Part shown: positions 1 through 64,000 of the stretch, in pieces
Layout: the number at the start of each line of letters is the position of its first letter
Numbering within the stretch: the first letter of the stretch is position 1
DNA from: Streptomyces sp. SM1
GTDB taxonomy: Bacteria; Actinomycetota; Actinomycetes; Streptomycetales; Streptomycetaceae
Length of the DNA: 64,000 bases
Assembly: GCF_002910825.1 (NCBI RefSeq)
Contig: NZ_NEUB01000768.1
Span: 1 to 64,000, forward strand
Reading direction: 5' to 3'
The notes under the pieces: generated by a model
Seen by the model: only the letters and a program-made list of their open reading frames with translations
Told to the model about the DNA's origin: nothing
The model's database searches: none
Program-made: the position numbers and the translations under genes

Positions 1-267
1 CGCCGGGAGGCCCGCCGCGAGGCAGCACGGGAGGCCGAGCGCACCGCGCCGCGCCGGTGCTGCCGGGGGGTGTGGCCGCTGGACTGGCGGTGCGGGGAGT
101 GCCGGGAACTTGCAGCGCGGGGCATCGAGGACTTCCCCGCCCTCCCTCCGGGCGACAGCGACAGCGACAGCAGGACACAGCAAGACCACGACAACGAAAC
201 GGATGGACGCACGGACATGGCGGGTAAGCGGTGTATCACGGTGAAGCGGATCACGGGGTTTCTGTAG
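1..267 (+). CDS. 3' end of an unrecognised protein with Cys motifs (partial)
   Basis: An open frame runs from the window edge to TAG at 265-267, so the true start lies upstream. The readable part is an Arg/Ala/Glu-rich helix, then a cysteine cluster (RRCCRG, then CGEC about 10 residues later) that could bind a metal, then an acidic Asp-Ser tail. I do not recognise a family. The next small frame at 289 continues in the same reading frame after the TAG. Codon 265-267 could therefore be a nonsense change in one longer gene. Low certainty because only the tail is visible. Confidence 0.35.
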   Translation, partial: RREARREAAREAERTAPRRCCRGVWPLDWRCGECRELAARGIEDFPALPPGDSDSDSRTQQDHDNETDGRTDMAGKRCITVKRITGFL

Positions 268-288
268 CACGCGACCACGCGCGCGCAG

Positions 289-462
289 GTGTACACGATC
301 GTGAAGGAGGACGGCCGCGAGTGGCCGTGGATCGTGGTGTCCCCCGACGGTGAACGCATCGCCCACCCGTCCGTGATCAACGACGAGCCGTTTATCGACG
401 ACATCCGCGACATTGTCAGGGCGCACGCCGACGGCAAGCCCGTTCCCTGTCTCCCCCGCTGA
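289..462 (+). CDS. Small hypothetical protein, 57 residues
   Basis: A GTG-started frame encodes a small soluble protein (VYTIVKEDGREWPW...). The beta-strand/turn pattern and the acidic middle (INDEPFIDDIRD) look like genuine coding sequence. There is no convincing ribosome-binding site, and the frame is the direct continuation of the preceding one past its TAG, so this may be the C-terminal part of a broken longer gene. No family recognised. The following gene overlaps its 3' end in another frame. Confidence 0.4.
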   Translation: MYTIVKEDGREWPWIVVSPDGERIAHPSVINDEPFIDDIRDIVRAHADGKPVPCLPR

Positions 463-811
463 CTCCGATGCCGTCGCTACCCCCGAGGAGGCAATCGGCG
501 AGAGCGCCGAGAGCAGCGACGCGGACGAGGCCGCTCTGGTCACCGCCGACCTCCACAGCCTCCCCACCGGGCGCCTCGCTGCCCGCGAAGACACCGCGTA
601 CATCTTCGCCGACATGCACGAGCTGCTCGCCTGGCTGCGTGCACTCGGCGGCCACGTCACCCACCAGGCGGCTGGCGACGGCGTCACCCTCTGGACCCTT
701 CACACCCACACCGAGCCCCGCCGGGACGGCTCCCGGACCCCGGTCCTGGTGCACGCACTCGCCATGACGACCGAGCTGGTCCCCGCCGCCATCACCGACC
801 CTGACGCCTGA
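413..811 (+). CDS. Hypothetical acidic protein, about 132 residues
   Basis: The first ~45 residues are low-complexity (Ala, Ser, Glu, Asp), followed by a compact domain (ADMHELLAWLRALGG, then VTLWTLHTHTEP) that looks folded. The only standard start in frame before the domain is TTG at 413, which overlaps the preceding gene. A GAGGAGG purine run at 483-489 has no ATG or GTG after it, so the start is uncertain. It ends 10 nt before the PAPS-reductase-like gene and is probably co-transcribed with it. No function assigned. Confidence 0.45.
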   Translation: MSGRTPTASPFPVSPADSDAVATPEEAIGESAESSDADEAALVTADLHSLPTGRLAAREDTAYIFADMHELLAWLRALGGHVTHQAAGDGVTLWTLHTHTEPRRDGSRTPVLVHALAMTTELVPAAITDPDA

Positions 812-821
812 AGGGCCCACC

Positions 822-1934
822 GTGAGCACCCTGTTCGACATCGAGCCCACCGCGCTGGTCGTGCCCGACAACACAGTCACTCGTGACCAGTTGCCGAATT
901 TGGCGGACTACGACCTGATCGTTGGGAATCTGTCCGGCGGCAAGGACAGCTGGCTGATGCAGAGCGTCCTGATGGACGCTGCCCGTGCGGCTGGTGTCGC
1001 CGACCGCGTGTGGACGTTCCACGCCACCCTGGGCCCGCTGGAATGGCCCGGCGTCGAGTACGGCGGCCAGTACTACCCGAGCGTGTCCGAGCTCGCTGCC
1101 CAGCAGAGCGCCGCATCAGGTGTGCCAGCCGAGCGGCACATCGAGGCCACCAAGCTCACTCTGGATGACGATCCGGAGCCGTACGACCTGCTGACGTACA
1201 TCGCCGCGTACGGCTGTTTTCCCCGGTTGGGCACCAGGTACTGCACGAAGGCCTTCAAGGAGCAGGTCGAGGATGCCTCGTTCACCCCGATCATCAACGG
1301 CTTGAAGGTGAAGCTGGGTCTGGCGACCAAGCCCAACGCGGTCAAGTTGACCCGGCGCGTTCGCCGCCTGAAGTCGCTCGGACTCCGCAGCGACGAATCT
1401 CGCGACCGCGCCGCCCGCCCCGCCTACCGAAACGTCATGACCAACGGCGTCCGTCACCTGGACGAGTGGTGCCCGGCCAAGGACTGGACCACGCAGCAGG
1501 TCAAGGACTTCCACGCGGAGACCGGCTTCCCGCACCACTGGACGTACGACTCCCACCCCGGCGCAGGCGACTGGGCAGGTACCTCCCGCTGCTCCTGCTC
1601 CTTCTGCATCCTCGGCTCCAAGCGGGACCTGCTGATCTCCGTACAGCGCCGCCCGCGCCTCGCCGAGCTGATCGCCCACGTGGAGACCGTCCGCGGCGAC
1701 ACCTTCCGCCCCGACATCTCCATGCACGAACTCATCGCCCTGTCCCGCCAGCCTGGCGCGCCCAAGGGCGGCGTGGTCATCCCCGACGAGACCCCCGAGT
1801 TCCAGGCCATGAAGGCGTCCGTCATGGACGCCCTTTCCAAGCCGCCCCGCAAGGAAACCAGGCTGGCTGGCCGCCCCCGGACCTCGCTGCCCCTGCTCAC
1901 CGACACCTGCGCCAGCTGCAACAGGTGCGCCTGA
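822..1934 (+). CDS. PP-loop ATPase, PAPS reductase/DndC-like family
   Basis: A 370-residue protein starting at GTG. The PP-loop SGGKDS at about residues 38-43 is the nucleotide-binding signature of the PAPS reductase / ATP pyrophosphatase superfamily. A central YGCFPRLGTRYCTKAFK stretch and a C-terminal Cys cluster (CSCSFC near residue 257) are typical of phage and plasmid members, where the cysteines are thought to bind iron-sulfur or zinc. A second Cys cluster (TCASCNRC) closes the protein. The family includes sulfate assimilation reductases and DNA phosphorothioation enzymes. No dnd neighbours are visible, so the substrate is unknown. It follows the previous gene by 10 nt. Confidence 0.8.
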   Translation: MSTLFDIEPTALVVPDNTVTRDQLPNLADYDLIVGNLSGGKDSWLMQSVLMDAARAAGVADRVWTFHATLGPLEWPGVEYGGQYYPSVSELAAQQSAASGVPAERHIEATKLTLDDDPEPYDLLTYIAAYGCFPRLGTRYCTKAFKEQVEDASFTPIINGLKVKLGLATKPNAVKLTRRVRRLKSLGLRSDESRDRAARPAYRNVMTNGVRHLDEWCPAKDWTTQQVKDFHAETGFPHHWTYDSHPGAGDWAGTSRCSCSFCILGSKRDLLISVQRRPRLAELIAHVETVRGDTFRPDISMHELIALSRQPGAPKGGVVIPDETPEFQAMKASVMDALSKPPRKETRLAGRPRTSLPLLTDTCASCNRCA

Positions 1935-2067
1935 CACCAGAACGGACCTCGCCATGACCACCATGACCATCGCGCCCGCCGCCTGACCCGCAACGCAGAC
2001 CAACCGCCCCAGCAGCACCGGAGCACCACTCAGACCCAGCACCACACCCGCAGGACGGAGAACCGCC

Positions 2068-2262
2068 GTGACCGCCACCAGCTGCGAGGTAGCCGAGGAG
2101 CAGACCGAGGCGGCCGGCGAGTCCCGCGCGGGCAGCGACGCCGACGAGGTCATAACGGAGGTGGACGACGAGGCGGCGGCGGACATCGTCATTCGCCCCA
2201 GCCGCGCCCAGGGAACCAGCGTTGAAGGTGACACCCACCCGGCGGCGTGCGGGAGATCTTGA
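2068..2262 (+). CDS. Small acidic hypothetical protein, 64 residues
   Basis: A GTG start sits about 6 nt after GGACGGAG, a reasonable ribosome-binding site. The product is strongly acidic (many Glu/Asp, EVDDEAAADIV) with no recognised domain. It lies between the PP-loop gene and the next small zinc-finger-like gene on the same strand. It could be a small regulatory or anti-restriction-type protein, but nothing in the sequence shows that. Confidence 0.4.
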   Translation: MTATSCEVAEEQTEAAGESRAGSDADEVITEVDDEAAADIVIRPSRAQGTSVEGDTHPAACGRS

Positions 2263-2313
2263 AGCGGAACCGGTACGGGCGCCATTGTCCGCGACGACGG
2301 TTCAACCTCTCTG

Positions 2314-2691
2314 ATGAACGGCACCCGACTGACCACCCGGGTCGAGCACCCGACGCCCCACCTGCTGGAGTGCGGGCACCCGCCCATGCCGAGCGACGGC
2401 CCCGGTACCGGCTACGCCCGGGACCCGAAGACCGACGAACGGCGCTGTTCCCCCTGCGCGGACGCCTGGCAGCGGGAGCAGATGAAGACGGCCGACGTAT
2501 GGATCGGCTACACCGGCGAAGACCGTAAGCGGTTCGCCACCTGGTCCGGCGGAGTGCTGGGCAAGGTCACCAGCTACGTGACCGAGGAACGAGTCCGGAG
2601 CACGCCCAGCGGCGGCCAGTACCGGATGCGGCACGTGACGGTACAGCCATGGATGCAATCACAAGCTCAATTGAGGGGGAAAGTTCAATGA
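2314..2691 (+). CDS. Small protein with a possible zinc-binding site
   Basis: A 125-residue protein from ATG 2314. The N-terminal half has a Cys-His/Cys-Cys arrangement (LLECGHPP at ~19-26 and CSPCAD at ~45-50) resembling small zinc ribbons in actinobacterial phage and plasmid proteins. The C-terminal half is basic with beta-strand character. Its stop overlaps the next start (ATGA at 2688-2691), so the two are translationally coupled. Function unknown. Confidence 0.65.
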   Translation: MNGTRLTTRVEHPTPHLLECGHPPMPSDGPGTGYARDPKTDERRCSPCADAWQREQMKTADVWIGYTGEDRKRFATWSGGVLGKVTSYVTEERVRSTPSGGQYRMRHVTVQPWMQSQAQLRGKVQ

Positions 2692-3272
2692 CCCGTGCCC
2701 AACTACCGTACGGGTGGGACGGAAAGAAGCCGATCACTCGGGCCGACCGCGGGATGAGCATCAAGGTCGAGGGCCAGGAGCTGGTCTACCGATGCGACGC
2801 GTCCGGCCACATGCCCGAGCGGAACACCCGGTACCTGATCCTCAACGAGCGCCCGACGATGCCGCGTGGTGAGGCCCGTCTCGTGGACGACAACGGTCAG
2901 ACATGGTGGACCGGGGCCGCATACGTGAACCTCAAGGGCACGTTCGGCGACGGTGAAGACCGCATGCTCGCCTGGAAGTTGGGCGAGGCCGACGCGCGGG
3001 ATGGGTATCCCAGCTACCACATGCAGCAGCAGCGCCGTCCTGTCGGCTCGCACGGCGAGTGGGAGAACTACAAATCCTCGTTCTCGATTCGGGCGACCGG
3101 GTGGACCGGACAGCCGCACGCGTTCAAGTCGGAGGCACTGGCGTTCCTGCGCTGGCTGCCGGAGGAACAGCCAGCCTACGAGTGGCGCGGCCGGGTCTTC
3201 CAATGGGTGAACGGCTATGCCGGCCGACCGCACACCGTCTACCCGGACGGCAAGGTTGTGCCCGACAACTGA
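2688..3272 (+). CDS. Hypothetical protein, 194 residues
   Basis: The start is placed at ATG 2688 because it overlaps the previous stop and follows the purine run GAGGGGGAAAG. The in-frame ATG at 2649 has no such site. The product is a soluble protein rich in Trp, Tyr and Gly (ATGWTGQPHAFKSEALAFLRWL, GRVFQWVNGYAGRPHTVY) that looks like a compact beta-rich fold. No motif links it to a known family. It forms a two-gene unit with the zinc-finger-like gene upstream. Confidence 0.65.
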   Translation: MTRAQLPYGWDGKKPITRADRGMSIKVEGQELVYRCDASGHMPERNTRYLILNERPTMPRGEARLVDDNGQTWWTGAAYVNLKGTFGDGEDRMLAWKLGEADARDGYPSYHMQQQRRPVGSHGEWENYKSSFSIRATGWTGQPHAFKSEALAFLRWLPEEQPAYEWRGRVFQWVNGYAGRPHTVYPDGKVVPDN

Positions 3273-3640
3273 TCACGTGCCGCTGTGGATTTTCATGCTC
3301 CAGCAGTACGTGCCCCCGGCTGGTGACGAACCGGCCGCATGGGTCGACACAGCGACCCGATACGTGAACTGAAACCGCGCGGGGCGGCGCGGAATCCGAT
3401 CCGGTCGCGGCTTACTGCGTGCGCCACATGAGTGCACGCATGCGTAAGGGCAAGCCCCAATACAGCGTGAAAGAACGCGAGTTCAGAGGCGCACATTCCA
3501 TCAGGCATTCGTGGTGCACACCGATGGCATCTGCACAGCAATCGATGTCTGAGTCTAACGGCAGCCCAGGACGCAGCAGCAACGCCGCGCCCCGGGCTTC
3601 CGAATGTCAGCCGCAGTAGAAGTCCAGGAGGGGAAACCAG
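3273..3640 (+). other. Intergenic stretch without a convincing gene
   Basis: About 370 nt between two hypothetical genes. A 66-residue frame at 3419-3619 exists but has poor codon bias and no ribosome-binding site. Base composition here is visibly less GC-biased than the genes around it. The last 20 nt hold AGGAGGGG, the ribosome-binding site of the next gene. I see no hairpin strong enough to call. Confidence 0.4.
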
Positions 3641-4219
3641 ATGCCGCACGTCTACAAGAGGCCCGAAAAGCACTACGTCCAGCCCGGTGACACCGTCGTC
3701 GTCAAGCTCGGTGCGTCCGAATGCATGCAGAGTATGGGGCTGACCGGCAAGCTCATGCCGGTCTACATCCTGAGGGACGGATTCGGGAAACTCCGCGACC
3801 AGGAGACGGGCCACGACTACTCCATGCCGAACCCGCTCGGCTGGATGGAGTTCTACAAGGACGAGACCGGCTGGTACTCGTACGACGTCTACGAGATCGG
3901 TGTGAGCCACACCGTGACCCACGCGACCGGCCGCTTCTACGTCTACGTGGAAGGCAGGCAGCTATTCGGGGTCCAGTCTCCGCGTTTCGAGGAGATGCGC
4001 GACGCAGCCCGCGAAATGCACGGGCGGGATATCCCGAGCGCGGAGGTCCGCTTCGTGGAGAACAGCCGCTGTCTGCCCATCTGGTGGTCCCGCTCCGTCG
4101 TCGTGCCCCTCGATACCGAGGTCCGCGAGCGGGCTGGCCGCACCTACCGCGATACGTGGATCGACATTCCCGAGTACTTCAACCTGTTCGCCGGCCGGTA
4201 CCACTTCCAGGAGGTCTGA
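3641..4219 (+). CDS. Hypothetical protein, 192 residues
   Basis: ATG 3641 follows AGGAGGGGAAACC, a strong ribosome-binding site. The protein is soluble with many aromatic residues (HYVQPGDTVVVKLGASECM, GWMEFYKDETGWYSYDVYEIG). The first 30 residues look like a small beta-barrel. No recognised family. The next gene starts 5 nt downstream with its ribosome-binding site inside this gene's end, so the two are one transcription unit. Confidence 0.65.
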   Translation: MPHVYKRPEKHYVQPGDTVVVKLGASECMQSMGLTGKLMPVYILRDGFGKLRDQETGHDYSMPNPLGWMEFYKDETGWYSYDVYEIGVSHTVTHATGRFYVYVEGRQLFGVQSPRFEEMRDAAREMHGRDIPSAEVRFVENSRCLPIWWSRSVVVPLDTEVRERAGRTYRDTWIDIPEYFNLFAGRYHFQEV

Positions 4220-4223
4220 GCCC

Positions 4224-5019
4224 ATGCGGCCTGCTGCCGAAAAATACCAGAAGTACAGCCGCAACGACGGAATGCCGATCAACCTTCCGGACACAAAGCG
4301 AGTCGTCGAGTTCGTCGACCGGCTCGTGGAAACGGTCTGGACGCATGAGGAGCGCCTGGCCTTCGAGGCGAAGTACTACCACAGAGATACCAAGCAGGGG
4401 ATCGTCGAGTTCTGGCAGGACCGGTGGTTGGAATACGCCCCGGAGATTGCCCGCCACGGCCGGTGCGTTACCTGGAAGCACCAGCGCGACGAGTGGACCC
4501 CATACCGAGTCGACGGTGTTCGCCTGGAGGACGGCGAGATCAAGGCCGTGATCCTCAAGGACCGCATGGGTTCGCGGTGGCAGGCGTGGCCGCGGGATCT
4601 GGAGCCCGCCCCCGAGCCGCACAAGCCGCTCGTCCCGGTCCGGATGACGACCGGCTACCGCACTGACCCCACGCCGAACCGGGTCAGCGTCGAGACCGCC
4701 GTGAAGGTGCTGCGCATGGCGGACCGCTACAGCGATGCGCCCCACGACCCGCACTGGACAGTCACACGCGAGACCTACGCCCACCACGTCAAGGTCGTGA
4801 TCAAGAGCAACCGCAGCCTGCTGGTCGACAGCATCCGCGTCCCACATGGGGTAGCGCTGCTGGCGGCCGACGGCCGGTTCCAGATCACCCACACCTGGGG
4901 GGGGCCACGCGACGCGACGATGGCACGCCCGCTTCTGTGACCAGTTCCTCGGTACGTACGCCACGGACGTCGAGGCCGCCGATCGGCTGCACACCTTCAA
5001 CGTCAAGCGCATGGGCTGA
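4224..5019 (+). pseudogene. Hypothetical gene broken by a frameshift in a G8 run
   Basis: ATG 4224 follows AGGAGG at 4209-4214. The frame reads well for about 227 residues, then passes through eight consecutive G at 4897-4904 and stops early at 4940. With seven G the reading continues for another ~33 sensible residues (WHARFCDQFLGTYATDVEAA...) to TGA at 5017-5019. This is either a real frameshift, a slippery site giving two products, or a homopolymer sequencing error. The product is a soluble protein of about 265 residues in the repaired form, unrecognised. Confidence 0.6.
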
Positions 5020-5060
5020 CCGACACCCCGATCCGCCAGCAGAACCAAAAGGGAGCACAC

Positions 5061-5120
5061 GTGCAGATCACAGTCCAGGCCCGTCGACGCCCCAAATGCC
5101 GAGCCCGGAAACTGGCGTAG
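5061..5120 (+). CDS. Possible 19-residue leader peptide
   Basis: GTG 5061 is preceded by AAGGGAG at 5049-5055 and opens a 19-codon basic frame (VQITVQARRRPKCRARKLA) ending at TAG 5118-5120, 29 nt before the P450 start. It could be a leader peptide, a truncated gene remnant or chance. The good ribosome-binding site is the only real support. Confidence 0.2.
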   Translation: MQITVQARRRPKCRARKLA

Positions 5121-5149
5121 GGGAACGGCCCCCTAGCTAGGGTGGACAC

Positions 5150-6334
5150 ATGGATCTTGCGGACGATTTGATCACCCGCCCATACGACGTATACCAGGGG
5201 CTGCGGACCGCCTCTCCGGTACACCGCATCACGGGAACGGATGGGCAACCTGCCTGGCTCGTCACCCGGTTCGACGACGTCCGCGCAGGCCTTGCCGATC
5301 CGCTGCTGTCGCTGGACAAGACGCATGCGCGTGAGGGCAATTACCGGGGGCTGTCCCTGCCTCCGGCTCTGGACGCCAACCTCCTGAATATGGATCCTCC
5401 CGACCACACCCGTCTGCGTCGCCTCGTCGGGAAGGCCTTCACCCAGCGCCGGGTCGAGCAGCTGCGCGCGCCGATCCGCGCCACCGCCGACCAACTCCTG
5501 GACGCTCTGGGCGCGGACGGCACCACAGACCTGATCACCGCCTATGCGGCCCCGCTGCCGATCACCGTAATCTGCGATCTCCTCGGCGTCCCGGCAAGCC
5601 ACCGCAGGGACTTCCGCTCCTGGACAACAGCGCTGATCGCCCCGGATCCGGCCCGCCCCCACGAAGCCAAGGAAGCCATCGTGGCCATGCTGGGCTTCTT
5701 CACAGAGCTCATGGCCCACAAGCGGCGCGAGCCGGCCGACGATCTCCTTTGCGACCTGATCGCCGTACGGGACACGGAGGGCGACCGGCTCACCGAGGAC
5801 GAGCTGATGTCCTTCCTCATCCTCTTCGCTGGCTATGAGAACACCGTCCAGCTGATCGGCAACGGGATCCTGGCCATGTTGCAGCATCCGGACCAGATGG
5901 TGCTGCTGAGGCAGGACCCGTCCCGGATTCCTGCCGCCGTCGAGGAGTTCGCCCGTTTCGAGGGCCCGGCCTTGCTTGCCATCCGGCGCTTCGCGATCGA
6001 GGACGTGACGATCGGCGGCGTCCGGATTCCGGCGGGCGAGACGGTACTGCTGTCCCTGTCCGCCGCCAACCGCGACCCGGATCGCTTCCCGGACCCGGAC
6101 CGCCTGGACCTCGGCCGCGATGCCGGCGGCCACCTGGCGCTCGGCCACGGCATCCACTACTGCCTGGGCGCACCCTTGGCACGAGCCGAGACAGAGATCG
6201 CCCTGGCCGCGCTCCTGGAGCGGTTCGCGGATCTTGAGCTCACCGGGAACGAACCGCGGTGGCGACCTTCGCTGCGCGCCAGAGGACTCCTCGAACTGCC
6301 GGTGCGCTACGCAGCCACCGAGTCCTCGTCCTGA
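5150..6334 (+). CDS. Cytochrome P450
   Basis: A 394-residue soluble bacterial P450, a heme-thiolate monooxygenase acting with ferredoxin and reductase partners that are not in this window. Signatures: I-helix AGYENT (~residues 227-232), where Asn replaces the first Thr of the usual AGxETT; the K-helix ExxR in EEFARF (~265); and the heme loop LGHGIHYCLG (~330-339) with the Cys ligand. The heme loop has Leu instead of the usual Phe at its first position. Length is normal for the class. It is followed convergently by a membrane protein gene. The substrate cannot be told from sequence. Confidence 0.93.
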   Translation: MDLADDLITRPYDVYQGLRTASPVHRITGTDGQPAWLVTRFDDVRAGLADPLLSLDKTHAREGNYRGLSLPPALDANLLNMDPPDHTRLRRLVGKAFTQRRVEQLRAPIRATADQLLDALGADGTTDLITAYAAPLPITVICDLLGVPASHRRDFRSWTTALIAPDPARPHEAKEAIVAMLGFFTELMAHKRREPADDLLCDLIAVRDTEGDRLTEDELMSFLILFAGYENTVQLIGNGILAMLQHPDQMVLLRQDPSRIPAAVEEFARFEGPALLAIRRFAIEDVTIGGVRIPAGETVLLSLSAANRDPDRFPDPDRLDLGRDAGGHLALGHGIHYCLGAPLARAETEIALAALLERFADLELTGNEPRWRPSLRARGLLELPVRYAATESSS

Positions 6335-6385
6335 CCGAGGCACTCGTCGACGACGCCGCTGCCCTGTCCGGCGTGGGCGGGGCAG

Positions 6386-7150
6386 CTAGTCTCCGGCCAG
6401 TGCCTGCTTGTCGCGCAGGCGCTCACGCAGGGCACCGACCATGGGGAGCGTCAGACCGCAGAAGAGGAACAGCACCGCCAGTCCGCTCAGCGTGGGGCTC
6501 ACGACCTCCTCGGCCTTCAGCGGCCAGGGATTGTCGAGGGTGTAGAAGATGATGTACGAGCCCTTGGAGAACGCGTACGCCAGGCCGAGGGCCGCCGACA
6601 CGGAGGACAAGGCGAAGCCGGCGCCGCTCCACGGTCTGATGCCCCAGTTGCGGCGTGCCGTCCTGCCGCACATGAATGCGAGTTCAGCGCAGGTGACCAG
6701 GACGTAGGAGAGGTAGATCAGCAGATACGCGGCGACCTTCGGGTCGTCGGCGTACTCGGTCGTGAACTCGACATCGGGCCGGTTCGTGGCCAGGAAGAGC
6801 GGCACCAGGATCATCAGTTCCACCGCGGCGGCGAAGCCGCGCTGGAACATCGCGGCCTTCAGGTACTCGGGCCGGTAGGCGAGGTCCACCATCGTGATCT
6901 GAAGGAAGGCACACCACAGGACCGCACAGATGTGAGCCACCAGCTTGCCGACGTTGTGCAGGCCCGTGATGTCCTGCAACGCATCGGCCACCGCGGGGAC
7001 GGCGCACAGGACGCCTAGTGTGCACACCCCGAAGGCGAGGGCGATCGCCCAGGTGGACACCCGCGGATTGCCCACGGCCCTCCGTGTGCAGAGCGCTGTG
7101 ACCACCAATCCGGCTGCGGTGCACGTCCCGAAGACTATGCCGTCGACCAC
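6386..7150 (-). CDS. Polytopic membrane protein, possibly MAB_1171c-like
   Basis: A 254-residue protein with about seven hydrophobic helices. The GTG start directly abuts the stop of the XRE regulator upstream, so the two are coupled. Pairs of a short XRE-type regulator and a membrane protein of the MAB_1171c type are common in streptomycetes. The helix layout (ITGLHNVGKLVAHICAVLW followed by several helices) fits, but the protein is shorter than the ~380-400 residues I expect for that family, so the assignment is tentative. Role unknown. Confidence 0.7.
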   Translation of the reverse strand: MVDGIVFGTCTAAGLVVTALCTRRAVGNPRVSTWAIALAFGVCTLGVLCAVPAVADALQDITGLHNVGKLVAHICAVLWCAFLQITMVDLAYRPEYLKAAMFQRGFAAAVELMILVPLFLATNRPDVEFTTEYADDPKVAAYLLIYLSYVLVTCAELAFMCGRTARRNWGIRPWSGAGFALSSVSAALGLAYAFSKGSYIIFYTLDNPWPLKAEEVVSPTLSGLAVLFLFCGLTLPMVGALRERLRDKQALAGD

Positions 7151-7771
7151 TTACAAACCCTCCAGTGCATCTGCCGCATAGCGTGCGGCGTCGTCCATAC
7201 TCCGGCGTCGTTGAGGCTTGTCGGGCGACTTGTCCGCCTCGTCGTCCGGCACCGGCTCTAGACCGAGATCATCCCGACGCTGTTCAAGGTCCGCGATGAG
7301 GTTCTGCACCTCGTCGGGCGGCATGCCGTTCAGCAGTGCGAGAACTCGGCGTACCTGAGGATCCTCGAAGGCCTCCAGGGCCTTGAGATCGCCATAGGTG
7401 TTGTGCGGCAGAAGATGTGCGGGTGGGACGCCGCCGAGAGCTTCGCACAGTGCCAGGATGGTGCCCACCGTCGGGTTGTCCTGGGAACCCTTGGCCAATT
7501 TGGCGATGGCGGCGTGAGACACCGACGGGTGCTCGCCCGGCAGTGCGTCGACGGCGGCAGACAGCGTGCGCGACGAGAACGCGCGGCCTTTGGCATCGCG
7601 GCGGGCGGCCATCAACGCGCTAAGTCTCTCCGCCAGAGGGCGGCGGCCGCGCCTCAGCACAGGCAGGGATTGCCGGACAGGGCCTGGGGGCCGTCCTGCT
7701 GCAGGCTGTACACCACTATGTATCGGTCTCTCACTCAGGCGGGGTTCGGTGCTGTGTATTTTAGTTGACAT
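7151..7771 (-). CDS. XRE-type helix-turn-helix regulator
   Basis: Up to 206 residues from ATG 7771; internal GTG starts are possible because no ribosome-binding site supports 7771. A helix-turn-helix region spans roughly residues 45-105 (LAERLSALMAARRD, then VSHAAIAKLAKGSQDNPTVGTILALCEALG), the layout of short phage-repressor-like XRE proteins. The C-terminal third is charged (DDEADKSPDKPQRRR). It sits directly upstream of, and abutting, the membrane protein gene, which it may regulate. Confidence 0.8.
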   Translation of the reverse strand: MSTKIHSTEPRLSERPIHSGVQPAAGRPPGPVRQSLPVLRRGRRPLAERLSALMAARRDAKGRAFSSRTLSAAVDALPGEHPSVSHAAIAKLAKGSQDNPTVGTILALCEALGGVPPAHLLPHNTYGDLKALEAFEDPQVRRVLALLNGMPPDEVQNLIADLEQRRDDLGLEPVPDDEADKSPDKPQRRRSMDDAARYAADALEGL

Positions 7772-8420
7772 AGCCGGGGGCGCAAGGCAGGATCACGATA
7801 GGGTGAATGAAACCCTGCGCAGCAGATTGATTACTGACCGTAACGACTGTAGTGCGGGAATGATCTCCTGGGTGCTGGGTCCCCAGTAGCCCGAAGAGTT
7901 GGACACGACGGCGGTGGATGCGGCGTTGGTGTTTGCCGAACTGCGGCTCACGCTCGCAGTTCGGGCGCTGCACCGGCAGGGGGAAGAGTTGAGGATGGAG
8001 CTGGCATCCAACAGCAGTGACCATGTTGGCCGGGATGTGCGGGGAGAGTCAGCCATGGCGCGTGCTCTTCGTGAACGCCACTGCTCTCGACGGGAGAGGG
8101 TGAGCGCCGGGGGAGGGGCTCGTCCGTGCCCTCGCGTGACTCCCCGCCGGGCGCAACTGGCCCGCGCCCGCAGATGGCGCCGGGCCGAGCGCCTCGCGCA
8201 TCCCGCGGTACCTCCCGCGGGATGCCGTCTCGAGCGGGCGGCACCTCCACGCCCCCCGCTTCTTCTTGCCGGCGCGCGGGTGGGTCAAAGCGCACCTCCA
8301 GGACCAGTAATGCGAATCGACGGAAGCGGAGCCATGAGGTCGTGATCACTGAGTGCCTGTGCCGGCCAGCCGGTACCGGAGGCACTTCACGACCTCGTCC
8401 CCACTCCCGAGGAGCGCACC
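7772..8420 (+). other. Regulatory/intergenic region between divergent genes
   Basis: About 650 nt separate the XRE gene (reverse) from the PucR-type gene (forward). A TTG-started frame at 7899-8345 encodes a plausible helical N-terminus (LDTTAVDAALVFAELRLTLAVRALHRQGEEL) that turns into Arg/Pro-rich low-quality sequence. It may be a decayed gene. The region must also hold the promoters for both flanking genes. I cannot place them with confidence. Confidence 0.35.
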
Positions 8421-10334
8421 ATGCTGACTCTGGGCTCACTGCCCACTGACCGGCCGGAACTCGAACTGACATTCGTAGCAAGCGGTTCCCTGCGTGCCCA
8501 GACCGCGGAGATCACCGGCGTGGTGACGGTGGCGCCGGAGCAGCTGCTGGAAGACGGTGTCCCGTCGGCTCTGCCTGACGGCTCGCTCGTCTTGATCACC
8601 GGAATTTCTCCCTTCCGCCTGCGTGGCCGTATCACCACGGTTCTCGATCTGTTGCTGCAGCGGATAAGCCGGGACGGCGGCGCAGGTCTGGCCGTCAGTG
8701 CAGCTCCCGGGGCGCGCCAGCCGTTCCCCCCGGTCATCGTGGACCGGGCCAGTGGGCTGGGCATCGCCCTGCTGATCACGTCTGCTCCCACCGAGTGCTG
8801 GGAAGGCGTGCATGAGGAGATCCAGCAGTCCCGCCTGAGGTTCGCTGAGCGTCGTGCCGCCCAACTCAGCTCGCTGTTACAGGAGTTGCCGGCCCAGCTG
8901 GCCGATTCCAGGGCCATGCAGCGCATCGCGGACTGGCTCGCCCGGGTCCTCGACTGCCAGGTTCTGGTCAGCGAACCGGAGCGGGTCCTCGCCGCCTCAC
9001 CGGCCACGGCAGCAGAGCAGCTGGCTCAGGCCATCATCCGGCAGTCCGTCGACGGAGTTCTCCCCGAGACGCTCTCCGGACCCCACACCCAGCTCATCTC
9101 GCTCGCCCCGGCCTCGGCCGCGGACACCGTACTCGCGGTGGCCCGCAGAACCCCATTCGACGAGGCGGATCTGCGGTTGCTGCGTCATGCGGCGAAACTC
9201 CTGGGCCTCGTGGACCAGGCGCACCGCGAATACCGGGCAGCCTCCGGTGCCTCCCAAGCGGCGCGCAGCGCAGCGTTCGAGCTTCTTCTAGACGGCGAGG
9301 TTGAAAAGGCGCGGCGTGTCATGGCCAATTTGGCGCCCGGACTTCTGGAAACGGAAACCGCCCGCGTCTTCGTTGTGGAGACCCAGCCGTCACGCCGGGA
9401 GCTGACTGTCCGCCGCTGCAGGACATCTGTCGGCCAGCATGCCCTCGTCGTGCCTGCCCCGAGAGACGACCGGCGGATACTGATCGTGCAGCCGATCCGC
9501 CCCGACGAGGATTCCGGGGAGGATGTCTCCGCCGAACTCACCCGCCTGGTGGGCGCATTGGGGCCGCCGTCGTCTCTGGGGGGCAGCGGCGTCTACTCCA
9601 TGGCCCTGCTCGCCGACGCACTTCACGAGGCCATCACCGCCCAGAGGTTTGCCGCCTTCCAACCTGACTCCGTGGCCCTCTCCGTGCACGGCTCCGACCT
9701 CGTCAGTCTCCTGCCGCAGGCGGAAGCGCAACACTGGGCCCGCCGCCTGCTGCACCCGCTGATGCGCGACGAGACGCAGTGGGAGTCCATGCGCGAAACC
9801 CTTCCGGCCGCCCTCGCCTACCCATACACGGTGGCCGCCCGCCGGCTGCGCCTGCACCGCAACACGGTCATGCGCCGCGCCTCACGAGCCGCCGAACTCC
9901 TGCGCATGGACTTCACGTCCATAAGCGACCGCATAGCCGTCGCCCTGGCCATGGAACTGGTCACGCAACGAGAGGGTTCCGCCTCTCCGCGGCTGGCCGG
10001 TGCGGAACCGCCCTCCTTGGCGCGGCTGTTGGACACTCCCCAGGTACACGCCTGGGCACAGACCTTGGTCAGACCGGTCCAGGCAGACCGGCGTGACCTC
10101 CAGTCCACGGCGCTCGCCTGGCTCACCTTCGACGCGCACGTCGAGCCGGCAGCCCGCGCGCTCGGTCTCTCCGAGGTCACAGTGCGTTCCCATCTGCGCG
10201 CCGTGGAGAACCACATGCAGCGCGATCTCGCCACCCTCGCGGGCGTACGCGATCTGCAGTTCTCACTTCATGTCGTCACGGGCCAGCCTGATCTGCCCTC
10301 AGATCAGCAAGGGCTGTCTGTCGTTGCCTGCTGA
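8421..10334 (+). CDS. PucR/CdaR-type transcriptional regulator
   Basis: A 637-residue DNA-binding regulator. The N-terminal ~280 residues resemble a purine-catabolism-regulator (PucR) sensor domain. The middle holds a GGDEF-like linker region. A helix-turn-helix of the PucR C-terminal type lies at ~465-495 (PYTVAARRLRLHRNTVMRRA). A second HTH-like segment near the C-terminus (AARALGLSEVTVRSHLRAVENH, ~585-605) looks like another copy of the same module, which is unusual. It is isolated from obvious target genes. The convergent DNA ligase gene follows closely. Confidence 0.8.
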   Translation: MLTLGSLPTDRPELELTFVASGSLRAQTAEITGVVTVAPEQLLEDGVPSALPDGSLVLITGISPFRLRGRITTVLDLLLQRISRDGGAGLAVSAAPGARQPFPPVIVDRASGLGIALLITSAPTECWEGVHEEIQQSRLRFAERRAAQLSSLLQELPAQLADSRAMQRIADWLARVLDCQVLVSEPERVLAASPATAAEQLAQAIIRQSVDGVLPETLSGPHTQLISLAPASAADTVLAVARRTPFDEADLRLLRHAAKLLGLVDQAHREYRAASGASQAARSAAFELLLDGEVEKARRVMANLAPGLLETETARVFVVETQPSRRELTVRRCRTSVGQHALVVPAPRDDRRILIVQPIRPDEDSGEDVSAELTRLVGALGPPSSLGGSGVYSMALLADALHEAITAQRFAAFQPDSVALSVHGSDLVSLLPQAEAQHWARRLLHPLMRDETQWESMRETLPAALAYPYTVAARRLRLHRNTVMRRASRAAELLRMDFTSISDRIAVALAMELVTQREGSASPRLAGAEPPSLARLLDTPQVHAWAQTLVRPVQADRRDLQSTALAWLTFDAHVEPAARALGLSEVTVRSHLRAVENHMQRDLATLAGVRDLQFSLHVVTGQPDLPSDQQGLSVVAC

Positions 10335-10386
10335 GCGCCTCGGCGTCACAGAACTCGGCGTGAGAGAGACCCCTCCTTCTTCTTCC

Positions 10387-11373
10387 TCATGTGGTCGGCC
10401 TTCGCAGCTCGTCGAGGGGCGGCACGTCTTCGACGGCCATGTCCGCACGCACCCGCACAAAGCGCACAGGGTGGCGCAGACGGCCGCGGGCGTCCCGGGA
10501 GACATCCACGCTGATCTCGACGACGGTCTCCGGAACGACCAGAGACACCTGCAGTTTCTCCCGTGATCCCCAGCCGGCGGAGAAAGACCACCCGGCCCAC
10601 GGGTGATCCGCTACCGGGCGCAAGAGACCGCCCATGATCTGAGCCTGAACTCCCGGCAAGGCGCTCGTGCGTCCCGCATACTGCAGTCGTCCGTCGAAGT
10701 CGTGCCTGCCGAGCAGCAGTGTCCGGGGACGGTGGGGCGCCCCGGTGACCGCACCGACGATCATCTCCAGGGTGTCGCGCACCCGGAACTTCCGCCAGGA
10801 GCGTTCTCCTGGCCGATAGCTTTCGCCGCCGTCCTTGAACACGCAGCCTTCCACGCCGGCCACGGACCAGGCCAGCCACCCTCGGGCCACTTCGGCATCG
10901 TTTGTTGACGGGCACAACGTCCACGGCGCAGCCAGCCCCTCCCGCTGGAACAGGGTCTCGAGTGCCCGCCGTCTCTCGACGTATGGGCGTTCGCGCAGGC
11001 TCTGGCCCTCGACGTGGAGCAGGTCGAACACGACGTAGTGGGCCAGCTGGGCAGCCGCGGCCTGCTGAGCGACGGCGCCCCGGCGGTGCAACCGCTGCGT
11101 GAGCCGCCCGAACGCGAGCCTGTTCTCCTCCCACACGACCAATTCGCCGTCGAAGACGACGGAAAAGGGCAACCGCCGAAGGGCTGAGGTGATCTCCGGA
11201 AAGGCCGCGGATAGATCACTGCCCGTGCGCGAGCGCAGCGCCGTAGGGCCGGTAGCATCGTGTGCCGCGAACGCCCGGAAGCCATCCCATTTCGGTTCGG
11301 CAAACCAGTTCAAGGGTAGTGCAAACGTCTCGACGGGAGTCGCCAGCATTGGCTCGGAGGGAAGGTCGATCAC
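10387..11373 (-). CDS. ATP-dependent DNA ligase
   Basis: A 328-residue ligase of the LigC/LigD ligase-domain type, which seals nicks using ATP. The nucleotidyl-lysine motif I is EPKWDGFR (~residues 27-34), motif III is VVFDGELVVWEE (~72-83), and motifs IV/V read EGCVFKDGG and WRKFRVRDT (~185-210), followed by a C-terminal OB-fold region. The size is typical for minimal actinobacterial ATP ligases used in end-joining or plasmid maintenance. No Ku or polymerase domain is adjacent, so its pathway here is unknown. Confidence 0.93.
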   Translation of the reverse strand: MIDLPSEPMLATPVETFALPLNWFAEPKWDGFRAFAAHDATGPTALRSRTGSDLSAAFPEITSALRRLPFSVVFDGELVVWEENRLAFGRLTQRLHRRGAVAQQAAAAQLAHYVVFDLLHVEGQSLRERPYVERRRALETLFQREGLAAPWTLCPSTNDAEVARGWLAWSVAGVEGCVFKDGGESYRPGERSWRKFRVRDTLEMIVGAVTGAPHRPRTLLLGRHDFDGRLQYAGRTSALPGVQAQIMGGLLRPVADHPWAGWSFSAGWGSREKLQVSLVVPETVVEISVDVSRDARGRLRHPVRFVRVRADMAVEDVPPLDELRRPTT

Positions 11374-11876
11374 ATCGGAGGGCTACCACAAACGCCTCGC
11401 GGGACGAAGGAAGACACGAGGAAAAACGGCTCGTCAGTATGGGGTTAGATCACCTTCCACGTCACCGCAAGAGACCACCGGGAAATGTCTCTCTATCGAC
11501 CAACCTGCCGTTCGTGGCGTGGTGTTCAGGGTGGGGCGGAAGTTTGCCAAGTGATAGACGAGCTACGCGTGCGGCCTGAAAGTGTGCAACCCCGACACCC
11601 CTGTCATGAGGAAGGTGCACTTCCGCGCCGGCATGTAGCCGACTGGTGCAATACCGACAGGTGTCAACGGCCAGTTTGTGCACCGGCGAAATGGCATCGC
11701 CACGCGCATATGCCTAGCGTTGCCGATGCAAGCCCGGCCAACCATGAGGCGAGTGAGGCTCAAGCCGAAACTGCCCACGGGGAAGCCGACAAAGCCCGCG
11801 GCGGTGAACCGCTGCACGCACCGGGAGGCGGGCGCTGAAAGGTGGTTGGAGCCACCGCATATGAAGGAGCGCACCG
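11374..11876 (+). other. Intergenic stretch, about 500 nt
   Basis: Between the ligase start (reverse) and the next forward gene. Short overlapping frames occur but none has coding bias or a ribosome-binding site. It must contain the ligase promoter and that of the gene at 11877. TGAAGGAG lies just before 11877. Nothing else identifiable. Confidence 0.35.
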
Positions 11877-12395
11877 ATGATCCACCCCCACCCCGAAGCG
11901 TCCAACTCTGACGAGTTCAAAGGTTTCGATGAAGCCCGGCGCATCATGTGGTGCCATGAAGCTCGTGCCCGCGTGTACGAACGGTTCGAGCAGACGAGCT
12001 TCATCGGTGACACGAACGTTGCAGCGGTCCACGTCGACAACACCACCAGGGCAGACCGTGTGTTCCTCGTGGCTTTCGACAAGGCCGGCCAGCAGGTCGG
12101 CGTCGACACGCTCTTCATCGACGAGCCGAATCAACACCTCGGCATCGCGCCCGAGTTCGACCACGATTTCACCGGCATGGACGTCGTTCCGGACTCTCAG
12201 CTTGACCAGTCCATCTCTCGCGAGAACGGCTGGGTCGTCAACCTGAAGGTACTGCGCGAGTACGACCCCTTGGCCGATCGCCGGGCCACGCAGCGTGCGG
12301 TGTTCCTGGCACATCTGCAGGACATGATGAAGAACGGTGATGTCCGCGGATTCCTGTTTGGCCGGGGTGAGTCCGACGACACCGATGCGGCGTGA
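11877..12395 (+). CDS. Hypothetical soluble protein, 172 residues
   Basis: ATG 11877 is preceded by TGAAGGAGCGCACCG, a good ribosome-binding site. The protein is acidic with a mixed alpha/beta pattern (TNVAAVHVDNTTRADRVFLV, VGVDTLFIDEPNQHLGIAPEF). There are no membrane helices and no recognised domain. It is a single-gene unit closed by the long inverted repeat at 12415-12458. I take it as the first gene of the first backbone block because from here on codon usage is even and the genes are intact. Confidence 0.65.
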   Translation: MIHPHPEASNSDEFKGFDEARRIMWCHEARARVYERFEQTSFIGDTNVAAVHVDNTTRADRVFLVAFDKAGQQVGVDTLFIDEPNQHLGIAPEFDHDFTGMDVVPDSQLDQSISRENGWVVNLKVLREYDPLADRRATQRAVFLAHLQDMMKNGDVRGFLFGRGESDDTDAA

Positions 12396-12414
12396 GAGAC
12401 CACGACCTCGTACC

Positions 12415-12458
12415 TCAGACGACCCCCGCCGGCAGCCTGGCTGGCGGGGGTCGTCTGA
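12415..12458 (+). terminator. Inverted repeat, likely transcription terminator
   Basis: A 16-bp perfect stem (left arm TCAGACGACCCCCGCC, right arm at 12443-12458) with a 12-nt loop lies 20 nt after the stop at 12395. There is no strong U-tract, as is usual for streptomycete hairpin terminators. Confidence 0.8.
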
Positions 12459-12600
12459 TCTCTGACGCTGTTACGAGTGCTGCGTTTCGCAACAGGGGAG
12501 GGCATCAGCACAGCTGATCCGGGTGTCGAACCCAGGCCGAGTGCTTTGCGGGGAGACATGCCGTGGACCGGCTAACGCCGGTCCCGGGTGACGCCTCGCG

Positions 12601-13029
12601 GTGAGCTCTACGAGGCCCACGCAGTTCGTCTTCGACATCGTCGACCAGAACCTTCCCCCCCCGACCTCGAGCAGCGACTGGGCGGCAGAGCCCAGGACCG
12701 CCTCCGCCGATTCCGGGCTCCCGCTGGACGACGTCCTCGATCTGAGCACAGCGCTCGATCTCGTCGATGCGAAGATCGAGCTGCTCAGCGAGTACAAGCT
12801 CAAATACCCGCAGGACTACGCGCCGGATGGCATCCGGTCCATGAACGACGAGGTCGAGCAGCTGCACCAGCTGCGCACGCGCCTGATGGACCTGCAGGCC
12901 CGCCGGGAAGCAGAGTCCTCCGCCCTGAGAAGACGACGATGCCCTGACCGCCTCGTGGCGGTCAGGGCATCGAATCAGGCTCGGTACGCGGCAGTGCCGC
13001 CCTGCCGGGTCGTCACACCGGCGGGATGA
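12601..13029 (+). CDS. Hypothetical helical protein; 3' end uncertain
   Basis: GTG 12601. The first ~110 residues look coding: an acidic start, then a helical hairpin (LDLSTALDLVDAKIELLSEY, MNDEVEQLHQLRTRLMDLQARREAE), probably a small coiled coil. After residue ~112 the frame becomes Arg-rich and runs through a perfect terminator hairpin (12937-12972) into the 3' end of the convergent LysM gene. A one-base shift would stop at TGA 12926-12928, just before the hairpin. The true protein may therefore be ~109 residues, with an indel in this sequence. Confidence 0.5.
   Translation: MSSTRPTQFVFDIVDQNLPPPTSSSDWAAEPRTASADSGLPLDDVLDLSTALDLVDAKIELLSEYKLKYPQDYAPDGIRSMNDEVEQLHQLRTRLMDLQARREAESSALRRRRCPDRLVAVRASNQARYAAVPPCRVVTPAG
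12937..12972 (+). terminator. Bidirectional terminator hairpin
   Basis: A perfect 16-bp stem (CGATGCCCTGACCGCC and its complement) with the 4-nt loop TCGT sits between convergent genes and should serve both strands. Confidence 0.85.
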
Positions 13030-13570
13030 GCAGCGAGGCCCCCGCGTAGATGAGATCCGGATTCTGGATCTTGTTCGTCTCGACCAGGATGCCGATCGGC
13101 ATCCCCGTCGTCCCCGAGATCGCGGTGAGCGTATCGCCTGGCTTGATGGTGTACGGCTTCGCCTTCGGCGCGGGCTTCGCCTCGGCCGGTGCACCCGATC
13201 CGTTGGGCTTGTCCTCGTCGCCGCGACCCGGCGTCGGATCCTGACTCGCCCCGTTCTCGTCCTGCTTCCCCGTGCCGCCCTCGCTCGGCTGCTGGGCGCT
13301 GCCGCCTCCGGCGTTCTTCTCGCCGGGATTCACCGGTGCCTCGACCGGGGCGTGATTGCCCTGCAGTGCCTGGATGAAGCCGCCGTCGGACGTCGCGAGC
13401 TGCGTCAGGCCCCATCCGGCGAAGAGCGCCGCTCCGCCCACCATGACGCTGGCGGCGATGACGGGTCCGTTGCCGAAGCCCATCGGGCCGGCGTGACTCC
13501 CGGCAGCTGCTCTCGTCTGCGCCGACGGCTTCGACGTCGTCCCCACTGGCCTCTGAATCGTAGCCGTCAT
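13013..13570 (-). CDS. Membrane-anchored LysM-domain protein
   Basis: 185 residues from ATG 13570, chosen over upstream starts because AGGAG lies in front of it. One transmembrane helix at ~40-65 (GPVIAASVMVGGAALFAGWGL), then a long disordered Pro/Gly/Asp-rich linker, then a C-terminal LysM domain (YTIKPGDTLTAISGTTGMPI... LIYAGASLLIPP, ~138-185). LysM binds peptidoglycan, so the protein probably spans the membrane and contacts the cell wall. In a mobile element this could help localise an envelope machine. It is divergent from the Ala/Pro-rich protein gene. Confidence 0.88.
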   Translation of the reverse strand: MTATIQRPVGTTSKPSAQTRAAAGSHAGPMGFGNGPVIAASVMVGGAALFAGWGLTQLATSDGGFIQALQGNHAPVEAPVNPGEKNAGGGSAQQPSEGGTGKQDENGASQDPTPGRGDEDKPNGSGAPAEAKPAPKAKPYTIKPGDTLTAISGTTGMPIGILVETNKIQNPDLIYAGASLLIPPV

Positions 13571-13754
13571 CCCTGTCCCGACTCCTCTGTGAATAGCACG
13601 CACAATCATTCATGTCCGACATTGGCATTCTACTCATAGTCGAACTGAAGTTGATAGAATAAGGGATTGGATGGCAGTCCGAATCCTGTCCGATAGCCCC
13701 CCAATGGACCCCTGAGTCACCGACCGCCAGACCGAACGAAGGAACCGCATCACC
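13571..13754 (+). promoter_or_regulatory. Divergent promoter region, AT-richer than surroundings
   Basis: 184 nt between divergent genes with clearly lower GC. On the + strand, GATAGAAT (13653-13660) contains TAGAAT, a match to the streptomycete TAGRRT -10 pattern and to the GATAG sequence seen before other backbone genes. It lies about 95 nt before ATG 13755. Confidence 0.5.
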
Positions 13755-14681
13755 ATGGCCAACTACTCCATCTCCGCCAGCCAGATCACCGAGGGCAAGA
13801 ACGTCTTCATCCGCGGGAAGCTCGGCTTCGCCGTACTCGCCCGCCTCATCGAAGGCACGGAGCTCGTTGCCAGCGACCAGCGCAAGACGAAGAACGGGAT
13901 GAGCCCCATCGGCAAGCCGCACACCACCGCGACGATCATTCACGCCGAGGTCCAGTTCGCCGATCCGAACAACCCCACCCTCGAAGAGCAGTTCGTCTCC
14001 GAGCGCCGCTACGACTCCCCGAAGCGGCCCGAAACCGGACCCAACTACTCCATCGACTCCAAGGGCAGCACCCTGCCGGTCATCGCGATCCCTTCTCCGA
14101 AGGGCGACGGCACCTACGACCAGGACGAGTCCGGTCAGGAGCTCGCGCAGGGCCTCGACGTCACGCTCGTGCTGCGCACCTACAAGCCGAAGAACTTCAA
14201 CAACCGAGGCCTGGCCCTCGAGCAGGTGATCGTCCACGAGGCGCCGCGCTACTACAAGGCCGGCGGCATCGACCAGGCTGAGCTGGCTGCGCGTGGCATC
14301 GTGCTCAACGGCACGCCGCGTCCCGTTCAGGCCACTCCTGCCAGCGCTGCCCCTGCCGCCGCCGTCCCGGTGGCGACGGAGGTCGAGGACGGCCTGTCCT
14401 TCCCGGCCCCCCAGCCGGCGTCCGCACCTGTGGCCGTGGCCGCGCAGGCTCCCGTTCAGGCTCAGGCCCCGGCGACCGCCGTGGCTGCGCCCGTCGCTGC
14501 GGCTCCTGCTCCGGCCGCGGCTCCTGCCCAGCAGGAGACCCTGGAGCAGAAGCTCGCGCGCCTTGAGGCCGAGAACGCCTCCCTCAAGGACGCCGGTTCG
14601 GCCGTGGGCTCGCCCGTGGCCACCGACCCCTGGAACGGCTCCGGCCTGGCCCAGCAGGCGGGGATCACCTACCAGGGCTGA
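13755..14681 (+). CDS. Unrecognised protein with an Ala/Pro linker and short coiled coil
   Basis: 308 residues. The N-terminal ~175 residues are beta-rich (NVFIRGKLGFAVLARLIEG, ATIIHAEVQFAD, LDVTLVLRTYKPKN) and could be an OB-like nucleic-acid-binding fold. This is inference from pattern only. Then comes an Ala/Pro-rich flexible linker (~185-260), a short coiled coil (LEQKLARLEAENASLKD, ~262-278) and a conserved-looking tail. Flexible linker plus tail is the architecture of single-strand-binding proteins, but the usual acidic tip is absent. It is directly upstream of the primase-like gene and ends in a terminator hairpin. Confidence 0.75.
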   Translation: MANYSISASQITEGKNVFIRGKLGFAVLARLIEGTELVASDQRKTKNGMSPIGKPHTTATIIHAEVQFADPNNPTLEEQFVSERRYDSPKRPETGPNYSIDSKGSTLPVIAIPSPKGDGTYDQDESGQELAQGLDVTLVLRTYKPKNFNNRGLALEQVIVHEAPRYYKAGGIDQAELAARGIVLNGTPRPVQATPASAAPAAAVPVATEVEDGLSFPAPQPASAPVAVAAQAPVQAQAPATAVAAPVAAAPAPAAAPAQQETLEQKLARLEAENASLKDAGSAVGSPVATDPWNGSGLAQQAGITYQG

Positions 14682-14701
14682 TCCACGCTGACCCTCGATG
14701 A

Positions 14702-14736
14702 GACCCCCGTACTCGCATCCGTGCGGTACGGGGGTC
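14702..14736 (+). terminator. Terminator hairpin with pyrimidine tract
   Basis: An 11-bp stem (GACCCCCGTAC and its complement) with a 13-nt loop, followed by CTGTCTTTCTCTTC, lies 20 nt after the stop. Confidence 0.8.
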
Positions 14737-14776
14737 CTGTCTTTCTCTTCCCCTCCTGACGCCTCCGACCGAAAGC

Positions 14777-15835
14777 GTGCGTCCCACGATGACTCCAGCC
14801 GACCCCCATGCCTGGTTCCCGCAGTTCTACGGCAACCCCGCGATCCGCACTCTCGCCAGTGCCTGTCGGTGGACCATCTCCGGACAGATCGGGGAAGAGA
14901 CCCCCGACAATCCCACCAAGCCGCCGAAGCGCAAGGCCCCGATCGACGTACGGCACCTGCTCGCCGGCTGCACGTCCAGCTGCAAGCACGCCAGCCCACT
15001 ACGCGGAGCCTTCGCCCTGGACGAGACCTGCCTGCTCACCCTCGACGAACTCACCGCGGCGATACCGAACGCCGCGAACACCGCCTTCTACCTCCAGGCC
15101 CAGACTGACGGGCTGCTCGTCCTCGACATCGAGGCCGACTGCCCGCCAGGAGTGGCCACAGACCTGCTGCGGCTGCCGGGCATCCTCTACTCGGAGCTGT
15201 CGATGTCCGGCCAGGGCTTCCATCTCGTCATGCCGCTGCCGAAGAACTTCCACGACTTCCCTGTAGCCGCCGGCAAGCGCGTCCTGCGTGAGGAACACGG
15301 CTGGTACGAGCTGCTCCTGGACCACTGGTCGACCTTCACCCGCCAGCCGGTGCCCGATCGCATCGTCGCTCACGTCAACACAGCAACTAATGTGCCGGCC
15401 TTCGCCTCCATCGAGGACCTCTACGCGCAGCTGGCCGTGAACGCCAGCGAGAGCTCCGGTGCTTCAGCATCAGCTGTCGACACCACCGAGGACATGCCCG
15501 ACATCCCGTACTCGCAGGCGATCGTCGAGCAGGCCCTGGCCAGTGCACGCCATCAGCTCCGGGATCCCGGCGACTTCAACCACGACATGTCCCGCTGGGA
15601 ATTCTCGGTTCTCGCCTCGCTCTACGGCTGGATGCGGACGCAACTGCGCGCCTACAGCGCCCTCGGCGTCGAGTACTCGACGGGCGACACCGCGTGGTTG
15701 CTCTACAAGGCGGCGGTCGATGTCATCCCTGCGCGCCCCAAGCACCGCGAGCGGCGCAACGGCCGGCCCTTCCTCCTCGACCGGGCGGCTGCGCTCGTGG
15801 CCGACCGCGAGGCCCGTTCCTCGTCGACCAACTGA
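14777..15835 (+). CDS. Archaeo-eukaryotic primase (AEP)-like protein
   Basis: Up to 352 residues; starts at GTG 14777 or ATG 14789. Two blocks match the AEP/PrimPol core: an acidic hDhE motif (LLVLDIEADC, ~residues 115-124) and, after a short helix, S-x-x-G-x-x-H (SMSGQGFHLVM, ~144-154), the nucleotide-binding histidine motif. The third acidic residue I would expect in such an enzyme is not obvious. A Cys/His stretch before the core (LLAGCTSSCKHA, ~58-69) may bind zinc. In mobile elements such proteins prime replication. There is no fused helicase, and a UvrD-like helicase lies 7.4 kb downstream. Confidence 0.65.
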   Translation: MRPTMTPADPHAWFPQFYGNPAIRTLASACRWTISGQIGEETPDNPTKPPKRKAPIDVRHLLAGCTSSCKHASPLRGAFALDETCLLTLDELTAAIPNAANTAFYLQAQTDGLLVLDIEADCPPGVATDLLRLPGILYSELSMSGQGFHLVMPLPKNFHDFPVAAGKRVLREEHGWYELLLDHWSTFTRQPVPDRIVAHVNTATNVPAFASIEDLYAQLAVNASESSGASASAVDTTEDMPDIPYSQAIVEQALASARHQLRDPGDFNHDMSRWEFSVLASLYGWMRTQLRAYSALGVEYSTGDTAWLLYKAAVDVIPARPKHRERRNGRPFLLDRAAALVADREARSSSTN

Positions 15836-16166
15836 CGCTCTGTTCCTGCTGCTGCTTCTGCTCCTGGTTCATCTGCTGCCTCCGGCAACGGGGGTGGGGT
15901 GGGTGACGGGTGCTGCGGCGGGGCCGGGCACAGGTGGAGGACAGTGCTGGATCGCGCGGAGCGCGATCGGGTGGCGATGTGCAGCGGGGCTCCATCGCCA
16001 CCAATGGCGGGAGTGCAGGTCTCCGCCAGGCTCCGACGGCGCGGCCCGCGCCACAGGACCCTTCACGGCCTATGCAGCCTCGGCGGCGCCGAGAGCAGCA
16101 GCGCCGTCCTCCGACATCTCTTGGCTTTCTCTCTCTTCCTCGCCCACGCACAGAAAAGACGTCGAC
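15836..16166 (+). promoter_or_regulatory. 330-nt leader with several hairpins before the MoxR gene
   Basis: No gene is credible here. Two clear inverted repeats occur: GATCGCGC/GCGCGATC around 15951-15969, and GGTGGCGATG (15970-15979) pairing with 15993-16002. The MoxR start at 16167 has only a weak purine site (GAAAAGACG). The region probably combines the terminator of the primase-like gene and the promoter/leader of the MoxR gene. Confidence 0.45.
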
Positions 16167-17408
16167 ATGAAGTTCAACGACACCCTGACGACCCTCATCA
16201 AGCAGTCCCTTGAGGTCGGCGCGACGCCCGCTCTCATGGGCGAACCCGGCATCGGCAAGTCCAGCTTCGTCGAGGACCTGGCCTACTCCATGGGCACGCA
16301 GGCATTCACGCTGCCGTGCAACCAGCTCGCCGACAAAGCAGACCTCACCGGTGCGCGCCTGGTGCCGTACACCAAGGACGACGGCACGCAGAGCTACAAG
16401 CAGGTCTTTTACCCGCACCAGGTGATCCAGGAGTGCATCGACTACGCCGAGAAGAACCCGCGCGAGTGGCCGATCCTCTTCCTCGACGAGATCAACCGCA
16501 CCACCTCCGACGTCACCTCCGGCGCGCTGACCCTGGTCACGCTGCGCCGCATGGGGTACGTCGACCTGCCCAAGAACGTCCGCATCGTCGTGGCCGGCAA
16601 CGACAGGGGCAACGTCACCTCGCTCGACGAGGCAAGCCTGTCCCGCTTCGCGATCTTTCACGTCGAGCCCGACGCCGCCACCCTCATGTCCGTCCTCGGC
16701 GACAACATGAACCCCTGGGTGAAGACGGTGCTCACGCAAGCCCCCGGGCTCGTCTTCCAGAAGTCGACGCCCGAGGCCATCGTCGCCGACGGCCAGGACG
16801 ACGACGACAACGGCAACGTCACGATGGCCGATCTGTTCGACGGCGGCGAGGAGATGAACCAGCTCACCACGCCGCGCACCATCGACAACCTGTCGAAGTG
16901 GCTCAACGCGGCCGACCCGCAGCAGCTGGCGCAGTATCTGGCCACCCCGATCCAGATCGGCGACCGCGAGACCTCGCTGCTGAACGAGGCCATCGAGGCC
17001 TACGTCGGGGACACCATGTTCACCACGCAGCTCGTGGCCACCATCGCCCAGGACCTGGCGAGCAACGTCGGCGGCGTGCAGCAGAACCGGGTGAACGTCC
17101 CGAAGCCGAACTGCTACCAGAGCTTGAAGGCCGCAGCGACCATGACCGACATGGCCGCGGTCATCGCGACGCTGACCGACAACGAGAAGTCCGGGTCGCT
17201 GCTGTACGCGCTCAAGGAGAGCAAGGACAACGCGCGCCTCATCGAGCAGCTGGCCCAGGCCATCACCCAGATCGAGCCGGAGCACACCCGCACGCTCATC
17301 GAGATGGTGACCAGCCAGCAGATCGACCGCCAGAACCTCGAGGCCTTCATGGAGATCGACGCTCCGATCGTCAACCAGGCCAAGCCGGTCCTCTCGGCCT
17401 TCCTCTGA
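16167..17408 (+). CDS. MoxR-type AAA+ ATPase
   Basis: 413 residues. Walker A GEPGIGKSS at ~25-33, Walker B ILFLDEINR at ~103-111, sensor-1 region IVVAGNDRG (~137-145) and an Arg-finger region SLSRFAIFHVEP (~155-166). The layout is that of MoxR/RavA-like AAA+ chaperones, which work with a VWA-domain partner to remodel proteins or insert cofactors. That partner is the next gene. An acidic insertion (DGQDDDDNGN, ~208-217) follows the ATPase core, and the C-terminal half is helical and unique. It is separated from the VWA gene by a long hairpin rather than coupled to it. Confidence 0.92.
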   Translation: MKFNDTLTTLIKQSLEVGATPALMGEPGIGKSSFVEDLAYSMGTQAFTLPCNQLADKADLTGARLVPYTKDDGTQSYKQVFYPHQVIQECIDYAEKNPREWPILFLDEINRTTSDVTSGALTLVTLRRMGYVDLPKNVRIVVAGNDRGNVTSLDEASLSRFAIFHVEPDAATLMSVLGDNMNPWVKTVLTQAPGLVFQKSTPEAIVADGQDDDDNGNVTMADLFDGGEEMNQLTTPRTIDNLSKWLNAADPQQLAQYLATPIQIGDRETSLLNEAIEAYVGDTMFTTQLVATIAQDLASNVGGVQQNRVNVPKPNCYQSLKAAATMTDMAAVIATLTDNEKSGSLLYALKESKDNARLIEQLAQAITQIEPEHTRTLIEMVTSQQIDRQNLEAFMEIDAPIVNQAKPVLSAFL

Positions 17409-17419
17409 TCGCTCGCTCA

Positions 17420-17472
17420 CCGGTGGTGGGGACTACTGCGGTGCAGTCCTTGCTGCAACTCCCCACCACCGG
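17420..17472 (+). terminator. Long-loop inverted repeat between MoxR and VWA genes
   Basis: Left arm CCGGTGGTGGGGA (17420-17432), right arm 17460-17472, with a smaller ACTGC/GCAGT hairpin inside the loop. It may terminate or attenuate, setting the MoxR:VWA ratio. Confidence 0.7.
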
Positions 17473-17516
17473 CGGCGTTCTGCCGCTGCCTTGTCCTCAG
17501 AAGGAGACCACGACCC

Positions 17517-19202
17517 ATGACGATCACCGTCACGAACCAGAAGCCGGCCGTACTCGACGCACTGCACACCATCTCGTGCACCGGTGATTACGACCCGATG
17601 CCGGCGATCCAGCAGACCCTCATCGACCCGCTGCTGGAGCCGTTGAACCCCAACGCCCCGGCGAGCATCACCGACGCCCAGGGCGCTGATCTGACGGGGA
17701 ACATCCCGGATCTGGTCCTGAGCTGCCTCGGCGACACGCTGAACGTGGCCAGCGAGCAGACCGTCAAGGAGCTGCTCGGGCAGACCCTGATCAACTTCGA
17801 CCAGGGCACACCGCTGCCGGTCGCCGAGCTCTTCGCCGTCCAGGCCGGACAGCAGAACAAGATGCCCGCGCCCTCCCCGCGGGTGCTCTACACCGCGCAG
17901 GCTGATGTCCTCCCGGCCGCGAAGGCTCTGCTGGCGGGGACCGGCGACGAGAGCGCCTTCTTCGCCTCGATCGCCTACACCTTCCACCCCGACACCCTCG
18001 GGTTCTGGTTCCAGTCCTCCGCGGCCTTCGACGACTTCAAGATCTGGCTGTCCCAGCAGACACAGACGATGGCCAGTGCGTTGCCGCTGGCCACCACCAA
18101 GCTGCTCAACGACTTCACGGCCCTGTCCCTGAAGGGGCTCACCGAGTCGCTGCTGGTGCGCAAGGACGACTCTGACGCCAACGATGAGCACTCCTTCGCC
18201 CGCGTGCTCGTGCACATGCTCATGAACTACATCGAGCAGCAGCGGGTCCAGGCCAGCCAGCAGAACACCGCCCTGGACACAGGCGTCCTGCCGTTCACGA
18301 TCGGGGAGTTGTTCTGCCCGCGCTCCCTCGTCCTGGTCAACGTCGAGGCCCATGCCCGGGCCACCGCGGCGAAGATCACGGGGGAGTGGAACCTCATCAA
18401 CCAGTCGCTGGCCTCGCCGGTGAAGGTCGTCTCGAACACGTCGCTGTCCAAGCTCACGTCGCTGCCACGGGCCGCCGCCCGGGCCGCCGCCCTGGGAGCC
18501 ACGCAGCAACCGGGCCAGCCTGGCAGCCGTAGCGCCCAGGTGGCGTTCCGCAAGCAGCCGCCGAGCAAGCTCGACCTGCTCAAGGACATCACCCGGGTGC
18601 TGCGCCGGATGGGCAAGGTCAACAAGTCACAGAACATCTTCCGCACAACGAAGGCGACCTTCCTCAAGGCCAACCGTCGGGACCCGGACGACTGCAACAA
18701 GCCCGGCCGGATCACCTCGGTGCAGTACATGCCCGACCTGCACATCTACATCGACACCTCCGGTTCGATCTCCGAGGAGAACTACCAGGAGGCGGTCATG
18801 ATGCTCATCCGGATCGCCAAGAAGCTCAACATCAACCTGTACTTCAACTCGTTCAGCCACTTCCTGTCCCAGGAGGTGATGCTGCGCACGGAGAACAAGT
18901 CGACGACTCAGATCTGGAAGGAGTTCCGCAGGATCCCGAAGGTGTCGGGCGGAACGGAGTACACCCAGATCTGGCGGTACATCAACGCCAGCCGCGTGCG
19001 CCAGCGCAGGCTCTCGCTCGTGGTCACCGACTTCGACTGGCTGCCGCCGTCCACGCGCCAGGACCACCCGAAGAACCTGTACTACGCACCGTGCTCCGCC
19101 ATGGACTGGTCGTTCATGGTTGACCTGGCAAAACGCTACGCCGACTCGATGCAGCACATCGATCCGAGCATCCGGCAGAAGCTCCTCGGCATGGTCGTCT
19201 GA
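17517..19202 (+). CDS. VWA-domain protein, partner of the MoxR ATPase
   Basis: 561 residues from ATG 17517, preceded by AGAAGGAG. The C-terminal third is a von Willebrand factor A domain: MIDAS motif DTSGS (~413-417), the conserved Thr in SGGTEY (~476-481) and the third loop TDFDW (~503-507). The N-terminal ~330 residues are helical and unrecognised. ATPase-VWA pairs of this kind (RavA-ViaA, MoxR-CoxE) use the metal-ion site to bind substrate. Here the substrate is probably an element-encoded complex. Followed by a long inverted repeat. Confidence 0.9.
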   Translation: MTITVTNQKPAVLDALHTISCTGDYDPMPAIQQTLIDPLLEPLNPNAPASITDAQGADLTGNIPDLVLSCLGDTLNVASEQTVKELLGQTLINFDQGTPLPVAELFAVQAGQQNKMPAPSPRVLYTAQADVLPAAKALLAGTGDESAFFASIAYTFHPDTLGFWFQSSAAFDDFKIWLSQQTQTMASALPLATTKLLNDFTALSLKGLTESLLVRKDDSDANDEHSFARVLVHMLMNYIEQQRVQASQQNTALDTGVLPFTIGELFCPRSLVLVNVEAHARATAAKITGEWNLINQSLASPVKVVSNTSLSKLTSLPRAAARAAALGATQQPGQPGSRSAQVAFRKQPPSKLDLLKDITRVLRRMGKVNKSQNIFRTTKATFLKANRRDPDDCNKPGRITSVQYMPDLHIYIDTSGSISEENYQEAVMMLIRIAKKLNINLYFNSFSHFLSQEVMLRTENKSTTQIWKEFRRIPKVSGGTEYTQIWRYINASRVRQRRLSLVVTDFDWLPPSTRQDHPKNLYYAPCSAMDWSFMVDLAKRYADSMQHIDPSIRQKLLGMVV

Positions 19203-19220
19203 CCCTGCTGCCCCAAGAAC

Positions 19221-19273
19221 CGCCAAGAGCGGTGTCGTGCAACCAACTCCCCTGGCTGGCACCGCTCTTGGCG
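19221..19273 (+). terminator. Long-loop inverted repeat
   Basis: Left arm CGCCAAGAGCGGTG (19221-19234), right arm 19260-19273, lying 19 nt after the VWA stop. Confidence 0.75.
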
Positions 19274-19378
19274 ACCCCTGACTTTCCCTCTCACTCATCC
19301 ATATCCCTGCTCGGGACACCGTGGCGCATCCACCCAGCGCGCCACCACGCCGAGCGACTCGCACCGAAGGAGGACCCG

Positions 19379-21286
19379 GTGGGTCTCAGCAACTTCACAC
19401 CCGGCGGCTCCGACGACGACAAGGGCAACGGCGGTGGCGGCAGCTTCCCTCCGCAGTTCCCGTCCGCGGCCTTGCCGTCCAGCGGTGGCAGCGCCGATGA
19501 CGTCAAGGAGCTCCTCGTCGACTACAACGAGAAGTTCAAGAACGCCGATCCGACCATGTTCCGTGACACGCTCATCGGGCAGGTCCTCTCGGTCATCATC
19601 AGCAAGACCAAGCCCAACGCTCTGCTGGTCGGTTCCGCCGGCGTCGGCAAGACGAAGATCGTCGAGGACATTGCACGGCGCATCGCGCTCGGCGACGCCC
19701 TCATTCCCGACCAGCTCAAGGACTACACGATCTACGAGCTGCCCATCACCAACATCATCGCCGGGACCGGCATAGTCGGCTCGCTGGAGGAGAAGGTCAA
19801 GGCAATCGTCGAGTTCGCCTCGGACCCCAAGAACAAGGCCATCCTGTTCATGGACGAGATCCACCAGATCACCGGAGGGTCCGGCAGCCATGGCGACGCC
19901 GTCGGCCGCAAGATCTCGCAGATCCTCAAGCCGGCCCTGGCCCGCGGCGACATGTCCGTCATCGGTGCGACCACCAGCACGGAGTCTCGTGCCTTCGATG
20001 AGGACCCGGCCTTCGCCCGTCGCTTCACCCGGCTCATCGTCGACGAGCTGAGCGTGGAACAGACGCTGGCCGTGATGACCACGGTCCGGCCCGGCCTGAT
20101 GGCGCACTACCGTCACCAGATCGGGGTCTCCGACGACGTCCTGGCCTCGGTGGTGCAGATCGCCGAAGCGAACTCCCGGGCTGGCCAGCACCGTCCGGAC
20201 AACGCCATCGCGCTGCTCGACCGGGCGATGGCTGACCGGGTCCTGGAGCAGAAGAAGCTCATCGTCCAGGCCGAGGTCGCCGGCGACACGGCGCTCGCGC
20301 AGACCTTGCGGTCCATTCCGCAGGTGCCGCTGACGAGCACCCGTGTGCTCGATGTGGCCAAGCGCCTGATGACCGGAAACGCCCAGCGCAAGGACCTCGA
20401 CGTTGCCGCGCTGAGCGCCACGCTCACCAGCCGCCTGCAGGGCCAGGACGACGTGCTCGCCAAGCTCACGGACCGTCTGGCCCGCGAAGAGCTCGACCTG
20501 TTCCCGACGAGGACGCCCACGACGTGGCTGTTCGCCGGGGCCTCGGGTGTGGGTAAGACCGAGGCGGTCAAGATCATCGCTGAGGAGACGACCGGCACCG
20601 AGCCGATCATCCTCAACCTGACCGAATTCCACAGCGAGTGGTCGACGTCGAAGATCATCGGCGCACCTCCCGGCTATGTCGGATCGGACTCCAACCAGGA
20701 GCTCCCGTTCGACACGCTGGAGTCCAACCCCCACCGGGTGATCCTGCTCGACGAGTTCGAGAAGGCCGACAAGGCCGTGCAGCGCCTGTTCCTCTCGGCA
20801 TTCGACGAAGGCTACATCCGCAATGCCCATGGCAAGATCCTGGACTTCTCCAAGGCCCTGGTCATCTGCACGACCAACGCCGCCCGTGATTCGCTCGACG
20901 GCAAGATGATCGGCTTCGGCAACAACCCGAAGACCATCTCGAACCAGAGCCTCAACAAGGCACTGGAGCAGTTCTTCGACGCCGAGCTGCTGGGCCGGTT
21001 CTCACTGGTCGTGGGGTTCAACCCCATCGACCGGCAGACCTACCGACAGATCATGGCCGCCGACTACGAGCGGCAGCGTGAACGGATCGTCGAGGCCAAG
21101 CCGCGGCTGGCCCAGGCGCTTCCCGCGTCGATGCCCGACGACGAGCTGCGCGCCATCGAAGAGACCACCTACGTGGACTCCCAGGGTGCGCGGCCGGCGC
21201 GCAAGGCAGTTCGCACCTGGATCGAGGACTACCTGCTCGCTGCCCAGACCGGCGGCACAGCCTCGGCATCCCCCTCGGATGACTGA
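19379..21286 (+). CDS. Two-domain Clp-type AAA+ ATPase
   Basis: 635 residues from GTG 19379, chosen for AAGGAGG just upstream. The first AAA module has GSAGVGKTK (~84-92) and Walker B LFMDEIHQ (~157-164). The second has GASGVGKTE (~385-393), the pore loop GAPPGYVGSD (~428-437) and LLDEFEKA (~455-462). Sensor-2/Arg-finger sequences follow (ELLGRFSLVV). It lacks the ClpA/B N-terminal repeat domain, which is replaced by a Gly-rich disordered start, and has no ClpB middle coiled coil. I saw no ClpP-docking tripeptide. It is probably a hexameric unfoldase/disassembly machine. A second relative lies at 58401. Confidence 0.92.
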   Translation: MGLSNFTPGGSDDDKGNGGGGSFPPQFPSAALPSSGGSADDVKELLVDYNEKFKNADPTMFRDTLIGQVLSVIISKTKPNALLVGSAGVGKTKIVEDIARRIALGDALIPDQLKDYTIYELPITNIIAGTGIVGSLEEKVKAIVEFASDPKNKAILFMDEIHQITGGSGSHGDAVGRKISQILKPALARGDMSVIGATTSTESRAFDEDPAFARRFTRLIVDELSVEQTLAVMTTVRPGLMAHYRHQIGVSDDVLASVVQIAEANSRAGQHRPDNAIALLDRAMADRVLEQKKLIVQAEVAGDTALAQTLRSIPQVPLTSTRVLDVAKRLMTGNAQRKDLDVAALSATLTSRLQGQDDVLAKLTDRLAREELDLFPTRTPTTWLFAGASGVGKTEAVKIIAEETTGTEPIILNLTEFHSEWSTSKIIGAPPGYVGSDSNQELPFDTLESNPHRVILLDEFEKADKAVQRLFLSAFDEGYIRNAHGKILDFSKALVICTTNAARDSLDGKMIGFGNNPKTISNQSLNKALEQFFDAELLGRFSLVVGFNPIDRQTYRQIMAADYERQRERIVEAKPRLAQALPASMPDDELRAIEETTYVDSQGARPARKAVRTWIEDYLLAAQTGGTASASPSDD

Positions 21287-21305
21287 GCAGCCGTCCACAT
21301 CGCAC

Positions 21306-21346
21306 CGAGCGCTCCTGTTCCGGATGTTCCGGAACAGGAGCGCTCG
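21306..21346 (+). terminator. Terminator hairpin
   Basis: An 18-bp perfect stem (left arm 21306-21323, right arm 21329-21346, containing GCGCTCCTGTTCCGG) with a 5-nt loop, 20 nt after the stop. Confidence 0.85.
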
Positions 21347-21514
21347 GCGTCAAGTCCGTCGACGACATCACAGCGGCGCTGGCCCGGCCCTGACCAGCAT
21401 CGCGGGGGCGAACACGCTCCCGCGTCGGGCGGCCGGGCCTGGACCAGACAGCGGCCGCCGCCGGCCCGGCTCCGAGGCGCCGGGCCGGTGCCACCCCACC
21501 GAACAGGAAGTGAC

Positions 21515-22159
21515 ATGACCGAAGAGATCCGGAGCACCGCAGGGCGCCCGATCGGGGCACGCGGTCTGAAGACTCGCAGCCAACTGCTGCTCTGTCTCAA
21601 GGAGTTGCTGGCCGAGCACGGCTATCACGCGACGAGAGTGATCGATGTCGCCCGTCGCGCGCGTACCTCGCCCGCGACCTTCTATCAGTACTTCGCAGAC
21701 GTCGACGCGGCCGCCCTGGAGCTGGCTCGGCCCGTGGCGCAGGAGGGAAGCGACGGACTGATCTACGCGGAGATCGGCAGTTGGTGGGGCGGCGGGCGTC
21801 ACGCGGCCGGGAGCACGGTGGACGCCTTCTTCGCGTTCTGGCGGGAGCACGAGGTGGTCCTGCGGGTGGTCGACCTGCGGGCGGCCGAGGACGACAGCCG
21901 GTTCGCCGAGATCCGCCGCCGCATACTCTCCGGTCTCCTGGGGCACCTGGAGTACGCGATCACCGCTCGTCCGTCATCACCCGGCGCGACGGACGACTCC
22001 TTCGCCGCGGCCGAGGCGCTGACGGTGCTGCTTGCCTCGGCCGCCGGGCACCAAAACCCCGAGACAGCGGACTCACAGGTGGTTCGCCAGATGCTGGTCG
22101 AACTCATCGCCCGGGCCGTGTCCGGCGGAACCGTCGCCGTCCAGCTGCCGACTGCGTGA
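21515..22159 (+). CDS. TetR-family transcriptional regulator
   Basis: 214 residues from ATG 21515 with CAGGAAGTGAC in front. The N-terminal HTH (LLAEHGYHATRVIDVARRARTSPATFYQYFAD, ~30-62) is canonical TetR. The C-terminal ligand-binding domain is all-helical and contains WWGGG near residue 90 followed by FFAFWREHEVVLRVVDLRA, as in streptomycete TetR proteins with TetR_C-like domains. No divergent target gene sits beside it, so its regulon is unclear. It may be a later insertion into the backbone block. Confidence 0.9.
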   Translation: MTEEIRSTAGRPIGARGLKTRSQLLLCLKELLAEHGYHATRVIDVARRARTSPATFYQYFADVDAAALELARPVAQEGSDGLIYAEIGSWWGGGRHAAGSTVDAFFAFWREHEVVLRVVDLRAAEDDSRFAEIRRRILSGLLGHLEYAITARPSSPGATDDSFAAAEALTVLLASAAGHQNPETADSQVVRQMLVELIARAVSGGTVAVQLPTA

Positions 22160-22461
22160 CCCGTCAGGGACGCGAGTCGAGCACGCGATGTCCGACCGGC
22201 GACACGCTCGCGGTAGTGACGTGGTGCGCTAACCCCGGCCCAGACGGGCCGGGTACCCGCCACAACCCTCTCGGGAGTACCGCGTTGGCCGTGACCGCCA
22301 ATGTGATCGACACGCTGATCGGGCGGCCACGGGCCAGCGACGGCTCGGGCCAGCCCGCACCTGGCCGGACCGCCCTTCCCCACCAGACGACTTCGGCGCC
22401 CCGCCTCCCGGCCGGGCACCACTGATTCCACTGCCCATGGGCCGTGCAAAGGACGTCCGTC
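22160..22461 (+). other. Intergenic stretch with one small hairpin
   Basis: About 300 nt after the TetR gene. CCCGGCCC/GGGCCGGG at 22234-22253 can form a short hairpin, probably the TetR terminator. A frame reading LAVTANVIDTLIGRP occurs nearby but is too short and poorly supported to call. Confidence 0.4.
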
Positions 22462-22600
22462 ATGCCACTGTCGCTCTCTCAGCTCGAGAGGCACCTGCTG
22501 GGCGCCGCCGAGGTGCTGCGCGGCCCGCTGAGCCCGCACCAATCTCAGGACTATCTGCTGCCGTTCGTCTTCCTGAAGCACGCCAGCGACGTACCTCGCC
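22462..22600 (+). pseudogene. Remnant of a type I methyltransferase gene (hsdM N-terminus)
   Basis: From ATG 22462, about 46 residues match the N-terminal helical region of HsdM subunits: LSQLERHLLGAAEVLRGPLS, then DYLLPFVFLKHASDV, which is equivalent to the family's D-Y-x-x-P-x-x-F-L-K-x-x-S-D pattern. After that the frame loses similarity and runs into the next small gene. The SAM-binding and catalytic NPPF region is missing, so this is a truncated relic of a restriction-modification system. Confidence 0.6.
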
Positions 22601-22633
22601 CCCACGCCCTCATTGCTCAGAAAGGGGACAGCC

Positions 22634-22888
22634 ATGTCCACCATGCTCCCCAAACCTCTGCTCCAAGAGCATCGAAAGCGAGCCATGGAGCTCTCCGCCG
22701 CGGCCCGAACGAACCTCACCGCCCATGTCCGGAGCACCGATGAACTCCGCGAACTGGGCCTCATGCTTGGCCTGATCGAGGTCGATCCCGCAGGATCCCT
22801 CGTCACGGCCTGTCCCTGGGATCTCGATGCCGACGATGCTGCCGTCGATGGAACCGACCGGCGCCGCTCGGAGTCGACCTCGACGTGA
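22634..22888 (+). CDS. Small hypothetical protein, 84 residues
   Basis: ATG 22634 follows AAAGGGG. The helical first half (LLQEHRKRAMELSAAARTNL, STDELRELGLMLGLI) is followed by an acidic second half (DLDADDAAVDGTDRR). It overlaps nothing and precedes a group of inverted repeats. No recognised family. Confidence 0.5.
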   Translation: MSTMLPKPLLQEHRKRAMELSAAARTNLTAHVRSTDELRELGLMLGLIEVDPAGSLVTACPWDLDADDAAVDGTDRRRSESTST

Positions 22889-22968
22889 GGTGAGTTGCCG
22901 CTGATGAACGACCGCGCGCCTGGGTAGCGCGCGGTGTCCGGGGCGTGGCTTCGCCACATACCCCGGAC

Positions 22969-22990
22969 TCAGGGGCCTAACGGCCCCTGA
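22969..22990 (+). terminator. Short inverted repeat
   Basis: TCAGGGGCC/GGCCCCTGA with a 4-nt loop, one of several stacked hairpins after the gene at 22634. Confidence 0.55.
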
Positions 22991-23005
22991 CGGGTGGGTT
23001 GAGAG

Positions 23006-23051
23006 GAACACGGGCGGGGCTCGTCGGCTGACGAGAGCCCCGCCCGTGTTC
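23006..23051 (+). terminator. Strong terminator hairpin
   Basis: A 17-bp stem (GAACACGGGCGGGGCTC and its complement at 23035-23051) with a 12-nt loop, which itself can pair. It isolates the helicase gene from upstream transcription. Confidence 0.85.
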
Positions 23052-23204
23052 GTACCTGCGCCCCCATGGCCCAGCCCTGTCGCTGCGCTCTTCGCTCACC
23101 TTCGAGCATTCGACTTGCTGTTAATCTCTTATCGGAATTGCTATGCGGCGTGATTCATGCCTTCTATCAATCCGCCTCTCAATCCACTCAAGAAAGGCAG
23201 CGAC

Positions 23205-26003
23205 ATGCCTGTCCTGCTTGATGACCTCGACCTCTCGGCCAATGCCGTTGCTCAGAAGGCCGTCGACCCGAAGTTCTTCTCCTCGAAGCTCACCGGCAAC
23301 GGCAAGAAGATCGGCCTGCTCAACGAGTCCTTGCTGCCGATCAACACTGCCACCAACACCGCCTACGCCATGGCCACCGATATCGAGGTCAAGCAGAGCT
23401 CGACGCAGCATGACATCACCACGACGTCGATCCCGCTCGCGCCGATCACGCGCCGCGCTCTGAACGCCGGCGGGTCCTTCACCTTGCCGAGCCCGCACGC
23501 CGACGACCGCTTCGCTGTCGACACCGCGTCCAGCCGATTCGACGACTGGGACGTCGCCTTCGACATGACCCCGCAGGCGCTCGTGTTCTACGAGGACAAG
23601 TCCGGCGGCAAGTCCACGCGCGACCTCGTCATCCAGTACCGGATGGAGCTGTACTTCTTCAAGAATGGGCTGCCCGACCCGGAGTACGCGACCGCTGTCT
23701 CGCGCTCGGCCGGCTACGGCAACCACGACGCCGCCGTCTTCCTGCAGTGGGACACCAGCCCGCTGGAGAACGCCCGTGGCTACGTCCAGGACGTGCTCAC
23801 ATCCGCCGGCCTGACGGCCTCCAATCTCGGCGATGAGTTTGACGAGTGGATGCGCCAGTACTCGATCTACGAGCGCATCACGCGCCTGGCCCAGATCTGG
23901 GACTCCGAGGTGGTTGCCGACGAGGTCTGCCGCTACATCCAGGACATGCCCGCGGGCCCGACGGAGCAGCAGCTGAATATGCTCGCCGTCCAGCTGCGCT
24001 ACCTGGAGAACTACAACGTCCCGCTGGAGGCCTACCGCCAGATCCACAAGCAGCTGGATGCGACCTTCTCCGACCGGATCGCCACGAAGCTGTCGAAGCA
24101 GAACCTCAGCCTGCTGATGAACCGCACGCTCGACCACCTGGAGCAGATGAAGCCTCAGCTGATCGTGCCTGCGCAGCCGGCCACGCCTCCGAATCTGCCG
24201 CCCCACCTGTCCAAGCAGCAGCTCGACGCGCTCACCACGCACGAGCCGCTGGTGATGACGCAGGCGGGAGCCGGCACCGGCAAGTCGACCGTGATCCTCG
24301 AACGGATTAAGTACCTCGAAGCCTGCGGCGTCCCCGCCTCGGACATCACGGTGCTCTCGTTCACCAACGCCGCAGCCGACAACATCACGGAGAAGAACCC
24401 GGACGTCGGCTCGATGACGATCGCCAAGATGATCATCGACATCTACTCGATGAACCACCCGAGGCACAAGGTCTCGGCCATCGACACCATCATCAACTCG
24501 ATCGACATCTTCTACCCGAACAGCCAGTTCGCGGCGACGTTCCGCCACCGCCTGCTGGAGGTCGACCAGAACAGGACCGGTGCCTTCACGGCCCTGAACA
24601 CCTTCGTCGAGAGCCACTTCGACGAGGTGATCGCCCTGCTCGACCGCATCGAGCAGACGTCGCTGGAGCTGCAGATCATCATCTGCTACCAGAAGATCGA
24701 CGACATGGCCGAGCCGGCCCACGTGCAGTCGAAGTACCTCATCATCGACGAGGTGCAGGACAACAGCGTGTTTGAGTTCATCTACGTGCTGAAGTACATC
24801 ACCAAGCACGCTCAGTCCCTGTTCATCGTCGGCGATGCCTCGCAGACGCTGTACGAGTTCCGCTCAGCGAACCCGCGCGCGCTCAACACGCTGGAGGGCT
24901 CGGGGGTCTTCGCGACTTTCAAGCTCACGACGAACTACCGGAGCAACCAGGAGATCCTGGACTTCGCGAACGTCGTGCTCGGCGGCCTGGAGACGAACCA
25001 GTTCGCCAACATCCAGCTGCAGGCGAACTCGCTCGCCATGCCTACGGCCGACTCGTTCCAGGAGAAGGTCACCCTGGAGTACCGCGAGGTGGCCAGACTC
25101 ACCGGGTTCGTCACCCAGGACCTGCAGGCGATCGTGCGTAACACGGTCATCCCCGACTACGTGGACAAGTGCCTGGACCGGGGCGAGCAGGTGGCTTTCC
25201 TGGCCTACTCGCGCCGCGAGGTGTCCTTGATCCAGGATGTGCTCGAAAAGCGCTACCCGGACCGCCACGTCGCCTCTCTGGTCAGCGATCGGGTCTACGC
25301 CACGGACATCTTCTCGAAGTACATCAAGTTCTTCTGGAACGACGTCCTGCAGGCACCGCCGGCCAACGCCGCGTTCGTGGTCTCCCAGGGGATCAAGGAC
25401 AACATGGGCAAGCTGACAAAGAACGCTGCCAACGCCAACGTTGAGAAGGCGATCCTGCGCACGATCTCCGAGTGGTGGATCGAGAACAGCGCGACCATCA
25501 ACGGCTGGGTCACGCTCTGCCACCAGGGCACGCTCACGCACGTGGCGTTCTTCGATCGGCTGCGCGACAACCTGCTCTCCTTCGAGATTCGGCGGAACCA
25601 GCAGAAGCTGAACATCAACAAGCAGAAGAACCAGGAGCGCAAGCGGAAGAACCTCGAGTCCAAGGCCGACCTGGTCGTTTCGACGATCCACGGTGCCAAG
25701 GGTCTCGAATTCGACAACGTTGTCGTCCTCTACAGGGAGGACACGAAGATGACCCAGGACGTCAAGCGGATGTTCTACGTCGCCTTTACCCGTGCCATGA
25801 AGAGCCAGTACGTACTCGGCTACGGCACCGTGAAGAACCCGCCGATCCAGAGCAGTTACGAGCAGATCGTGACGGCTCTGACCGAGCGCGACAAGAGGAA
25901 CGCCGCTCGCGCCCTCGGCATCGATCCGGACTTCTTGGACGACAACGACAGCGCTGCTCCCGGCAACACCGAAGATCGCTCTGCGGTCACTGCGGCCGTC
26001 TGA
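23205..26003 (+). CDS. UvrD/Rep-type superfamily 1 helicase with a large extra N-terminal region
   Basis: 932 residues from ATG 23205; AAGAAAGG in front favours it over ATG 23157. SF1A helicase motifs: I AGAGTGKST (~354-362), II LIIDEVQDNS (~511-520), III VGDASQTLYEFR (~544-555), IV LTTNYRSN (~574-581), V STIHGAKGLEF (~826-836) and VI FYVAFTRA (~857-864). These define a 3'-5' ssDNA translocase. The first ~345 residues precede the helicase and are unlike the usual UvrD/Rep/PcrA start. They read as a mixed domain, possibly DNA- or partner-binding. It stands alone between terminators. Confidence 0.93.
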   Translation: MPVLLDDLDLSANAVAQKAVDPKFFSSKLTGNGKKIGLLNESLLPINTATNTAYAMATDIEVKQSSTQHDITTTSIPLAPITRRALNAGGSFTLPSPHADDRFAVDTASSRFDDWDVAFDMTPQALVFYEDKSGGKSTRDLVIQYRMELYFFKNGLPDPEYATAVSRSAGYGNHDAAVFLQWDTSPLENARGYVQDVLTSAGLTASNLGDEFDEWMRQYSIYERITRLAQIWDSEVVADEVCRYIQDMPAGPTEQQLNMLAVQLRYLENYNVPLEAYRQIHKQLDATFSDRIATKLSKQNLSLLMNRTLDHLEQMKPQLIVPAQPATPPNLPPHLSKQQLDALTTHEPLVMTQAGAGTGKSTVILERIKYLEACGVPASDITVLSFTNAAADNITEKNPDVGSMTIAKMIIDIYSMNHPRHKVSAIDTIINSIDIFYPNSQFAATFRHRLLEVDQNRTGAFTALNTFVESHFDEVIALLDRIEQTSLELQIIICYQKIDDMAEPAHVQSKYLIIDEVQDNSVFEFIYVLKYITKHAQSLFIVGDASQTLYEFRSANPRALNTLEGSGVFATFKLTTNYRSNQEILDFANVVLGGLETNQFANIQLQANSLAMPTADSFQEKVTLEYREVARLTGFVTQDLQAIVRNTVIPDYVDKCLDRGEQVAFLAYSRREVSLIQDVLEKRYPDRHVASLVSDRVYATDIFSKYIKFFWNDVLQAPPANAAFVVSQGIKDNMGKLTKNAANANVEKAILRTISEWWIENSATINGWVTLCHQGTLTHVAFFDRLRDNLLSFEIRRNQQKLNINKQKNQERKRKNLESKADLVVSTIHGAKGLEFDNVVVLYREDTKMTQDVKRMFYVAFTRAMKSQYVLGYGTVKNPPIQSSYEQIVTALTERDKRNAARALGIDPDFLDDNDSAAPGNTEDRSAVTAAV

Positions 26004-26023
26004 CCAACCGCCGCCACCCCATG

Positions 26024-26069
26024 CCGCAGGGGCGGGTGTTCTCGACGAGCGAGACACCCGCCCCTGCGG
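26024..26069 (+). terminator. Terminator hairpin
   Basis: A 16-bp stem (CCGCAGGGGCGGGTGT and its complement) with a 14-nt loop, 21 nt after the helicase stop. Confidence 0.85.
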
Positions 26070-26288
26070 TCTTCCGCATTGCACAAACCTACCTCGTCCA
26101 ATGGGCCATCCAGGGCGAGGTCCTCTTCGCCATCAACGCCCTGGCAGAACGCCAGGCGCAGCAAGCCGCACCCGCCATGTCCCCCTCCCGCACAGCGACC
26201 TAGCTAGGCGGAACGGCGGTGTTTGAGCAGCGCCGGGCCTGCCTCCCGCCTCCACCACGCTTTCCCGCCGAAGAACAGGAATCCACCC

Positions 26289-26702
26289 ATGGACTTTCCC
26301 GGCCTGGAACTGAAGATCCGCATGACGCTCGTGGCCGGCCCGGACGCGCGTGTCTTCGTCCCCGTGCGGCTGTACTACACGGACTCCGACCCGTACGCGG
26401 TGCAGTTCTCCTTTGACGTCACGCCCGACGAGGTGGTCCGGTGGACGTTCGCCCGGGAACTGCTCGACCAGGGCCTCATCACACCCGCTGGCATCGGGGA
26501 CGTGAAGATCACTCCGATCGGTCCTCACCGAAACCGCTGCTTCAGCATCGAACTGGAATCCCCCGGCGGATACGCCTGCCTTGAAGGGCCGGCAGCTTCC
26601 GTGAAGGCATGGCTCGCCAAGACCTTCGAGGTCATCCCCGCAGGCCGGGAGTCTGAAACCGTCGATATCGACAGCTTCCTCGACGAGCTTCTGACCCACT
26701 GA
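26289..26702 (+). CDS. SsgA-like sporulation/cell-division protein (SALP family)
   Basis: 137 residues from ATG 26289. The pattern RLYYTDSDPYAVQFSF, then VVRWTFARELLDQGL, a short basic loop and GGYACLEGPAASVKAWLAKTFEVIPAG is the SsgA/SsgB-like fold (whirly-type) unique to morphologically complex actinobacteria. In the host these proteins place division septa and FtsZ. A copy on an element could couple its transfer or maintenance to sporulation septation, which is inference. No neighbouring division genes. Confidence 0.85.
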   Translation: MDFPGLELKIRMTLVAGPDARVFVPVRLYYTDSDPYAVQFSFDVTPDEVVRWTFARELLDQGLITPAGIGDVKITPIGPHRNRCFSIELESPGGYACLEGPAASVKAWLAKTFEVIPAGRESETVDIDSFLDELLTH

Positions 26703-27173
26703 GCCAAACACCGCCCCGCACGCCCGCAACGGGCCCAGCGCAAGAAGACCCGCGCCGCCATGTCACACGAGCGGCGCGCAGCAGCCTCCGCAAAAGCGGC
26801 GGCCTCGGCGACCGCGCCGCCGTCTACCTCGTGATCGACCGCTCCTACTTCATGAAGAACTACTTCACCGACGGCACCGTCCAGCGGCTGAGCGACCAGA
26901 TCCTCAGCCTGTCGGCACACCTCGACGACGACGGCAAGGTCCCGGTCGGCGCGGCTTCTTCTCCGGCGGAATACACACCCTCACGCGAGGCGGCTTGTTC
27001 CGCCGCTCCCAGAGTTTCGTCGTCGTCGCACTCGGCGCTCACCAGGGTGGCATCGCGGAGCTGCACAACTCCCTGGGGCACCTCCCTATTGCCCTCGGAC
27101 AACAGGGGGCTTCCGATCCGCTGGTCCGCCGCCATCTCCATCCACTCAACTCCCGCGAAAGCGAGAAGTCTTC
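26703..27173 (+). pseudogene. Broken coding stretch of unknown identity
   Basis: GTG 26831 opens about 43 good residues (VIDRSYFMKNYFTDGTVQRL, SDQILSLSAHLDDDGKVPV). Sense then continues in a different frame (RRGFFSGGIHTLTRGGLFRR, SQSFVVVALGAHQGGIAELH) to about 27100. That needs a single-base shift near 26945. Upstream codons in the first frame also look coding, without a start. It is either a decayed gene or a sequence with an indel. No family recognised. Confidence 0.35.
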
Positions 27174-28256
27174 ATGCCCGCATCCACGATCGTCGCCTCC
27201 GGCGGGGAGTTCCGCCTCTACGGGGACTCCGTGCAGACCTTCGCTGACCTGCCCGTGGCCACCTACACGATCGCCTTCTCTCAGACGACCGGCTACAGCC
27301 TGCGCCAGACGGAGCCGCTGGCATGCGCCGGAGAGACCGTCTATGGCAGCCACGCCTCCCGTGTACGGAGGATCGTCACCGGCTACTCCGCCATGGACCG
27401 CTCGCTCGGCGTCATCCTCTCCGGCGACAAGGGCATGGGTAAGAGCCTCATGCTCCGCCTGCTCGCCGAGCGGATGCGCGAGGAGCACCACCTGCCCACC
27501 GTGCTCGTACACCACGACACACCGGGGCTGGCAGCCTTCCTCGACGAGCTGGGCGAAGTCGTCGTCGTCTTCGACGAGTTCGAGAAGATCTTCTCCAACG
27601 AGGACGATGAGTCGCAGAACCAGTTCCTGAGTCTGTTCGACGGGCTGAGCACGACGAAGCGCCTCTACGTCCTGTCGGTCAACGAGCTGCACCGCGTCAA
27701 CGACTACATGCTCAACCGCCCCGGCCGCTTCCACTACCACATGCGCTTCGCCTACCCCGAGCCCGAGACGGTGGCCACCTACCTGCGCGACCAGGTGCCC
27801 GGAGTAGCCGAGAAGCAAGTGGCCGAGATCGTCGACTTCTCCCGGAAGTACGACATCAACTTCGACCACCTGCGGGCGATCGCCTTCGAGCTGCGCCTGG
27901 GAGAGTCGTTCGCCGAGGTGATCGGTGACCTGAATATCAAGCGCAGCGAACACGCCGGCTCGCGGATCGAGGCCCACATCACCTGGAAGAACGGCGACAC
28001 CGACGTCTTCGACGGTCGTGTCGATCTGTTCAACAGCGACAGCCTACAGACCATCAACGACTGGGACACCGGCATCGGGCTGCAGTTCCGCATGCGCGAC
28101 GCCGTCCCGTCCGAGGACGGCTACCAGCTCCCGGATGGTGCCTTCACGCTCACCGACCTCCGTGACGAGGACGACAGGTCGCCCGACGACGAGAAGGACC
28201 TGCGTGCCGCCGCGGTGATCCTGCGCCGTCCCCCGAAGTACTCCATCGACTTCTGA
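27174..28256 (+). CDS. AAA+ ATPase (single domain)
   Basis: 360 residues. Walker A GDKGMGKSL at ~84-92, Walker B VVVVFDEFEK at ~126-135, and sensor/Arg-finger region LNRPGRFHYHMRF (~180-192), as in the classic AAA clade of protein remodellers (FtsH/CDC48-like ATPase cores). An N-terminal ~75-residue domain and an acidic C-terminal tail (LRDEDDRSPDDEKDLRAA) flank it. No protease or membrane helix. It is the third AAA+ protein of the block and ends in a hairpin. Confidence 0.88.
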   Translation: MPASTIVASGGEFRLYGDSVQTFADLPVATYTIAFSQTTGYSLRQTEPLACAGETVYGSHASRVRRIVTGYSAMDRSLGVILSGDKGMGKSLMLRLLAERMREEHHLPTVLVHHDTPGLAAFLDELGEVVVVFDEFEKIFSNEDDESQNQFLSLFDGLSTTKRLYVLSVNELHRVNDYMLNRPGRFHYHMRFAYPEPETVATYLRDQVPGVAEKQVAEIVDFSRKYDINFDHLRAIAFELRLGESFAEVIGDLNIKRSEHAGSRIEAHITWKNGDTDVFDGRVDLFNSDSLQTINDWDTGIGLQFRMRDAVPSEDGYQLPDGAFTLTDLRDEDDRSPDDEKDLRAAAVILRRPPKYSIDF

Positions 28257-28270
28257 GGACGCCCCCATCT

Positions 28271-28308
28271 GAACCGCCGAGGCGCCACTCCAGTCTCCTC
28301 GGCGGTTC
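28271..28308 (+). terminator. Terminator hairpin
   Basis: A 12-bp stem (GAACCGCCGAGG and its complement) with a 14-nt loop, 15 nt after the AAA gene stop. Confidence 0.8.
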
Positions 28309-28352
28309 GCTGTCCGGCTCACGCGTTCCTGTACAGAAAGCAGCCTTCGACC

Positions 28353-28523
28353 ATGCCCGAGTACCGCATCGTCTCCGAGCCCCGCCCCGGCGCAGAGCAT
28401 CGTGAGCCCCGAAGGGCCAACCTTTGCCTCGGCAAGGTCAGTCTCGTCACGGCCATCGACTCCGAGGATCTGTTCCGGGTGACCAGGCGTGAGCTGATCT
28501 CCTTCGGCAACGACCTGCACTGA
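28353..28523 (+). CDS. Small hypothetical protein, 56 residues
   Basis: ATG 28353 to TGA 28521-28523 encodes a basic N-terminal half and an ordered C-terminal half (LGKVSLVTAIDSEDLFRVTRRELISF) with good codon bias. An AGAAAGCAG purine stretch lies upstream. The HNH gene starts 5 nt after it, so the two are probably co-transcribed. No recognised family. Confidence 0.55.
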   Translation: MPEYRIVSEPRPGAEHREPRRANLCLGKVSLVTAIDSEDLFRVTRRELISFGNDLH

Positions 28524-28528
28524 GCGCT

Positions 28529-29086
28529 ATGCAGCCAGATCCGACTGTGCTGCTCGCCTGCCTGGCCGTCGCTGCGCTCGGTGTCCTGTGTCTCGCCATC
28601 GGCGTTGGCCGTAAGCGGCGTTGGCGTGATCCCACCCGGCTCTTCAGCTGGCCCCAGAAGCAGCAGCTCATCCGCCAGGCCAACGGCCGGTGCGAGCACA
28701 AGCCGCCCCTCTGGTTCCGGTGCCCGGCACCGGGAACTGAGGCCGATCACATACACCCCTGGAGCCGCGGCGGGGCGACTGAACTGTGGAACGGCCAGAT
28801 GCTCTGCCGCCGGCACAACCGGCGGAAGTCCAACCGTGTGCCGAGCCCCCTCTACCGCTGGCGTCTCGCGCGCCGGCGCAAGAGATACGCGGACGACTCC
28901 TGGAGCCGTCGCGACTCGTTCGGCCGTTACGAGCGCGAGGAGTACGAGGTCGGAATGCGCAGGGCCTCGGAACTGATCGACCCCGCCGAGGACGGCGGCC
29001 CGAATCCGTCACAGCTCCAGTGCTCGCAGCACAACGGCTTCGGCCCCTGCCCCGGCGCCCCCTACTGCACTCCGAAGGATTCCTGA
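28529..29086 (+). CDS. Membrane-anchored HNH endonuclease-like protein
   Basis: 185 residues. A single N-terminal transmembrane helix (VLLACLAVAALGVLCLAIGV, ~7-26) is followed by basic residues and an HNH domain: GRCEHK... CPAPGTEADHIHPWSRGG... WNGQMLCRRHNRRKSNR (~53-110), with the DHIHP catalytic core, the Asn and the final His, and Cys pairs that could bind zinc. The remaining tail is charged, with a late Cys/His cluster. Membrane tethering of an HNH nuclease is unusual and could act on DNA at the membrane, for example entering or leaving by conjugation. It overlaps the next gene by TGATG. Confidence 0.85.
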   Translation: MQPDPTVLLACLAVAALGVLCLAIGVGRKRRWRDPTRLFSWPQKQQLIRQANGRCEHKPPLWFRCPAPGTEADHIHPWSRGGATELWNGQMLCRRHNRRKSNRVPSPLYRWRLARRRKRYADDSWSRRDSFGRYEREEYEVGMRRASELIDPAEDGGPNPSQLQCSQHNGFGPCPGAPYCTPKDS

Positions 29087-29472
29087 TGACCGACCTGACC
29101 CCGAACGACTGGCAGCGTGAGAACCTGCCGCCGCTCGCCGTCGCCTGCCCGGACTGCGGCTCGGCGGCCGGCGAACTGTGCACGAGCCACGGCGGCACCC
29201 GCGCCCGCAACTCCCAGGTGCACCAAGGACGTTCCGCCGCATGGAACCAGGCCCGGATCGACGGCAACCCAGCCGTCCGCCTCATCCTCGACGCCACCAA
29301 GACCCGGCGGGGCATGCACGGCACGCACGCCGCCGAGCTGCTCGACGCCCATGGCCACACGGCCGAGGCCGAGCGGATCCGCCGCGCCGTGTCCGAGCGG
29401 AACGGACTGCTGTCCGCCAAACAGGCCGCCGCGCTCATCCTCGACGAAGCCGAGGGAGGTAAGACCCAGTGA
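29086..29472 (+). CDS. Zinc-finger-like small protein
   Basis: 128 residues. The N-terminal motif CPDCGSAAGELCTSHGG with a later HQGR (~20-48) matches the short CxxC...C...H zinc-binding pattern of many actinobacterial phage and plasmid proteins. The rest is helical (GTHAAELLDAHGHTAEAERIRRA). Its start overlaps the HNH gene stop and its stop overlaps the next start (GTGA), so the three genes form a coupled operon. Confidence 0.75.
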   Translation: MTDLTPNDWQRENLPPLAVACPDCGSAAGELCTSHGGTRARNSQVHQGRSAAWNQARIDGNPAVRLILDATKTRRGMHGTHAAELLDAHGHTAEAERIRRAVSERNGLLSAKQAAALILDEAEGGKTQ

Positions 29473-30677
29473 GCGCCCGCGACACACTCATCGGGATCCT
29501 CCGACAGTGGGCCGAGCGGCACGACGCCGCCCCCCAGACGTCCGAAGCGCTGGTGGCGGCTTCCGACGCAGAGTTGCTGCGCGAGTGGTCCGTGAAGATC
29601 CGCGAGGTCGGCACCGCGAGGGGTTGGTCGGTGTGGGCTGCCGCCTACATGGACCCCGATGTTGAGTTCGTCGACACCGGCATGCCGTCGACCGAGACTA
29701 TCGTTGCCGCGCTGCGCCGCCTCGATCGCGTCTCGGTCCTGCGCGAGGTCGACGAGCAGTTCGCCGCGATGAAGCTACCCGACGAGTTGAAGGGCACGTT
29801 CAACGCCGGTTCCTATGCCGACGCGTGGCGCCGTTGCCGGGTGATCGTCCAGGCCATGGCCAAGGAGAAGGGAAGCCGCCCAGAGCACGAACCGCTGGTC
29901 GTGTCGCGGTACGACGTCGCCATGGAGCCCGCCTCGGAGGAAGAGCCGGTCTTCACGGTCGGCGCGGTCACCGAGGACGGGCGGCCCGTGGCGCTGTGCT
30001 TCGACCCAGAGACGCGCCGGAAGGTCGCGGCCTGGCTCGCACCGGGCGAGATCGCCGAGCTGGAGCGGCTGCGGGCTCGATTCAGTCGAGGCCCGGCACA
30101 GAGTCAGGACCTCACCCAGCGAATCGCCGCGCTGAAGACGGCCAACGCCCAGTGCCGGGCGGCAACGTTCGTTGCTCTCGCCCTGGCGCTGCGCCAGGAG
30201 ACGTCGTATGACCTGGTGACCAAGCTGGAGGACCTCGGAGAACTCGCGTTGACGGGTGAGCCGGATGAGATTGGAACGCTGGTAGAGCAGATCAGTGAAC
30301 TGGCTTCGGTCGATGAAGTCGCCACTCGGCTCGGCGGAGAGATCCCGTATGTGCCGGGCCCGAACAGCCAGGACGCGCCGGAGGCCCCGGCCGCTCCCGA
30401 CTTCTTCCAGCCGGAGCGCACCTATCAGCGCGGACGCTGGATGTTCCAGTGCCTCGCCGTAGCCCCCGCGCCCCACAACGGCCAGGTCCACGCGGTCGGC
30501 TACCTCGCCCGCCAAGACGGAACCGCGACCGTGCACGGAATGAGCCCCGAGAACTGGAAGCACGACGGCTGGACCGACGTCACCGAGACGGAGGCGGCGT
30601 ACCCGGACGTCTCCCCCGTGGCGCACGCCGATGCGCCGTCGCGCACTACCGGCGACACCGCGGGGGAGGACCGGTGA
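29469..30677 (+). CDS. Hypothetical protein, 402 residues
   Basis: GTG 29469 overlaps the previous stop. The protein is mostly helical with a coiled-coil-prone middle and acidic segments. A C-terminal beta-rich part (GRWMFQCLAVAPAPHNGQVHAVGY) looks like a separate small domain. No catalytic motif seen. It is the last long gene of the HNH operon. The next frame overlaps its stop (GTGA at 30674) but is frameshifted. Confidence 0.65.
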   Translation: MSARDTLIGILRQWAERHDAAPQTSEALVAASDAELLREWSVKIREVGTARGWSVWAAAYMDPDVEFVDTGMPSTETIVAALRRLDRVSVLREVDEQFAAMKLPDELKGTFNAGSYADAWRRCRVIVQAMAKEKGSRPEHEPLVVSRYDVAMEPASEEEPVFTVGAVTEDGRPVALCFDPETRRKVAAWLAPGEIAELERLRARFSRGPAQSQDLTQRIAALKTANAQCRAATFVALALALRQETSYDLVTKLEDLGELALTGEPDEIGTLVEQISELASVDEVATRLGGEIPYVPGPNSQDAPEAPAAPDFFQPERTYQRGRWMFQCLAVAPAPHNGQVHAVGYLARQDGTATVHGMSPENWKHDGWTDVTETEAAYPDVSPVAHADAPSRTTGDTAGEDR

Positions 30678-30957
30678 GCCAGCCGCACGACCCGCACGAT
30701 CCTCAGCGAAGGGCCTCGACGGCTCCACCGGCGCGAAGGCCGCCTTCTTCCAGGAGCGCATCAGCGACGCCATGAGCCGCGCCGCCAACGACGTGAGCGA
30801 TCTCGCGCCCGAGAACGAGCAGGTACGTGACGCGGCCAACCTCATCGACAGCGCCGCGCTGCACTACCTCGAGAACCCCGGCGCGACCCCGCGCCAGGCG
30901 ATCAAGGCCAGCTGCGACCAGGACGTCGACGACGTCCTCCGCTGGATCCAGGACTGA
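30674..30957 (+). pseudogene. Small gene with an early frameshift
   Basis: GTG 30674 overlaps the previous stop, but that frame ends early at 30775. A second frame, open from upstream, carries the convincing sequence (GAKAAFFQERISDAMSRAAN, APENEQVRDAANLIDSAALH) to TGA 30957. One base gained or lost near 30705-30720 would join them into an ~93-residue helical protein. If translation instead starts at ATG 30771 the product is 61 residues. No family recognised. Confidence 0.5.
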
Positions 30958-30998
30958 TTCGACCCACTAATTCTTCCATCCTGAAGGAGCAGATCATC

Positions 30999-31721
30999 AT
31001 GGGCGCGAGCATGCTCACCGCCACCATCGCCTTCCCGGCCGGAAGCACCGAACCGCCGAACTTCGACCGAGGCCGTCAGCTGCTCGAGAAGATCGAAGAT
31101 CCCTCGCTCTTCACCTTCGACGAGCCCGGAACTGAGCTGGAGGAGCTGCTACCGGATCTGGACGACGAGTCCGACCTCTTCGACGAGAACGGCGCAGTGC
31201 TCATCGAGTACGCCCGGCGCGCCGGGCTCGTCATCATCAACAACCTCGAAATGGCCCTCGACTCCCGTGAGACGACATTCCTCACGGTCGCCGACTACAG
31301 GCTCTATATCTCCGGCGGGCTCTCCAACGGCGACACCCCCACGAACGTGACCCAAGCGATCTGGGACGCCTACAAGCTGCCCGAGAGCGTGATCCTCGCC
31401 ATGGGCTTCATCCCGGACTACGAGCAGCCGCTCTCCCACGCGAACAGCCGCGGGGCCAGCGCGCCCCTCACTGACACCGATGTGGTCGACGCGATCGCGC
31501 TCGGCCTGGGCACCTCGCCGGAGTGGCCCGGCACGGACACCCTCAAGTGGATCGCCGAGGCCATCGGCAAGGTGCGTGACGAACCCGGCAACGCTGAGCC
31601 CGTCGAGTACCTCAAGCGCTGGTCAGAGCGGTACGGCCTCGACCCGCTGTCGAGCAAGTTCCTCTCGGCGTACATCGTCGAAGAGATCGGCAAGGCCGGC
31701 GAAGACGAGAGCGAGGACTGA
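30999..31721 (+). CDS. Hypothetical protein, 240 residues
   Basis: ATG 30999 follows TGAAGGAG. Acidic, mostly helical, with an N-terminal disordered part. The middle (VTQAIWDAYKLPESVILAMG) and a C-terminal region resembling small HTH-like helices (TDTDVVDAIALGLGTSPEWP, EYLKRWSERYGLDPLSSKF) suggest a possible regulatory role, unproven. It ends the first backbone block. What follows is decayed sequence. Confidence 0.65.
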   Translation: MGASMLTATIAFPAGSTEPPNFDRGRQLLEKIEDPSLFTFDEPGTELEELLPDLDDESDLFDENGAVLIEYARRAGLVIINNLEMALDSRETTFLTVADYRLYISGGLSNGDTPTNVTQAIWDAYKLPESVILAMGFIPDYEQPLSHANSRGASAPLTDTDVVDAIALGLGTSPEWPGTDTLKWIAEAIGKVRDEPGNAEPVEYLKRWSERYGLDPLSSKFLSAYIVEEIGKAGEDESED

Positions 31722-32334
31722 CAGCGCTCGCACGACCCATAATCTGCAGCACTTGGTCAACCAGCTCAACCACCCCTCGAAGAGGCCGGATACGAGACCC
31801 CCAGGCCGCCGGTGGAGGAGTTCGGCTACCGGAAGCGACCAGGGAGCCCACCAACAAGGGCACCTTCCGGCACGAGTAGGTGGTATGGGATGACCCGGAG
31901 CTTCAGGGCGAGCCACCAGCCGGCGCCGGAGAATCCGCCGAAATCGGGCCATCAGGGACGGGAAAACCGGCGCCGGTGTGCCAGTGACCACCACCCCGAC
32001 GCATGTCCGCGCCCATGACCACTCTCCACGTGACCCCGGACGCCCTGTATGCCGCAGCTGTGGAAACGGAGCAGACCGGGCCCGGCGCATATGGGTCGAC
32101 CAAGGCGGCGAAACAGTCGTACCGATCCCGCCCGCCACCAACGACGACTGACGTCACAACGCACCCGCGACCGACACGGGATGCAGCACCCCAGGTTCAC
32201 GACGCCAACGTGCGCGGCTGGTTCTTGCGGGAGGGCTGCTCCCAATGGCTGTCCGAGACGGATTTCGACTGATCGCCCGCTGGCGACCACCACGCCCGCG
32301 TGCTGCACGCTCCTACTGGAAGGAAGACCCTGTG
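31722..32334 (+). other. Degenerate stretch with gene fragments
   Basis: About 610 nt without an intact gene. Several short readable fragments lie in different frames, for example RRIWVDQGGETVVPIPPATN ending in TGA near 32150 and VRGWFLREGCSQWLSETDFD near 32210-32272. These look like pieces of actinophage/plasmid-type genes broken by indels. GGAAGGAAG precedes the ATPase gene at 32335. Confidence 0.4.
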
Positions 32335-33801
32335 ATGACGCTCCCCACCCCCGGCCAGTTGCGCACGCTCATACATGACGCGCTCACCACAGCGTTGACC
32401 CGCGACGCCGCCACACTGCCGGCCTCCATGCTCTACACGCCCGGCTGCCGCCCCGCGCTGTTCATCGACAGCAGCGTGGTCCGAGGCGGTCCCGGAGTCG
32501 GCAAGACGTTGTGGGCCCGGGTCCTGACCGACCCTGACCTCCGTGCGGCAGCCGCCTATGACCTGAAGATGCCGCGCCTGGAGGATACCCGGGTGATCTC
32601 CGCCCCAGGGGCCGCAGGAGACAGCGACGGCTATCCGGCCGCGCCGGAGCTGGAGGCACTGATCGGCGAAGGAATCCGCCCCGTGACGGTGTGGACCGCT
32701 GTCGCCCTGACCGCCCTGGGCGTCTGCGACCTCACACACCTGCCCAGCTGGCGCGACCGCGCGCAGTGGTTGCTGCGTAACCCCGACGCCCTGCGCCAGG
32801 CCGTGGCCGACCTGAACTCGCAGGGCCACACTCATCTGGTTGTCTTCGACAGCTTGGACCGTCTCCACCCCGATCAGCGCATTACGGACCGCCTCGCCTC
32901 CGGAGTCCTCCAGCTCGCTGCCGACCTGGCCCGCCTCGGGCCGCGCGTGAGGGCGAAGGTCTTCCTGCGCCCCGACACCCTCGACGCGGCCCTGTGGGCG
33001 CTCAGGTCCGAGGCCCGACGTGCTCTGCGTACGACCGACTTGAACTGGAGCACGCCGGACCACTGGGGCCAGGTGACCGGAACGCACCTCTACGGGCTGT
33101 TCTTCCAGCTCCTGGCGAACCACCCCAGTGAAGGTGCCGCCGCCTTCCGTTCTCTGACCCCGGGCTGGAGGCTCACCCCCGACGGTCGCTTCAGCGCGCC
33201 CGAGCAACTGACCTCCGATCCCGCCGCGCAGGAACGCCTCTTCACCGTGATCGCGGACCCGTACATGGGCGCGACCGCCCGCAAGGGCTCCACGTACCGG
33301 TTCATGCTCACGCATCTCCAGGACGGTGTCGGCGGAATCAGCCCGCGCCCGTTCCTCATCGCACTGAGGCAGGCCGTGCGCCACGCCCTGGACGATCACC
33401 CCGACCACCCGCGCGCCCTTCACCACCGGGACATCCGCCGGGGCGTGCCGGAGGGAGCACGTGCCCGCGCCGCAGAAGTCGAGCAGGCCATGCCATGGGT
33501 GCGGGCGGCACTCGCTCCGCTGGCCGGGCAGCAGCTGCCGATCGAATCCGACCAGGTCATCGCCCAGTGGGACCACGCGTGCCTGCCAGACCGTCTTCGA
33601 CGTCTCGGCTCCCGCACGGCGGACCCGTACCCCGGCGGCATGCGGCACCTAGCCCGCTACCACGACCTCCTCGAAGAGCTCACTGCTGCTGGCGTCGTGC
33701 ACCCCAGTACCGATGGGTCCTGGGACATGCCCGATCCGTTCCGCATCGCGTACGGCCTGGGACGCCGAGGAGGTGTGAAACCGGCCTCGGCCCCTGTCTA
33801 G
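32335..33801 (+). CDS. P-loop ATPase of unknown role
   Basis: 488 residues from ATG 32335; GGAAGGAAG lies in front. Walker A GGPGVGKT at ~52-59 and Walker B HLVVFDSLDRL at ~165-175. The VFDSLDR pattern recalls KAP/STAND-type NTPases used in conflict systems. The C-terminal half is helical with a winged-helix-like end. No effector domain is fused. It sits alone in the accessory region. It could be a lone ATPase component of a defence or plasmid system, but the sequence does not prove it. Confidence 0.75.
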   Translation: MTLPTPGQLRTLIHDALTTALTRDAATLPASMLYTPGCRPALFIDSSVVRGGPGVGKTLWARVLTDPDLRAAAAYDLKMPRLEDTRVISAPGAAGDSDGYPAAPELEALIGEGIRPVTVWTAVALTALGVCDLTHLPSWRDRAQWLLRNPDALRQAVADLNSQGHTHLVVFDSLDRLHPDQRITDRLASGVLQLAADLARLGPRVRAKVFLRPDTLDAALWALRSEARRALRTTDLNWSTPDHWGQVTGTHLYGLFFQLLANHPSEGAAAFRSLTPGWRLTPDGRFSAPEQLTSDPAAQERLFTVIADPYMGATARKGSTYRFMLTHLQDGVGGISPRPFLIALRQAVRHALDDHPDHPRALHHRDIRRGVPEGARARAAEVEQAMPWVRAALAPLAGQQLPIESDQVIAQWDHACLPDRLRRLGSRTADPYPGGMRHLARYHDLLEELTAAGVVHPSTDGSWDMPDPFRIAYGLGRRGGVKPASAPV

Positions 33802-34442
33802 CCCCGGCTGAGGCGCGCCCGGACTCCGGCCACGCACCGGCACGCGCACCAGCTTCGCGCTGCCCCGCCGCCGGATACCGATAGTGGGGGTGCGCCTCCC
33901 GTCGGCTGCGACGAGTGGTCGCACAGCGTGAGCGCAGGCGCTGGTTGGCTCGTCGATTCCTGAAGCCGAAGGCGTTGCGTGCTTCGAACCGCGCATCACC
34001 CGCGCCCTCAAGGTCCTCGCCGAGGCGGGCAAGCCCGTGACGCTCGGCACCTTGCAGTGAGAGCTGGAAGGGCCGCCGACGTTCGAGCGGCAGCCGCGCA
34101 CGGCTGACGACCCGTGAGTGACCCCCGACTACGTCCCCGGCTCCCGGCCTCCAGCGGCCCCACCGCCCGCAGAGCACCACTTCGGCTAGCCGGGAACCGT
34201 ACCCGTGGGCCGAGTGCAGGTGCACGCACGAGCCTCCGTGCGTGGCGGGCTGGATCGACACCGTCGAGCAGGAGCCCGAGCGCGGCGCCGACAGCCGACC
34301 GTACCCGGGACAGCCAGCCCGTCACCCACCAGACGAAACGCCCTTGTCCCAACTGCCGCCCCGAGGCGGCCCAAGCCCTGGCCGACTCGATGCCCGCGCG
34401 GCCAGCAATTCTCGAAGTTCCGTAAGCGCAAGGAGCGCTGAT
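33802..34442 (+). other. Degenerate stretch with a short remnant
   Basis: About 640 nt. One fragment near 33970-34060 reads EPRITRALKVLAEAGKPVTL and stops, and could be the end of a regulatory protein. The rest has no consistent frame. GCAAGGAG at the end is the ribosome-binding site of the LuxR-type gene. Confidence 0.35.
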
Positions 34443-34895
34443 ATGTCCTTAGCCCAACCCACCGAGACGCGCCCCCCGACCTGGCGCGAGGAACTGACCC
34501 ACGACCTGGCCGACGCCACAGAGAAGACGCGGGCGGCCTGGCTGTCGCAGCGCAACGTCGTCGCCACCTACCTGCGGGCCGTCATGCCCCACTTGGAGGC
34601 GGCGTTCCACCGGGGCAGGCGCGGCCACCTGCGCGACCTGGGGATGCTCCCGCCCTCGCTGACGCACCCGCTCACCGGCCGCGAGAAGCAGGTCATCGTC
34701 CGCGTGGCGCGCGGCATGTCCAACGCGAAGACCGGCGTGGACCTGTTCCTCTCCGAGGACACGATCAAGACCCACCTGCGGCGCATCTACAAGAAGACCG
34801 GCACGCACGACCGGGCCCACGCTGTCGCCCTCCTGCTGATCCGGGGCGACATCACGGCGGCCGACGTCCTGGAACCCCTGGATGACGACCGTTGA
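34443..34895 (+). CDS. LuxR-type helix-turn-helix protein
   Basis: 150 residues from ATG 34443. The N-terminal ~75 residues are helical. The C-terminal LuxR/GerE HTH (LTGREKQVIVRVARGMSNAK, SEDTIKTHLRRIYKKTGTHD, ~78-135) has the usual T-x-R-E-x-x-V and K-T-H-x-x-x-I-Y-x-K signatures. There is no receiver or sensor domain, so it is a small stand-alone regulator. Its stop overlaps the next start (ATGACGACC... at 34882). Confidence 0.85.
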   Translation: MSLAQPTETRPPTWREELTHDLADATEKTRAAWLSQRNVVATYLRAVMPHLEAAFHRGRRGHLRDLGMLPPSLTHPLTGREKQVIVRVARGMSNAKTGVDLFLSEDTIKTHLRRIYKKTGTHDRAHAVALLLIRGDITAADVLEPLDDDR

Positions 34896-35230
34896 CGCCC
34901 CTCTCCCGCACCTGGCGCCCGCAGACAGCACCGAGCGCCCGGTCCACCTCGTCGAAATCCGGCGCCCCGACGACGAGTACCCAGCCGCTGCGCCGGCGGG
35001 CATGGTGCGGCGGCTGCCAGTTTCACAGCGCCACTGTGAACGCCTGGCCCCCGGACGGCTCGTATCCCATCGAGGCGACCACGCTCACCGACACCGCGGA
35101 GTTCCAGGGCTTCTCATGGGGCCACGGGTACAAGCGCGAGATGCCGCTCGACACCCCCGCGAAGGAAGTGGCCGACGCCGTCCTCGCCACGCTCCCGGCC
35201 CAGGAGAAGCAGAGCGTGCCGGTCAGCTGA
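34882..35230 (+). pseudogene. Small gene with a frameshift near 34995
   Basis: ATG 34882 opens ~39 residues (MTTVDAPLPHLAPADSTERP VHLVEI...) and then loses sense. From about 34997 another frame reads well (WCGGCQFHSATVNAWPPDGS, EFQGFSWGHGYKREMPLDTP) to TGA 35228-35230. One single-base indel joins the two into a ~115-residue protein with a small Cys motif (CGGC). No recognised family; this type is common in streptomycete plasmids. Confidence 0.5.
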
Positions 35231-35312
35231 GCCCCGGCTTCGTCATGCCGTCGTGCTCGCCGCCTCCCCACAACATCCCACCGCACGTCAGAGAAAGCGC
35301 AGCACACTCATC

Positions 35313-35648
35313 ATGACCAAGCCGACCAACCCCTACGCCCACGCCTACGCGGACTTCCTGCGCGAAACCGCCGAGCACCAGCTCGTGGTGCTCCACGATG
35401 ACGGCCTCTACCGCCATCTGCGGATCCAGAAGCCCGGCACGCGCATCTGGTCCTGGGACATCACCACCTGGCAGAGCCACTACTCCGACGGCGCGCCGAG
35501 CATCGACGTGCACTACTGGGCCGAGAAGCTCTGCGGCGGCCGTTCGTACGAGGTGGAAATGTACGACGCCGACGTGCGCGGCTTCCGCGCGCGCGGCCGT
35601 CCGCGACGGCGGAGCAGCCACCCGACGACTGAGGCGGTGCAGTCATGA
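35313..35648 (+). CDS. Hypothetical protein, 111 residues
   Basis: ATG 35313 to a stop overlapping the next ATG (35645). The protein is soluble with many aromatics (HAYADFLRETAEHQLVVLHD, WAEKLCGGRSYEVEMYD) and a basic tail. Recurring Tyr and His suggest a compact fold. Unrecognised; coupled to the next gene. Confidence 0.55.
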   Translation: MTKPTNPYAHAYADFLRETAEHQLVVLHDDGLYRHLRIQKPGTRIWSWDITTWQSHYSDGAPSIDVHYWAEKLCGGRSYEVEMYDADVRGFRARGRPRRRSSHPTTEAVQS

Positions 35649-36355
35649 GCCGCCGTCCTGTCCAGGACCCAGTGATTGACGCAGCGCAGGGCGATGAGAT
35701 CCACCCCGCCTTCGGCGTCGCGGTCGTGACACGGAGGAGCGGCGGAGGTCGTTCGCTGTTCCAGTCCGACCTGCTCCACAACGAGACCATCTCGCTCTCG
35801 GTCCACCAGGCCACGCGCAAACGCGACCTCAACCACGACTGGGTTCATCCAGGCCGAGAGCTCGTGGAGATCGAGATGAGCCTCGCGCAATGGGGCTCGC
35901 TCGTGTCCTCCGTGGGGCTCGGCAGCGGCGTGCCGGTGACCATCCGGTGTACCGAGCACGACGCCTTCGTGCCCGAGATCCCTCATCAGCCCCGCACCGC
36001 CGAGAGCCTGCGGGAGGTCCGCGAGGTCACCGACCGGATGTACGCCCGTGTCAAGGCCGCCACGGCGGCACTGCACGAGGCGATCCACGAGAAGAAGGGC
36101 GTGAGAGCCACCAAGGGGGCACTCAACGCACTGGAGAACGCCGTCGCCGGTGCGGGCAGCAACGCCCAGTTCACCGTCGACTCACTCGTGGAGGCCGGCG
36201 AGCAGGTCGTCGCCCAGGCCCGCGCCGACATCGAGGCCCACGTCCTGGAGGTTGTCCGGCTGACGGGTGCCGAGCCCTCCATCGAAAGCTCGTCATTCGA
36301 TGCCCCGGCGCTGCCGGGGCCCACTACCAGCCGAGAGGAGCCCACCGATGCCTGA
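35645..36355 (+). CDS. Hypothetical helical protein, 236 residues
   Basis: ATG 35645 overlaps the previous stop. The N-terminal ~100 residues are beta-rich (SLFQSDLLHNETISLSVHQA, VEIEMSLAQWGSLVSSVGLG). The C-terminal ~120 residues form long helices (LREVREVTDRMYARVKAATA, GAGSNAQFTVDSLVEAGEQV), a coiled-coil pattern. No motif recognised. The next gene overlaps its stop. Confidence 0.6.
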   Translation: MSRRPVQDPVIDAAQGDEIHPAFGVAVVTRRSGGGRSLFQSDLLHNETISLSVHQATRKRDLNHDWVHPGRELVEIEMSLAQWGSLVSSVGLGSGVPVTIRCTEHDAFVPEIPHQPRTAESLREVREVTDRMYARVKAATAALHEAIHEKKGVRATKGALNALENAVAGAGSNAQFTVDSLVEAGEQVVAQARADIEAHVLEVVRLTGAEPSIESSSFDAPALPGPTTSREEPTDA

Positions 36356-36656
36356 ACTCACCGTGCCCGACGAGCTGTTCGACGCCGATTCCGTCGCCTC
36401 CGACGAGCACAGGCTGGCCGACCGCTTCGACTGGATCATCCAGGACGGCCAGATCGTCCACGCTCCCGTCGTCGGCTGGACCTGGGCGTGCCCCAAGTGC
36501 GGCGAGTCCGGAACCCTGCCGGAGGCCCCTGTTGCTCTTTTCCACAGTGCCTCCCCGCACGGGAAACAGCACGCAGCTGGCCCGTTCGACACCCTCGTGC
36601 CGCTCCTGGTCTCCGTCGTGCGCGAGTTCCCTGGCTCTGCTCCGGGAGCCGACTGA
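36348..36656 (+). CDS. Small protein with a Cys pair
   Basis: ATG 36348 follows GAGAGGAG and overlaps the previous stop. 102 residues. An acidic start, then CPKCGESG (~50-57), a single zinc-knuckle half. It may be truncated: a related reading continues in another frame just after the stop (PRYGGTFDLEEIDGGERWRC), which suggests the original protein was longer. Confidence 0.5.
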   Translation: MPELTVPDELFDADSVASDEHRLADRFDWIIQDGQIVHAPVVGWTWACPKCGESGTLPEAPVALFHSASPHGKQHAAGPFDTLVPLLVSVVREFPGSAPGAD

Positions 36657-36840
36657 AGCACCAGCCTCGATACGGAGGGACGTTCGACCTCGAGGAGATC
36701 GACGGCGGCGAACGCTGGCGCTGCAAACATGCGGGGCGCATGGCGAGACGTGGAAGCCCATGCCCGGCCTCTACGACTACCCGCACGCCATCGGCACCGC
36801 CGCCCACCGCCACCCCACCTGCGAAAGGACCAGCGCGTGA
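36657..36840 (+). pseudogene. Fragment continuing the preceding gene, frameshifted
   Basis: A readable fragment without a start (HQPRYGGTFDLEEIDGGERW, then RC) changes frame near 36725 to another good stretch (CGAHGETWKPMPGLYDYPHA) ending at TGA 36838-36840, whose last bases overlap the next GTG. One missing base at TGCAAACATGC would restore a CxxC motif. Probably the 3' part of the gene at 36348. Confidence 0.4.
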
Positions 36841-37605
36841 CCGATCAGCCGACCGCAGACACGATCACTCCGGAGGAACTCGTCGACCTGCGGCGCGAAC
36901 TCGCTGGTCTGCACATCACGATGGGCCTGCGCACCTGCCTGACACGGGGCTGCCTGAAGCAGTACGACCACTTCGCCACGCTCACCGGCGGCCAGCCGGC
37001 CCGCCCCGAGTGGTCAGGGGAGGGATGGCGGCAGGTAACCCGCGGGCCCGCCACGGGCAGCATCTGCCCCGAGCACCTCGATGCCGTCACCGCGCACCTG
37101 CCCCGCACCGTGGACCTGTCCAACGGACGGTGGATGGTGGCCTGCGCATGCGAGTGGATGTCCCGCCCGCAGACGTACGGCGGTCTCCTGCGCCCCCTGT
37201 GGGAGGAACATCTCCTGCTCGCCACGGGCCAGCTCGAGGCCCCTGTCTCGCTCGCTGAGAAGCTCGGCCGGCTCCCGCTGGAGGAGCACACCGAGGACAG
37301 CCTGCGCGAGCTGTACGAGGCCGTCGAAGACATGGCACCGGCAGACCCTCGGCGGCGTATCCAGCGCCATCGCCGCGGTCCGCAACATGATGCGGACGTC
37401 GGCCGACTTCCTGGATCACCGCGACTGGACAGTCGACCGGATCGACGCCTACCTGTGGGCGATCCTCATCGGTTGGGACGACCGCACCCTCCAGGAGGTC
37501 GCGGTCAGGCACCGGTGGGACGAGCACAGCATCAAGTACGTACGGCGGATGCACGGCTACCTCGCACCGATCACCGACCCGCAGCCGAAGGAAGACCAGC
37601 GATGA
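36837..37605 (+). pseudogene. Hypothetical gene with a frameshift near 37340
   Basis: GTG 36837 overlaps the upstream stop (GTGA). About 165 residues read well, with Cys/His content (LRTCLTRGCLKQYDHF, ICPEHLDAVT, CACEW). The frame then goes out of sense near 37340. A neighbouring frame continues (TLGGVSSAIAAVRNMMRTSA, WDDRTLQEVAVRHRWDEHSI) to TGA 37605. The second half looks like an HTH-type helical domain. A single-base indel would give a ~255-residue protein. Confidence 0.5.
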
Positions 37606-37667
37606 CCTCCCGGCTTCCCGAGACCACGCCGCTGGTCTGGTACCGCTCGCGCTGCCGCAAGTCCTAG
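37602..37667 (+). CDS. Possible 21-residue peptide
   Basis: ATG 37602 overlaps the previous stop (ATGA) and ends at TAG 37665-37667 with an Arg/Cys-rich end (WYRSRCRKS). It may be the truncated start of a longer gene. Little support beyond the coupling. Confidence 0.2.
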   Translation: MTSRLPETTPLVWYRSRCRKS

Positions 37668-37734
37668 AAAGTGCAGGACCCCGCCTGCCGCTGTAAGACT
37701 CCTGTGCCGAGTCTGCGCCCCACCCAGGTCACCG

Positions 37735-37990
37735 TTGCACGCTCCGAAGCGGCGCCCCCTGCACGCGCTCAGCGACGAAGAGGCCAGGACCCGCGCGCTC
37801 CCCCGCAAGAGCACCAAGGTCCGCGTCACCTTTCGGAGCCGAAGTCGTCGACGCCTGGCAGTGGTCCAGCGCAGGCAACCGCAGCCTGGGCTTCACCGTT
37901 CGCACCTCGGACGGCCGCAGTTTCACCATCAACCCTCAACTGCTCGGTCTCTCCATCGAACGCATCAATGACAGCGTGGAGGAGTCGTGA
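37735..37990 (+). pseudogene. Small gene with a frameshift near 37830
   Basis: From TTG 37735 the frame reads LSDEEARTRALPRKSTKVRV TF. After an apparent extra T in ACCTTTCGG (37828-37836) the sense continues in another frame (AEVVDAWQWSSAGNRSLGFT, INPQLLGLSIERINDSVEES) to TGA 37990. The repaired protein is ~84 residues, a small beta-rich domain. The stop overlaps the next ATG. Confidence 0.45.
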
Positions 37991-38622
37991 TGGATGAACA
38001 GAGGAGGCAGGAATTGCAGGACAGCCTGCCGGACGACCCGGTCAACGCCGAGCGGCTCCCGGAGTCCCTCCAGCAGAAGGCAGACCGGATCGCCTCTGCC
38101 ACCGGCCATCCTACCGAGGACGACATCACCCTGCCGTCCCAACTGGAGCGCCTGGCCGACCAGCTGGCCCGCCAGTACGACTACCGGCCCCTGGCCGAGC
38201 TCGAGCAGGAAGACCCCGAACGCGCCCAGGAACACTGGGACGCGGCCGCGCACCTGGCGCCGTGGATCCAGGGGTGCCCCCGCGAGGAACGCCGTGCCGC
38301 CTTTGGCCGCGGCTTCGACAAGGGCAAGGAACGCCAGAAGCTGCGCACTGCCGGCGACGTACGGCGTCTCAAGGACGAGGTAGCCGAACTACGGCAGGAC
38401 CGTGACCCGGACGGGCTGCGGGCTCGTATCCGGGACCTGGAGTACGCGCTGGAAGGCTGGGACCGCTTCATGACCGGCCGGGTCCTTCCGCGGCCGGACG
38501 TGCCAGCGGACTGGAAGATGCAGGCCGCCGAGTACCTGGCCAAGTTGACCGCGGTACAGCGGGAACTTGCCGTGCTGAAGGGCGTGCAGCCATCCAACGC
38601 CACCCGGAGCAGCTCGTCGTGA
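37990..38622 (+). CDS. Helical/coiled-coil hypothetical protein, 210 residues
   Basis: ATG 37990 overlaps the previous stop (TGATGG). Highly charged and helical throughout. A coiled coil is likely at ~110-205 (RRLKDEVAELRQDRD, RARIRDLEYALEGWD). No catalytic motif. The stop overlaps a GTG that opens the next short frame. Confidence 0.6.
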   Translation: MDEQRRQELQDSLPDDPVNAERLPESLQQKADRIASATGHPTEDDITLPSQLERLADQLARQYDYRPLAELEQEDPERAQEHWDAAAHLAPWIQGCPREERRAAFGRGFDKGKERQKLRTAGDVRRLKDEVAELRQDRDPDGLRARIRDLEYALEGWDRFMTGRVLPRPDVPADWKMQAAEYLAKLTAVQRELAVLKGVQPSNATRSSSS

Positions 38623-38814
38623 CCGAAGGCACCTTGTACGCGCGGCTGGACGGGTTACAGGCGGCCTTGTCCCGGCCCACACCGGCCCCGCTGGACGGCC
38701 AGAGGTCATCGACCTGACCCACCCCGCCGTAAACGGCCAGACCCTGGCCCCCGCACTCGCCCCGTGGGTGGGCCCGGCCTGCCCGCGGGGTCACTACCCG
38801 AACGGATACAGACC
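38619..38814 (+). pseudogene. Short gene with a frameshift near 38698
   Basis: GTG 38619 overlaps the previous stop and reads VTEGTLYARLDGLQAALSRP TPAPLDG. The sense then moves to another frame (PEVIDLTHPAVNGQTLAPAL, APWVGPACPRGHYPNGYRP) that runs across the start of the next gene at 38815. A one-base indel near 38698 would restore a protein of ~65 or more residues with a Cys/His end. Confidence 0.4.
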
Positions 38815-39576
38815 ATGTCCTCACCCGATAAAACCCCCACCCCCGGCGGCACTCCGGAGGTCCCGGGTCCTGGGCCGCTGCTCGTCGGTGCGCAGGTCGA
38901 GGCGTACGCCCTCGTGGTCCGCCGCCAGACCTGCGATGACCTTGCGGGGGAGCTCCGCGATGATGGCCAGGTTCTGGCCGCAGATCTCGTGGACGAGAAC
39001 CGCGACTTCACCGAGATATCCCGCTCCCTGGCCGCCATCCCCGCCGCACCGAAGACGGAACACGGTGCCCACTGCCGCCCCTTCGACTGCCGGTGCGGCT
39101 GCGACCGGGCCCAGAACTGTCTCGACTGCCACCGCTGCGTGTGCTGGCGCGCGCAGTGCTGCGCCCAGGTTGCCACCGACTACGCCCGCGCACGGGCCCG
39201 CAAGACCGCCCTGCGGGCACTCCTGGACGCCGTGGGCCCGGTGATGCTGACCGAGCTGCGGGAGACCGTCGCCGAGGCCGAGGAAGCCGCCCTGCGCGAC
39301 ACGATCGCCCGCCGGGTCCGCTTGCTCACGCCGACCGACGGCCCCCGCTACACGCATGCCGTCTTCGCGGCCTCTGACTCCAAGCTGGGCATGGGCCATG
39401 CCGACTACCGCCTCCACGACGTGGAGCTGCACGAAGACGAGAACAAGCACGAGGACGAGGGCGGGCTTGCGACCGTCGACCTGGACGACGATGTCCTGTC
39501 CGCCGCGCTCGGCACTCTCGCCGGGCTGCTGCGCCCCGACGAAGGCGCGGACCTCGCCGTCGACCTCACCGACTGA
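38815..39576 (+). CDS. Cys-rich protein with a C-terminal tail shared with the next gene
   Basis: 253 residues from ATG 38815. The middle has a dense Cys/His cluster (HCRPFDCRCGCDRAQNCLDC and following, ~85-120), probably binding several zinc ions. Helices follow. The last ~32 residues (LDDDVLSAALGTLAGLLRPD, then EGADLAVDLTD) recur almost identically at the end of the next gene, although the bodies are unrelated. Such a shared tail suggests a common targeting or interaction signal. Confidence 0.7.
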   Translation: MSSPDKTPTPGGTPEVPGPGPLLVGAQVEAYALVVRRQTCDDLAGELRDDGQVLAADLVDENRDFTEISRSLAAIPAAPKTEHGAHCRPFDCRCGCDRAQNCLDCHRCVCWRAQCCAQVATDYARARARKTALRALLDAVGPVMLTELRETVAEAEEAALRDTIARRVRLLTPTDGPRYTHAVFAASDSKLGMGHADYRLHDVELHEDENKHEDEGGLATVDLDDDVLSAALGTLAGLLRPDEGADLAVDLTD

Positions 39577-39720
39577 CCCCGTACACCGAAACGGCGGGGC
39601 GCGCGTGGCCTAGGGGGTCGCCCGAGGGCGCCTCGCCGCAGCGCTTCTGGCCCGCGCGCCACAGGAACCATGCGCGCCCTGCACCCCTTTGCTTTCACTA
39701 CCCACCAGGAGAACCGCGTC

Positions 39721-41884
39721 ATGTCCGCGATCACCACCGCCCCAGCCCAGGTCGGCAATGGCAAGGCCGTGCACTACGTCCGCAAGGACACGTTCCACTC
39801 CCACACCATCGGCTGCGGTCGACTGGTGTCCCGGGAGCTGACCGCCCAGGAGGCCGCCGACCGCAAGGCGTGCGGCCCCTGCAAGCGCGCCGTGGAGGTC
39901 CTGGCTACCGAGCCGCCGGCCGAGACCGAGGCCCCCGCCGCCGGCGCCGCCGAGCAGACCCCGGCAGCCCCAGCGGAGGACGACCAGGCCGCCAAGGTCG
40001 CCGACATCGAGCGGCGCGTGCGCCCCCTGGATGCCGACACCGTCACGACCGCGACCATGTTCGACCCGGAGTTGACCTACTACACGGACGGCACCCGGGT
40101 GGTCATGCGCGCCAAGGACACCGAGCGCACCGGCACCACGTTCGGCGTGGCGGACGGCGCCGCCCCCTATGCCTACCAGGCCGTGCGCTGGGACGACGGC
40201 GGCGCCGACCTGGTCGCCCCCCACGTCCTTCACCGCGCCGACCAGGACGACCAGGCGCGCCGTCAGGAGCTGGTGACCGAGGTCGCTGCCCGGACGCTCG
40301 TCATGGCCAGCCACGCCACCGCCCACGCCTTCCAGCCGGTCGACCTGCCGGACGGCGAGCGTATCGCCTGGACGTTCCGCACCGGCCACGGCGCCCGCGC
40401 CCACTACCACTGGGTGTCCGTCCGCAACATCATCAGCCAGGGCGACGGCAGCGAGTACCGGTGGCAGGCTGACCAGGCCGCCCTCCTCGCCCGCCGCACC
40501 GGCCTGGACGACGCCCCCATGGCTGAGCACATCGCCGTGGTGACCGCCGAGCCCACCGAGGTTCTGGAGTGCATGGCCGCCGCCCTGGACCCGGACACAG
40601 TGCGCCTGGAGTCGGACGGCGCCGCCCGCTGGGCCGTCGTCCGCGGCGGCACCTTCCTGGGCACCGTCCACGATGAGGGCGCCCGCATGCGCCGCGGCCG
40701 CTACGCCGCCTGGGCCCCCTACGCTGAGCGCCGCGACGGCAAGGTCGGGTTCCACCACGACTTGGACGCCGCCAAGGACGCCGTGGCCCAGGCGTGGCCC
40801 GTGGAGGTCGCCGAGATCGCCGGCGAACTGGGCGTGCCGGTCACCCAGGTGATGGAGGTCGCCGAGCAGGTCGACCAGGATTGGAAGGTCCAGGGACGCC
40901 GCGCCGTCCTGCGTGCCGAGGCGTACACGGGCACGGACGGCCGGGTGACCCAGGCCGCCGCCGTCGAGGTGCGCAGCCGCCTGGCCGTGCCGTTCCACGG
41001 CCCGGCCGAGTACGACGGCCCGACCGGCTTGTGCGGCTACGACGACCACACCGCGCCCCTGCTGCCCTCCGGCAAGCTCGCCCAGCACGACCGCCAGCAG
41101 GGCGTCATGTGGGTGTGGCCGGGGAGCTGCCGCCCCGCACGCGGCAGCCGCGAGGAGCTGACCAGGCGCGACACCACGGCCGTCTTCTACCACCCGCCGC
41201 GCCCCCGCGGCCTGGCCTGCCACGCCAAGGACGGCGACCTGGTAGTGGTCGACGGCCAGGCGATGGAGGTCAAGGGTCTCCAGGTGGACAAGACCACCAA
41301 CGCTCACGCGTGGCTGGTCCTGGACGGCATCAGCGCCGGGCCGCTCCGCTTCACGCTCGAAGACCGGCTGGAGTTCCACCGGCGCGTGCGCCGCGTGGAC
41401 GTGCCGTGCCGGGAGTGCTGCGTGTACGTGGTCATAGAGGTGGACGAGGTGGTCGACGGCGTGCCCAACACCCGCCTGTGTGGCCTGTGCGACCGCCCGC
41501 AGCCGGACGAGCTGACCGAGGACCAGGCCCGCGCCCGCGTGGAACGCACGTACCCGCACGCCGAGGCATTCCAGGCCGAGCGTACCGAGCGCGGTCGGCT
41601 GACCGGCTACACGTTCCGGGCCGGCCGCCTGCACTCCGCCCGGTACGGCTGGATCACCGCGGCCGGGACGTACGCCCAGGGCCTGGAGGACTACCGGTCG
41701 CAGGCTGCCGCCATGCTGCCCATGGCCGTCCGCGACGAGCAGGCCGCCCGCCCCTCTACCCCCGGCCGGGACTGCCGACCTGGATGACGAGGTTCTGTCC
41801 GCGGCGCTCGGTACTCTCGCGCTGCTGCGCCCCGACGAGGGCGCTGACCTCACCGTCGACCTCACCGACGAGGGGAACTTCTGA
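39721..41884 (+). CDS. Large unrecognised protein with two Cys sites and a shared C-terminal tail (frameshifted end)
   Basis: ATG 39721 follows CAGGAGAACC. The printed frame ends at 41787 (689 residues), but a one-base shift near 41770 continues into LDDEVLSAALGTLALLRPDE GADLTVDLTDEGNF to TGA 41884, clearly homologous to the tail of the preceding gene. An N-terminal Cys pair (IGCGR... ACGPCKRA, ~24-60), central acidic repeats, and a later Cys site (CRECC... LCGLCD, ~560-600). No catalytic motif recognised. Terminated by a hairpin at 41910. Confidence 0.65.
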
Positions 41885-41909
41885 AGTCGCGACCGTCCAT
41901 CCATCAGGG

Positions 41910-41950
41910 CCCGTGCCCCGGCTCCGCACCGTGCGGGACTGGGGCACGGG
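41910..41950 (+). terminator. Terminator hairpin with T-rich tail
   Basis: A 10-bp stem (CCCGTGCCCC and its complement at 41941-41950) with a 21-nt loop, followed by TCTCTTCTTTCCCC. Confidence 0.8.
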
Positions 41951-42081
41951 TCTCTTCTTTCCCCTAACCGCTCCGTCTCTCAGAGGCGGAGCGATCGACC
42001 ATTCGATGTCCTTATCGACTCGGCGAACAAAGTCGTATGCGAGTCGATGACAAGCTATTCCTGACTGATTAGGCTGAAGCT

Positions 42082-42543
42082 ATGACTCACAACAGCAACG
42101 CTCACGACAACGGCACTCCCGACGCCGAGCTCCCGAAGTTCTCCGTCAATGTCGTCCCGACCGACCAGCTCAGGCGCGAGGACCTCGCCACGATGCTGAA
42201 CCTCTATCGCCGCGGCGAGATCACGCCGCTGATCTTCGGGGACGGCAACAAGCCCGAGGCCGCGATCATCCCCTTCGCCGCGTTCGTGCGCCTCATGAAG
42301 TACGACCACGCGGCCCACGTCCACGCTGAGGCTGCTTTCCAGGCCGAGCTCTCCCGTCCGCCTTCTGCCGACGACCGGTCTCAAGCAGGACCTCCAGACG
42401 CTCCACGACGCCGCGGTGATGCACCCTCATGGACCGGAGGACCGGCTCCTGCGCGTGGCTCTCAACCAGTTGGGCCGGATCCAGCAGGGCGCGCCGAGCA
42501 CGCACCCGCTGGAGTACATGCCCAGTTATCCCGACCTCTCTGA
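42082..42543 (+). CDS. Antitoxin-like protein (Phd-type resemblance)
   Basis: ATG 42082. Residues ~18-88 (FSVNVVPTDQLRREDLATML, ITPLIFGDGNKPEAAIIPFA) resemble the N-terminal fold of Phd/YefM-type antitoxins. After residue ~95 the frame becomes Pro/Arg-rich and overlaps the next gene. The true protein may end near there with an indel, or the tail may be a fusion. Its GC-poor upstream region (41980-42080) contains TTATCGACTCGGC and other AT-rich elements that could be an autoregulatory operator. Confidence 0.5.
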   Translation: MTHNSNAHDNGTPDAELPKFSVNVVPTDQLRREDLATMLNLYRRGEITPLIFGDGNKPEAAIIPFAAFVRLMKYDHAAHVHAEAAFQAELSRPPSADDRSQAGPPDAPRRRGDAPSWTGGPAPARGSQPVGPDPAGRAEHAPAGVHAQLSRPL

Positions 42544-42847
42544 TTGCGAGACCACGTACGTCGGCGCGGATCCGAATGCGAAGCCCTCGCACCGGATCGT
42601 CTGGCGGGAGCGCGCGCCCCAGCGCCCGGGCGAGCCCGTCACCCGCGAGATCATCGCCCTGGGTGAACGCGCGAACGGGCAGGCCTACTACATGGCCGGC
42701 CAGCGCCTCGGTCGCCCCGTGGGCTTCACTCTCGCCGAGCTGGCTGCGCAGCGCGAGCCGATCGCGAGTCCCTCACGACCCCGACAGCGCTCGATCAGCA
42801 GCTTCGGCACGCCATCCGCGGATGAGCCTGACCTCCAGTTCGAGTGA
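42416..42847 (+). CDS. Candidate toxin partner (RelE-like resemblance)
   Basis: GTG 42416 (or ATG 42419) lies in a different frame from the overlapping upstream gene. 143 residues. The centre (CETTYVGADPNAKPSHRIVW, REIIALGERANGQAYYMAGQ) has the beta-strand and Arg/His layout of ParE/RelE-type toxins. This is pattern resemblance only. Upstream codons in this frame (GLKQDLQTLHDAAVMHPHGP) also look coding, so the start is uncertain. With the preceding gene it could form a toxin-antitoxin pair, a common stability module on plasmids. Confidence 0.45.
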   Translation: MMHPHGPEDRLLRVALNQLGRIQQGAPSTHPLEYMPSYPDLSDCETTYVGADPNAKPSHRIVWRERAPQRPGEPVTREIIALGERANGQAYYMAGQRLGRPVGFTLAELAAQREPIASPSRPRQRSISSFGTPSADEPDLQFE

Positions 42848-42880
42848 CCTGTAATTCACGATTCTTCTGACCATTGATGG

Positions 42881-42895
42881 TTTCTCATAGAATGG
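42881..42895 (+). promoter_or_regulatory. GATAG-type element before the small membrane genes
   Basis: TTTCTCATAGAATGG contains TAGAAT (TAGRRT, a streptomycete -10 pattern) and matches the CATAG/GATAG sequences before other backbone genes. It is followed by the palindrome AATAGCTATT at 42900-42909. Confidence 0.4.
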
Positions 42896-42922
42896 AGGTA
42901 ATAGCTATTTGATAAGAGCGAG

Positions 42923-43264
42923 ATGGTGGCGATGTACGACTACGAGCCAGTGACCCAGGCGGCAGCTCTGGATGCTGAACCCCAGTCCAGCACAACCGCG
43001 GGACGCCGCCGGTTGATCAGTCCTCGTTGCGCCCTCTTCGTACGGCGCGGCATCGGACTGGCGATCGCCCTCGGCATGGCCTACGGCATCTTCCACGTCA
43101 TCTTCCGCACTGAGCTGTTCGCCCCCGTACTGGCCTACGTCGGACCCGTCAGGGACTTCATCGGCTGGGTGGTCGAGGACCCGGGGCGGGCCTGGATCGC
43201 GCTGGCGGCCCTCGTCATCCCGCACATCGGGCTGTACTACCTGCTCTTCGAGGACCGGAAGTAG
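42923..43264 (+). CDS. Small two-helix membrane protein
   Basis: ATG 42923, 113 residues. An N-terminal soluble ~40 residues with a basic patch, then two hydrophobic segments (GIGLAIALGMAYGIFHVIF, ~50-68; WIALAALVIPHIGLYYLLF, ~90-108). Small proteins of this layout occur as pilin- or VirB3-like parts of type IV secretion systems, but there is no conserved motif to prove it. Its stop overlaps the next start (TAGTG). Confidence 0.6.
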   Translation: MVAMYDYEPVTQAAALDAEPQSSTTAGRRRLISPRCALFVRRGIGLAIALGMAYGIFHVIFRTELFAPVLAYVGPVRDFIGWVVEDPGRAWIALAALVIPHIGLYYLLFEDRK

Positions 43265-43410
43265 TGCGGGGCGTCATGTGCAGGACCATGTTCAAGAGTG
43301 CTCGTGCCATCATCGCTCTCGGTCTGATCGGCGGCGTCAGTCTGGCGGTCATCGGCGGATGGGTCACCGGCTTCTTCGCCTCGATCGCGAGCACCGTCGC
43401 CGGCCTGTGA
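43264..43410 (+). CDS. Tiny membrane protein, 48 residues
   Basis: GTG 43264 overlaps the stop of the previous gene. The reading VRGVMCRTMFKSARAIIALG LIGGVSLAVIGGWVTGFFAS has one clear transmembrane helix. Its stop overlaps the next start (GTGA at 43407). The tight coupling and common hydrophobic character argue that it is real and part of a membrane complex. Confidence 0.6.
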   Translation: MRGVMCRTMFKSARAIIALGLIGGVSLAVIGGWVTGFFASIASTVAGL

Positions 43411-43529
43411 ACGACTTCATGGGCTGGATCAACTCGCCGCTGGGGTGGGAGCACCTCCTCGCCGGGGCTGGCGTGCTCATCGTCCTGGTCATCGTGCTCG
43501 TGCTGATCTTTGCCATCGCCGACGGCTGA
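43407..43529 (+). CDS. Tiny membrane protein, 40 residues
   Basis: GTG 43407 to TGA 43529. The reading VNDFMGWINSPLGWEHLLAG is followed by one long transmembrane helix (VLIVLVIVLVLIFAI). It is the third member of an overlapping trio of membrane genes and is followed by a bidirectional terminator. Confidence 0.6.
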   Translation: MNDFMGWINSPLGWEHLLAGAGVLIVLVIVLVLIFAIADG

Positions 43530-43557
43530 GCGTCGCAACTGGGCTCGTCCCGCCATA

Positions 43558-43603
43558 AAGAGAACCCCCGTGATGCCTGTGCATCACGGGGGTTCTCTTT
43601 TTC
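43558..43603 (+). terminator. Bidirectional terminator hairpin
   Basis: A stem of at least 18 bp (AAAGAGAACCCCCGTGATG and its complement at 43582-43600) with a 6-nt loop and T-run ends on both strands, between the convergent membrane-gene trio and the HU gene. Confidence 0.9.
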
Positions 43604-43620
43604 TGCTGGCTCCTCGTTGC

Positions 43621-44004
43621 CTACGACGCGGCCCGTAGCTCACGATCCTCAATGACGTTCTCGAACTCGTCGGCATCCTCGATCATCCCGTAGGTCTCCG
43701 GTGAGATCTCGTCCTCATCGCCGCCGAGCCGGCGGTTGAAGCTGCTCGACGCGGAGAACTTCAGCACCACGTAGTCGTCGACGTTGCTCTTGCCGAAGCG
43801 CACCTTGTGGCCCTTGTGGTCCTGTCGGTAGAAGCGGCCGAAGCTCGTGAGCACGACCGTCTCTCCGCAGCTGACTGCGCCCGTGAGTTCGCCGAGCAGC
43901 GACTCGTACACCTTGTTCACCACCCGGATCGGCAACCCGCTGCGAGTCGCGACCCGAGAGATGAACTCGCGCTTACTGACACGCGGATTCGTCGTCGTCT
44001 CCAT
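43621..44004 (-). CDS. HU-family DNA-binding protein with acidic tail
   Basis: 127 residues from ATG 44004 (GTG 44010 is possible). Residues ~10-95 follow the HU/IHF fold: two N-terminal helices (SKREFISRVATRSGLPIRVV, NKVYESLLGELTGAVSCGE), then the beta-sheet with TSFGRFYRQ and an arm region carrying KGHKVRFGKSN. The usual arm tip R-N-P is not present, so DNA bending may differ. A C-terminal acidic tail (DEDEISPETY... IEDADEFENVIEDRE) is an unusual addition. It may compact the element's DNA or assist recombination. A CTATC-GATAG dyad lies ~55 nt upstream. Confidence 0.88.
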   Translation of the reverse strand: METTTNPRVSKREFISRVATRSGLPIRVVNKVYESLLGELTGAVSCGETVVLTSFGRFYRQDHKGHKVRFGKSNVDDYVVLKFSASSSFNRRLGGDEDEISPETYGMIEDADEFENVIEDRELRAAS

Positions 44005-44054
44005 ACCCACACCCTGTCCTGTCGTCCATCATGACGCGGTTTCGCTGAGAAACC

Positions 44055-44070
44055 AGTCTATCGAAGATAG
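44055..44070 (-). promoter_or_regulatory. CTATC-GAA-GATAG dyad before the HU gene
   Basis: Reading on the - strand, CTATCTTCGATAGACT contains a 5-bp inverted repeat (44058-44070) and TAGACT, a TANNNT -10-like sequence. It is centred about 55-60 nt upstream of the HU start. Confidence 0.45.
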
Positions 44071-44137
44071 TAACGAGTCGAGAAGGAGAGACGGGCTTAT
44101 AGAGTGCCACTCGCTACGCTTGTCTTGGCCCATTCGG

Positions 44138-44503
44138 CTAGAGCTCCAGATCCGGCTCGATCTCCTCCCGGTCGTCCTTGGGCTCGTAGTCGACCGATTC
44201 GATGATGTTCCGCGTGTTCGGATCGCGGCGCTGGTTCACGACCCTGTCGTGGGACTCCTCGAACCGCTGCTGCGCCGCTACGCGGTGGGCGGCATCGAGC
44301 TTCGCGCCGATGTTGCGCTCCCCGAACTCCATCATCGAGCCCAGCGCCGACTTCGTGCCCTGCTTGATCGCGTTGACGTTCGGCTTGTTCTGCGCCCGCT
44401 GCTGCTCCCATCGGCTCCGGTCCTCCGGCGTGACGTAGCCGAACATCCGCGCAAAACGTGAGCCGAACCTGACCTGCTGTCCCTCATTCTGTTCCTGGCT
44501 CAT
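44138..44503 (-). CDS. Hypothetical protein, 121 residues
   Basis: The ATG start follows AGGAAGG on the - strand. Charged and mostly helical (RMFGYVTPEDRSRWEQQRAQ, KLDAAHRVAAQQRFEESHDR) with an acidic end. It lies 41 nt downstream of the 579-residue gene in the RNA polymerase operon and is likely co-transcribed. Unrecognised. Confidence 0.6.
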   Translation of the reverse strand: MSQEQNEGQQVRFGSRFARMFGYVTPEDRSRWEQQRAQNKPNVNAIKQGTKSALGSMMEFGERNIGAKLDAAHRVAAQQRFEESHDRVVNQRRDPNTRNIIESVDYEPKDDREEIEPDLEL

Positions 44504-44544
44504 GGCCCTTCCTCCTGCTCCTTGTTCGTGTTCTCGGATCGCCC

Positions 44545-46284
44545 TCAGGCGGGCTGGTAGTCCTCGGAATCGGCCTCAGCGTTCGGGCTCTCGTTCTGCG
44601 GGCCGGCCTCCTGCTCGGACGACGGACCCGTAGGGCGCGACCGCGGCTTGAGCCGCTGCTCCTCGAAGAAGGCACCCGGGTCGTCGACCGCCGTCTGCAG
44701 CGTCTGCTGCCAGTTCTCCCCGAGGCTCCGCTTCAGCTCGGCCTCAAGATCCGGGTACTTCTCGTTCACCGCCTCCATCGCGTCGACGTAAGCGTTGGAG
44801 TAGACCCGCTGCTGCTCCTCGGGCGGCAGGCCGTCGATGTCCATGCTCGCGATCATCACCTCGGACTGGTCCAGGCGGTGCTGGAGCGTGTCGGGCAGTC
44901 CGCTGGTGTCCAGGCCCTGCTTCTGTGCCGCGAAGCCGACCAGGTAGCCGAGCATGTTGCCCCCGTAGCCCTCTTGGTCGCTGCGGCCCAGCGCGTCGAG
45001 CAGCGAGGTCTTCATCGTCTCGGCGAGCTGGACCTGGTGGGCGTCCGCATCCATGGGCCGGCGCAGCGTGAACATCCCGTCCTCGGGCAGACGCTGACCC
45101 AGCTGGTCGTCGAACTCCCCGCTCCAGACCGTGCGGACCCGGTCGGAGCCTGCGATCCGCTCCTCGTGCGCGGGAGCCTTGACGATCCGGCCGTGGGCCA
45201 CGCCGTTGAACATCGTGCGCAGCTCGGGCTCGTACTCCATCCGCTCGCCGATGATCATTCGCGCGCGCTGGACGACCTCCTGGCGCTCCAGGCCGTCTTC
45301 GCGCATCTGCTCGTGCAGCCGCTTGCGCATCGCCCGGTAGGTGTCGCGGATCAGGCCGGCGTCCGCGCCCGGCTCACGCATCTTCCAGAAGGCGTTCTCC
45401 ATGAGCGCGACCTCGGTCATGGCTGCCGAGTCCGGGGTGAACATCTCCCGGTGGCCGCGCTCACGGTGCTGCATGGCGTCGAAGCGCTTGCGCCACTTCT
45501 TCGTCAGGTGGTCACGCGGATCGGTGCTGCCGATGAGGCGCTCGCGCCGGGCGTCGCTCGGCACGTCCTTGAAGATCCTCTGCCGGTGCGCGATGCCGCG
45601 CTCGGCAGAGGCGATCATGCCGCGGGTCCTGGTGTCGATGCGTTCCTGGATCTTGTCCTTGAGGGGCTGAAGGTAGCTGTCCATCTCCTTCTTGAAGTCC
45701 GGGGCGAGCATCCGCATCGTCATCACCATGCCGACGGCCTGGATGATCGAGTTGGCATTCACTCCGCGCGAAAGCGGCTTGAGACATGACTGCATCATCA
45801 TCTGCATGTAGACGTGGTGCATGACGCCGAGCTCCTGCGTCCGTTCCTCGTCGTTGAAGCCGGGCACCAGCAGCTTCGAGTCACGCAGCGAGGCCATGTA
45901 CTTCTCGCCGGCCAGCCGCGTCTCCGCCCGAAGCTTGAGCAGCTGCTCGCGCTGTTCCAGGCCCTCGGTCTCGTCCTCTGCCCGGTCGACGTCGATCCCG
46001 TGCACGCGCTCGCGGTCGGCCATCCGATCCTGTGTCTTCGCGCCGAAGAACCCGCGGGCGCGGTCCCGGAGCCGCTCGCGCCAGGCGCGCGAACCGTCTG
46101 CGTCCTCCGGTCCGGGCTCGTCGATCACCTCGGCGTCGATCGGCTCGTTCGAGCGCGAGTCCCAGTAGGCGTATGCGCTGCTCTGCGGCTCGTCGGCCTG
46201 CTGCCGATCGTCGTCCACCGGAAGCTCCTTGGCCGCGCGCGGGCGGCCCGCAGGGCCCGTTCCCAGTTCCTTGTGCTGTGCCAT
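44545..46284 (-). CDS. Unrecognised protein coupled to the RNA polymerase gene
   Basis: 579 residues from ATG 46284, which follows the polymerase stop by one base (TGAAATG), so the two are translationally coupled. The N-terminal ~110 residues are disordered and acidic. The remainder is almost entirely helical (REQLLKLRAETRLAGEKYMA, GVNANSIIQAVGMVMTMRML). No sigma-factor region 2 or 4 motif, no catalytic signature and no membrane helix. A short disordered C-terminus follows. The coupling suggests a 1:1 partner of the polymerase, for example a promoter-recognition, clamp or assembly factor. That is inference. Confidence 0.75.
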   Translation of the reverse strand: MAQHKELGTGPAGRPRAAKELPVDDDRQQADEPQSSAYAYWDSRSNEPIDAEVIDEPGPEDADGSRAWRERLRDRARGFFGAKTQDRMADRERVHGIDVDRAEDETEGLEQREQLLKLRAETRLAGEKYMASLRDSKLLVPGFNDEERTQELGVMHHVYMQMMMQSCLKPLSRGVNANSIIQAVGMVMTMRMLAPDFKKEMDSYLQPLKDKIQERIDTRTRGMIASAERGIAHRQRIFKDVPSDARRERLIGSTDPRDHLTKKWRKRFDAMQHRERGHREMFTPDSAAMTEVALMENAFWKMREPGADAGLIRDTYRAMRKRLHEQMREDGLERQEVVQRARMIIGERMEYEPELRTMFNGVAHGRIVKAPAHEERIAGSDRVRTVWSGEFDDQLGQRLPEDGMFTLRRPMDADAHQVQLAETMKTSLLDALGRSDQEGYGGNMLGYLVGFAAQKQGLDTSGLPDTLQHRLDQSEVMIASMDIDGLPPEEQQRVYSNAYVDAMEAVNEKYPDLEAELKRSLGENWQQTLQTAVDDPGAFFEEQRLKPRSRPTGPSSEQEAGPQNESPNAEADSEDYQPA

Positions 46285-46285
46285 T

Positions 46286-49200
46286 TCAGTAGCCCGCCCC
46301 GTAGTCGTCGTCGCCCTGCGGCTGATCGATCTCGATGCTCGGCGTGTAGACCGGGCGCGACGCGCCCACGCCCACGGCATGCGCAGAGCGGCGGTGCGAG
46401 CCGCGGGTGCGGGAGGCCCCCGCGTCCTGAGAGATCACGTCGCGCTTGACCGCCGAGTCATCGACGGCGATCGCAGCGCTGTCCAGGCCCTGCGCCTCGG
46501 CGGAGCTCAGCTGATCGAGCTGCCGGGACATCTCCGCCCGGGCCTTCCGGGTCCCCGAGGACGCGAACTGCTCGTTCTTCTCGCCGTCGTAGACGCTCTC
46601 GCGGTTCTTGGCCGCCTGCACGAGCGCCTCGAAGCCACCGCCGTAGGCCATCCGGTCCATGACGGTGCCCCGCAGCGACGGGTCCTCTTCGAGGTTGCGG
46701 ATGAGCCCGGTTTTCGGGTCCTCCAGCGAACTGGCCACGCGGGCCACGTAGGCCGGGTTGACCGTGACGCCGAAGCCCTCCTTGGACTCGTAGAACTCGA
46801 TGAACTTCTTCTCCCACTCCTCGGCCGTGGCCTGGACGGGCTCACCGTCGAGGAATGCCGTGCGCCACTGACCGGGGCCGACGTGTTCGATGCTTCGGCC
46901 CCTCCAGAGCTCGCGGCCGGGGCCCTGGAGCATCGCGTACTTGTGCCGGGCCTCGGCGGCGTCGTGCTTGGCCTGCAGGATCGACTGGGTCACCGGGTAG
47001 GTGACCTCCAGGACGGCCTTGAGGTCTTCGCCGCGCAGCGCGCGCACGGCGCGCTGGCTGAATGAGCCGCCCAGGCCGGTGCCGTGAGCCTTGATCGCCG
47101 TGGCGAACATCGAGGCTTCCTGGTCGGCCTGCGTGATGCCGGGCGTGCCCTGCGCATCGCCCAGGTTCCGGGCGTAGTCGGTGAGCTTCTTCTCGCTGCC
47201 CTTGGCACCGGTCTTGACGCAGACCTCGCGCACGCTCTGCAGGTGCGCCTCGCGGTCCGAGAACGTCAGTGCCGCGCCGAACTCGCCACGCTGCGCCTGG
47301 CGGTACAGCGCGCTCAGCTCCTCCGTCACGACCTGCTGGTCGAGCTTGATGTCCTCAGGCGACTCTGCGCCCGTGAGCGCTTGCAGCCGGAGCCGGTTCG
47401 CCTCGCTGCGCGAGCTCTCCAGCTCCTCAGCCAGAGCAGTGTCCTTGGAGAGCGCGACCTGGGTGTCCAGCGAGACCTGCATGGCCAGCGGGTGCGAGCC
47501 GTCGCCCTTGACCACGCCGGTGTCCAGCAGGTTGGCCGGCACCGAGAGCTTCGCCAGGGCTTCCCCCTTGGCGGCCTCGCTGTGCAGCTTCACCACGGCG
47601 ACCGCGTCGCCGTCGAAGTCGCCGTCGAAGCAGGCGTCCATCACCGGGTTGATCGCGGCACCGGTGAGCCGGTCGTCGATCGCGACCCGCATGTAACGCA
47701 CGCCGGCGTCACGGAGCACCGGGTCACGCCACACCAGCGCGTGGTCACCCTCGGCCAGCCCCAGCTGCTCGGCCTTGACCGAGCTCAGCGCAACCTGGTC
47801 GACGTCCAGCCGCGGGTCCGCAGTCCACACCATCGTCGCCGAGTCGGTCAACCGCGAGGCCATCAGCCCGGTCTTGAAGATGTTGTTCTTGCCCGTGAGC
47901 ACCCGGTTCTGCACGTCGGTCGTGATCGCCTCGAAGGCGCGCTGAGCGCGCGAGACCGACTCGCTCATGCCGCGGCGCACCTCGGAGCGCTTTTCCGCGG
48001 ACAGACCCTGGCCGTCCAGCTGCTCGGTCATGTAGCGGTAGCGGCAGGCCTCGACGAAGACGTCCTGGTAGCTGCGGGTGTAGTCGTGCGTGACGGAGGA
48101 CCCGTCCTCGAACTCCTGGCCACTGCGCAGATGTGAGGACATCACCGGCAGCTTCCACGAGCTCGCGCTCATCGTCTCGGTCTGCTCACCGGTCGGATAC
48201 GTGAGCGGGAACGGGATCTCCATGTCGCCGCCGCGGTCGCCGATGAGATCGCCGAAGGACTTGCGCATCGCCGTGGTGTTCAGTCCCGGGAGCTGGCCCT
48301 CCTTGCGCGGCTGAGTGCGCAGCAGCTCGGGCATCGGGATGAACCGGCGCTCGGGGCGCTCGTCGATGCCCTCGGCCTGGCCGACCACCCGCAGTGTGCC
48401 GTCAGCCTCCATGTCCATGCCGGTCACCAGCAGGTACTCGCGCAGGTTCGACTCGGCCCCGCTGTTGTGGCCGTAGAACTCGCGCATGATCGCCGGGCAG
48501 TCCTGAGACTGCAGCGCCCAGGCCAGCTGCGAGGAGGCTTTGCGGCCCTTGCCAGCACGCACCTGCTCGTCGTCGTAGATCTTTGTCTTCTCGTCGACGG
48601 CCATGTGGGTGACCACGAAGCGCATCTCGCCCAGGGCACTCGGCCGCAGTTCTCCGTTGGGGGAGCGCAGGTCGGAGACGTTTCCGCTCATCAGCTCGCG
48701 CGCCGAGCCCGCGTTGCGCCGGGAGATCAGGCTGAACGGGCTCATCACTACGTCCAGGCCCGGGTTGGTCCGGAACCAGTTGACCTCTTCGACGACATCC
48801 TGCTCCTGCGCGTCCTGCAGCGGCATGTCCCGGTCGACGATCAGCGAGATCACGCCCTTGTTGCCGTGCAGATCCGAGATCTTGTCGCCCACGACGAGAT
48901 CGCGCTCCTGGCCGCCGGCGCCGCGGATGCGGTGGCGCTCGGCGAACTCCTTCGACACCACGATCGGGTCATCAGCCGTCCAGCCGCCGAAGGTCATCAG
49001 CGCCGTCTTCGCCGGCGCGGTGACCTCAGAAGACTGCATGATCGTCGAGGCCGTCATCTGCTGGCGGTCGAACGGGTCGTACCGCAGCGTCTCGAGCTCG
49101 GGGAGAGCCATGAGCGGCGCACGCTGTCCGGCCACGCTCTCGTCGCCCGGCACGATCCGGCCGTCGGCGTCGACCTGGGCCTGAGTGGTCAGGTACCGCA

Positions 49201-51832
49201 CGATGCCCTGGTTGGTCGCGCCTCCGGTCATCACCGGGTCGAAGTAGCCGCTGGGCGCAGCGACGTTGTTCCGGTCCTTGCCGGTGAGTACCGTCATGTT
49301 CCGCCCGCCGGTGAGCCGCCAGGCGTCGAAGCGGTTGTCGTCAGCCGGGTCAGTTTGGTCGCGCTGGGCCCGGTACTCGGCGTAGATCGTCGAGCCGGCC
49401 TTGATTTCGTTGGAGTAGCGCACACGGCGCGCCTCGGTCTGCAGGATCGCGGCCGTCCACTCGTCCAGGTGCTCCTTGATCTCGCCGGTGGACTCGTCGA
49501 GCTGGTACGTGGTGGCGCGCTCGATGAAGTCGATCGGGTGCTTCGTGCCGTACAGCTGCGAGTAGACCGCGTTGAGCGAGGAGGGCTCGCCGGTCTCGCT
49601 GCGCCCGGCGATGAGGTCGCCGGCGATCTGGTACTGGATGCGCTCGTGCATGAGCTGCTCGTAGCCGCGCAGGCGCGTGCGTTCCTCGACCGAGGTCGGA
49701 GCCTCGCCCGGAGTCTGGGCCGTGATCGTGGCCTCGTAGCCCGGCACGACCAGGGCGTTATCCCCGCTGGCGAAGGCGGTGGTGATCTCGCCGTACTCGC
49801 CGACATCGAAGACCTGGCCGATCTCACCCGAGATCGGAGTCCCCTTGCCGTCACGGCGCTGCTTCTCGCCGCTCCAGCGGATGACGCCCTGCTCGTCGAC
49901 CAGGATCTCGGAGACCGTCGCCGCGTTGCGCTCGATGCTCTCGCGCACGGTGGCCCCGATGCGCCGCATGAATGCAGATTCGTGATCGGCGATCGGCACG
50001 GAGCGCTCGGCGTTGAAACGGACGAGCCGGTCCTTGAACCGGGTCGTCTGGAAGGTCGAGCCCATCATCTCGTCGGGGGAGATTCCGCAACGACGAAGCG
50101 CCGAGGCGAGGTTGTCGAGGTTCGACCACTGCCCGGTGGGGCTGGTCATGTACCGCGCCACCCGGTCCGGGTTGAAGCGCTGGTCGACCCACTCGCCGTC
50201 GACGTCGTGGGGCTCCGCCTCCCAGGTCCCGATGAGTTCGAAGGGGACGTCCTCGGCGTGCTGCCGGACCTTCTCGACGGCGGTGCCGCCGTAGACGAGG
50301 TTGCCCATCTCGGGCACCTCCTCGGCCTGCAACTCGCCGATCTCCTCCAGCCTTTCCTGGTACATCTCTTCGGTCGCCCCCGGGCGCAGCAGATCGCTGT
50401 GCGCGCCGGTGAGGACGTCCCAGTAGGAGCGCTGGATCGCAGCGACCTCAGAGTCAGCCGAGTACTCCGGCGGCTCGATCGCATCCAGCTGTCCGCCGGT
50501 TCGCTCCAGCTCGGCCTCAGCACGAGCGATCAGGTCTTCGACGCCAAGAGCTGCCTGCAGGTTCTGCCGCGCGCTCTCGACGGCGGCCTTCGCGTAGGCC
50601 TCAGCGGGCTGGGCGTCGATGAAGAAGGTCGGCAGGGAGCGGTTCTTCGCGTCCCGGCGCAGCATCACCTTCGACCCGGGCCGGGGACCGGACTCGCCCG
50701 GGGCCACATAGTTGCCGACCACGAACATCGACTCCCGGTCGACGTGGTAGCTGTCGGGCACATCCACCAGCGTGCGGCCACGGCCGCGCTCCTGGTGCGT
50801 CGTGCCCATCTCGCCGGCGGCGTGCCCCGGAAGATCCGTGCGCTCGATGCGGTGGCCCTGGGCGAAGCGCAGCAGCTGAACGGCTTCCGTCGGCGAGGGG
50901 GAGTAGACCGCCATGCCGCCGGGGACCCGGTAGTTCGTCGAGTAGCGCAGCACGGTGCCGTTGTCGTAAATCCGGGCTCCGGCGTACTCCTCCTGGCGCG
51001 TGTCGGTGAGGCGGATCTCCATGCCGGTCTGGGCGATCTTCGCCTTGATCTGACCGGGCTCGCGGTCGCGCATCACCTCGTAGGACACGCCCTGGGCCTT
51101 CAGCTCTTCGAGCAGTGCTGCCGAGCGTGCCACGGCGCGCCGGGACATGAAGCGGTTGCGGTCGACACGGTTCGTCTGGGGATCCCGGCCGCCGTCGATG
51201 ACCCACTCGCGGACCTGGTCGTACTCCTGCTGGCTCATCTTGTCCATCAGCGCGGTGAGCCCAGCGGCGTCATCGTTCGTCATCGCTCGGCCGGCCTCGA
51301 AAGGTTTGCCCTCGTCGTCGATGCGCCAGAGCACCATGTTCCCGCGACGGGGATCGGCCAGGGTCTCCACCTCGCCGCCGGCCACGCGTGCGATCGTCTC
51401 GTCCGGCAGGTACACCAGCGCAGTCCCGGCGCGCTTCACGGTCGCGCGTTCGGACCAGTCGGGGTCGTAGGGGCTGATCGGCAGCCGGGCCGACTTCGGG
51501 TCGGCCTGGGCACCGACGCCGGTGGCACGGATGAACTCCCGCTGCGACTGCTGGTAGCTCTCGTTCTGCGGGGAATGGTCACCGAACTGCGGCTCGTAGT
51601 CGGACACCTTCTCCGCGAATGCCTGGTCGATGGCGGTGAGGCAGTCCGTGGCGCCCAGCCGCGGGTCGGCCAGCGCGGTGCCCCGCTGTCCGAGGATCTC
51701 GTCGACCCGGGCGCGGATCGCCTTGGCCTGGGAGATCGGGATGACCTGTCCGGTCTGATCCCGGGCCTGCTCGACTGCCTTGTAGTAGACGTACTCATAG
51801 AAGTACCTGCGCAGTCCGTGTGCCTTCTTCAT
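46286..51832 (-). CDS. Single-chain RNA polymerase: fused beta / beta-prime homologue
   Basis: 1848 residues from ATG 51832; GGAGG lies 10 nt upstream, with a TTG 6 nt earlier as the alternative. The first ~950 residues are unrecognised. Then come beta-subunit signatures: ADDPIVVSKEF (as beta GYNyEDAIvxS), GDKISDLHGNKGVISLIVDR (~980-1000, both catalytic-region lysines kept) and LDVVMSPFSLISRRNAG (as beta VDIVLNPLGVPSRMNIG). About 400 residues later come beta-prime signatures: a GKNNIFKTGLMASRL block, WRDPVLRDAGVRYMRV (as RAPTLHRLG), the catalytic DGDFDGDAVAVVKL (~1398-1411; all three Asp of NADFDGD kept), and a bridge-helix-like KTGAKGSEKKL (~1540). It is much more compact than bacterial beta plus beta-prime. 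Relatives in kind are the single-chain two-barrel enzymes of some phages (YonO, crAss-like). Confidence 0.9.
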   Translation of the reverse strand: MKKAHGLRRYFYEYVYYKAVEQARDQTGQVIPISQAKAIRARVDEILGQRGTALADPRLGATDCLTAIDQAFAEKVSDYEPQFGDHSPQNESYQQSQREFIRATGVGAQADPKSARLPISPYDPDWSERATVKRAGTALVYLPDETIARVAGGEVETLADPRRGNMVLWRIDDEGKPFEAGRAMTNDDAAGLTALMDKMSQQEYDQVREWVIDGGRDPQTNRVDRNRFMSRRAVARSAALLEELKAQGVSYEVMRDREPGQIKAKIAQTGMEIRLTDTRQEEYAGARIYDNGTVLRYSTNYRVPGGMAVYSPSPTEAVQLLRFAQGHRIERTDLPGHAAGEMGTTHQERGRGRTLVDVPDSYHVDRESMFVVGNYVAPGESGPRPGSKVMLRRDAKNRSLPTFFIDAQPAEAYAKAAVESARQNLQAALGVEDLIARAEAELERTGGQLDAIEPPEYSADSEVAAIQRSYWDVLTGAHSDLLRPGATEEMYQERLEEIGELQAEEVPEMGNLVYGGTAVEKVRQHAEDVPFELIGTWEAEPHDVDGEWVDQRFNPDRVARYMTSPTGQWSNLDNLASALRRCGISPDEMMGSTFQTTRFKDRLVRFNAERSVPIADHESAFMRRIGATVRESIERNAATVSEILVDEQGVIRWSGEKQRRDGKGTPISGEIGQVFDVGEYGEITTAFASGDNALVVPGYEATITAQTPGEAPTSVEERTRLRGYEQLMHERIQYQIAGDLIAGRSETGEPSSLNAVYSQLYGTKHPIDFIERATTYQLDESTGEIKEHLDEWTAAILQTEARRVRYSNEIKAGSTIYAEYRAQRDQTDPADDNRFDAWRLTGGRNMTVLTGKDRNNVAAPSGYFDPVMTGGATNQGIVRYLTTQAQVDADGRIVPGDESVAGQRAPLMALPELETLRYDPFDRQQMTASTIMQSSEVTAPAKTALMTFGGWTADDPIVVSKEFAERHRIRGAGGQERDLVVGDKISDLHGNKGVISLIVDRDMPLQDAQEQDVVEEVNWFRTNPGLDVVMSPFSLISRRNAGSARELMSGNVSDLRSPNGELRPSALGEMRFVVTHMAVDEKTKIYDDEQVRAGKGRKASSQLAWALQSQDCPAIMREFYGHNSGAESNLREYLLVTGMDMEADGTLRVVGQAEGIDERPERRFIPMPELLRTQPRKEGQLPGLNTTAMRKSFGDLIGDRGGDMEIPFPLTYPTGEQTETMSASSWKLPVMSSHLRSGQEFEDGSSVTHDYTRSYQDVFVEACRYRYMTEQLDGQGLSAEKRSEVRRGMSESVSRAQRAFEAITTDVQNRVLTGKNNIFKTGLMASRLTDSATMVWTADPRLDVDQVALSSVKAEQLGLAEGDHALVWRDPVLRDAGVRYMRVAIDDRLTGAAINPVMDACFDGDFDGDAVAVVKLHSEAAKGEALAKLSVPANLLDTGVVKGDGSHPLAMQVSLDTQVALSKDTALAEELESSRSEANRLRLQALTGAESPEDIKLDQQVVTEELSALYRQAQRGEFGAALTFSDREAHLQSVREVCVKTGAKGSEKKLTDYARNLGDAQGTPGITQADQEASMFATAIKAHGTGLGGSFSQRAVRALRGEDLKAVLEVTYPVTQSILQAKHDAAEARHKYAMLQGPGRELWRGRSIEHVGPGQWRTAFLDGEPVQATAEEWEKKFIEFYESKEGFGVTVNPAYVARVASSLEDPKTGLIRNLEEDPSLRGTVMDRMAYGGGFEALVQAAKNRESVYDGEKNEQFASSGTRKARAEMSRQLDQLSSAEAQGLDSAAIAVDDSAVKRDVISQDAGASRTRGSHRRSAHAVGVGASRPVYTPSIEIDQPQGDDDYGAGY

Positions 51833-51886
51833 AGTCAATCAGCCTCCTGCGGACGCTCGGGGTTACATAAGCATGTATAGAGCCTA

Positions 51887-51903
51887 CTCTGCCTATCGAA
51901 AGG
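51887..51903 (-). promoter_or_regulatory. CGATAG element before the RNA polymerase gene
   Basis: On the - strand, CTTTCGATAGGCAGAG sits about 59 nt before the start. ATAG...CTAT (51877-51896) forms a partial dyad with it. Confidence 0.4.
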
Positions 51904-51924
51904 AAGTGAGGGATCATCCAGAAA

Positions 51925-51976
51925 GGCCAGTGCCGAGGCAGTCTCCCTTAGTCGAGAGACGACCTCGGCACTGGCC
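51925..51976 (-). terminator. Terminator hairpin after the coupling-protein gene
   Basis: A 14-bp stem (GGCCAGTGCCGAGG and its complement) with a 24-nt loop, 33 nt beyond the stop of the VirD4-like gene. Confidence 0.8.
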
Positions 51977-52008
51977 GTGATCCTTGGCTGGCCCCAAGTG
52001 GCCGTCGG

Positions 52009-55000
52009 CTACTTCGAGTTCATCTCGATGGCCATGGCCCGGTCGAACCGGCCGTCGGCCAGCACCTCCCAGCTCGGCAGTGAGGCCAGGTACTGGTAGA
52101 AGGCCGAGTGGACCATCACCGTCGCCAGGGACTTCAGGTCCTCCTCGGTGACGTCCCCCTCCGCGAACACCCGCGAGTCCTCGTTGTTCACATGGCCGTT
52201 GATCCGGCGGGCCGCATGGGCGTACGCGTCCGAGCGGATCTGGCTGATGTACGTCTGAGACCCGTCGGCGCTGCGCAGCTCGCCGTCGCCGCCGACCGAG
52301 AAGTGCTCGCGATCCTGTTCCAACTCGGTCTGCGCCGACTTGTAGGCCTCACCGATCTCGATGTCCAGGCTCTTGACCTTCGCCGAGCCGTCGGGGTTGA
52401 CCAGCATCTCCTTGCTGATCGTCCCCTCGGCGTAGAGCAGACGCTGCCGCTCGACGCTGACCGCCTGACTCTCGGCGACCGCAACCCCGACCTCGACGTT
52501 CTCGATGAACTGGTCCTCGTCGAACATGCTCATCCCCTCGTACGCGTCGGGGTCGACGACCACCGGAGCGTTGGGGTCCTGGCCCTCGTCGACCGTGGTC
52601 ATCGTCGTGATGACCTCCATGACCTCGTCGGCGTAGACATCGGGATCCAGGCGCTCGATGTCGACCTCCTGGTAGCTGTAGATCTCCTTGTACTGCGCCT
52701 TCGCGTCTGCGGCCTTGACTGCCTGCCGCATGCGCTTCTCCAGCATCTTCACGAAGTCCGGCTGGTTCATTCGCACGTCGAAGTCCATGGCACTGGACAG
52801 CGTCGGGATCGTCTGCAGCGAGTACGTGTGCCCCGGGTGCTTGATCGTGTTGCCCAGCAGCCGGAACGACATCGGCAGGATCGTCTGGTTGCGGTTCCAG
52901 ATCGGCGCGTCGCCGGCCCGGAAGACGATCGAGTTGCGCGGCGAGAGGAATGCCATGTCGTTGTAGCTGATCAGCGGCTCTTCCTTGGTGTTCATCGTGT
53001 AGGAGACCCGGCCCTCGGTCTTGCCGCCGATGACCTTGTCGAGATCCTGGCTGATCTGCTTGCTGTCACGGTACGACCGGTGCGTCTTGCCGCTCATCTT
53101 CTCCAGCGTCTCGATCATCGAATCGTCCGTGGACTTCAAGAAGACGATGTTCGAGGTGTTGCCCTGTACGATCTTGTCGACGCTCTCGCCGTAGACGTCG
53201 CGCAGCTGCTGCAGGGTCTGCAGGATGAGCGTGAACTGCTGCTCCTGGCCCAGGCCGATGGAGAGCATCGTCTCGAAGCCGTCGATGCCTTTGCCCTCGG
53301 ACTGCAGGTTGCCGAGCTCGTCGAGCATGAACCGCGTGCGGTAGAGCGGCTTCTGGTTCGACTTCGTCATGTACGCCTGGTCGGCGCTCACGTCGAACAG
53401 CTGCTTGACCAGGATCAGGATCAGCTTCGCGTACTTCATCAGGTGGGGTGGAGTCACCAGGAACAGCGCCTTGGGGGACTCCGAGTAGCGCGACAGCGTC
53501 TGCGTGATCGCCCGTGCCTGGTACGAGACCTTCTCCGGGTTGCCGACGCCGGAGAAGTCGAGTCGCGTGTCCGGGTAGAGCGTGTCCCCGGGCTGGAAGG
53601 ACAGGATCTTCCCGTCCCGGGTGCCGCCCTCACGCACCGGCTTCAGCTCACGCATCACGCCGTTCTTCACGATCTTATTGCCCGTCACCGGCTCGACCAC
53701 GTAGTGCCGGCCGTTGAGCGAGACCTGGTAGTTCTTCGTGAAGCTGAAGTAGAAGGTGCGCACCAGCATCTTTGTCTGCGGGTTGACCAGCTCCAGCTTG
53801 AGCCAGGCCTCGTCGTCAGGGAACTTGCCCTTGAAGTTGTACCGGGCCCAACCCTCGCGGCCGACGATCTCCTCGTGCTCGAAGTCCTCACCCAGGTTCT
53901 CGGTGAACATCGGGTCCGCGTAGGCCGACCACACGGCTTGCTGACCGACGAGGTGGTCGCGCTTGACGTAGTTCGGCGCGAAGCGCACGCCGAGGCGACG
54001 CGGGAAGCTCAGGCCGGCCAGGTCGGTGTTCTGCGAGGGCTTGCCCGAGGTCAGCGTCGAGATCGTGGGGTCGGTGAAGAACGACATGGCGGTGATCGCG
54101 ATTCCGTACACCGAGGCCAGCATCTTCTCCGCCCCGGCCATCGAGCGCAGCGCGTTGTGGGCGTTGCCCACCAGCGTGCGCATGTTGTTGCGGGGCAGCT
54201 CCTCGCTCGCGTTGAAGTACAGGCTGAGCATGTCCTGATCGGCCTTGCCCTCCCACATGAAGGCCTGGGCCGCAGCCTTCTCCTGCTCCTCGGCCAGGGC
54301 GTCCTCGTTGTTCTCGAACTCGCCGGCCTTGACCCGCTTCTCCAGCTCGGCCTCAGGGTTCTTGATCTTCTTCGAGCTCATCTGCACGAAGAGCTGGTAG
54401 CAGTTGTAGAGCGTGGCCTTGCCCCAGAGGTCATCGAGCTTCTGCTCCAGCAGCGCCGGGTCCATATTCAGCACGGCTGCGGCGCTGCGCAGCTCCCGCT
54501 CCTCCTCCAGATAGAAGTCGATGAGTCCGTAGGCCGCGCGCTTGAAGGCGTTGTTGGCGGCGTTGGGCCAGACCGGGTCCTCGCCGCCGTCGAGCGGAAA
54601 GAAGATCCCGGCGATGTTCTCCACGTACAGCGCGCACTTGGTGAAGTTGCCCTCACGCGCCGCGTCGGCCGCCAGTCCCAGGGGGTTGTAGATGTCGGTC
54701 TTCATGGAGTTGATCAGGTTGAACTGCACCGGCTCGAACCCGCGTGTGACCAGGGGCACGTAGTTCTTCACCAACAACTCGCCCTTGGGGTCGTTGATGA
54801 CCATGTTCGAGGGCTTCTTCTCCCGCGACCACATGTCGATGATCGGCTCGATGTACGTCTGGCCCTTACCGGCTCGGGTGATGGCCAGCACCATGGTGTT
54901 CACCGGCGCGGTATCGACCACGTACGCCCCGGCCGGGCGCTGGACCTCGTACGCCGGGAACTCCCAGTCCTTCTTGATCAGGTCAGCGACGGTCTTGTAC

Positions 55001-56055
55001 GTGTCCGATCCGAAGCCGAGCTTGTCCCGGTTCTTGCCGTCAGGGTTGTACGGGATCCGTGCCGTGTCGTACTTCTGCCGCAGCGTCTTGTCATCGGGGA
55101 GCCCGGATGCCTCGAACAGCTCGTCGCCGAAGTCTTCGTCGATGATCGGCAGGGTCTGCGTCAGCGGATCGCCCTCGTCGTCGTCCATGACCTCGCCGGC
55201 GTAGTAGACGAGGTTCCCCTCCTCATCGATGACGTCCTTCTTGGCGCGCTGGGCGACCTCGACGGTGCCCAGGCCCTTCTTCTTGAGCATCATGTGGCTG
55301 AGCATCGAGCTGACCTGCACGCTTGAGTGAGCACCGGCGTCGGGGAACCAGTCGTAGTTCTGCTGGATCTCTTCCGGCAGGGAGATGTGCTGGTCGTTCT
55401 GGTACTGGTTGATGTCGCTCGTGGTGTTCATCAGGTTCGCCGCGGCGACCTTCCGCGAGAACCACGTACCGATGATGAGGGCGACCATCAGACCCGAGCC
55501 GAGCGTGATGAAGAGCTTGAACCCCGAGACGTCGGCCAGCTGCTCGCCGACCGTCGTCTCGCTCTTCTTGGGCTCAGCCGGCTTCTCGGCGCTGGGCTTG
55601 CCGTCCTTCGCCGCGGTGTACCAGCTGGGGACCGGAACAGCCTCAGCGCTGTGGTAGCACTTCGCCTTCACGTCCGGGTTGCCGTCCTTGGCCAGGGGCC
55701 GGTAGCACTTCACGACCGAGCCGCCCGCACCCGTCGTGGTGTCCTGGACGTAGTACACGCTCGGCTTGCCGGTGCCGTTGCCGGGCACGCCCGAACCCAC
55801 GGACGCGCCCACCGAGAGCACCGCCGTGGCGATGAGGGAGTAGAAGACCCAGGCGACGATCATCACCAGCACGCCGGTAATCACCGCGACGACGATGCCC
55901 GGTCTGGTCGACCTCAGAGTCAGGAACGTGCTGCGGTCCAGCTGCTGGTTGTCGTGGACGTCTCGGTTCGTCAGCGTCTCGCCGGGCGTCCGCGCCGAGA
56001 TCTTGTCCCAGCTGCTCGCCTTCGGCCGTGTTGCCTTCCGCCTGTTCGTGGCCAT
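52009..56055 (-). CDS. Giant VirD4/TraG-type conjugation coupling ATPase
   Basis: 1348 residues from ATG 56055 (AAGGGATCACG in front). Two transmembrane helices: ~52-76 (IVVAVITGVLVMIVAWVFYS), and ~173-195 after an external loop. The type IV coupling protein core follows: Walker A AITRAGKGQTY (~389-399), the MVINDPKGELL motif (~418-428), and Walker B RFMLDELGNL with the FTLILQTLQQLRDVYG block (~905-955). VirD4 proteins pump substrate DNA or protein into a type IV secretion channel. This one is about twice the usual length because of a ~480-residue insertion between the two Walker motifs and a ~300-residue helical C-terminal extension. No VirB4 or relaxase is seen in the window. Confidence 0.92.
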   Translation of the reverse strand: MATNRRKATRPKASSWDKISARTPGETLTNRDVHDNQQLDRSTFLTLRSTRPGIVVAVITGVLVMIVAWVFYSLIATAVLSVGASVGSGVPGNGTGKPSVYYVQDTTTGAGGSVVKCYRPLAKDGNPDVKAKCYHSAEAVPVPSWYTAAKDGKPSAEKPAEPKKSETTVGEQLADVSGFKLFITLGSGLMVALIIGTWFSRKVAAANLMNTTSDINQYQNDQHISLPEEIQQNYDWFPDAGAHSSVQVSSMLSHMMLKKKGLGTVEVAQRAKKDVIDEEGNLVYYAGEVMDDDEGDPLTQTLPIIDEDFGDELFEASGLPDDKTLRQKYDTARIPYNPDGKNRDKLGFGSDTYKTVADLIKKDWEFPAYEVQRPAGAYVVDTAPVNTMVLAITRAGKGQTYIEPIIDMWSREKKPSNMVINDPKGELLVKNYVPLVTRGFEPVQFNLINSMKTDIYNPLGLAADAAREGNFTKCALYVENIAGIFFPLDGGEDPVWPNAANNAFKRAAYGLIDFYLEEERELRSAAAVLNMDPALLEQKLDDLWGKATLYNCYQLFVQMSSKKIKNPEAELEKRVKAGEFENNEDALAEEQEKAAAQAFMWEGKADQDMLSLYFNASEELPRNNMRTLVGNAHNALRSMAGAEKMLASVYGIAITAMSFFTDPTISTLTSGKPSQNTDLAGLSFPRRLGVRFAPNYVKRDHLVGQQAVWSAYADPMFTENLGEDFEHEEIVGREGWARYNFKGKFPDDEAWLKLELVNPQTKMLVRTFYFSFTKNYQVSLNGRHYVVEPVTGNKIVKNGVMRELKPVREGGTRDGKILSFQPGDTLYPDTRLDFSGVGNPEKVSYQARAITQTLSRYSESPKALFLVTPPHLMKYAKLILILVKQLFDVSADQAYMTKSNQKPLYRTRFMLDELGNLQSEGKGIDGFETMLSIGLGQEQQFTLILQTLQQLRDVYGESVDKIVQGNTSNIVFLKSTDDSMIETLEKMSGKTHRSYRDSKQISQDLDKVIGGKTEGRVSYTMNTKEEPLISYNDMAFLSPRNSIVFRAGDAPIWNRNQTILPMSFRLLGNTIKHPGHTYSLQTIPTLSSAMDFDVRMNQPDFVKMLEKRMRQAVKAADAKAQYKEIYSYQEVDIERLDPDVYADEVMEVITTMTTVDEGQDPNAPVVVDPDAYEGMSMFDEDQFIENVEVGVAVAESQAVSVERQRLLYAEGTISKEMLVNPDGSAKVKSLDIEIGEAYKSAQTELEQDREHFSVGGDGELRSADGSQTYISQIRSDAYAHAARRINGHVNNEDSRVFAEGDVTEEDLKSLATVMVHSAFYQYLASLPSWEVLADGRFDRAMAIEMNSK

Positions 56056-56127
56056 CGTGATCCCTTAATCTCGAGCCTCGCTCGTCCTGCTGTCCTGCTG
56101 TCCGGTGCGCCTGCCTGCGCAGACGAC

Positions 56128-56160
56128 GACGGCGCATGGGGAATGGGCCCATGCGCCGTC
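56128..56160 (-). terminator. Terminator hairpin
   Basis: A 13-bp stem (GACGGCGCATGGG and its complement at 56148-56160), 7-nt loop, between the tail-anchored coiled-coil gene and the coupling-protein gene. Confidence 0.8.
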
Positions 56161-56190
56161 AGATCACCCCGTCGGTCATGACCGGTCCGC

Positions 56191-58257
56191 TCAACGGGTC
56201 AAGACCACCCCGACGATGAAGCCGGCCGCGCCCATCAGGAGCGAGAGCGTGACGATCATGACGACGAGGATCTTGTTCGAGCGGCTTTGCATCTCGGAGG
56301 CCCGCGCCAGCTCGTTGGCGTAGGACTCCTTGTCGGCCTGCATCTCCGCCAGGCGCACCTCATACCGCCTGGCCACTGAATCCTCGACCGTCGACAGCTG
56401 CTGGAGCAGGTCGGTGACCCGTGCCACCTGGGAGTTGGTCTTCTCCTTCTCCAGGTCGAGGTTGTGCTGCCACTCGGCGTCCCGAGCCGTCATCTGCGTG
56501 ATGGCGTCCTTGCGGTTGCGTTCGAGCTCGTCCTCCATCCGGCGGATCCGGTCGGCGTGCTCAGAGCGCACCGACTCCAGGAGGTCCTGCTGCTCCCGGC
56601 GCAGGGCGCCGATCTCGTCCGTGGTCCGCAGGTGCTCGGCCAGCGCCTCGGACTGGGCGATGTCGGCCTTGCGGTTGTCGTCGACGATCCGCTGGATCTC
56701 GGACTTCCACTGGTTCAGGCGCTCTTCCTCGGCCGCCAGGTATTTTGACTGCTGCTCGGCCAGCACCTCGAAGATCCGCGTCTGCCCGGTCTGCATCTTC
56801 AGCGTCGCGTCCGAACGCCGGACCCGCAGGATCTCCTGCTGGTTGTGCGCGTGGGTGTCCTCGATGTCCCGCTCGATCCCGGCGATGGAGTCGGTCTGCT
56901 CGCGCTCCATCTTCGAGCGGTTGCGCTCCTTGTACTGCAGTTCCGCCGAGAGCGCCGCCTGCTGGGCCACCTTGGAGGCCTGAGACTCGTAGTCCTTGGC
57001 GATCTCCGCCCGGCGGGCCCGGATCTTCTCATCCTTCTCCGTCTGCCGCTGCTGGTGCTCGGCCTCGGCGGCGTCCTTCAGCAGCTTGTACCGGGAGCCC
57101 GCGCGGTCGGTGGCCACATCGCGGATGACCTGCTCGGTGTGCGCCGACATGAGGTTGACGTAGAGCGCACGCAGCTCATCCTCATGCGCGGAACGGAGCT
57201 GCATCAGGTCTGCGTTGGCCTGCCGGTTGAGCTGGGCGACCTGGTCCCCGAGCCACTCCGTCGCGCCCTCGGGCACAGCGATCTGCACGACCGGCGCGCC
57301 GATGGCGAAGGTTGCGTTGAACTCATCGAGCCGGACGTCCAGGTCCAGCTCCTCGGAGAGGAACCGACGGGCGATGACGTCGCGCACCTGGGCCTGATCG
57401 GCCAGCAGCACAGTGTCGCCGGCCTCCTGGTAGTCGCCCTCGACGCCGTAGCCGGCGTCGGTCTCGTCGAAACCCTCGTAGCCGGCCACCTCGTCGCCGT
57501 CGTAGTCCGGCTCCGACTCGACCGAGACGGCGCCCGCGTCGTCGATACCTGCGGCGTCCTCGCCGAGCATGGATGCGTCCGCCCCTTCATCCGCGTCGAC
57601 GACGTCGCTGAAGAGCGGCTCGTCGTCCAGGCCCTCGGCAGCCCCCTCGTCACCGGGGATTCCGTCGAAGATCGCATCCCCCTCGTCCTCCCCGAGGACC
57701 GCGGGGGCAGTGGCTCCAGCCTCGGCGACCAGGCCGCTGTGCTCCTCCCATGCCTTCTTGCCCACGGCTTCTTCGAGGCTCGTGGTACCTGCAGCGACAA
57801 AGCGTGCCTGCGCGAAGGTCGCATCGTTCACGAGATCGACGAGCAGATCGCCGCTGGGCTTCTGCCACACGACGGCCCAGGCGTAGGTGGCACCGGTGAG
57901 CAGCGAGTACTCCTCCATGCGCGCGAGAGTCTCGTCGGTGGGGATGATGCCGAAGACCTCCTCTTCGAGCATCTCCGCCGTGGCCACCGTGCGGATCTGG
58001 TCGGAGCTGATGAGCTCGATGATCGAGCCCTTCGCCTCGTCCCGGCCGTGCCGCTTGCTCAAGCCACCGATCGAGTCGGCTGCGAGCACGAGCATCACCC
58101 AGGCCGTACTGCTGGGAAAGACGAACTGCGTGTTCGACCGCAGCAGCTCTACCGCCGCCGGGATTGCCGTTTCTCTCACCACGGAGGCCAGAAGCTCGTC
58201 GGGCTTCTTCTTCCGCTCCTTCCTGCGGCTTCCCGTTGCCGTACCCAGAATGCCCAT
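56191..58257 (-). CDS. Tail-anchored coiled-coil membrane protein
   Basis: 688 residues. A globular N-terminal domain (~1-185), then a strongly acidic disordered segment (~190-290, rich in Asp, Glu, Gly), a second small domain (~290-360), a long coiled coil (~370-655; many Glu/Arg/Gln heptads such as RREQQDLLESVRSEHADRIR), and a single C-terminal transmembrane helix (ILVVMIVTLSLLMGAAGFIV, ~664-683). The protein would sit on the cytoplasmic face, tethered by its tail. It lies directly before the coupling-protein gene in transcription order, so it may recruit DNA or ATPase partners to the membrane. No known family. Confidence 0.8.
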   Translation of the reverse strand: MGILGTATGSRRKERKKKPDELLASVVRETAIPAAVELLRSNTQFVFPSSTAWVMLVLAADSIGGLSKRHGRDEAKGSIIELISSDQIRTVATAEMLEEEVFGIIPTDETLARMEEYSLLTGATYAWAVVWQKPSGDLLVDLVNDATFAQARFVAAGTTSLEEAVGKKAWEEHSGLVAEAGATAPAVLGEDEGDAIFDGIPGDEGAAEGLDDEPLFSDVVDADEGADASMLGEDAAGIDDAGAVSVESEPDYDGDEVAGYEGFDETDAGYGVEGDYQEAGDTVLLADQAQVRDVIARRFLSEELDLDVRLDEFNATFAIGAPVVQIAVPEGATEWLGDQVAQLNRQANADLMQLRSAHEDELRALYVNLMSAHTEQVIRDVATDRAGSRYKLLKDAAEAEHQQRQTEKDEKIRARRAEIAKDYESQASKVAQQAALSAELQYKERNRSKMEREQTDSIAGIERDIEDTHAHNQQEILRVRRSDATLKMQTGQTRIFEVLAEQQSKYLAAEEERLNQWKSEIQRIVDDNRKADIAQSEALAEHLRTTDEIGALRREQQDLLESVRSEHADRIRRMEDELERNRKDAITQMTARDAEWQHNLDLEKEKTNSQVARVTDLLQQLSTVEDSVARRYEVRLAEMQADKESYANELARASEMQSRSNKILVVMIVTLSLLMGAAGFIVGVVLTR

Positions 58258-58300
58258 TGATGCACGATCCCTCCGCTAATAAAACACAGTTCACCTGGTT

Positions 58301-58335
58301 TATGAGTATCTTATCGCCTCTCTATCGCGATAGGC
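58301..58335 (-). promoter_or_regulatory. CTATCGCGATAG palindrome and GCGATAAGAT element
   Basis: On the - strand, GCCTATCGCGATAGAG (palindrome at 58322-58333) is followed by GGCGATAAGATACTCATA (58301-58318), about 50-75 nt upstream of the coiled-coil gene. TAAGAT fits a TANNNT -10. Confidence 0.45.
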
Positions 58336-58400
58336 AATCATGGGGCATGGATGGGCTATCGACTCATGAGTCGACTCGCTCCCGCCGTCCTCGGACCGGT

Positions 58401-61310
58401 TCATCGCACCGCGCTGACCTCGACGTAGGCGTCGGAACTCAGCAGGTTCTTGTCGTCGCTGACCAGGTCGCCGACGACGTCGATGCGGATACGCCGTTCC
58501 GAGGGGTGCTCGTTGAGGAAGGTCGCCACCGCGGTGGTGACCTCGTCGGTCAGCTTCGCCACAGCCGCACGCGCACCGCCGGCATCAGAGGCGGTATCGC
58601 CCTTGTCCTCGATGAGGTACTGCAGGACCCTCGCATCGACGTCGATGCGCACGTTGTGCTTGACGAACACCTCCTGCACCATCTGGCGCAGCTTCTTCCG
58701 CACGATCTTTTGCTGCGTCAGCAGCGACAGCGGCTGGAAAGGCACGATCGCGTCGATACGGCCCAGCAGCTCGGGCGGAAATCGGTTGTCGCCCGTCGTC
58801 GAGGAGATCGAGCGGCGGATGAGCTTCTCGTACTCCAGCAGCTGCTTGCCCGACCCGGTGTCGTCCGCCGCGTACTGCGCGATGTCCTTGTAGATCTCCG
58901 AGCCGGCGTTCGTCGTCAGCACGATGTAGGTGTTGAGGAAGCTCACCTCGCGGTTGTTGGCGTCGTTGAGCCGGCCGTCGTCGAGCACCTGCAGCAGCAC
59001 GCGTGTCACCATCGCCGAGGCCTTCTCGACCTCGTCGAAAAGCAGCACAGCGTGGGAGAGGGCCCACACGCGCTTGGTGAGCTCAGAGCGGAACGCCGCG
59101 AACGACGAGTCCTCGGCGTACTCCGTCATGTCGAACCGGATCAGGTGCCGCTGGTCGTCACCGAACAGCAGTCGTGCCAGCTGCTTCGTGAGCTCCGTGT
59201 TGTGCGTGACCACGAACTGACCAGCCTGGTAGAGGTGCTCCTCGTCGTTGACGTAGATGCACGACGAGCTCTGCTGCTCCGGCAGCTTCTCGATCGACGC
59301 GATGCCGACCATGTCGAACTTCTTCACGCGCTTACGACCCGAGGTCTCGATGGCCGCGCGCCGTGCGATCTCCTGCTTGCGGGGCAGGGAGAAGAACCGG
59401 GCCTTATCCTCGTTGCCGACCTTCACGTGCACGCCGTACTCGACCAGTTCGCGCCCGTCCTCCTTCGTGCGTGTCCACGATTTGATCGTGTTCGAGACGC
59501 CGAGCGAGAACAGCACCTCCCTAAGGTCCTCCGTGAGCCCCTTGGAGAACGTCGAGTACGAGACGTTGAAGCGGTCGTTCGAGGCACCGATCGATCCGTC
59601 GGTGTCGAAAAGGCCCCGCACCAGCGCCCACCGCTGCTGTACCGATCCGTGTTTGTACCTCTCCGGGATACGGCGCTCCGCCGAGCGCGCACCGATCAGA
59701 TCGGGAACCGAGGCAAGCACGTCCTTCGTCTGGTACAGCGAATCGCGGCGGTCCTCCACCGGGCCAACACCGACAGGGAAAACCCAGCTGTAGTTGCGTC
59801 CGTACGACTTCGGTGCCGACCCCAGCCATTCGCCCACCATCCACACGGTGTGGTCGGCGTCGTCCCCGTCAGACGAGAGCGTCAGCTGCCTCTCAGTGAG
59901 GCACCCGTTACCGATGAGGACGCCCAAGACGTACGGGTCGACGTCGAAGTCCTGCTCCGGCCAGTGCACCGGTCCGTTCGCCGGGATGAAGAACTTCAGA
60001 TCTTCCCGAGAGTCGCCGGGGTAGGTCCGCACGACGCCACGCTCGACCATTTCCTGCGTGCTCAGGACCATCGGCGCGACGTCCTTGCCCGCATGCTTCT
60101 TCGACCGCTGCTTGGCTGTGTAGACCGTCCACAAGTGCGGTCCTCCAACGTCGAGAGTCCGGCCGTCCCAGAGCGTGACCCGGTAGACGTCCTGCATGCC
60201 CTGCGGGAAGTGTCCGAGCACCTCGACCGGGTGACCTTGGCGACCGAACACTCTGTCGCCCGGGACCAGGTCGCCGTGCAGCTTCCAGGTGGTCTCGCCG
60301 TCGCTCGAGTAGACAGGAACCTGCGTCGAGTCGACGCAGAATTTCCCCGTTCCCGTCGATCCCGTGAACAGCAGGCTCGCCATCGGCTTCCCCTTGTCGT
60401 TGAGGTCCGCCACCGACAACTGCAGACGACGCGCCACCGCGCCGGTCGCCCAGTCCTGGCTGAACACCTTGGCGTCCAGCTGCTTCTTGATCTTCGCGCC
60501 GTCGACCCGGAATGCGACGTTCACGTTCAGGGACTCCATGAGCACGTCCGAGAGCAGGTCCCGGTCCATCGGTCGGTGCGTCAGGCGATGCCAGCCGACC
60601 ATGGAGTCGAGCACGAGGATCGACTTGCGCGGCTGGGCGCTGGCCGGCATGTAGCGCTGGGTGTACTCGTAGATCTGCTGGAAGACGTGGTCGTCGTAGA
60701 ACTCGTCGGCCACCCCGTACCGTTCGGCCATGCCCTGCAGGATCTTGATGGTCGTCGCCTGGTCCGGCGGGTTGAGGTTGATGCGCTGCAGGCGCTCGAC
60801 GAGCGGCTGGTTCGGCGAGATGTGCTTGTGGAACTCCTCGTAGGTCGTCGCCGCGATGATCCTGATGCCTCGGGTTCCCGAAGCCGCGAGGACCGGCTTG
60901 ATGGCCTCGACAGCGGCGTCGGAGAGCTGGATGATCTGGTGGAACTCGTCGATGAAGAGCACCACTTCGTGCTTCTCGTCCTTGACGAAGTCCTCGGCCT
61001 CGTCGAAGAAGCCCTTGAGCTTCGAGGCCATGTTCTCGGCGTTGCCCGCCTCGGAGATCATGCGCGCCGGGTCCACCTCCAGGTAGAGGCGGCCCGGATC
61101 CACGAGCATCGTGGCCTGGACCAATGCGGTCTTTCCCGTTCCGGCCTCGGCCAATAGAAGCGCATTGCACAGCTCAGGGCGGCTCATCGAGGCCAGCAGC
61201 TGCATCGTCTCGTGCTCACGGCCGACGATGTCGCGCTCGGCCTTCTTCAGTGGCTCCGAGAGCTTGGACAGGAGTGGGTAGCGCTCGTTGAGCTGTGCCT
61301 CGTGGAACAT
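58401..61310 (-). CDS. Clp-type two-domain AAA+ ATPase interrupted by an intein
   Basis: 969-residue precursor, start placed at ATG 61310. The longer frame to 61469 reads through the promoter region and a hairpin. First AAA module: AEAGTGKTA (~58-66) and LFIDEFHQ (~113-120). Second module: GSTGTGK at ~317-323, interrupted by an intein (residues ~324-704) directly after the P-loop Lys, then resuming TELTKQLARLLFG; Walker B LLFDEVEKAS (~755-764); Arg-finger region ELLGRIDAIVPF. Splicing would give a 588-residue ClpA/B-like unfoldase with a restored GTGKTE P-loop. It has no ClpP-binding loop. It is the second Clp-like protein on the element. Confidence 0.92.
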   Translation of the reverse strand: MFHEAQLNERYPLLSKLSEPLKKAERDIVGREHETMQLLASMSRPELCNALLLAEAGTGKTALVQATMLVDPGRLYLEVDPARMISEAGNAENMASKLKGFFDEAEDFVKDEKHEVVLFIDEFHQIIQLSDAAVEAIKPVLAASGTRGIRIIAATTYEEFHKHISPNQPLVERLQRINLNPPDQATTIKILQGMAERYGVADEFYDDHVFQQIYEYTQRYMPASAQPRKSILVLDSMVGWHRLTHRPMDRDLLSDVLMESLNVNVAFRVDGAKIKKQLDAKVFSQDWATGAVARRLQLSVADLNDKGKPMASLLFTGSTGTGKFCVDSTQVPVYSSDGETTWKLHGDLVPGDRVFGRQGHPVEVLGHFPQGMQDVYRVTLWDGRTLDVGGPHLWTVYTAKQRSKKHAGKDVAPMVLSTQEMVERGVVRTYPGDSREDLKFFIPANGPVHWPEQDFDVDPYVLGVLIGNGCLTERQLTLSSDGDDADHTVWMVGEWLGSAPKSYGRNYSWVFPVGVGPVEDRRDSLYQTKDVLASVPDLIGARSAERRIPERYKHGSVQQRWALVRGLFDTDGSIGASNDRFNVSYSTFSKGLTEDLREVLFSLGVSNTIKSWTRTKEDGRELVEYGVHVKVGNEDKARFFSLPRKQEIARRAAIETSGRKRVKKFDMVGIASIEKLPEQQSSSCIYVNDEEHLYQAGQFVVTHNTELTKQLARLLFGDDQRHLIRFDMTEYAEDSSFAAFRSELTKRVWALSHAVLLFDEVEKASAMVTRVLLQVLDDGRLNDANNREVSFLNTYIVLTTNAGSEIYKDIAQYAADDTGSGKQLLEYEKLIRRSISSTTGDNRFPPELLGRIDAIVPFQPLSLLTQQKIVRKKLRQMVQEVFVKHNVRIDVDARVLQYLIEDKGDTASDAGGARAAVAKLTDEVTTAVATFLNEHPSERRIRIDVVGDLVSDDKNLLSSDAYVEVSAVR
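59199..60341 (-). other. Intein with LAGLIDADG endonuclease, class 3 features
   Basis: 381 codons between Lys of the P-loop and Thr of the C-extein. It begins FCVDSTQVPVYSSDG and ends QFVVTHN. If Phe is residue 1 it has no N-terminal nucleophile. Instead it has Trp in block B (GGPHLW), Cys in block F (SSSCIYV) and Thr before the terminal His-Asn, which is the Trp-Cys-Thr set known for class 3 inteins that splice through a block F Cys. Two LAGLIDADG-type motifs (VLGVLIGNG near 59920; LVRGLFDTDGSIG near 59610) indicate a homing endonuclease. Removal restores the Walker A motif, so splicing is probably required for ATPase activity. Confidence 0.82.
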
Positions 61311-61355
61311 GCCGCGCAAGACCTCTCGACTGGACTGAAGATTTAACTGGAAAAT

Positions 61356-61391
61356 CAGTCGAAACCCTATCACGGGTAGCATTCGATAGGG
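61356..61391 (-). promoter_or_regulatory. CCCTATC...GATAGGG dyad before the Clp-intein gene
   Basis: A 7-bp inverted repeat (61365-61371 and 61385-61391, spacer 13 nt) in an AT-rich region about 55 nt upstream of ATG 61310. On the - strand TGATAGGGT contains TAGGGT, a TAGRRT -10 match. Confidence 0.45.
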
Positions 61392-61408
61392 CATTGAATG
61401 GAGAATGC

Positions 61409-61440
61409 GAAAGGCCCCGGAGTGAACTCCGGGGCCTTTC
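61409..61440 (-). terminator. Terminator hairpin
   Basis: A perfect 14-bp stem (GAAAGGCCCCGGAG and its complement) with a 4-nt loop insulates the Clp-intein promoter from upstream transcription. Confidence 0.85.
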
Positions 61441-61628
61441 GTTCCATGCACTGGTCGCGGGTCGCTCACCCGCCGTATTCGGACTCGCGGAACCCTGCCG
61501 GACTGGGGTGAGGGCTGGAGTGGAAGCGCGGCGCCGAGGGGGCAGGCCAGGTGGAGGTGCCCCAGGGCCGGGCGGCCCGGGGCGCGGCACTGGTATTTCG
61601 ACCAGCCCGTTTCCCCGGACCGCCCTCC

Positions 61629-61663
61629 GAACCGGACGTGCCTGTTGGCCAGGCATCCGGCTC
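61629..61663 (-). ncRNA. Group II intron domain V
   Basis: On the - strand, a 35-nt hairpin beginning GAGCCGGATGCCTGGCC and ending GGCACGTCCGGTTC matches the catalytic domain V pattern of bacterial group II introns. The following GGAGGGCGGTCC...GGGCCGCC stem is domain VI. Confidence 0.8.
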
Positions 61664-61680
61664 TCCACGAGTCCCAGGGG

Positions 61681-62781
61681 CTATCCGGCGACGGCTGGCT
61701 GCGCGCTGGTGCTCCATGGCGACGGGATTCGGGCTCCCCGGAAGCGGTAGCGAGTGATCGTTACCGTGGCCGGGTTGAACAGCCGGACCCCGTCCTGCTC
61801 CGGCAGCCAGGCACCAACCTGGTTGCCCTGGTAGCGGCGTTTGAGCTTCTTCCAAGGCACGCGTCGGTGCTTTCGACGCAGCCATCCCCAGACCCTGTGC
61901 CACGTGTAGTAGCCCAGGTAGTTCAGGCTCGTCTTGGCTGACGAGTGCCGGAAGTAGTTCGCCCATCCGCGCAGCAGCCAGTTCAGCTGCTTGAGCAGTT
62001 CATCGAGCGGTTGACTGATGCTCTGCCTGCAAATCGCCTTCACCTTCCGGCAGACCGTCTGCATGGACGGCTTACTGGGGTAGGTGTAGACGTATTGCTT
62101 GTGCGACTTCTTGCTATTGCGCCGCTGGATGCGGAACCCCAAGAAGTCGAACCCCTCATCGATATGGGCGATGGTCGTCTTCTCCTGCGACAGGCGCAGG
62201 CCGACCTGCTTCAGCACCTCTGAGACCTCGCTCTTCAGCTCTTCGGCGTGGAGCCGGGAGCCGTGGATCAAGAGCACGAAGTCGTCCGCGTAGCGGACCA
62301 GTCGGCAGGTCGCCCCGCCGTGTCGTCGGTGCCGCATCCGTTCCGATCCTGTGCGGCCAGTCTTCTGCCAGAGCCGGGCGAAGTGCTCGTCCAGTACCGA
62401 CAGAGCGACGTTGGCCAGGAGCGGCGACAGAATCCCCCCTTGGGGTGTACCGGCGAAGGTGTCCCTGTTGACCAGGTCCGTCGAAAGGATGCCTGACTTG
62501 AGGAACGCCTTGACCAGGCGCAACACCCGCCTGTCCCCGATTCGTTCGCGCACAAGGCCCATAAGGGCCGTGTGGTCGATTTCATCGAAGCACGCCTTGA
62601 TATCACCCTCCAAGACCCAGTCATAACCCCGGGACGTGTAGTAGTGAATTTCGGCGATCGCGTCATGCGCTCTTCGGTTGGGACGAAAGCCATACGAGTA
62701 CGGCTCGAAGTCCGCTTCGAAGATCGGCTCCAGTACGATCTTAAGAGCCGCCTGCACCACCCGGTCCGTGAAAGTAGGCAT
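61681..62781 (-). pseudogene. Group II intron reverse transcriptase/maturase, N-terminally truncated
   Basis: The 366-residue readable part begins at PTFTDRVVQAALKIVLEPIF, which in full-length proteins lies roughly 90-110 residues from the start, so the first RT motifs are lost. It retains the RT core including GTPQGGILSPLLANV and the catalytic YADD (LVRYADDFVLLIHG), followed by the maturase domain (WLLRGWANYFRHSSAKTSLN). No HNH endonuclease domain. The apparent ATG at 62781 replaces the normal Ile before Pro-Thr and is only a junction artefact. Confidence 0.85.
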
Positions 62782-62788
62782 GGTGGCT

Positions 62789-64000
62789 TCATACTGCCCC
62801 TCCTGCTGTGAGTGTTCGGGATTTGTGGTCGGATTTCATGGTCTGGGCGGCGAGTTGGAGGCAGATGGCTTCGTTGTCGCTGGTCCAGGGGATGCTGAGG
62901 CGGCCGCCGGCGGTGCGGTGGGCGTCCAGGCGGCCGCGGGCGATCCAGTAGTAGACCGCGCCGGCGCGGATGCCGAGCCGTGTAGCGACCTGTTGGATGC
63001 TCAGTTCGCCGCGCGCGGTGGCGGTGTCGGGCAGTGGGTGGCTGCCGGGGCCCGTGGGACCTGGGTGTTTGGACCGGTCCAGGTCCGCCCGGAGTGCGGC
63101 CTCGACCTGGTCGTTCCAGGGGATGGCGATGCGTCCGGCGGGCGTGCGGTGGGCGGGCAGGCGTCCGATACGTATTTGGTAGCGCACGGCCGCGTCGAGG
63201 ACTCCGAGGCGGGCTGCTGCTTCGGGAATGCTGATCTCGCCGGCGTGGGCGGCCTCGGCGGGCAGGGGGCGGCGCCCGGTGGGCATGAACTGCTCGGGGT
63301 GGCTGATCCAGTCCCGGCAGGCGGCTTCGACCTGCTCGTTCCAGGGAATACATCAGCGGCCCCCGACGTCCTTGCGGGCGGTCAGCCGGCCGCAGCGGAT
63401 CCAGTAGTAGAGGGCGTGCTCGACCACGCCCAGGCGGGCGGCGCCCTGCTGGACGCTGACCTCGCCGGGCATCGTCCGTGGCGGCGTGGCGGGCCGGGGG
63501 GTGAGGTGGCCGGAGGCGCTGATCTGGCGGCGGCAGTCGGCTTCGACCTGGTCGTTCCAGGGGATGCACCAGCGGCCGCCGACGTCCTTGCGGCCATCCA
63601 GGCGCCCGTGGGTGAGCCAGTAGTAGACGGCGTCCGCGGTGATGCCCAGGATCTGGGCTGCCTGATTGACGTCGATCTCCCCGTCCCGGAACGGGACCTG
63701 CGCCGGGATCTTGTAGGTGTAGCCCACCCATTTGACAGCCGCCACGTCGTAAGGGCGCCCGGTCCCGGTGGTCAGCTGGGCGTCGGCGAGCGCGGCGACG
63801 ACCTGTTCGTCGCTGTGGTCCGGACGCAGGGCGGCGATCAGCTCCCGCGCCGCCGCCGGGGTCCGCCGGACCTCGGGTGAGGTCAGCGGCCGGGTCAGGG
63901 CGAGTTCGTCGGTGGCGCCGGTGTGCCAGCGCACCCCGACCCGGGCGTGGGCCCGGTCGGGCTCGGGCAGCAGAGTCACATCCGAGATCAGCGTCCGCAG
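62789..64000 (-). pseudogene. 3' part of a serine recombinase gene with an in-frame TGA
   Basis: The reading continues off the window edge, so the catalytic N-terminus is not visible. The visible region starts LRTLISDVTLLPEPDRAHAR, the linker typical of the C-terminal half of large recombinase-family proteins in streptomycetes, followed by several tandem small HTH modules (VNQAAQILGITADAVYYWLT, VQQGAARLGVVEHALYYWIR and two more). The repeat W-CIPWN occurs as GGR-TGA-CIPWN at 63353-63355: a TGG to TGA change interrupts one copy, and the frame then continues intact to 62789. The product is truncated unless the stop is read through. Confidence 0.75.

Follow-up and report, generated by a model that had tools for sequence, protein, structure and literature searches.

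A predicted class 3 intein with a LAGLIDADG domain at the second Walker A motif of a Clp-like ATPase from a Streptomyces conjugative element

The window analysed here, a stretch of 64,000 nucleotides from Streptomyces sp. SM1, carries on its minus strand a gene for a double-AAA ATPase precursor and two neighbours of interest:

58401..61310, minus strand: Clp-like (ClpA/ClpB-like) double-AAA ATPase precursor, 969 residues, ATG at 61308-61310
60342..61310, minus strand: N-extein, read from the sequence to end in ...GSTGTGK
61131..61151, minus strand: first Walker A motif, AEAGTGK then T, uninterrupted in the window
60342..60362, minus strand: N-terminal half of the second Walker A motif, GSTGTGK
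58401..59198, minus strand: C-extein, with the remainder of AAA-2, the Walker B motif LLFDE and the stop
56191..58257, minus strand: neighbouring ORF, 688 residues, without a family match
52009..56055, minus strand: VirD4/TraG-type coupling protein of type IV secretion (Pfam and NCBIfam)

The open frame of the host gene runs from 61469 to 58401 on the minus strand and opens at a GTG at 61469. Translation probably begins with the ATG at 61308-61310, since the corresponding frames in L012 and L016 open just 16 codons upstream of the matching ATG while the DNA preceding those frames can still be aligned to the window. Pfam places AAA (2.2e-8) and AAA_2 (1.5e-27) in the exteins, one on either side of the insert, and ClpA ranks first in NCBIfam (8.1e-66), in agreement with the Clp-like host proposed in the first-pass annotation. 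Given that the score for this ClpA equivalog (TIGR02639), computed with the intein in place, is 222.7 bits and does not reach the whole-protein cut-off of 993, we call the ATPase Clp-like only. ATPases that partner with ClpP carry a [LIV]G[FL] tripeptide loop, and no [LIVY]G[FL] occurs anywhere in the window's extein. A hypothetical ORF likewise lies between the ATPase and the coupling protein in L016, L017 and L018, and a MobL relaxase gene is found at a greater distance on the same contig. The host gene is part of an actinobacterial MobL-type conjugative element. A search of the whole window against Rfam at the gathering score gave zero matches.

The ATPase is interrupted by an insert whose splicing elements are as follows:

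59199..60341, minus strand: predicted class 3 intein, 381 residues, Phe1 to Asn381 (residues 377-757 of the GTG frame)
60336..60341, minus strand: Phe1 and Cys2, the latter present in 13 of 13 distinct copies
60129..60137, minus strand: block B, with His69 (B:10), Leu70 and Trp71 (B:12)
59259..59261, minus strand: Cys361 (F:4), predicted to act as the first nucleophile
59199..59207, minus strand: Thr379 (G:5), His380 and Asn381
59196..59198, minus strand: Thr+1, predicted second nucleophile and the Walker A Thr of the mature ATPase

The junctions read ...GSTGTGK / FCVDSTQVPV...VVTHN / TELTKQ..., and thus the original placement of the insert, precisely at the Lys-Thr junction within the second Walker A motif, holds with its coordinates, on the minus strand. 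An accidental reading of these boundaries can be set aside, because 12 further distinct copies share the identical codon boundary and all eight intein-free relatives read (L027-L030, L035, L017, L018 and L019) are cleanly joined there as GVGK-T with nothing between. Such empty alleles occur in four of the 11 Streptomyces genomes with the host gene, and the exteins of L027-L030 are 93.4-94.6% identical in amino acids to those of the window. The class 3 signature is complete in every one of the 15 intein rows aligned: His69-Leu/Gln70-Trp71, Cys361, Thr379-His380-Asn381 and Thr+1. These rows represent 13 distinct copies, given that L021 and L023 are identical to L009 and L013 in extein and intein DNA. 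The Trp, Cys and Thr set listed in the first-pass annotation for blocks B, F and G is therefore present throughout.

It is important to consider whether Cys2 could instead serve as the nucleophile of a class 1 intein, with an N-S acyl shift that leaves Phe in the extein and a mature GTGKF-T sequence. This residue is invariant in the 13 distinct copies, yet is found at that place in only one of 70 viral relatives, and so must be conserved for some reason. Moreover, class 3-like viral relatives sometimes carry a nucleophile at residue 1 (Ser in five of 70, Cys in one of 70). However, residue 1 of our intein is never Cys, Ser or Thr, being Phe in 12 distinct copies and Leu in L026, and the Leu1 copy together with the empty GVGK-T sites indicates that Phe1 belongs to the intein and that Cys2 is no class 1 nucleophile. 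The register of block A also sets residue 1 of the relatives opposite Phe1, a residue likewise found in five of the 70 viral relatives, and Gly66 occupies the block B place of the class 1 Thr, whereas the class 3 Trp and Cys are both in place. A class 1 reading is thus scarcely credible; the use of Cys2, which the first-pass annotation had named as its own refutation, is rejected on the grounds of the empty alleles, the register and the structural alignments described below.

Comparisons with solved structures are consistent with the class 3 assignment. In a profile built from seven copies, Trp71, Cys361 and the terminal Thr-His(-Asn) line up with their counterparts in the crystallized class 3 inteins 6RIX, 6RIY and 6BS8; the block F/G stretches of these matches are weak on their own. 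The profile's top PDB match, an engineered gp41-1 variant (0.00013), is not a naturally occurring class 3 intein, and class 1 gp41-1 in its wild-type form (0.002) falls among the class 3 entries (0.0012-0.005). In the predicted structure of the intein (pLDDT 92.7, pTM 0.92), the splicing domain is most like class 3 crystal structures: its best match is 6BS8 (Z 20.4, 1.6 A over 123 residues), in an alignment that begins at residue 1 of both model and chain, compared with Z 18.4 for class 1 gp41-1. When the whole length of the model is used, the best matches are PI-SceI entries (Z 25.1-25.9). His69, Trp71, Cys361, Thr379, His380 and Asn381 are also invariant in all 58 divergent relatives of alignment A3, which does not count as independent evidence because the set was collected with a mostly class 3 query.

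By analogy with characterized class 3 inteins, we propose that Cys361, aided by His69 and packed against Trp71, would attack the Lys-Phe1 peptide bond, leaving the N-extein bound to block F as a thioester. The N-extein would then pass to Thr+1 by transesterification, Asn381 with His380 would cyclize to free the intein, and an acyl shift would yield GTGK-TELTK with an intact Walker A motif. The second ATP site should be unable to form until this reaction is complete; the post-translational switch that the first-pass annotation derived from the split P-loop is a speculative possibility. One could argue that splicing has been lost, and that the protein survives on its first AAA module with the second site gone. 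There is precedent for such decay, as the Arth_1007 intein, initially filed as class 3, is a proven pseudogene (PMC3196547). Against this, no copy read contains an internal stop, the signature residues are kept in all 15 rows, the Walker B motifs are kept in the seven rows checked, and dN/dS for the extein is 0.07-0.20 (seven pairs), which makes a dead insertion extremely improbable.

In four of the 13 distinct copies (L014, L016, L024 and L025), a second class 3 intein occupies the first Walker A motif. All four have the HxW element and are located at the corresponding Lys|Thr boundary. With both P-loops occupied, the preference of class 3 inteins for this site can strike twice in one protein.

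The central part of the intein of the window is a candidate homing endonuclease:

59337..59981, minus strand: LAGLIDADG homing endonuclease domain (LAGLIDADG_3), approximately residues 121-335
59904..59933, minus strand: first LAGLIDADG motif, YVLGVLIGNG, with Asn145 at 59907-59909
59592..59615, minus strand: second LAGLIDADG motif, GLFDTDGS, with Asp248 at 59598-59600

Pfam recognizes LAGLIDADG_3 in the insert (4.2e-11), and the domain has structural matches to PI-SceI and I-DmoI as well as two LAGLIDADG motifs in its sequence. LAGLIDADG homing endonucleases have an acidic catalytic residue in each motif, and mutant studies of these enzymes indicate that the loss of one catalytic Asp should cripple double-strand cleavage. 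Here, Asp248 is found in motif 2 and Asn145 in motif 1, the Asn being present in 13 of 13 distinct copies and in both intein lineages, and therefore we do not claim a canonical active enzyme; homing may be inefficient or may start from a nick. The first-motif residue is Asp in 56 of the 58 divergent relatives of A3; among the 70 viral relatives, 63 have Asp, two have Asn (L070 and L097) and five could not be parsed. Given that Asn also occurs at this place in L046 and in the look-alike viral loci L052-L054, which were dropped from the panel, the substitution is uncommon but not unique. Excerpts of the literature on Asp-to-Asn LAGLIDADG enzymes, including PMC3943268, hold nothing direct on such a change. 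Nevertheless, the domain is under purifying selection as judged from the sequence comparisons, with dN/dS of 0.19-0.34 in the seven pairs tested and about 0.2 in three distant pairs at dS 0.77-1.1. Higher ratios for the flanking residues, 0.80 for residues 1-120 (window versus L016) and 0.64 for residues 336-381 (window versus L026), derive from small counts of 5 versus 2 changes each.

Synonymous divergence was compared between intein and extein for 11 pairs, which are not mutually independent and whose p values are uncorrected for their number. L026 matches the window at 93.3% of extein nucleotides and only 77.2% of intein nucleotides, with synonymous differences at 74/423 and 140/277, respectively (p=2.8e-20). 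Conversely, the intein of L013 is less diverged than its extein (33/274 versus 98/422, p=2.2e-4), and this extein falls together with those of the four empty Streptomyces alleles (97/97). For L026 and L013, strict co-inheritance of intein and host is therefore rejected. It fits Arthrobacter L014, whose intein and extein are equally diverged (pS 0.479 and 0.476, p=1), and is also compatible with L022 and L015, where the difference is not significant (p=0.27 and 0.12). Lower divergence in the intein than in the extein is also seen in L016, L012 and L024, at uncorrected p values of 0.013, 0.0082 and 0.0055. Taken together, the 13 distinct copies, the four empty alleles at 93-95% identity, the foreign intein lineage of L026 and the younger copy of L013 indicate lateral movement, although the L013 pattern could be accounted for nearly as well as by gain if, in the sister clade, an empty allele had displaced the intein. 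The mobility that the LAGLIDADG domain had suggested at first pass is supported by sequence comparison, and the Asn145 substitution, which had gone unremarked, weakens the enzymatic half of that argument.

These observations lead us to the view, held with high confidence from sequence and modelled structure, that a class 3 intein with a LAGLIDADG domain resides at the second-Walker-A Lys|Thr of a Clp-like conjugative-element ATPase and moves between alleles. Passage would occur via recombination at the empty site, most likely through endonuclease-driven homing. A real if minority possibility is that the endonuclease is inactive and that the pattern arose as the conjugative element was inherited vertically and recombined in the ordinary way. 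Asn145 in both lineages and the equal divergence of intein and extein between the window and L014 favour this scenario, whereas the low dN/dS of the domain even in the three distant pairs, the full-length frames in all copies read and the discordant divergence of L026 and L013 speak against it. The invariance of Cys2, set against its near absence from viral relatives, could also reflect a domesticated redox switch in which an oxidized Cys2-Cys361 disulfide keeps the conjugation ATPase inactive. A Cys48-Cys118 trap is described for the M. smegmatis DnaB intein, a class 3 intein in a P-loop (PMC6195587). However, the allele is empty in more than a third of the Streptomyces genomes with the gene, and a sporadic, shuffled presence suits a parasite better than a domesticated switch, which leaves this option distinctly unlikely. 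A bolder combination, in which the intein spreads by strand-specific nicking or unusual cleavage with its Asn site, each AAA ring of the conjugation motor stays blocked until the intein in its own Walker A motif is excised and Cys2 acts as a redox brake, seems to us rather unlikely.

Class 3 inteins cannot be called rare, as had been supposed at first pass. Of 391 genomes of the same order, counting that of the window, 81 contain a relative at E<=1e-15, and 554 of 600 pattern matches in viral contigs are relatives. The 13 fetched loci of non-window type from those genomes have PhoH-type flanks, which Pfam confirmed in 4/4 tested; a lower group of same-order matches lies in frames of about 1100 residues. 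The viral panel comprised 80 of the 554 relatives, of which 70 were counted after ten loci were dropped (terminal HN missing, length outside 290-420, or first 60 residues repeated), and alignment A3 took in 57 of the 70. Among 13 phage and plasmid relatives, the block F Cys is present in all and the block B Trp in 11 (missing in L041 and L043); alignment A2 was made without L039, whose junction is less clear, and L044 and L048, whose ends were wrongly set. A search of the viral contigs with a single intein sequence yielded no relative, and at E<=1e-40 the 100 nearest genomes held the intein only in the window's own, where a search for further copies gave just one weak endonuclease-like match (5.6e-4).

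We believe that this system has value on several counts. It extends the hosts of class 3 inteins to a Clp-like conjugation ATPase, and so presents a known kind of intein in an uncommon setting. Its natural series of alleles with one intein, two or none, at more than 90% identity, should be useful for examining homing, co-conversion and what it costs to have the ATPase blocked. It also offers a case of a long-lived endonuclease domain under purifying selection that is minus one catalytic aspartate.

Among the literature matches listed, which extend little into subscription journals, no title or opening of an abstract describes an intein in a Clp/HSP100 ATPase; one listed match, PMC11701221, contains both the terms intein and clpb. 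The ClpP intein reported from Chlamydomonas eugametos chloroplasts also has a Clp-system host, but this is the protease subunit and not the ATPase. The class 3 inteins Msm DnaBi1 and MchDnaB1 have the signature in register and match the window intein at Z 20.4 and 20.0, whereas they are short (139 and 145 residues), reside in DnaB and show 25-28% identity in structural alignments. Msm DnaBi1 is sited in the P-loop (PMC6195587, PMC7664689) and is without an endonuclease (PMC6195587). The TerL1-a inteins of mycobacteriophages have a terminase host in phages instead of a Clp-like ATPase, and the TerL class 3 relative L040 has an endonuclease and is 28% identical to the window intein. IcmO is a component of type IV secretion. 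The Bvi IcmO intein is a proven class 3 example on a plasmid (PMC5222942), but differs in being a mini-intein with Cys+1 in another host protein. The TraD intein of IncC plasmid pKAZ5 interrupts a conjugation ATPase at GSGK|T and bears the class 3 signature, although its host is a coupling protein rather than Clp-like and its identity is 30%. Finally, the PhoH inteins of Streptomyces genomes share the class 3 type, the endonuclease domain and the genus, but differ in host, are 34-36% identical in the fetched loci and, in the eight loci read for this residue, have Asp at the place in the first LAGLIDADG motif where the window intein has Asn.

The host of the intein is a ClpA/B-like ATPase, laid out as follows.

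61469-58401, minus strand: open frame coding for the ClpA/B-like ATPase, whose two AAA modules are separated by a 381-residue insert
59199-60341, minus strand: the 381-residue insert in this frame, placed by reading the sequence

Pfam finds AAA and AAA_2 on either side of the insert and LAGLIDADG_3 inside it, and the nearest NCBIfam models for the host (ClpA, ClpB and ClpV) score far under their cut-offs. The ATG at 61308-61310 is the likely start codon; the frame in two other intein-bearing copies, L012 and L016, starts just 16 codons upstream of the corresponding ATG. The tripeptide [LIVY]G[FL], a loop that marks ClpP partners, is absent from the window's extein, and the Walker B motifs LFIDE and LLFDE are both intact, so the mature protein looks like an unfoldase that would work without ClpP. 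A second AAA/AAA_2 protein, also a Clp ATPase relative, lies at 19232-21286 (plus strand).

Intein-free relatives place the splice sites at Lys|Phe and Asn|Thr. All eight that were read carry GVGK-T and none carries Phe: four Streptomyces alleles with 93.4-94.6% extein identity (L027-L030), one allele from a genome of another family (L035), and alleles from Rhodococcus (L017), Gordonia (L018) and Staphylococcus (L019). Furthermore, residue 1 is Leu in the intein copy L026, and when a panel of phage and plasmid relatives is counted from the Lys to the block A positions, Phe1 aligns with Ala in most and otherwise with Gly, Leu, Met and, once, Cys. The 70 viral members have Ala (41), Glu (7), Ser (5), Phe (5), Met (4) or others (8) at this position, and residue 1 of the structural model is also where the structural alignments start. 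Cys2 is accordingly an inner residue.

According to PMC5222942, the marks of a class 3 intein are Trp at B:12, Cys at F:4 and Thr at G:5; no nucleophile is needed at position 1, and every class 3 member known to its authors but one has Ser or Thr at +1. Trp71, Cys361, Thr379 and Thr+1 are present in the window and throughout the 15 aligned rows (13 distinct copies, the window's included). A profile built from seven intein copies, searched against PDB sequences, matches the class 3 entries 6RIX, 6RIY and 6BS8 with E-values from 0.001 to 0.005; the signature residues align with those of the crystal structures. Two matches speak against a simple reading: the best one is engineered gp41-1, and the class 1 intein gp41-1 in its wild-type form falls amid the class 3 entries at 0.002. 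An AlphaFold2 model from 64 sequences (pLDDT 92.7, pTM 0.92) matches PI-SceI best over its whole length (Z 25.1-25.9), and its splicing domain matches class 3 DnaB inteins best (6BS8, Z 20.4, 1.6 A over 123 residues; 6RIX, Z 20.0), with gp41-1 lower at Z 18.4. From the signature residues, the profile alignment and the model matches, we infer that the intein splices as class 3 members do, through two branched intermediates. The first-pass annotation had placed a class 3 intein in the second Walker A motif and raised a possible post-translational switch; on both identity and position of the intein, empty alleles, signature residues and structure agree with it.

All 15 rows have LGVLIGNG as their first LAGLIDADG motif. 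Among 58 divergent relatives, the site of its Asn holds Asp in 56, Asn in one and Lys in one; among the 70 viral members the counts are Asp 63 and Asn 2, with five unparsed, and loci L046 and L052-L054 also have Asn. The second motif retains its Asp. The endonuclease domain has a dN/dS of 0.19-0.34 in seven pairs (0.23 for the window versus the Arthrobacter copy, L014), and no broken intein was seen among the copies read. An inactive domain would be expected to decay over a dS of 0.77-1.1. We therefore lean towards an active enzyme whose site has changed, perhaps a nickase, as work on mutants might suggest. This Asn-type endonuclease is one of two points that lift the interest of this intein.

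Lateral movement appears in some comparisons. Between L026 and the window, DNA identity is 93.3% in the extein and 77.2% in the intein, and synonymous differences number 74/423 and 140/277 (p=2.8e-20). L026 is close to the window only over the last ~120 bases of the intein and the sequence downstream, with the ~150 bases upstream of the intein less close, a patchwork that makes the allele a mosaic into which a foreign intein was copied along with some upstream flank. The intein-bearing copy L013 clusters with the four empty Streptomyces alleles in the extein tree (97/97), and it differs from the window at fewer synonymous sites in the intein (33/274) than in the extein (98/422; p=2.2e-4). On the two sides of its insert, 12 bases upstream and 15 downstream agree with the window's filled allele, not with the empty ones. 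Such a mark is what a short conversion tract would leave, although a similar one could arise if an empty allele had displaced the intein in the sister clade. Counting against movement, the window and L014 have diverged to the same degree in intein and extein, and intein and extein synonymous divergence do not differ significantly for the window versus L022 and L015.

Class 3 inteins had been called rare in the first-pass annotation, which was wrong: relatives occur in 466 of 50,697 phage records (E<=1e-5) and in 81 of 391 same-order genomes, the window's own included (E<=1e-15). PhoH-type flanks, confirmed by Pfam in 4/4 loci tested, surround all 13 loci of kinds other than the window's that were read from those genomes. 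Insertion directly after the Lys of GK is seen in most of the panel of 13 phage and plasmid relatives and in many viral loci. The Clp-like host is scarcer, with its gene in 11 of 392 Streptomyces genomes at E<=1e-60 (seven filled, four empty) and, across the class, in two of 394 genomes, one of them the window's and the other empty. Class 3 type inteins also sit at GSGK|T of TraD on IncC plasmid pKAZ5 (L037 2962-4068), matched in four more enterobacterial plasmid records with no annotated gene beneath. A Miltoncostaea plasmid has another at GAGK|T of an ATPase of the T2SS/T4P/T4SS family (L038 2968-3981).

Located 3' of the ATPase gene are a family-less 688-residue ORF, a coupling protein of the VirD4/TraG type and a protein of 1850 residues with RNA polymerase signatures, and a MobL relaxase lies on the same contig outside the window (11250-13493 of the longer stretch L146; Pfam E 3.6e-114). 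The same succession of relaxase, ATPase, hypothetical ORF, coupling protein and large ORF, with others interspersed, recurs on plasmids from Streptomyces NBC_01454, Rhodococcus fascians (pGS01) and Gordonia (pGKT2), and on a Staphylococcus capitis plasmid one ORF separates relaxase from ATPase. By this common order the ATPase is part of a shared mobilisation module, in which it might unfold or pump a transfer substrate. The 1850-residue ORF (46286-51838, minus strand) combines in one polypeptide Rpb2 domain 6 with GDKISDLHGNKGV and Rpb1 domain 2 with DFDGD, which we take to be RNA polymerase beta and beta-prime motifs; its PDB and PHROG matches are weak, and L016, L017 and L018 have large ORFs at the equivalent position. 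Possibly the 1850-residue ORF encodes a fused two-barrel polymerase carried by a conjugative element. Directly upstream of the ATPase gene is a group II intron with maturase (61575-62781, minus strand; domain V at 33.5 bits, where Rfam sets its cut-off at 40). Another group II intron, with its own maturase, lies outside the window (L146 6186-8054, 42.5 bits). Between the two, partly inside the window, a large serine recombinase (L146 3353-5521, contig 63353-65521, minus strand) ends in an excisionase-like helix-turn-helix region.

The first Walker A motif of L014, L016, L024 and L025 holds an additional intein exactly at Lys|Thr. It is 375 residues long in L014 and 462 in the other three, and HxW, block F Cys, Thr-His-Asn and Thr+1 are all present. 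The two inteins within one protein share 139/363 aligned residues in L014 and 120/338 in L016, so they are separate members rather than fresh copies. This double P-loop occupation is the other point of interest: among the matches listed, literature titles and abstract openings yielded no ATPase with a class 3 intein at the equivalent site in each of its two P-loops. Two-intein genes as such are already known, as PMC10643990 and PMC6195587 describe. Set beside known systems, the intein is a further class 3 member, in a host protein that is unusual for one.
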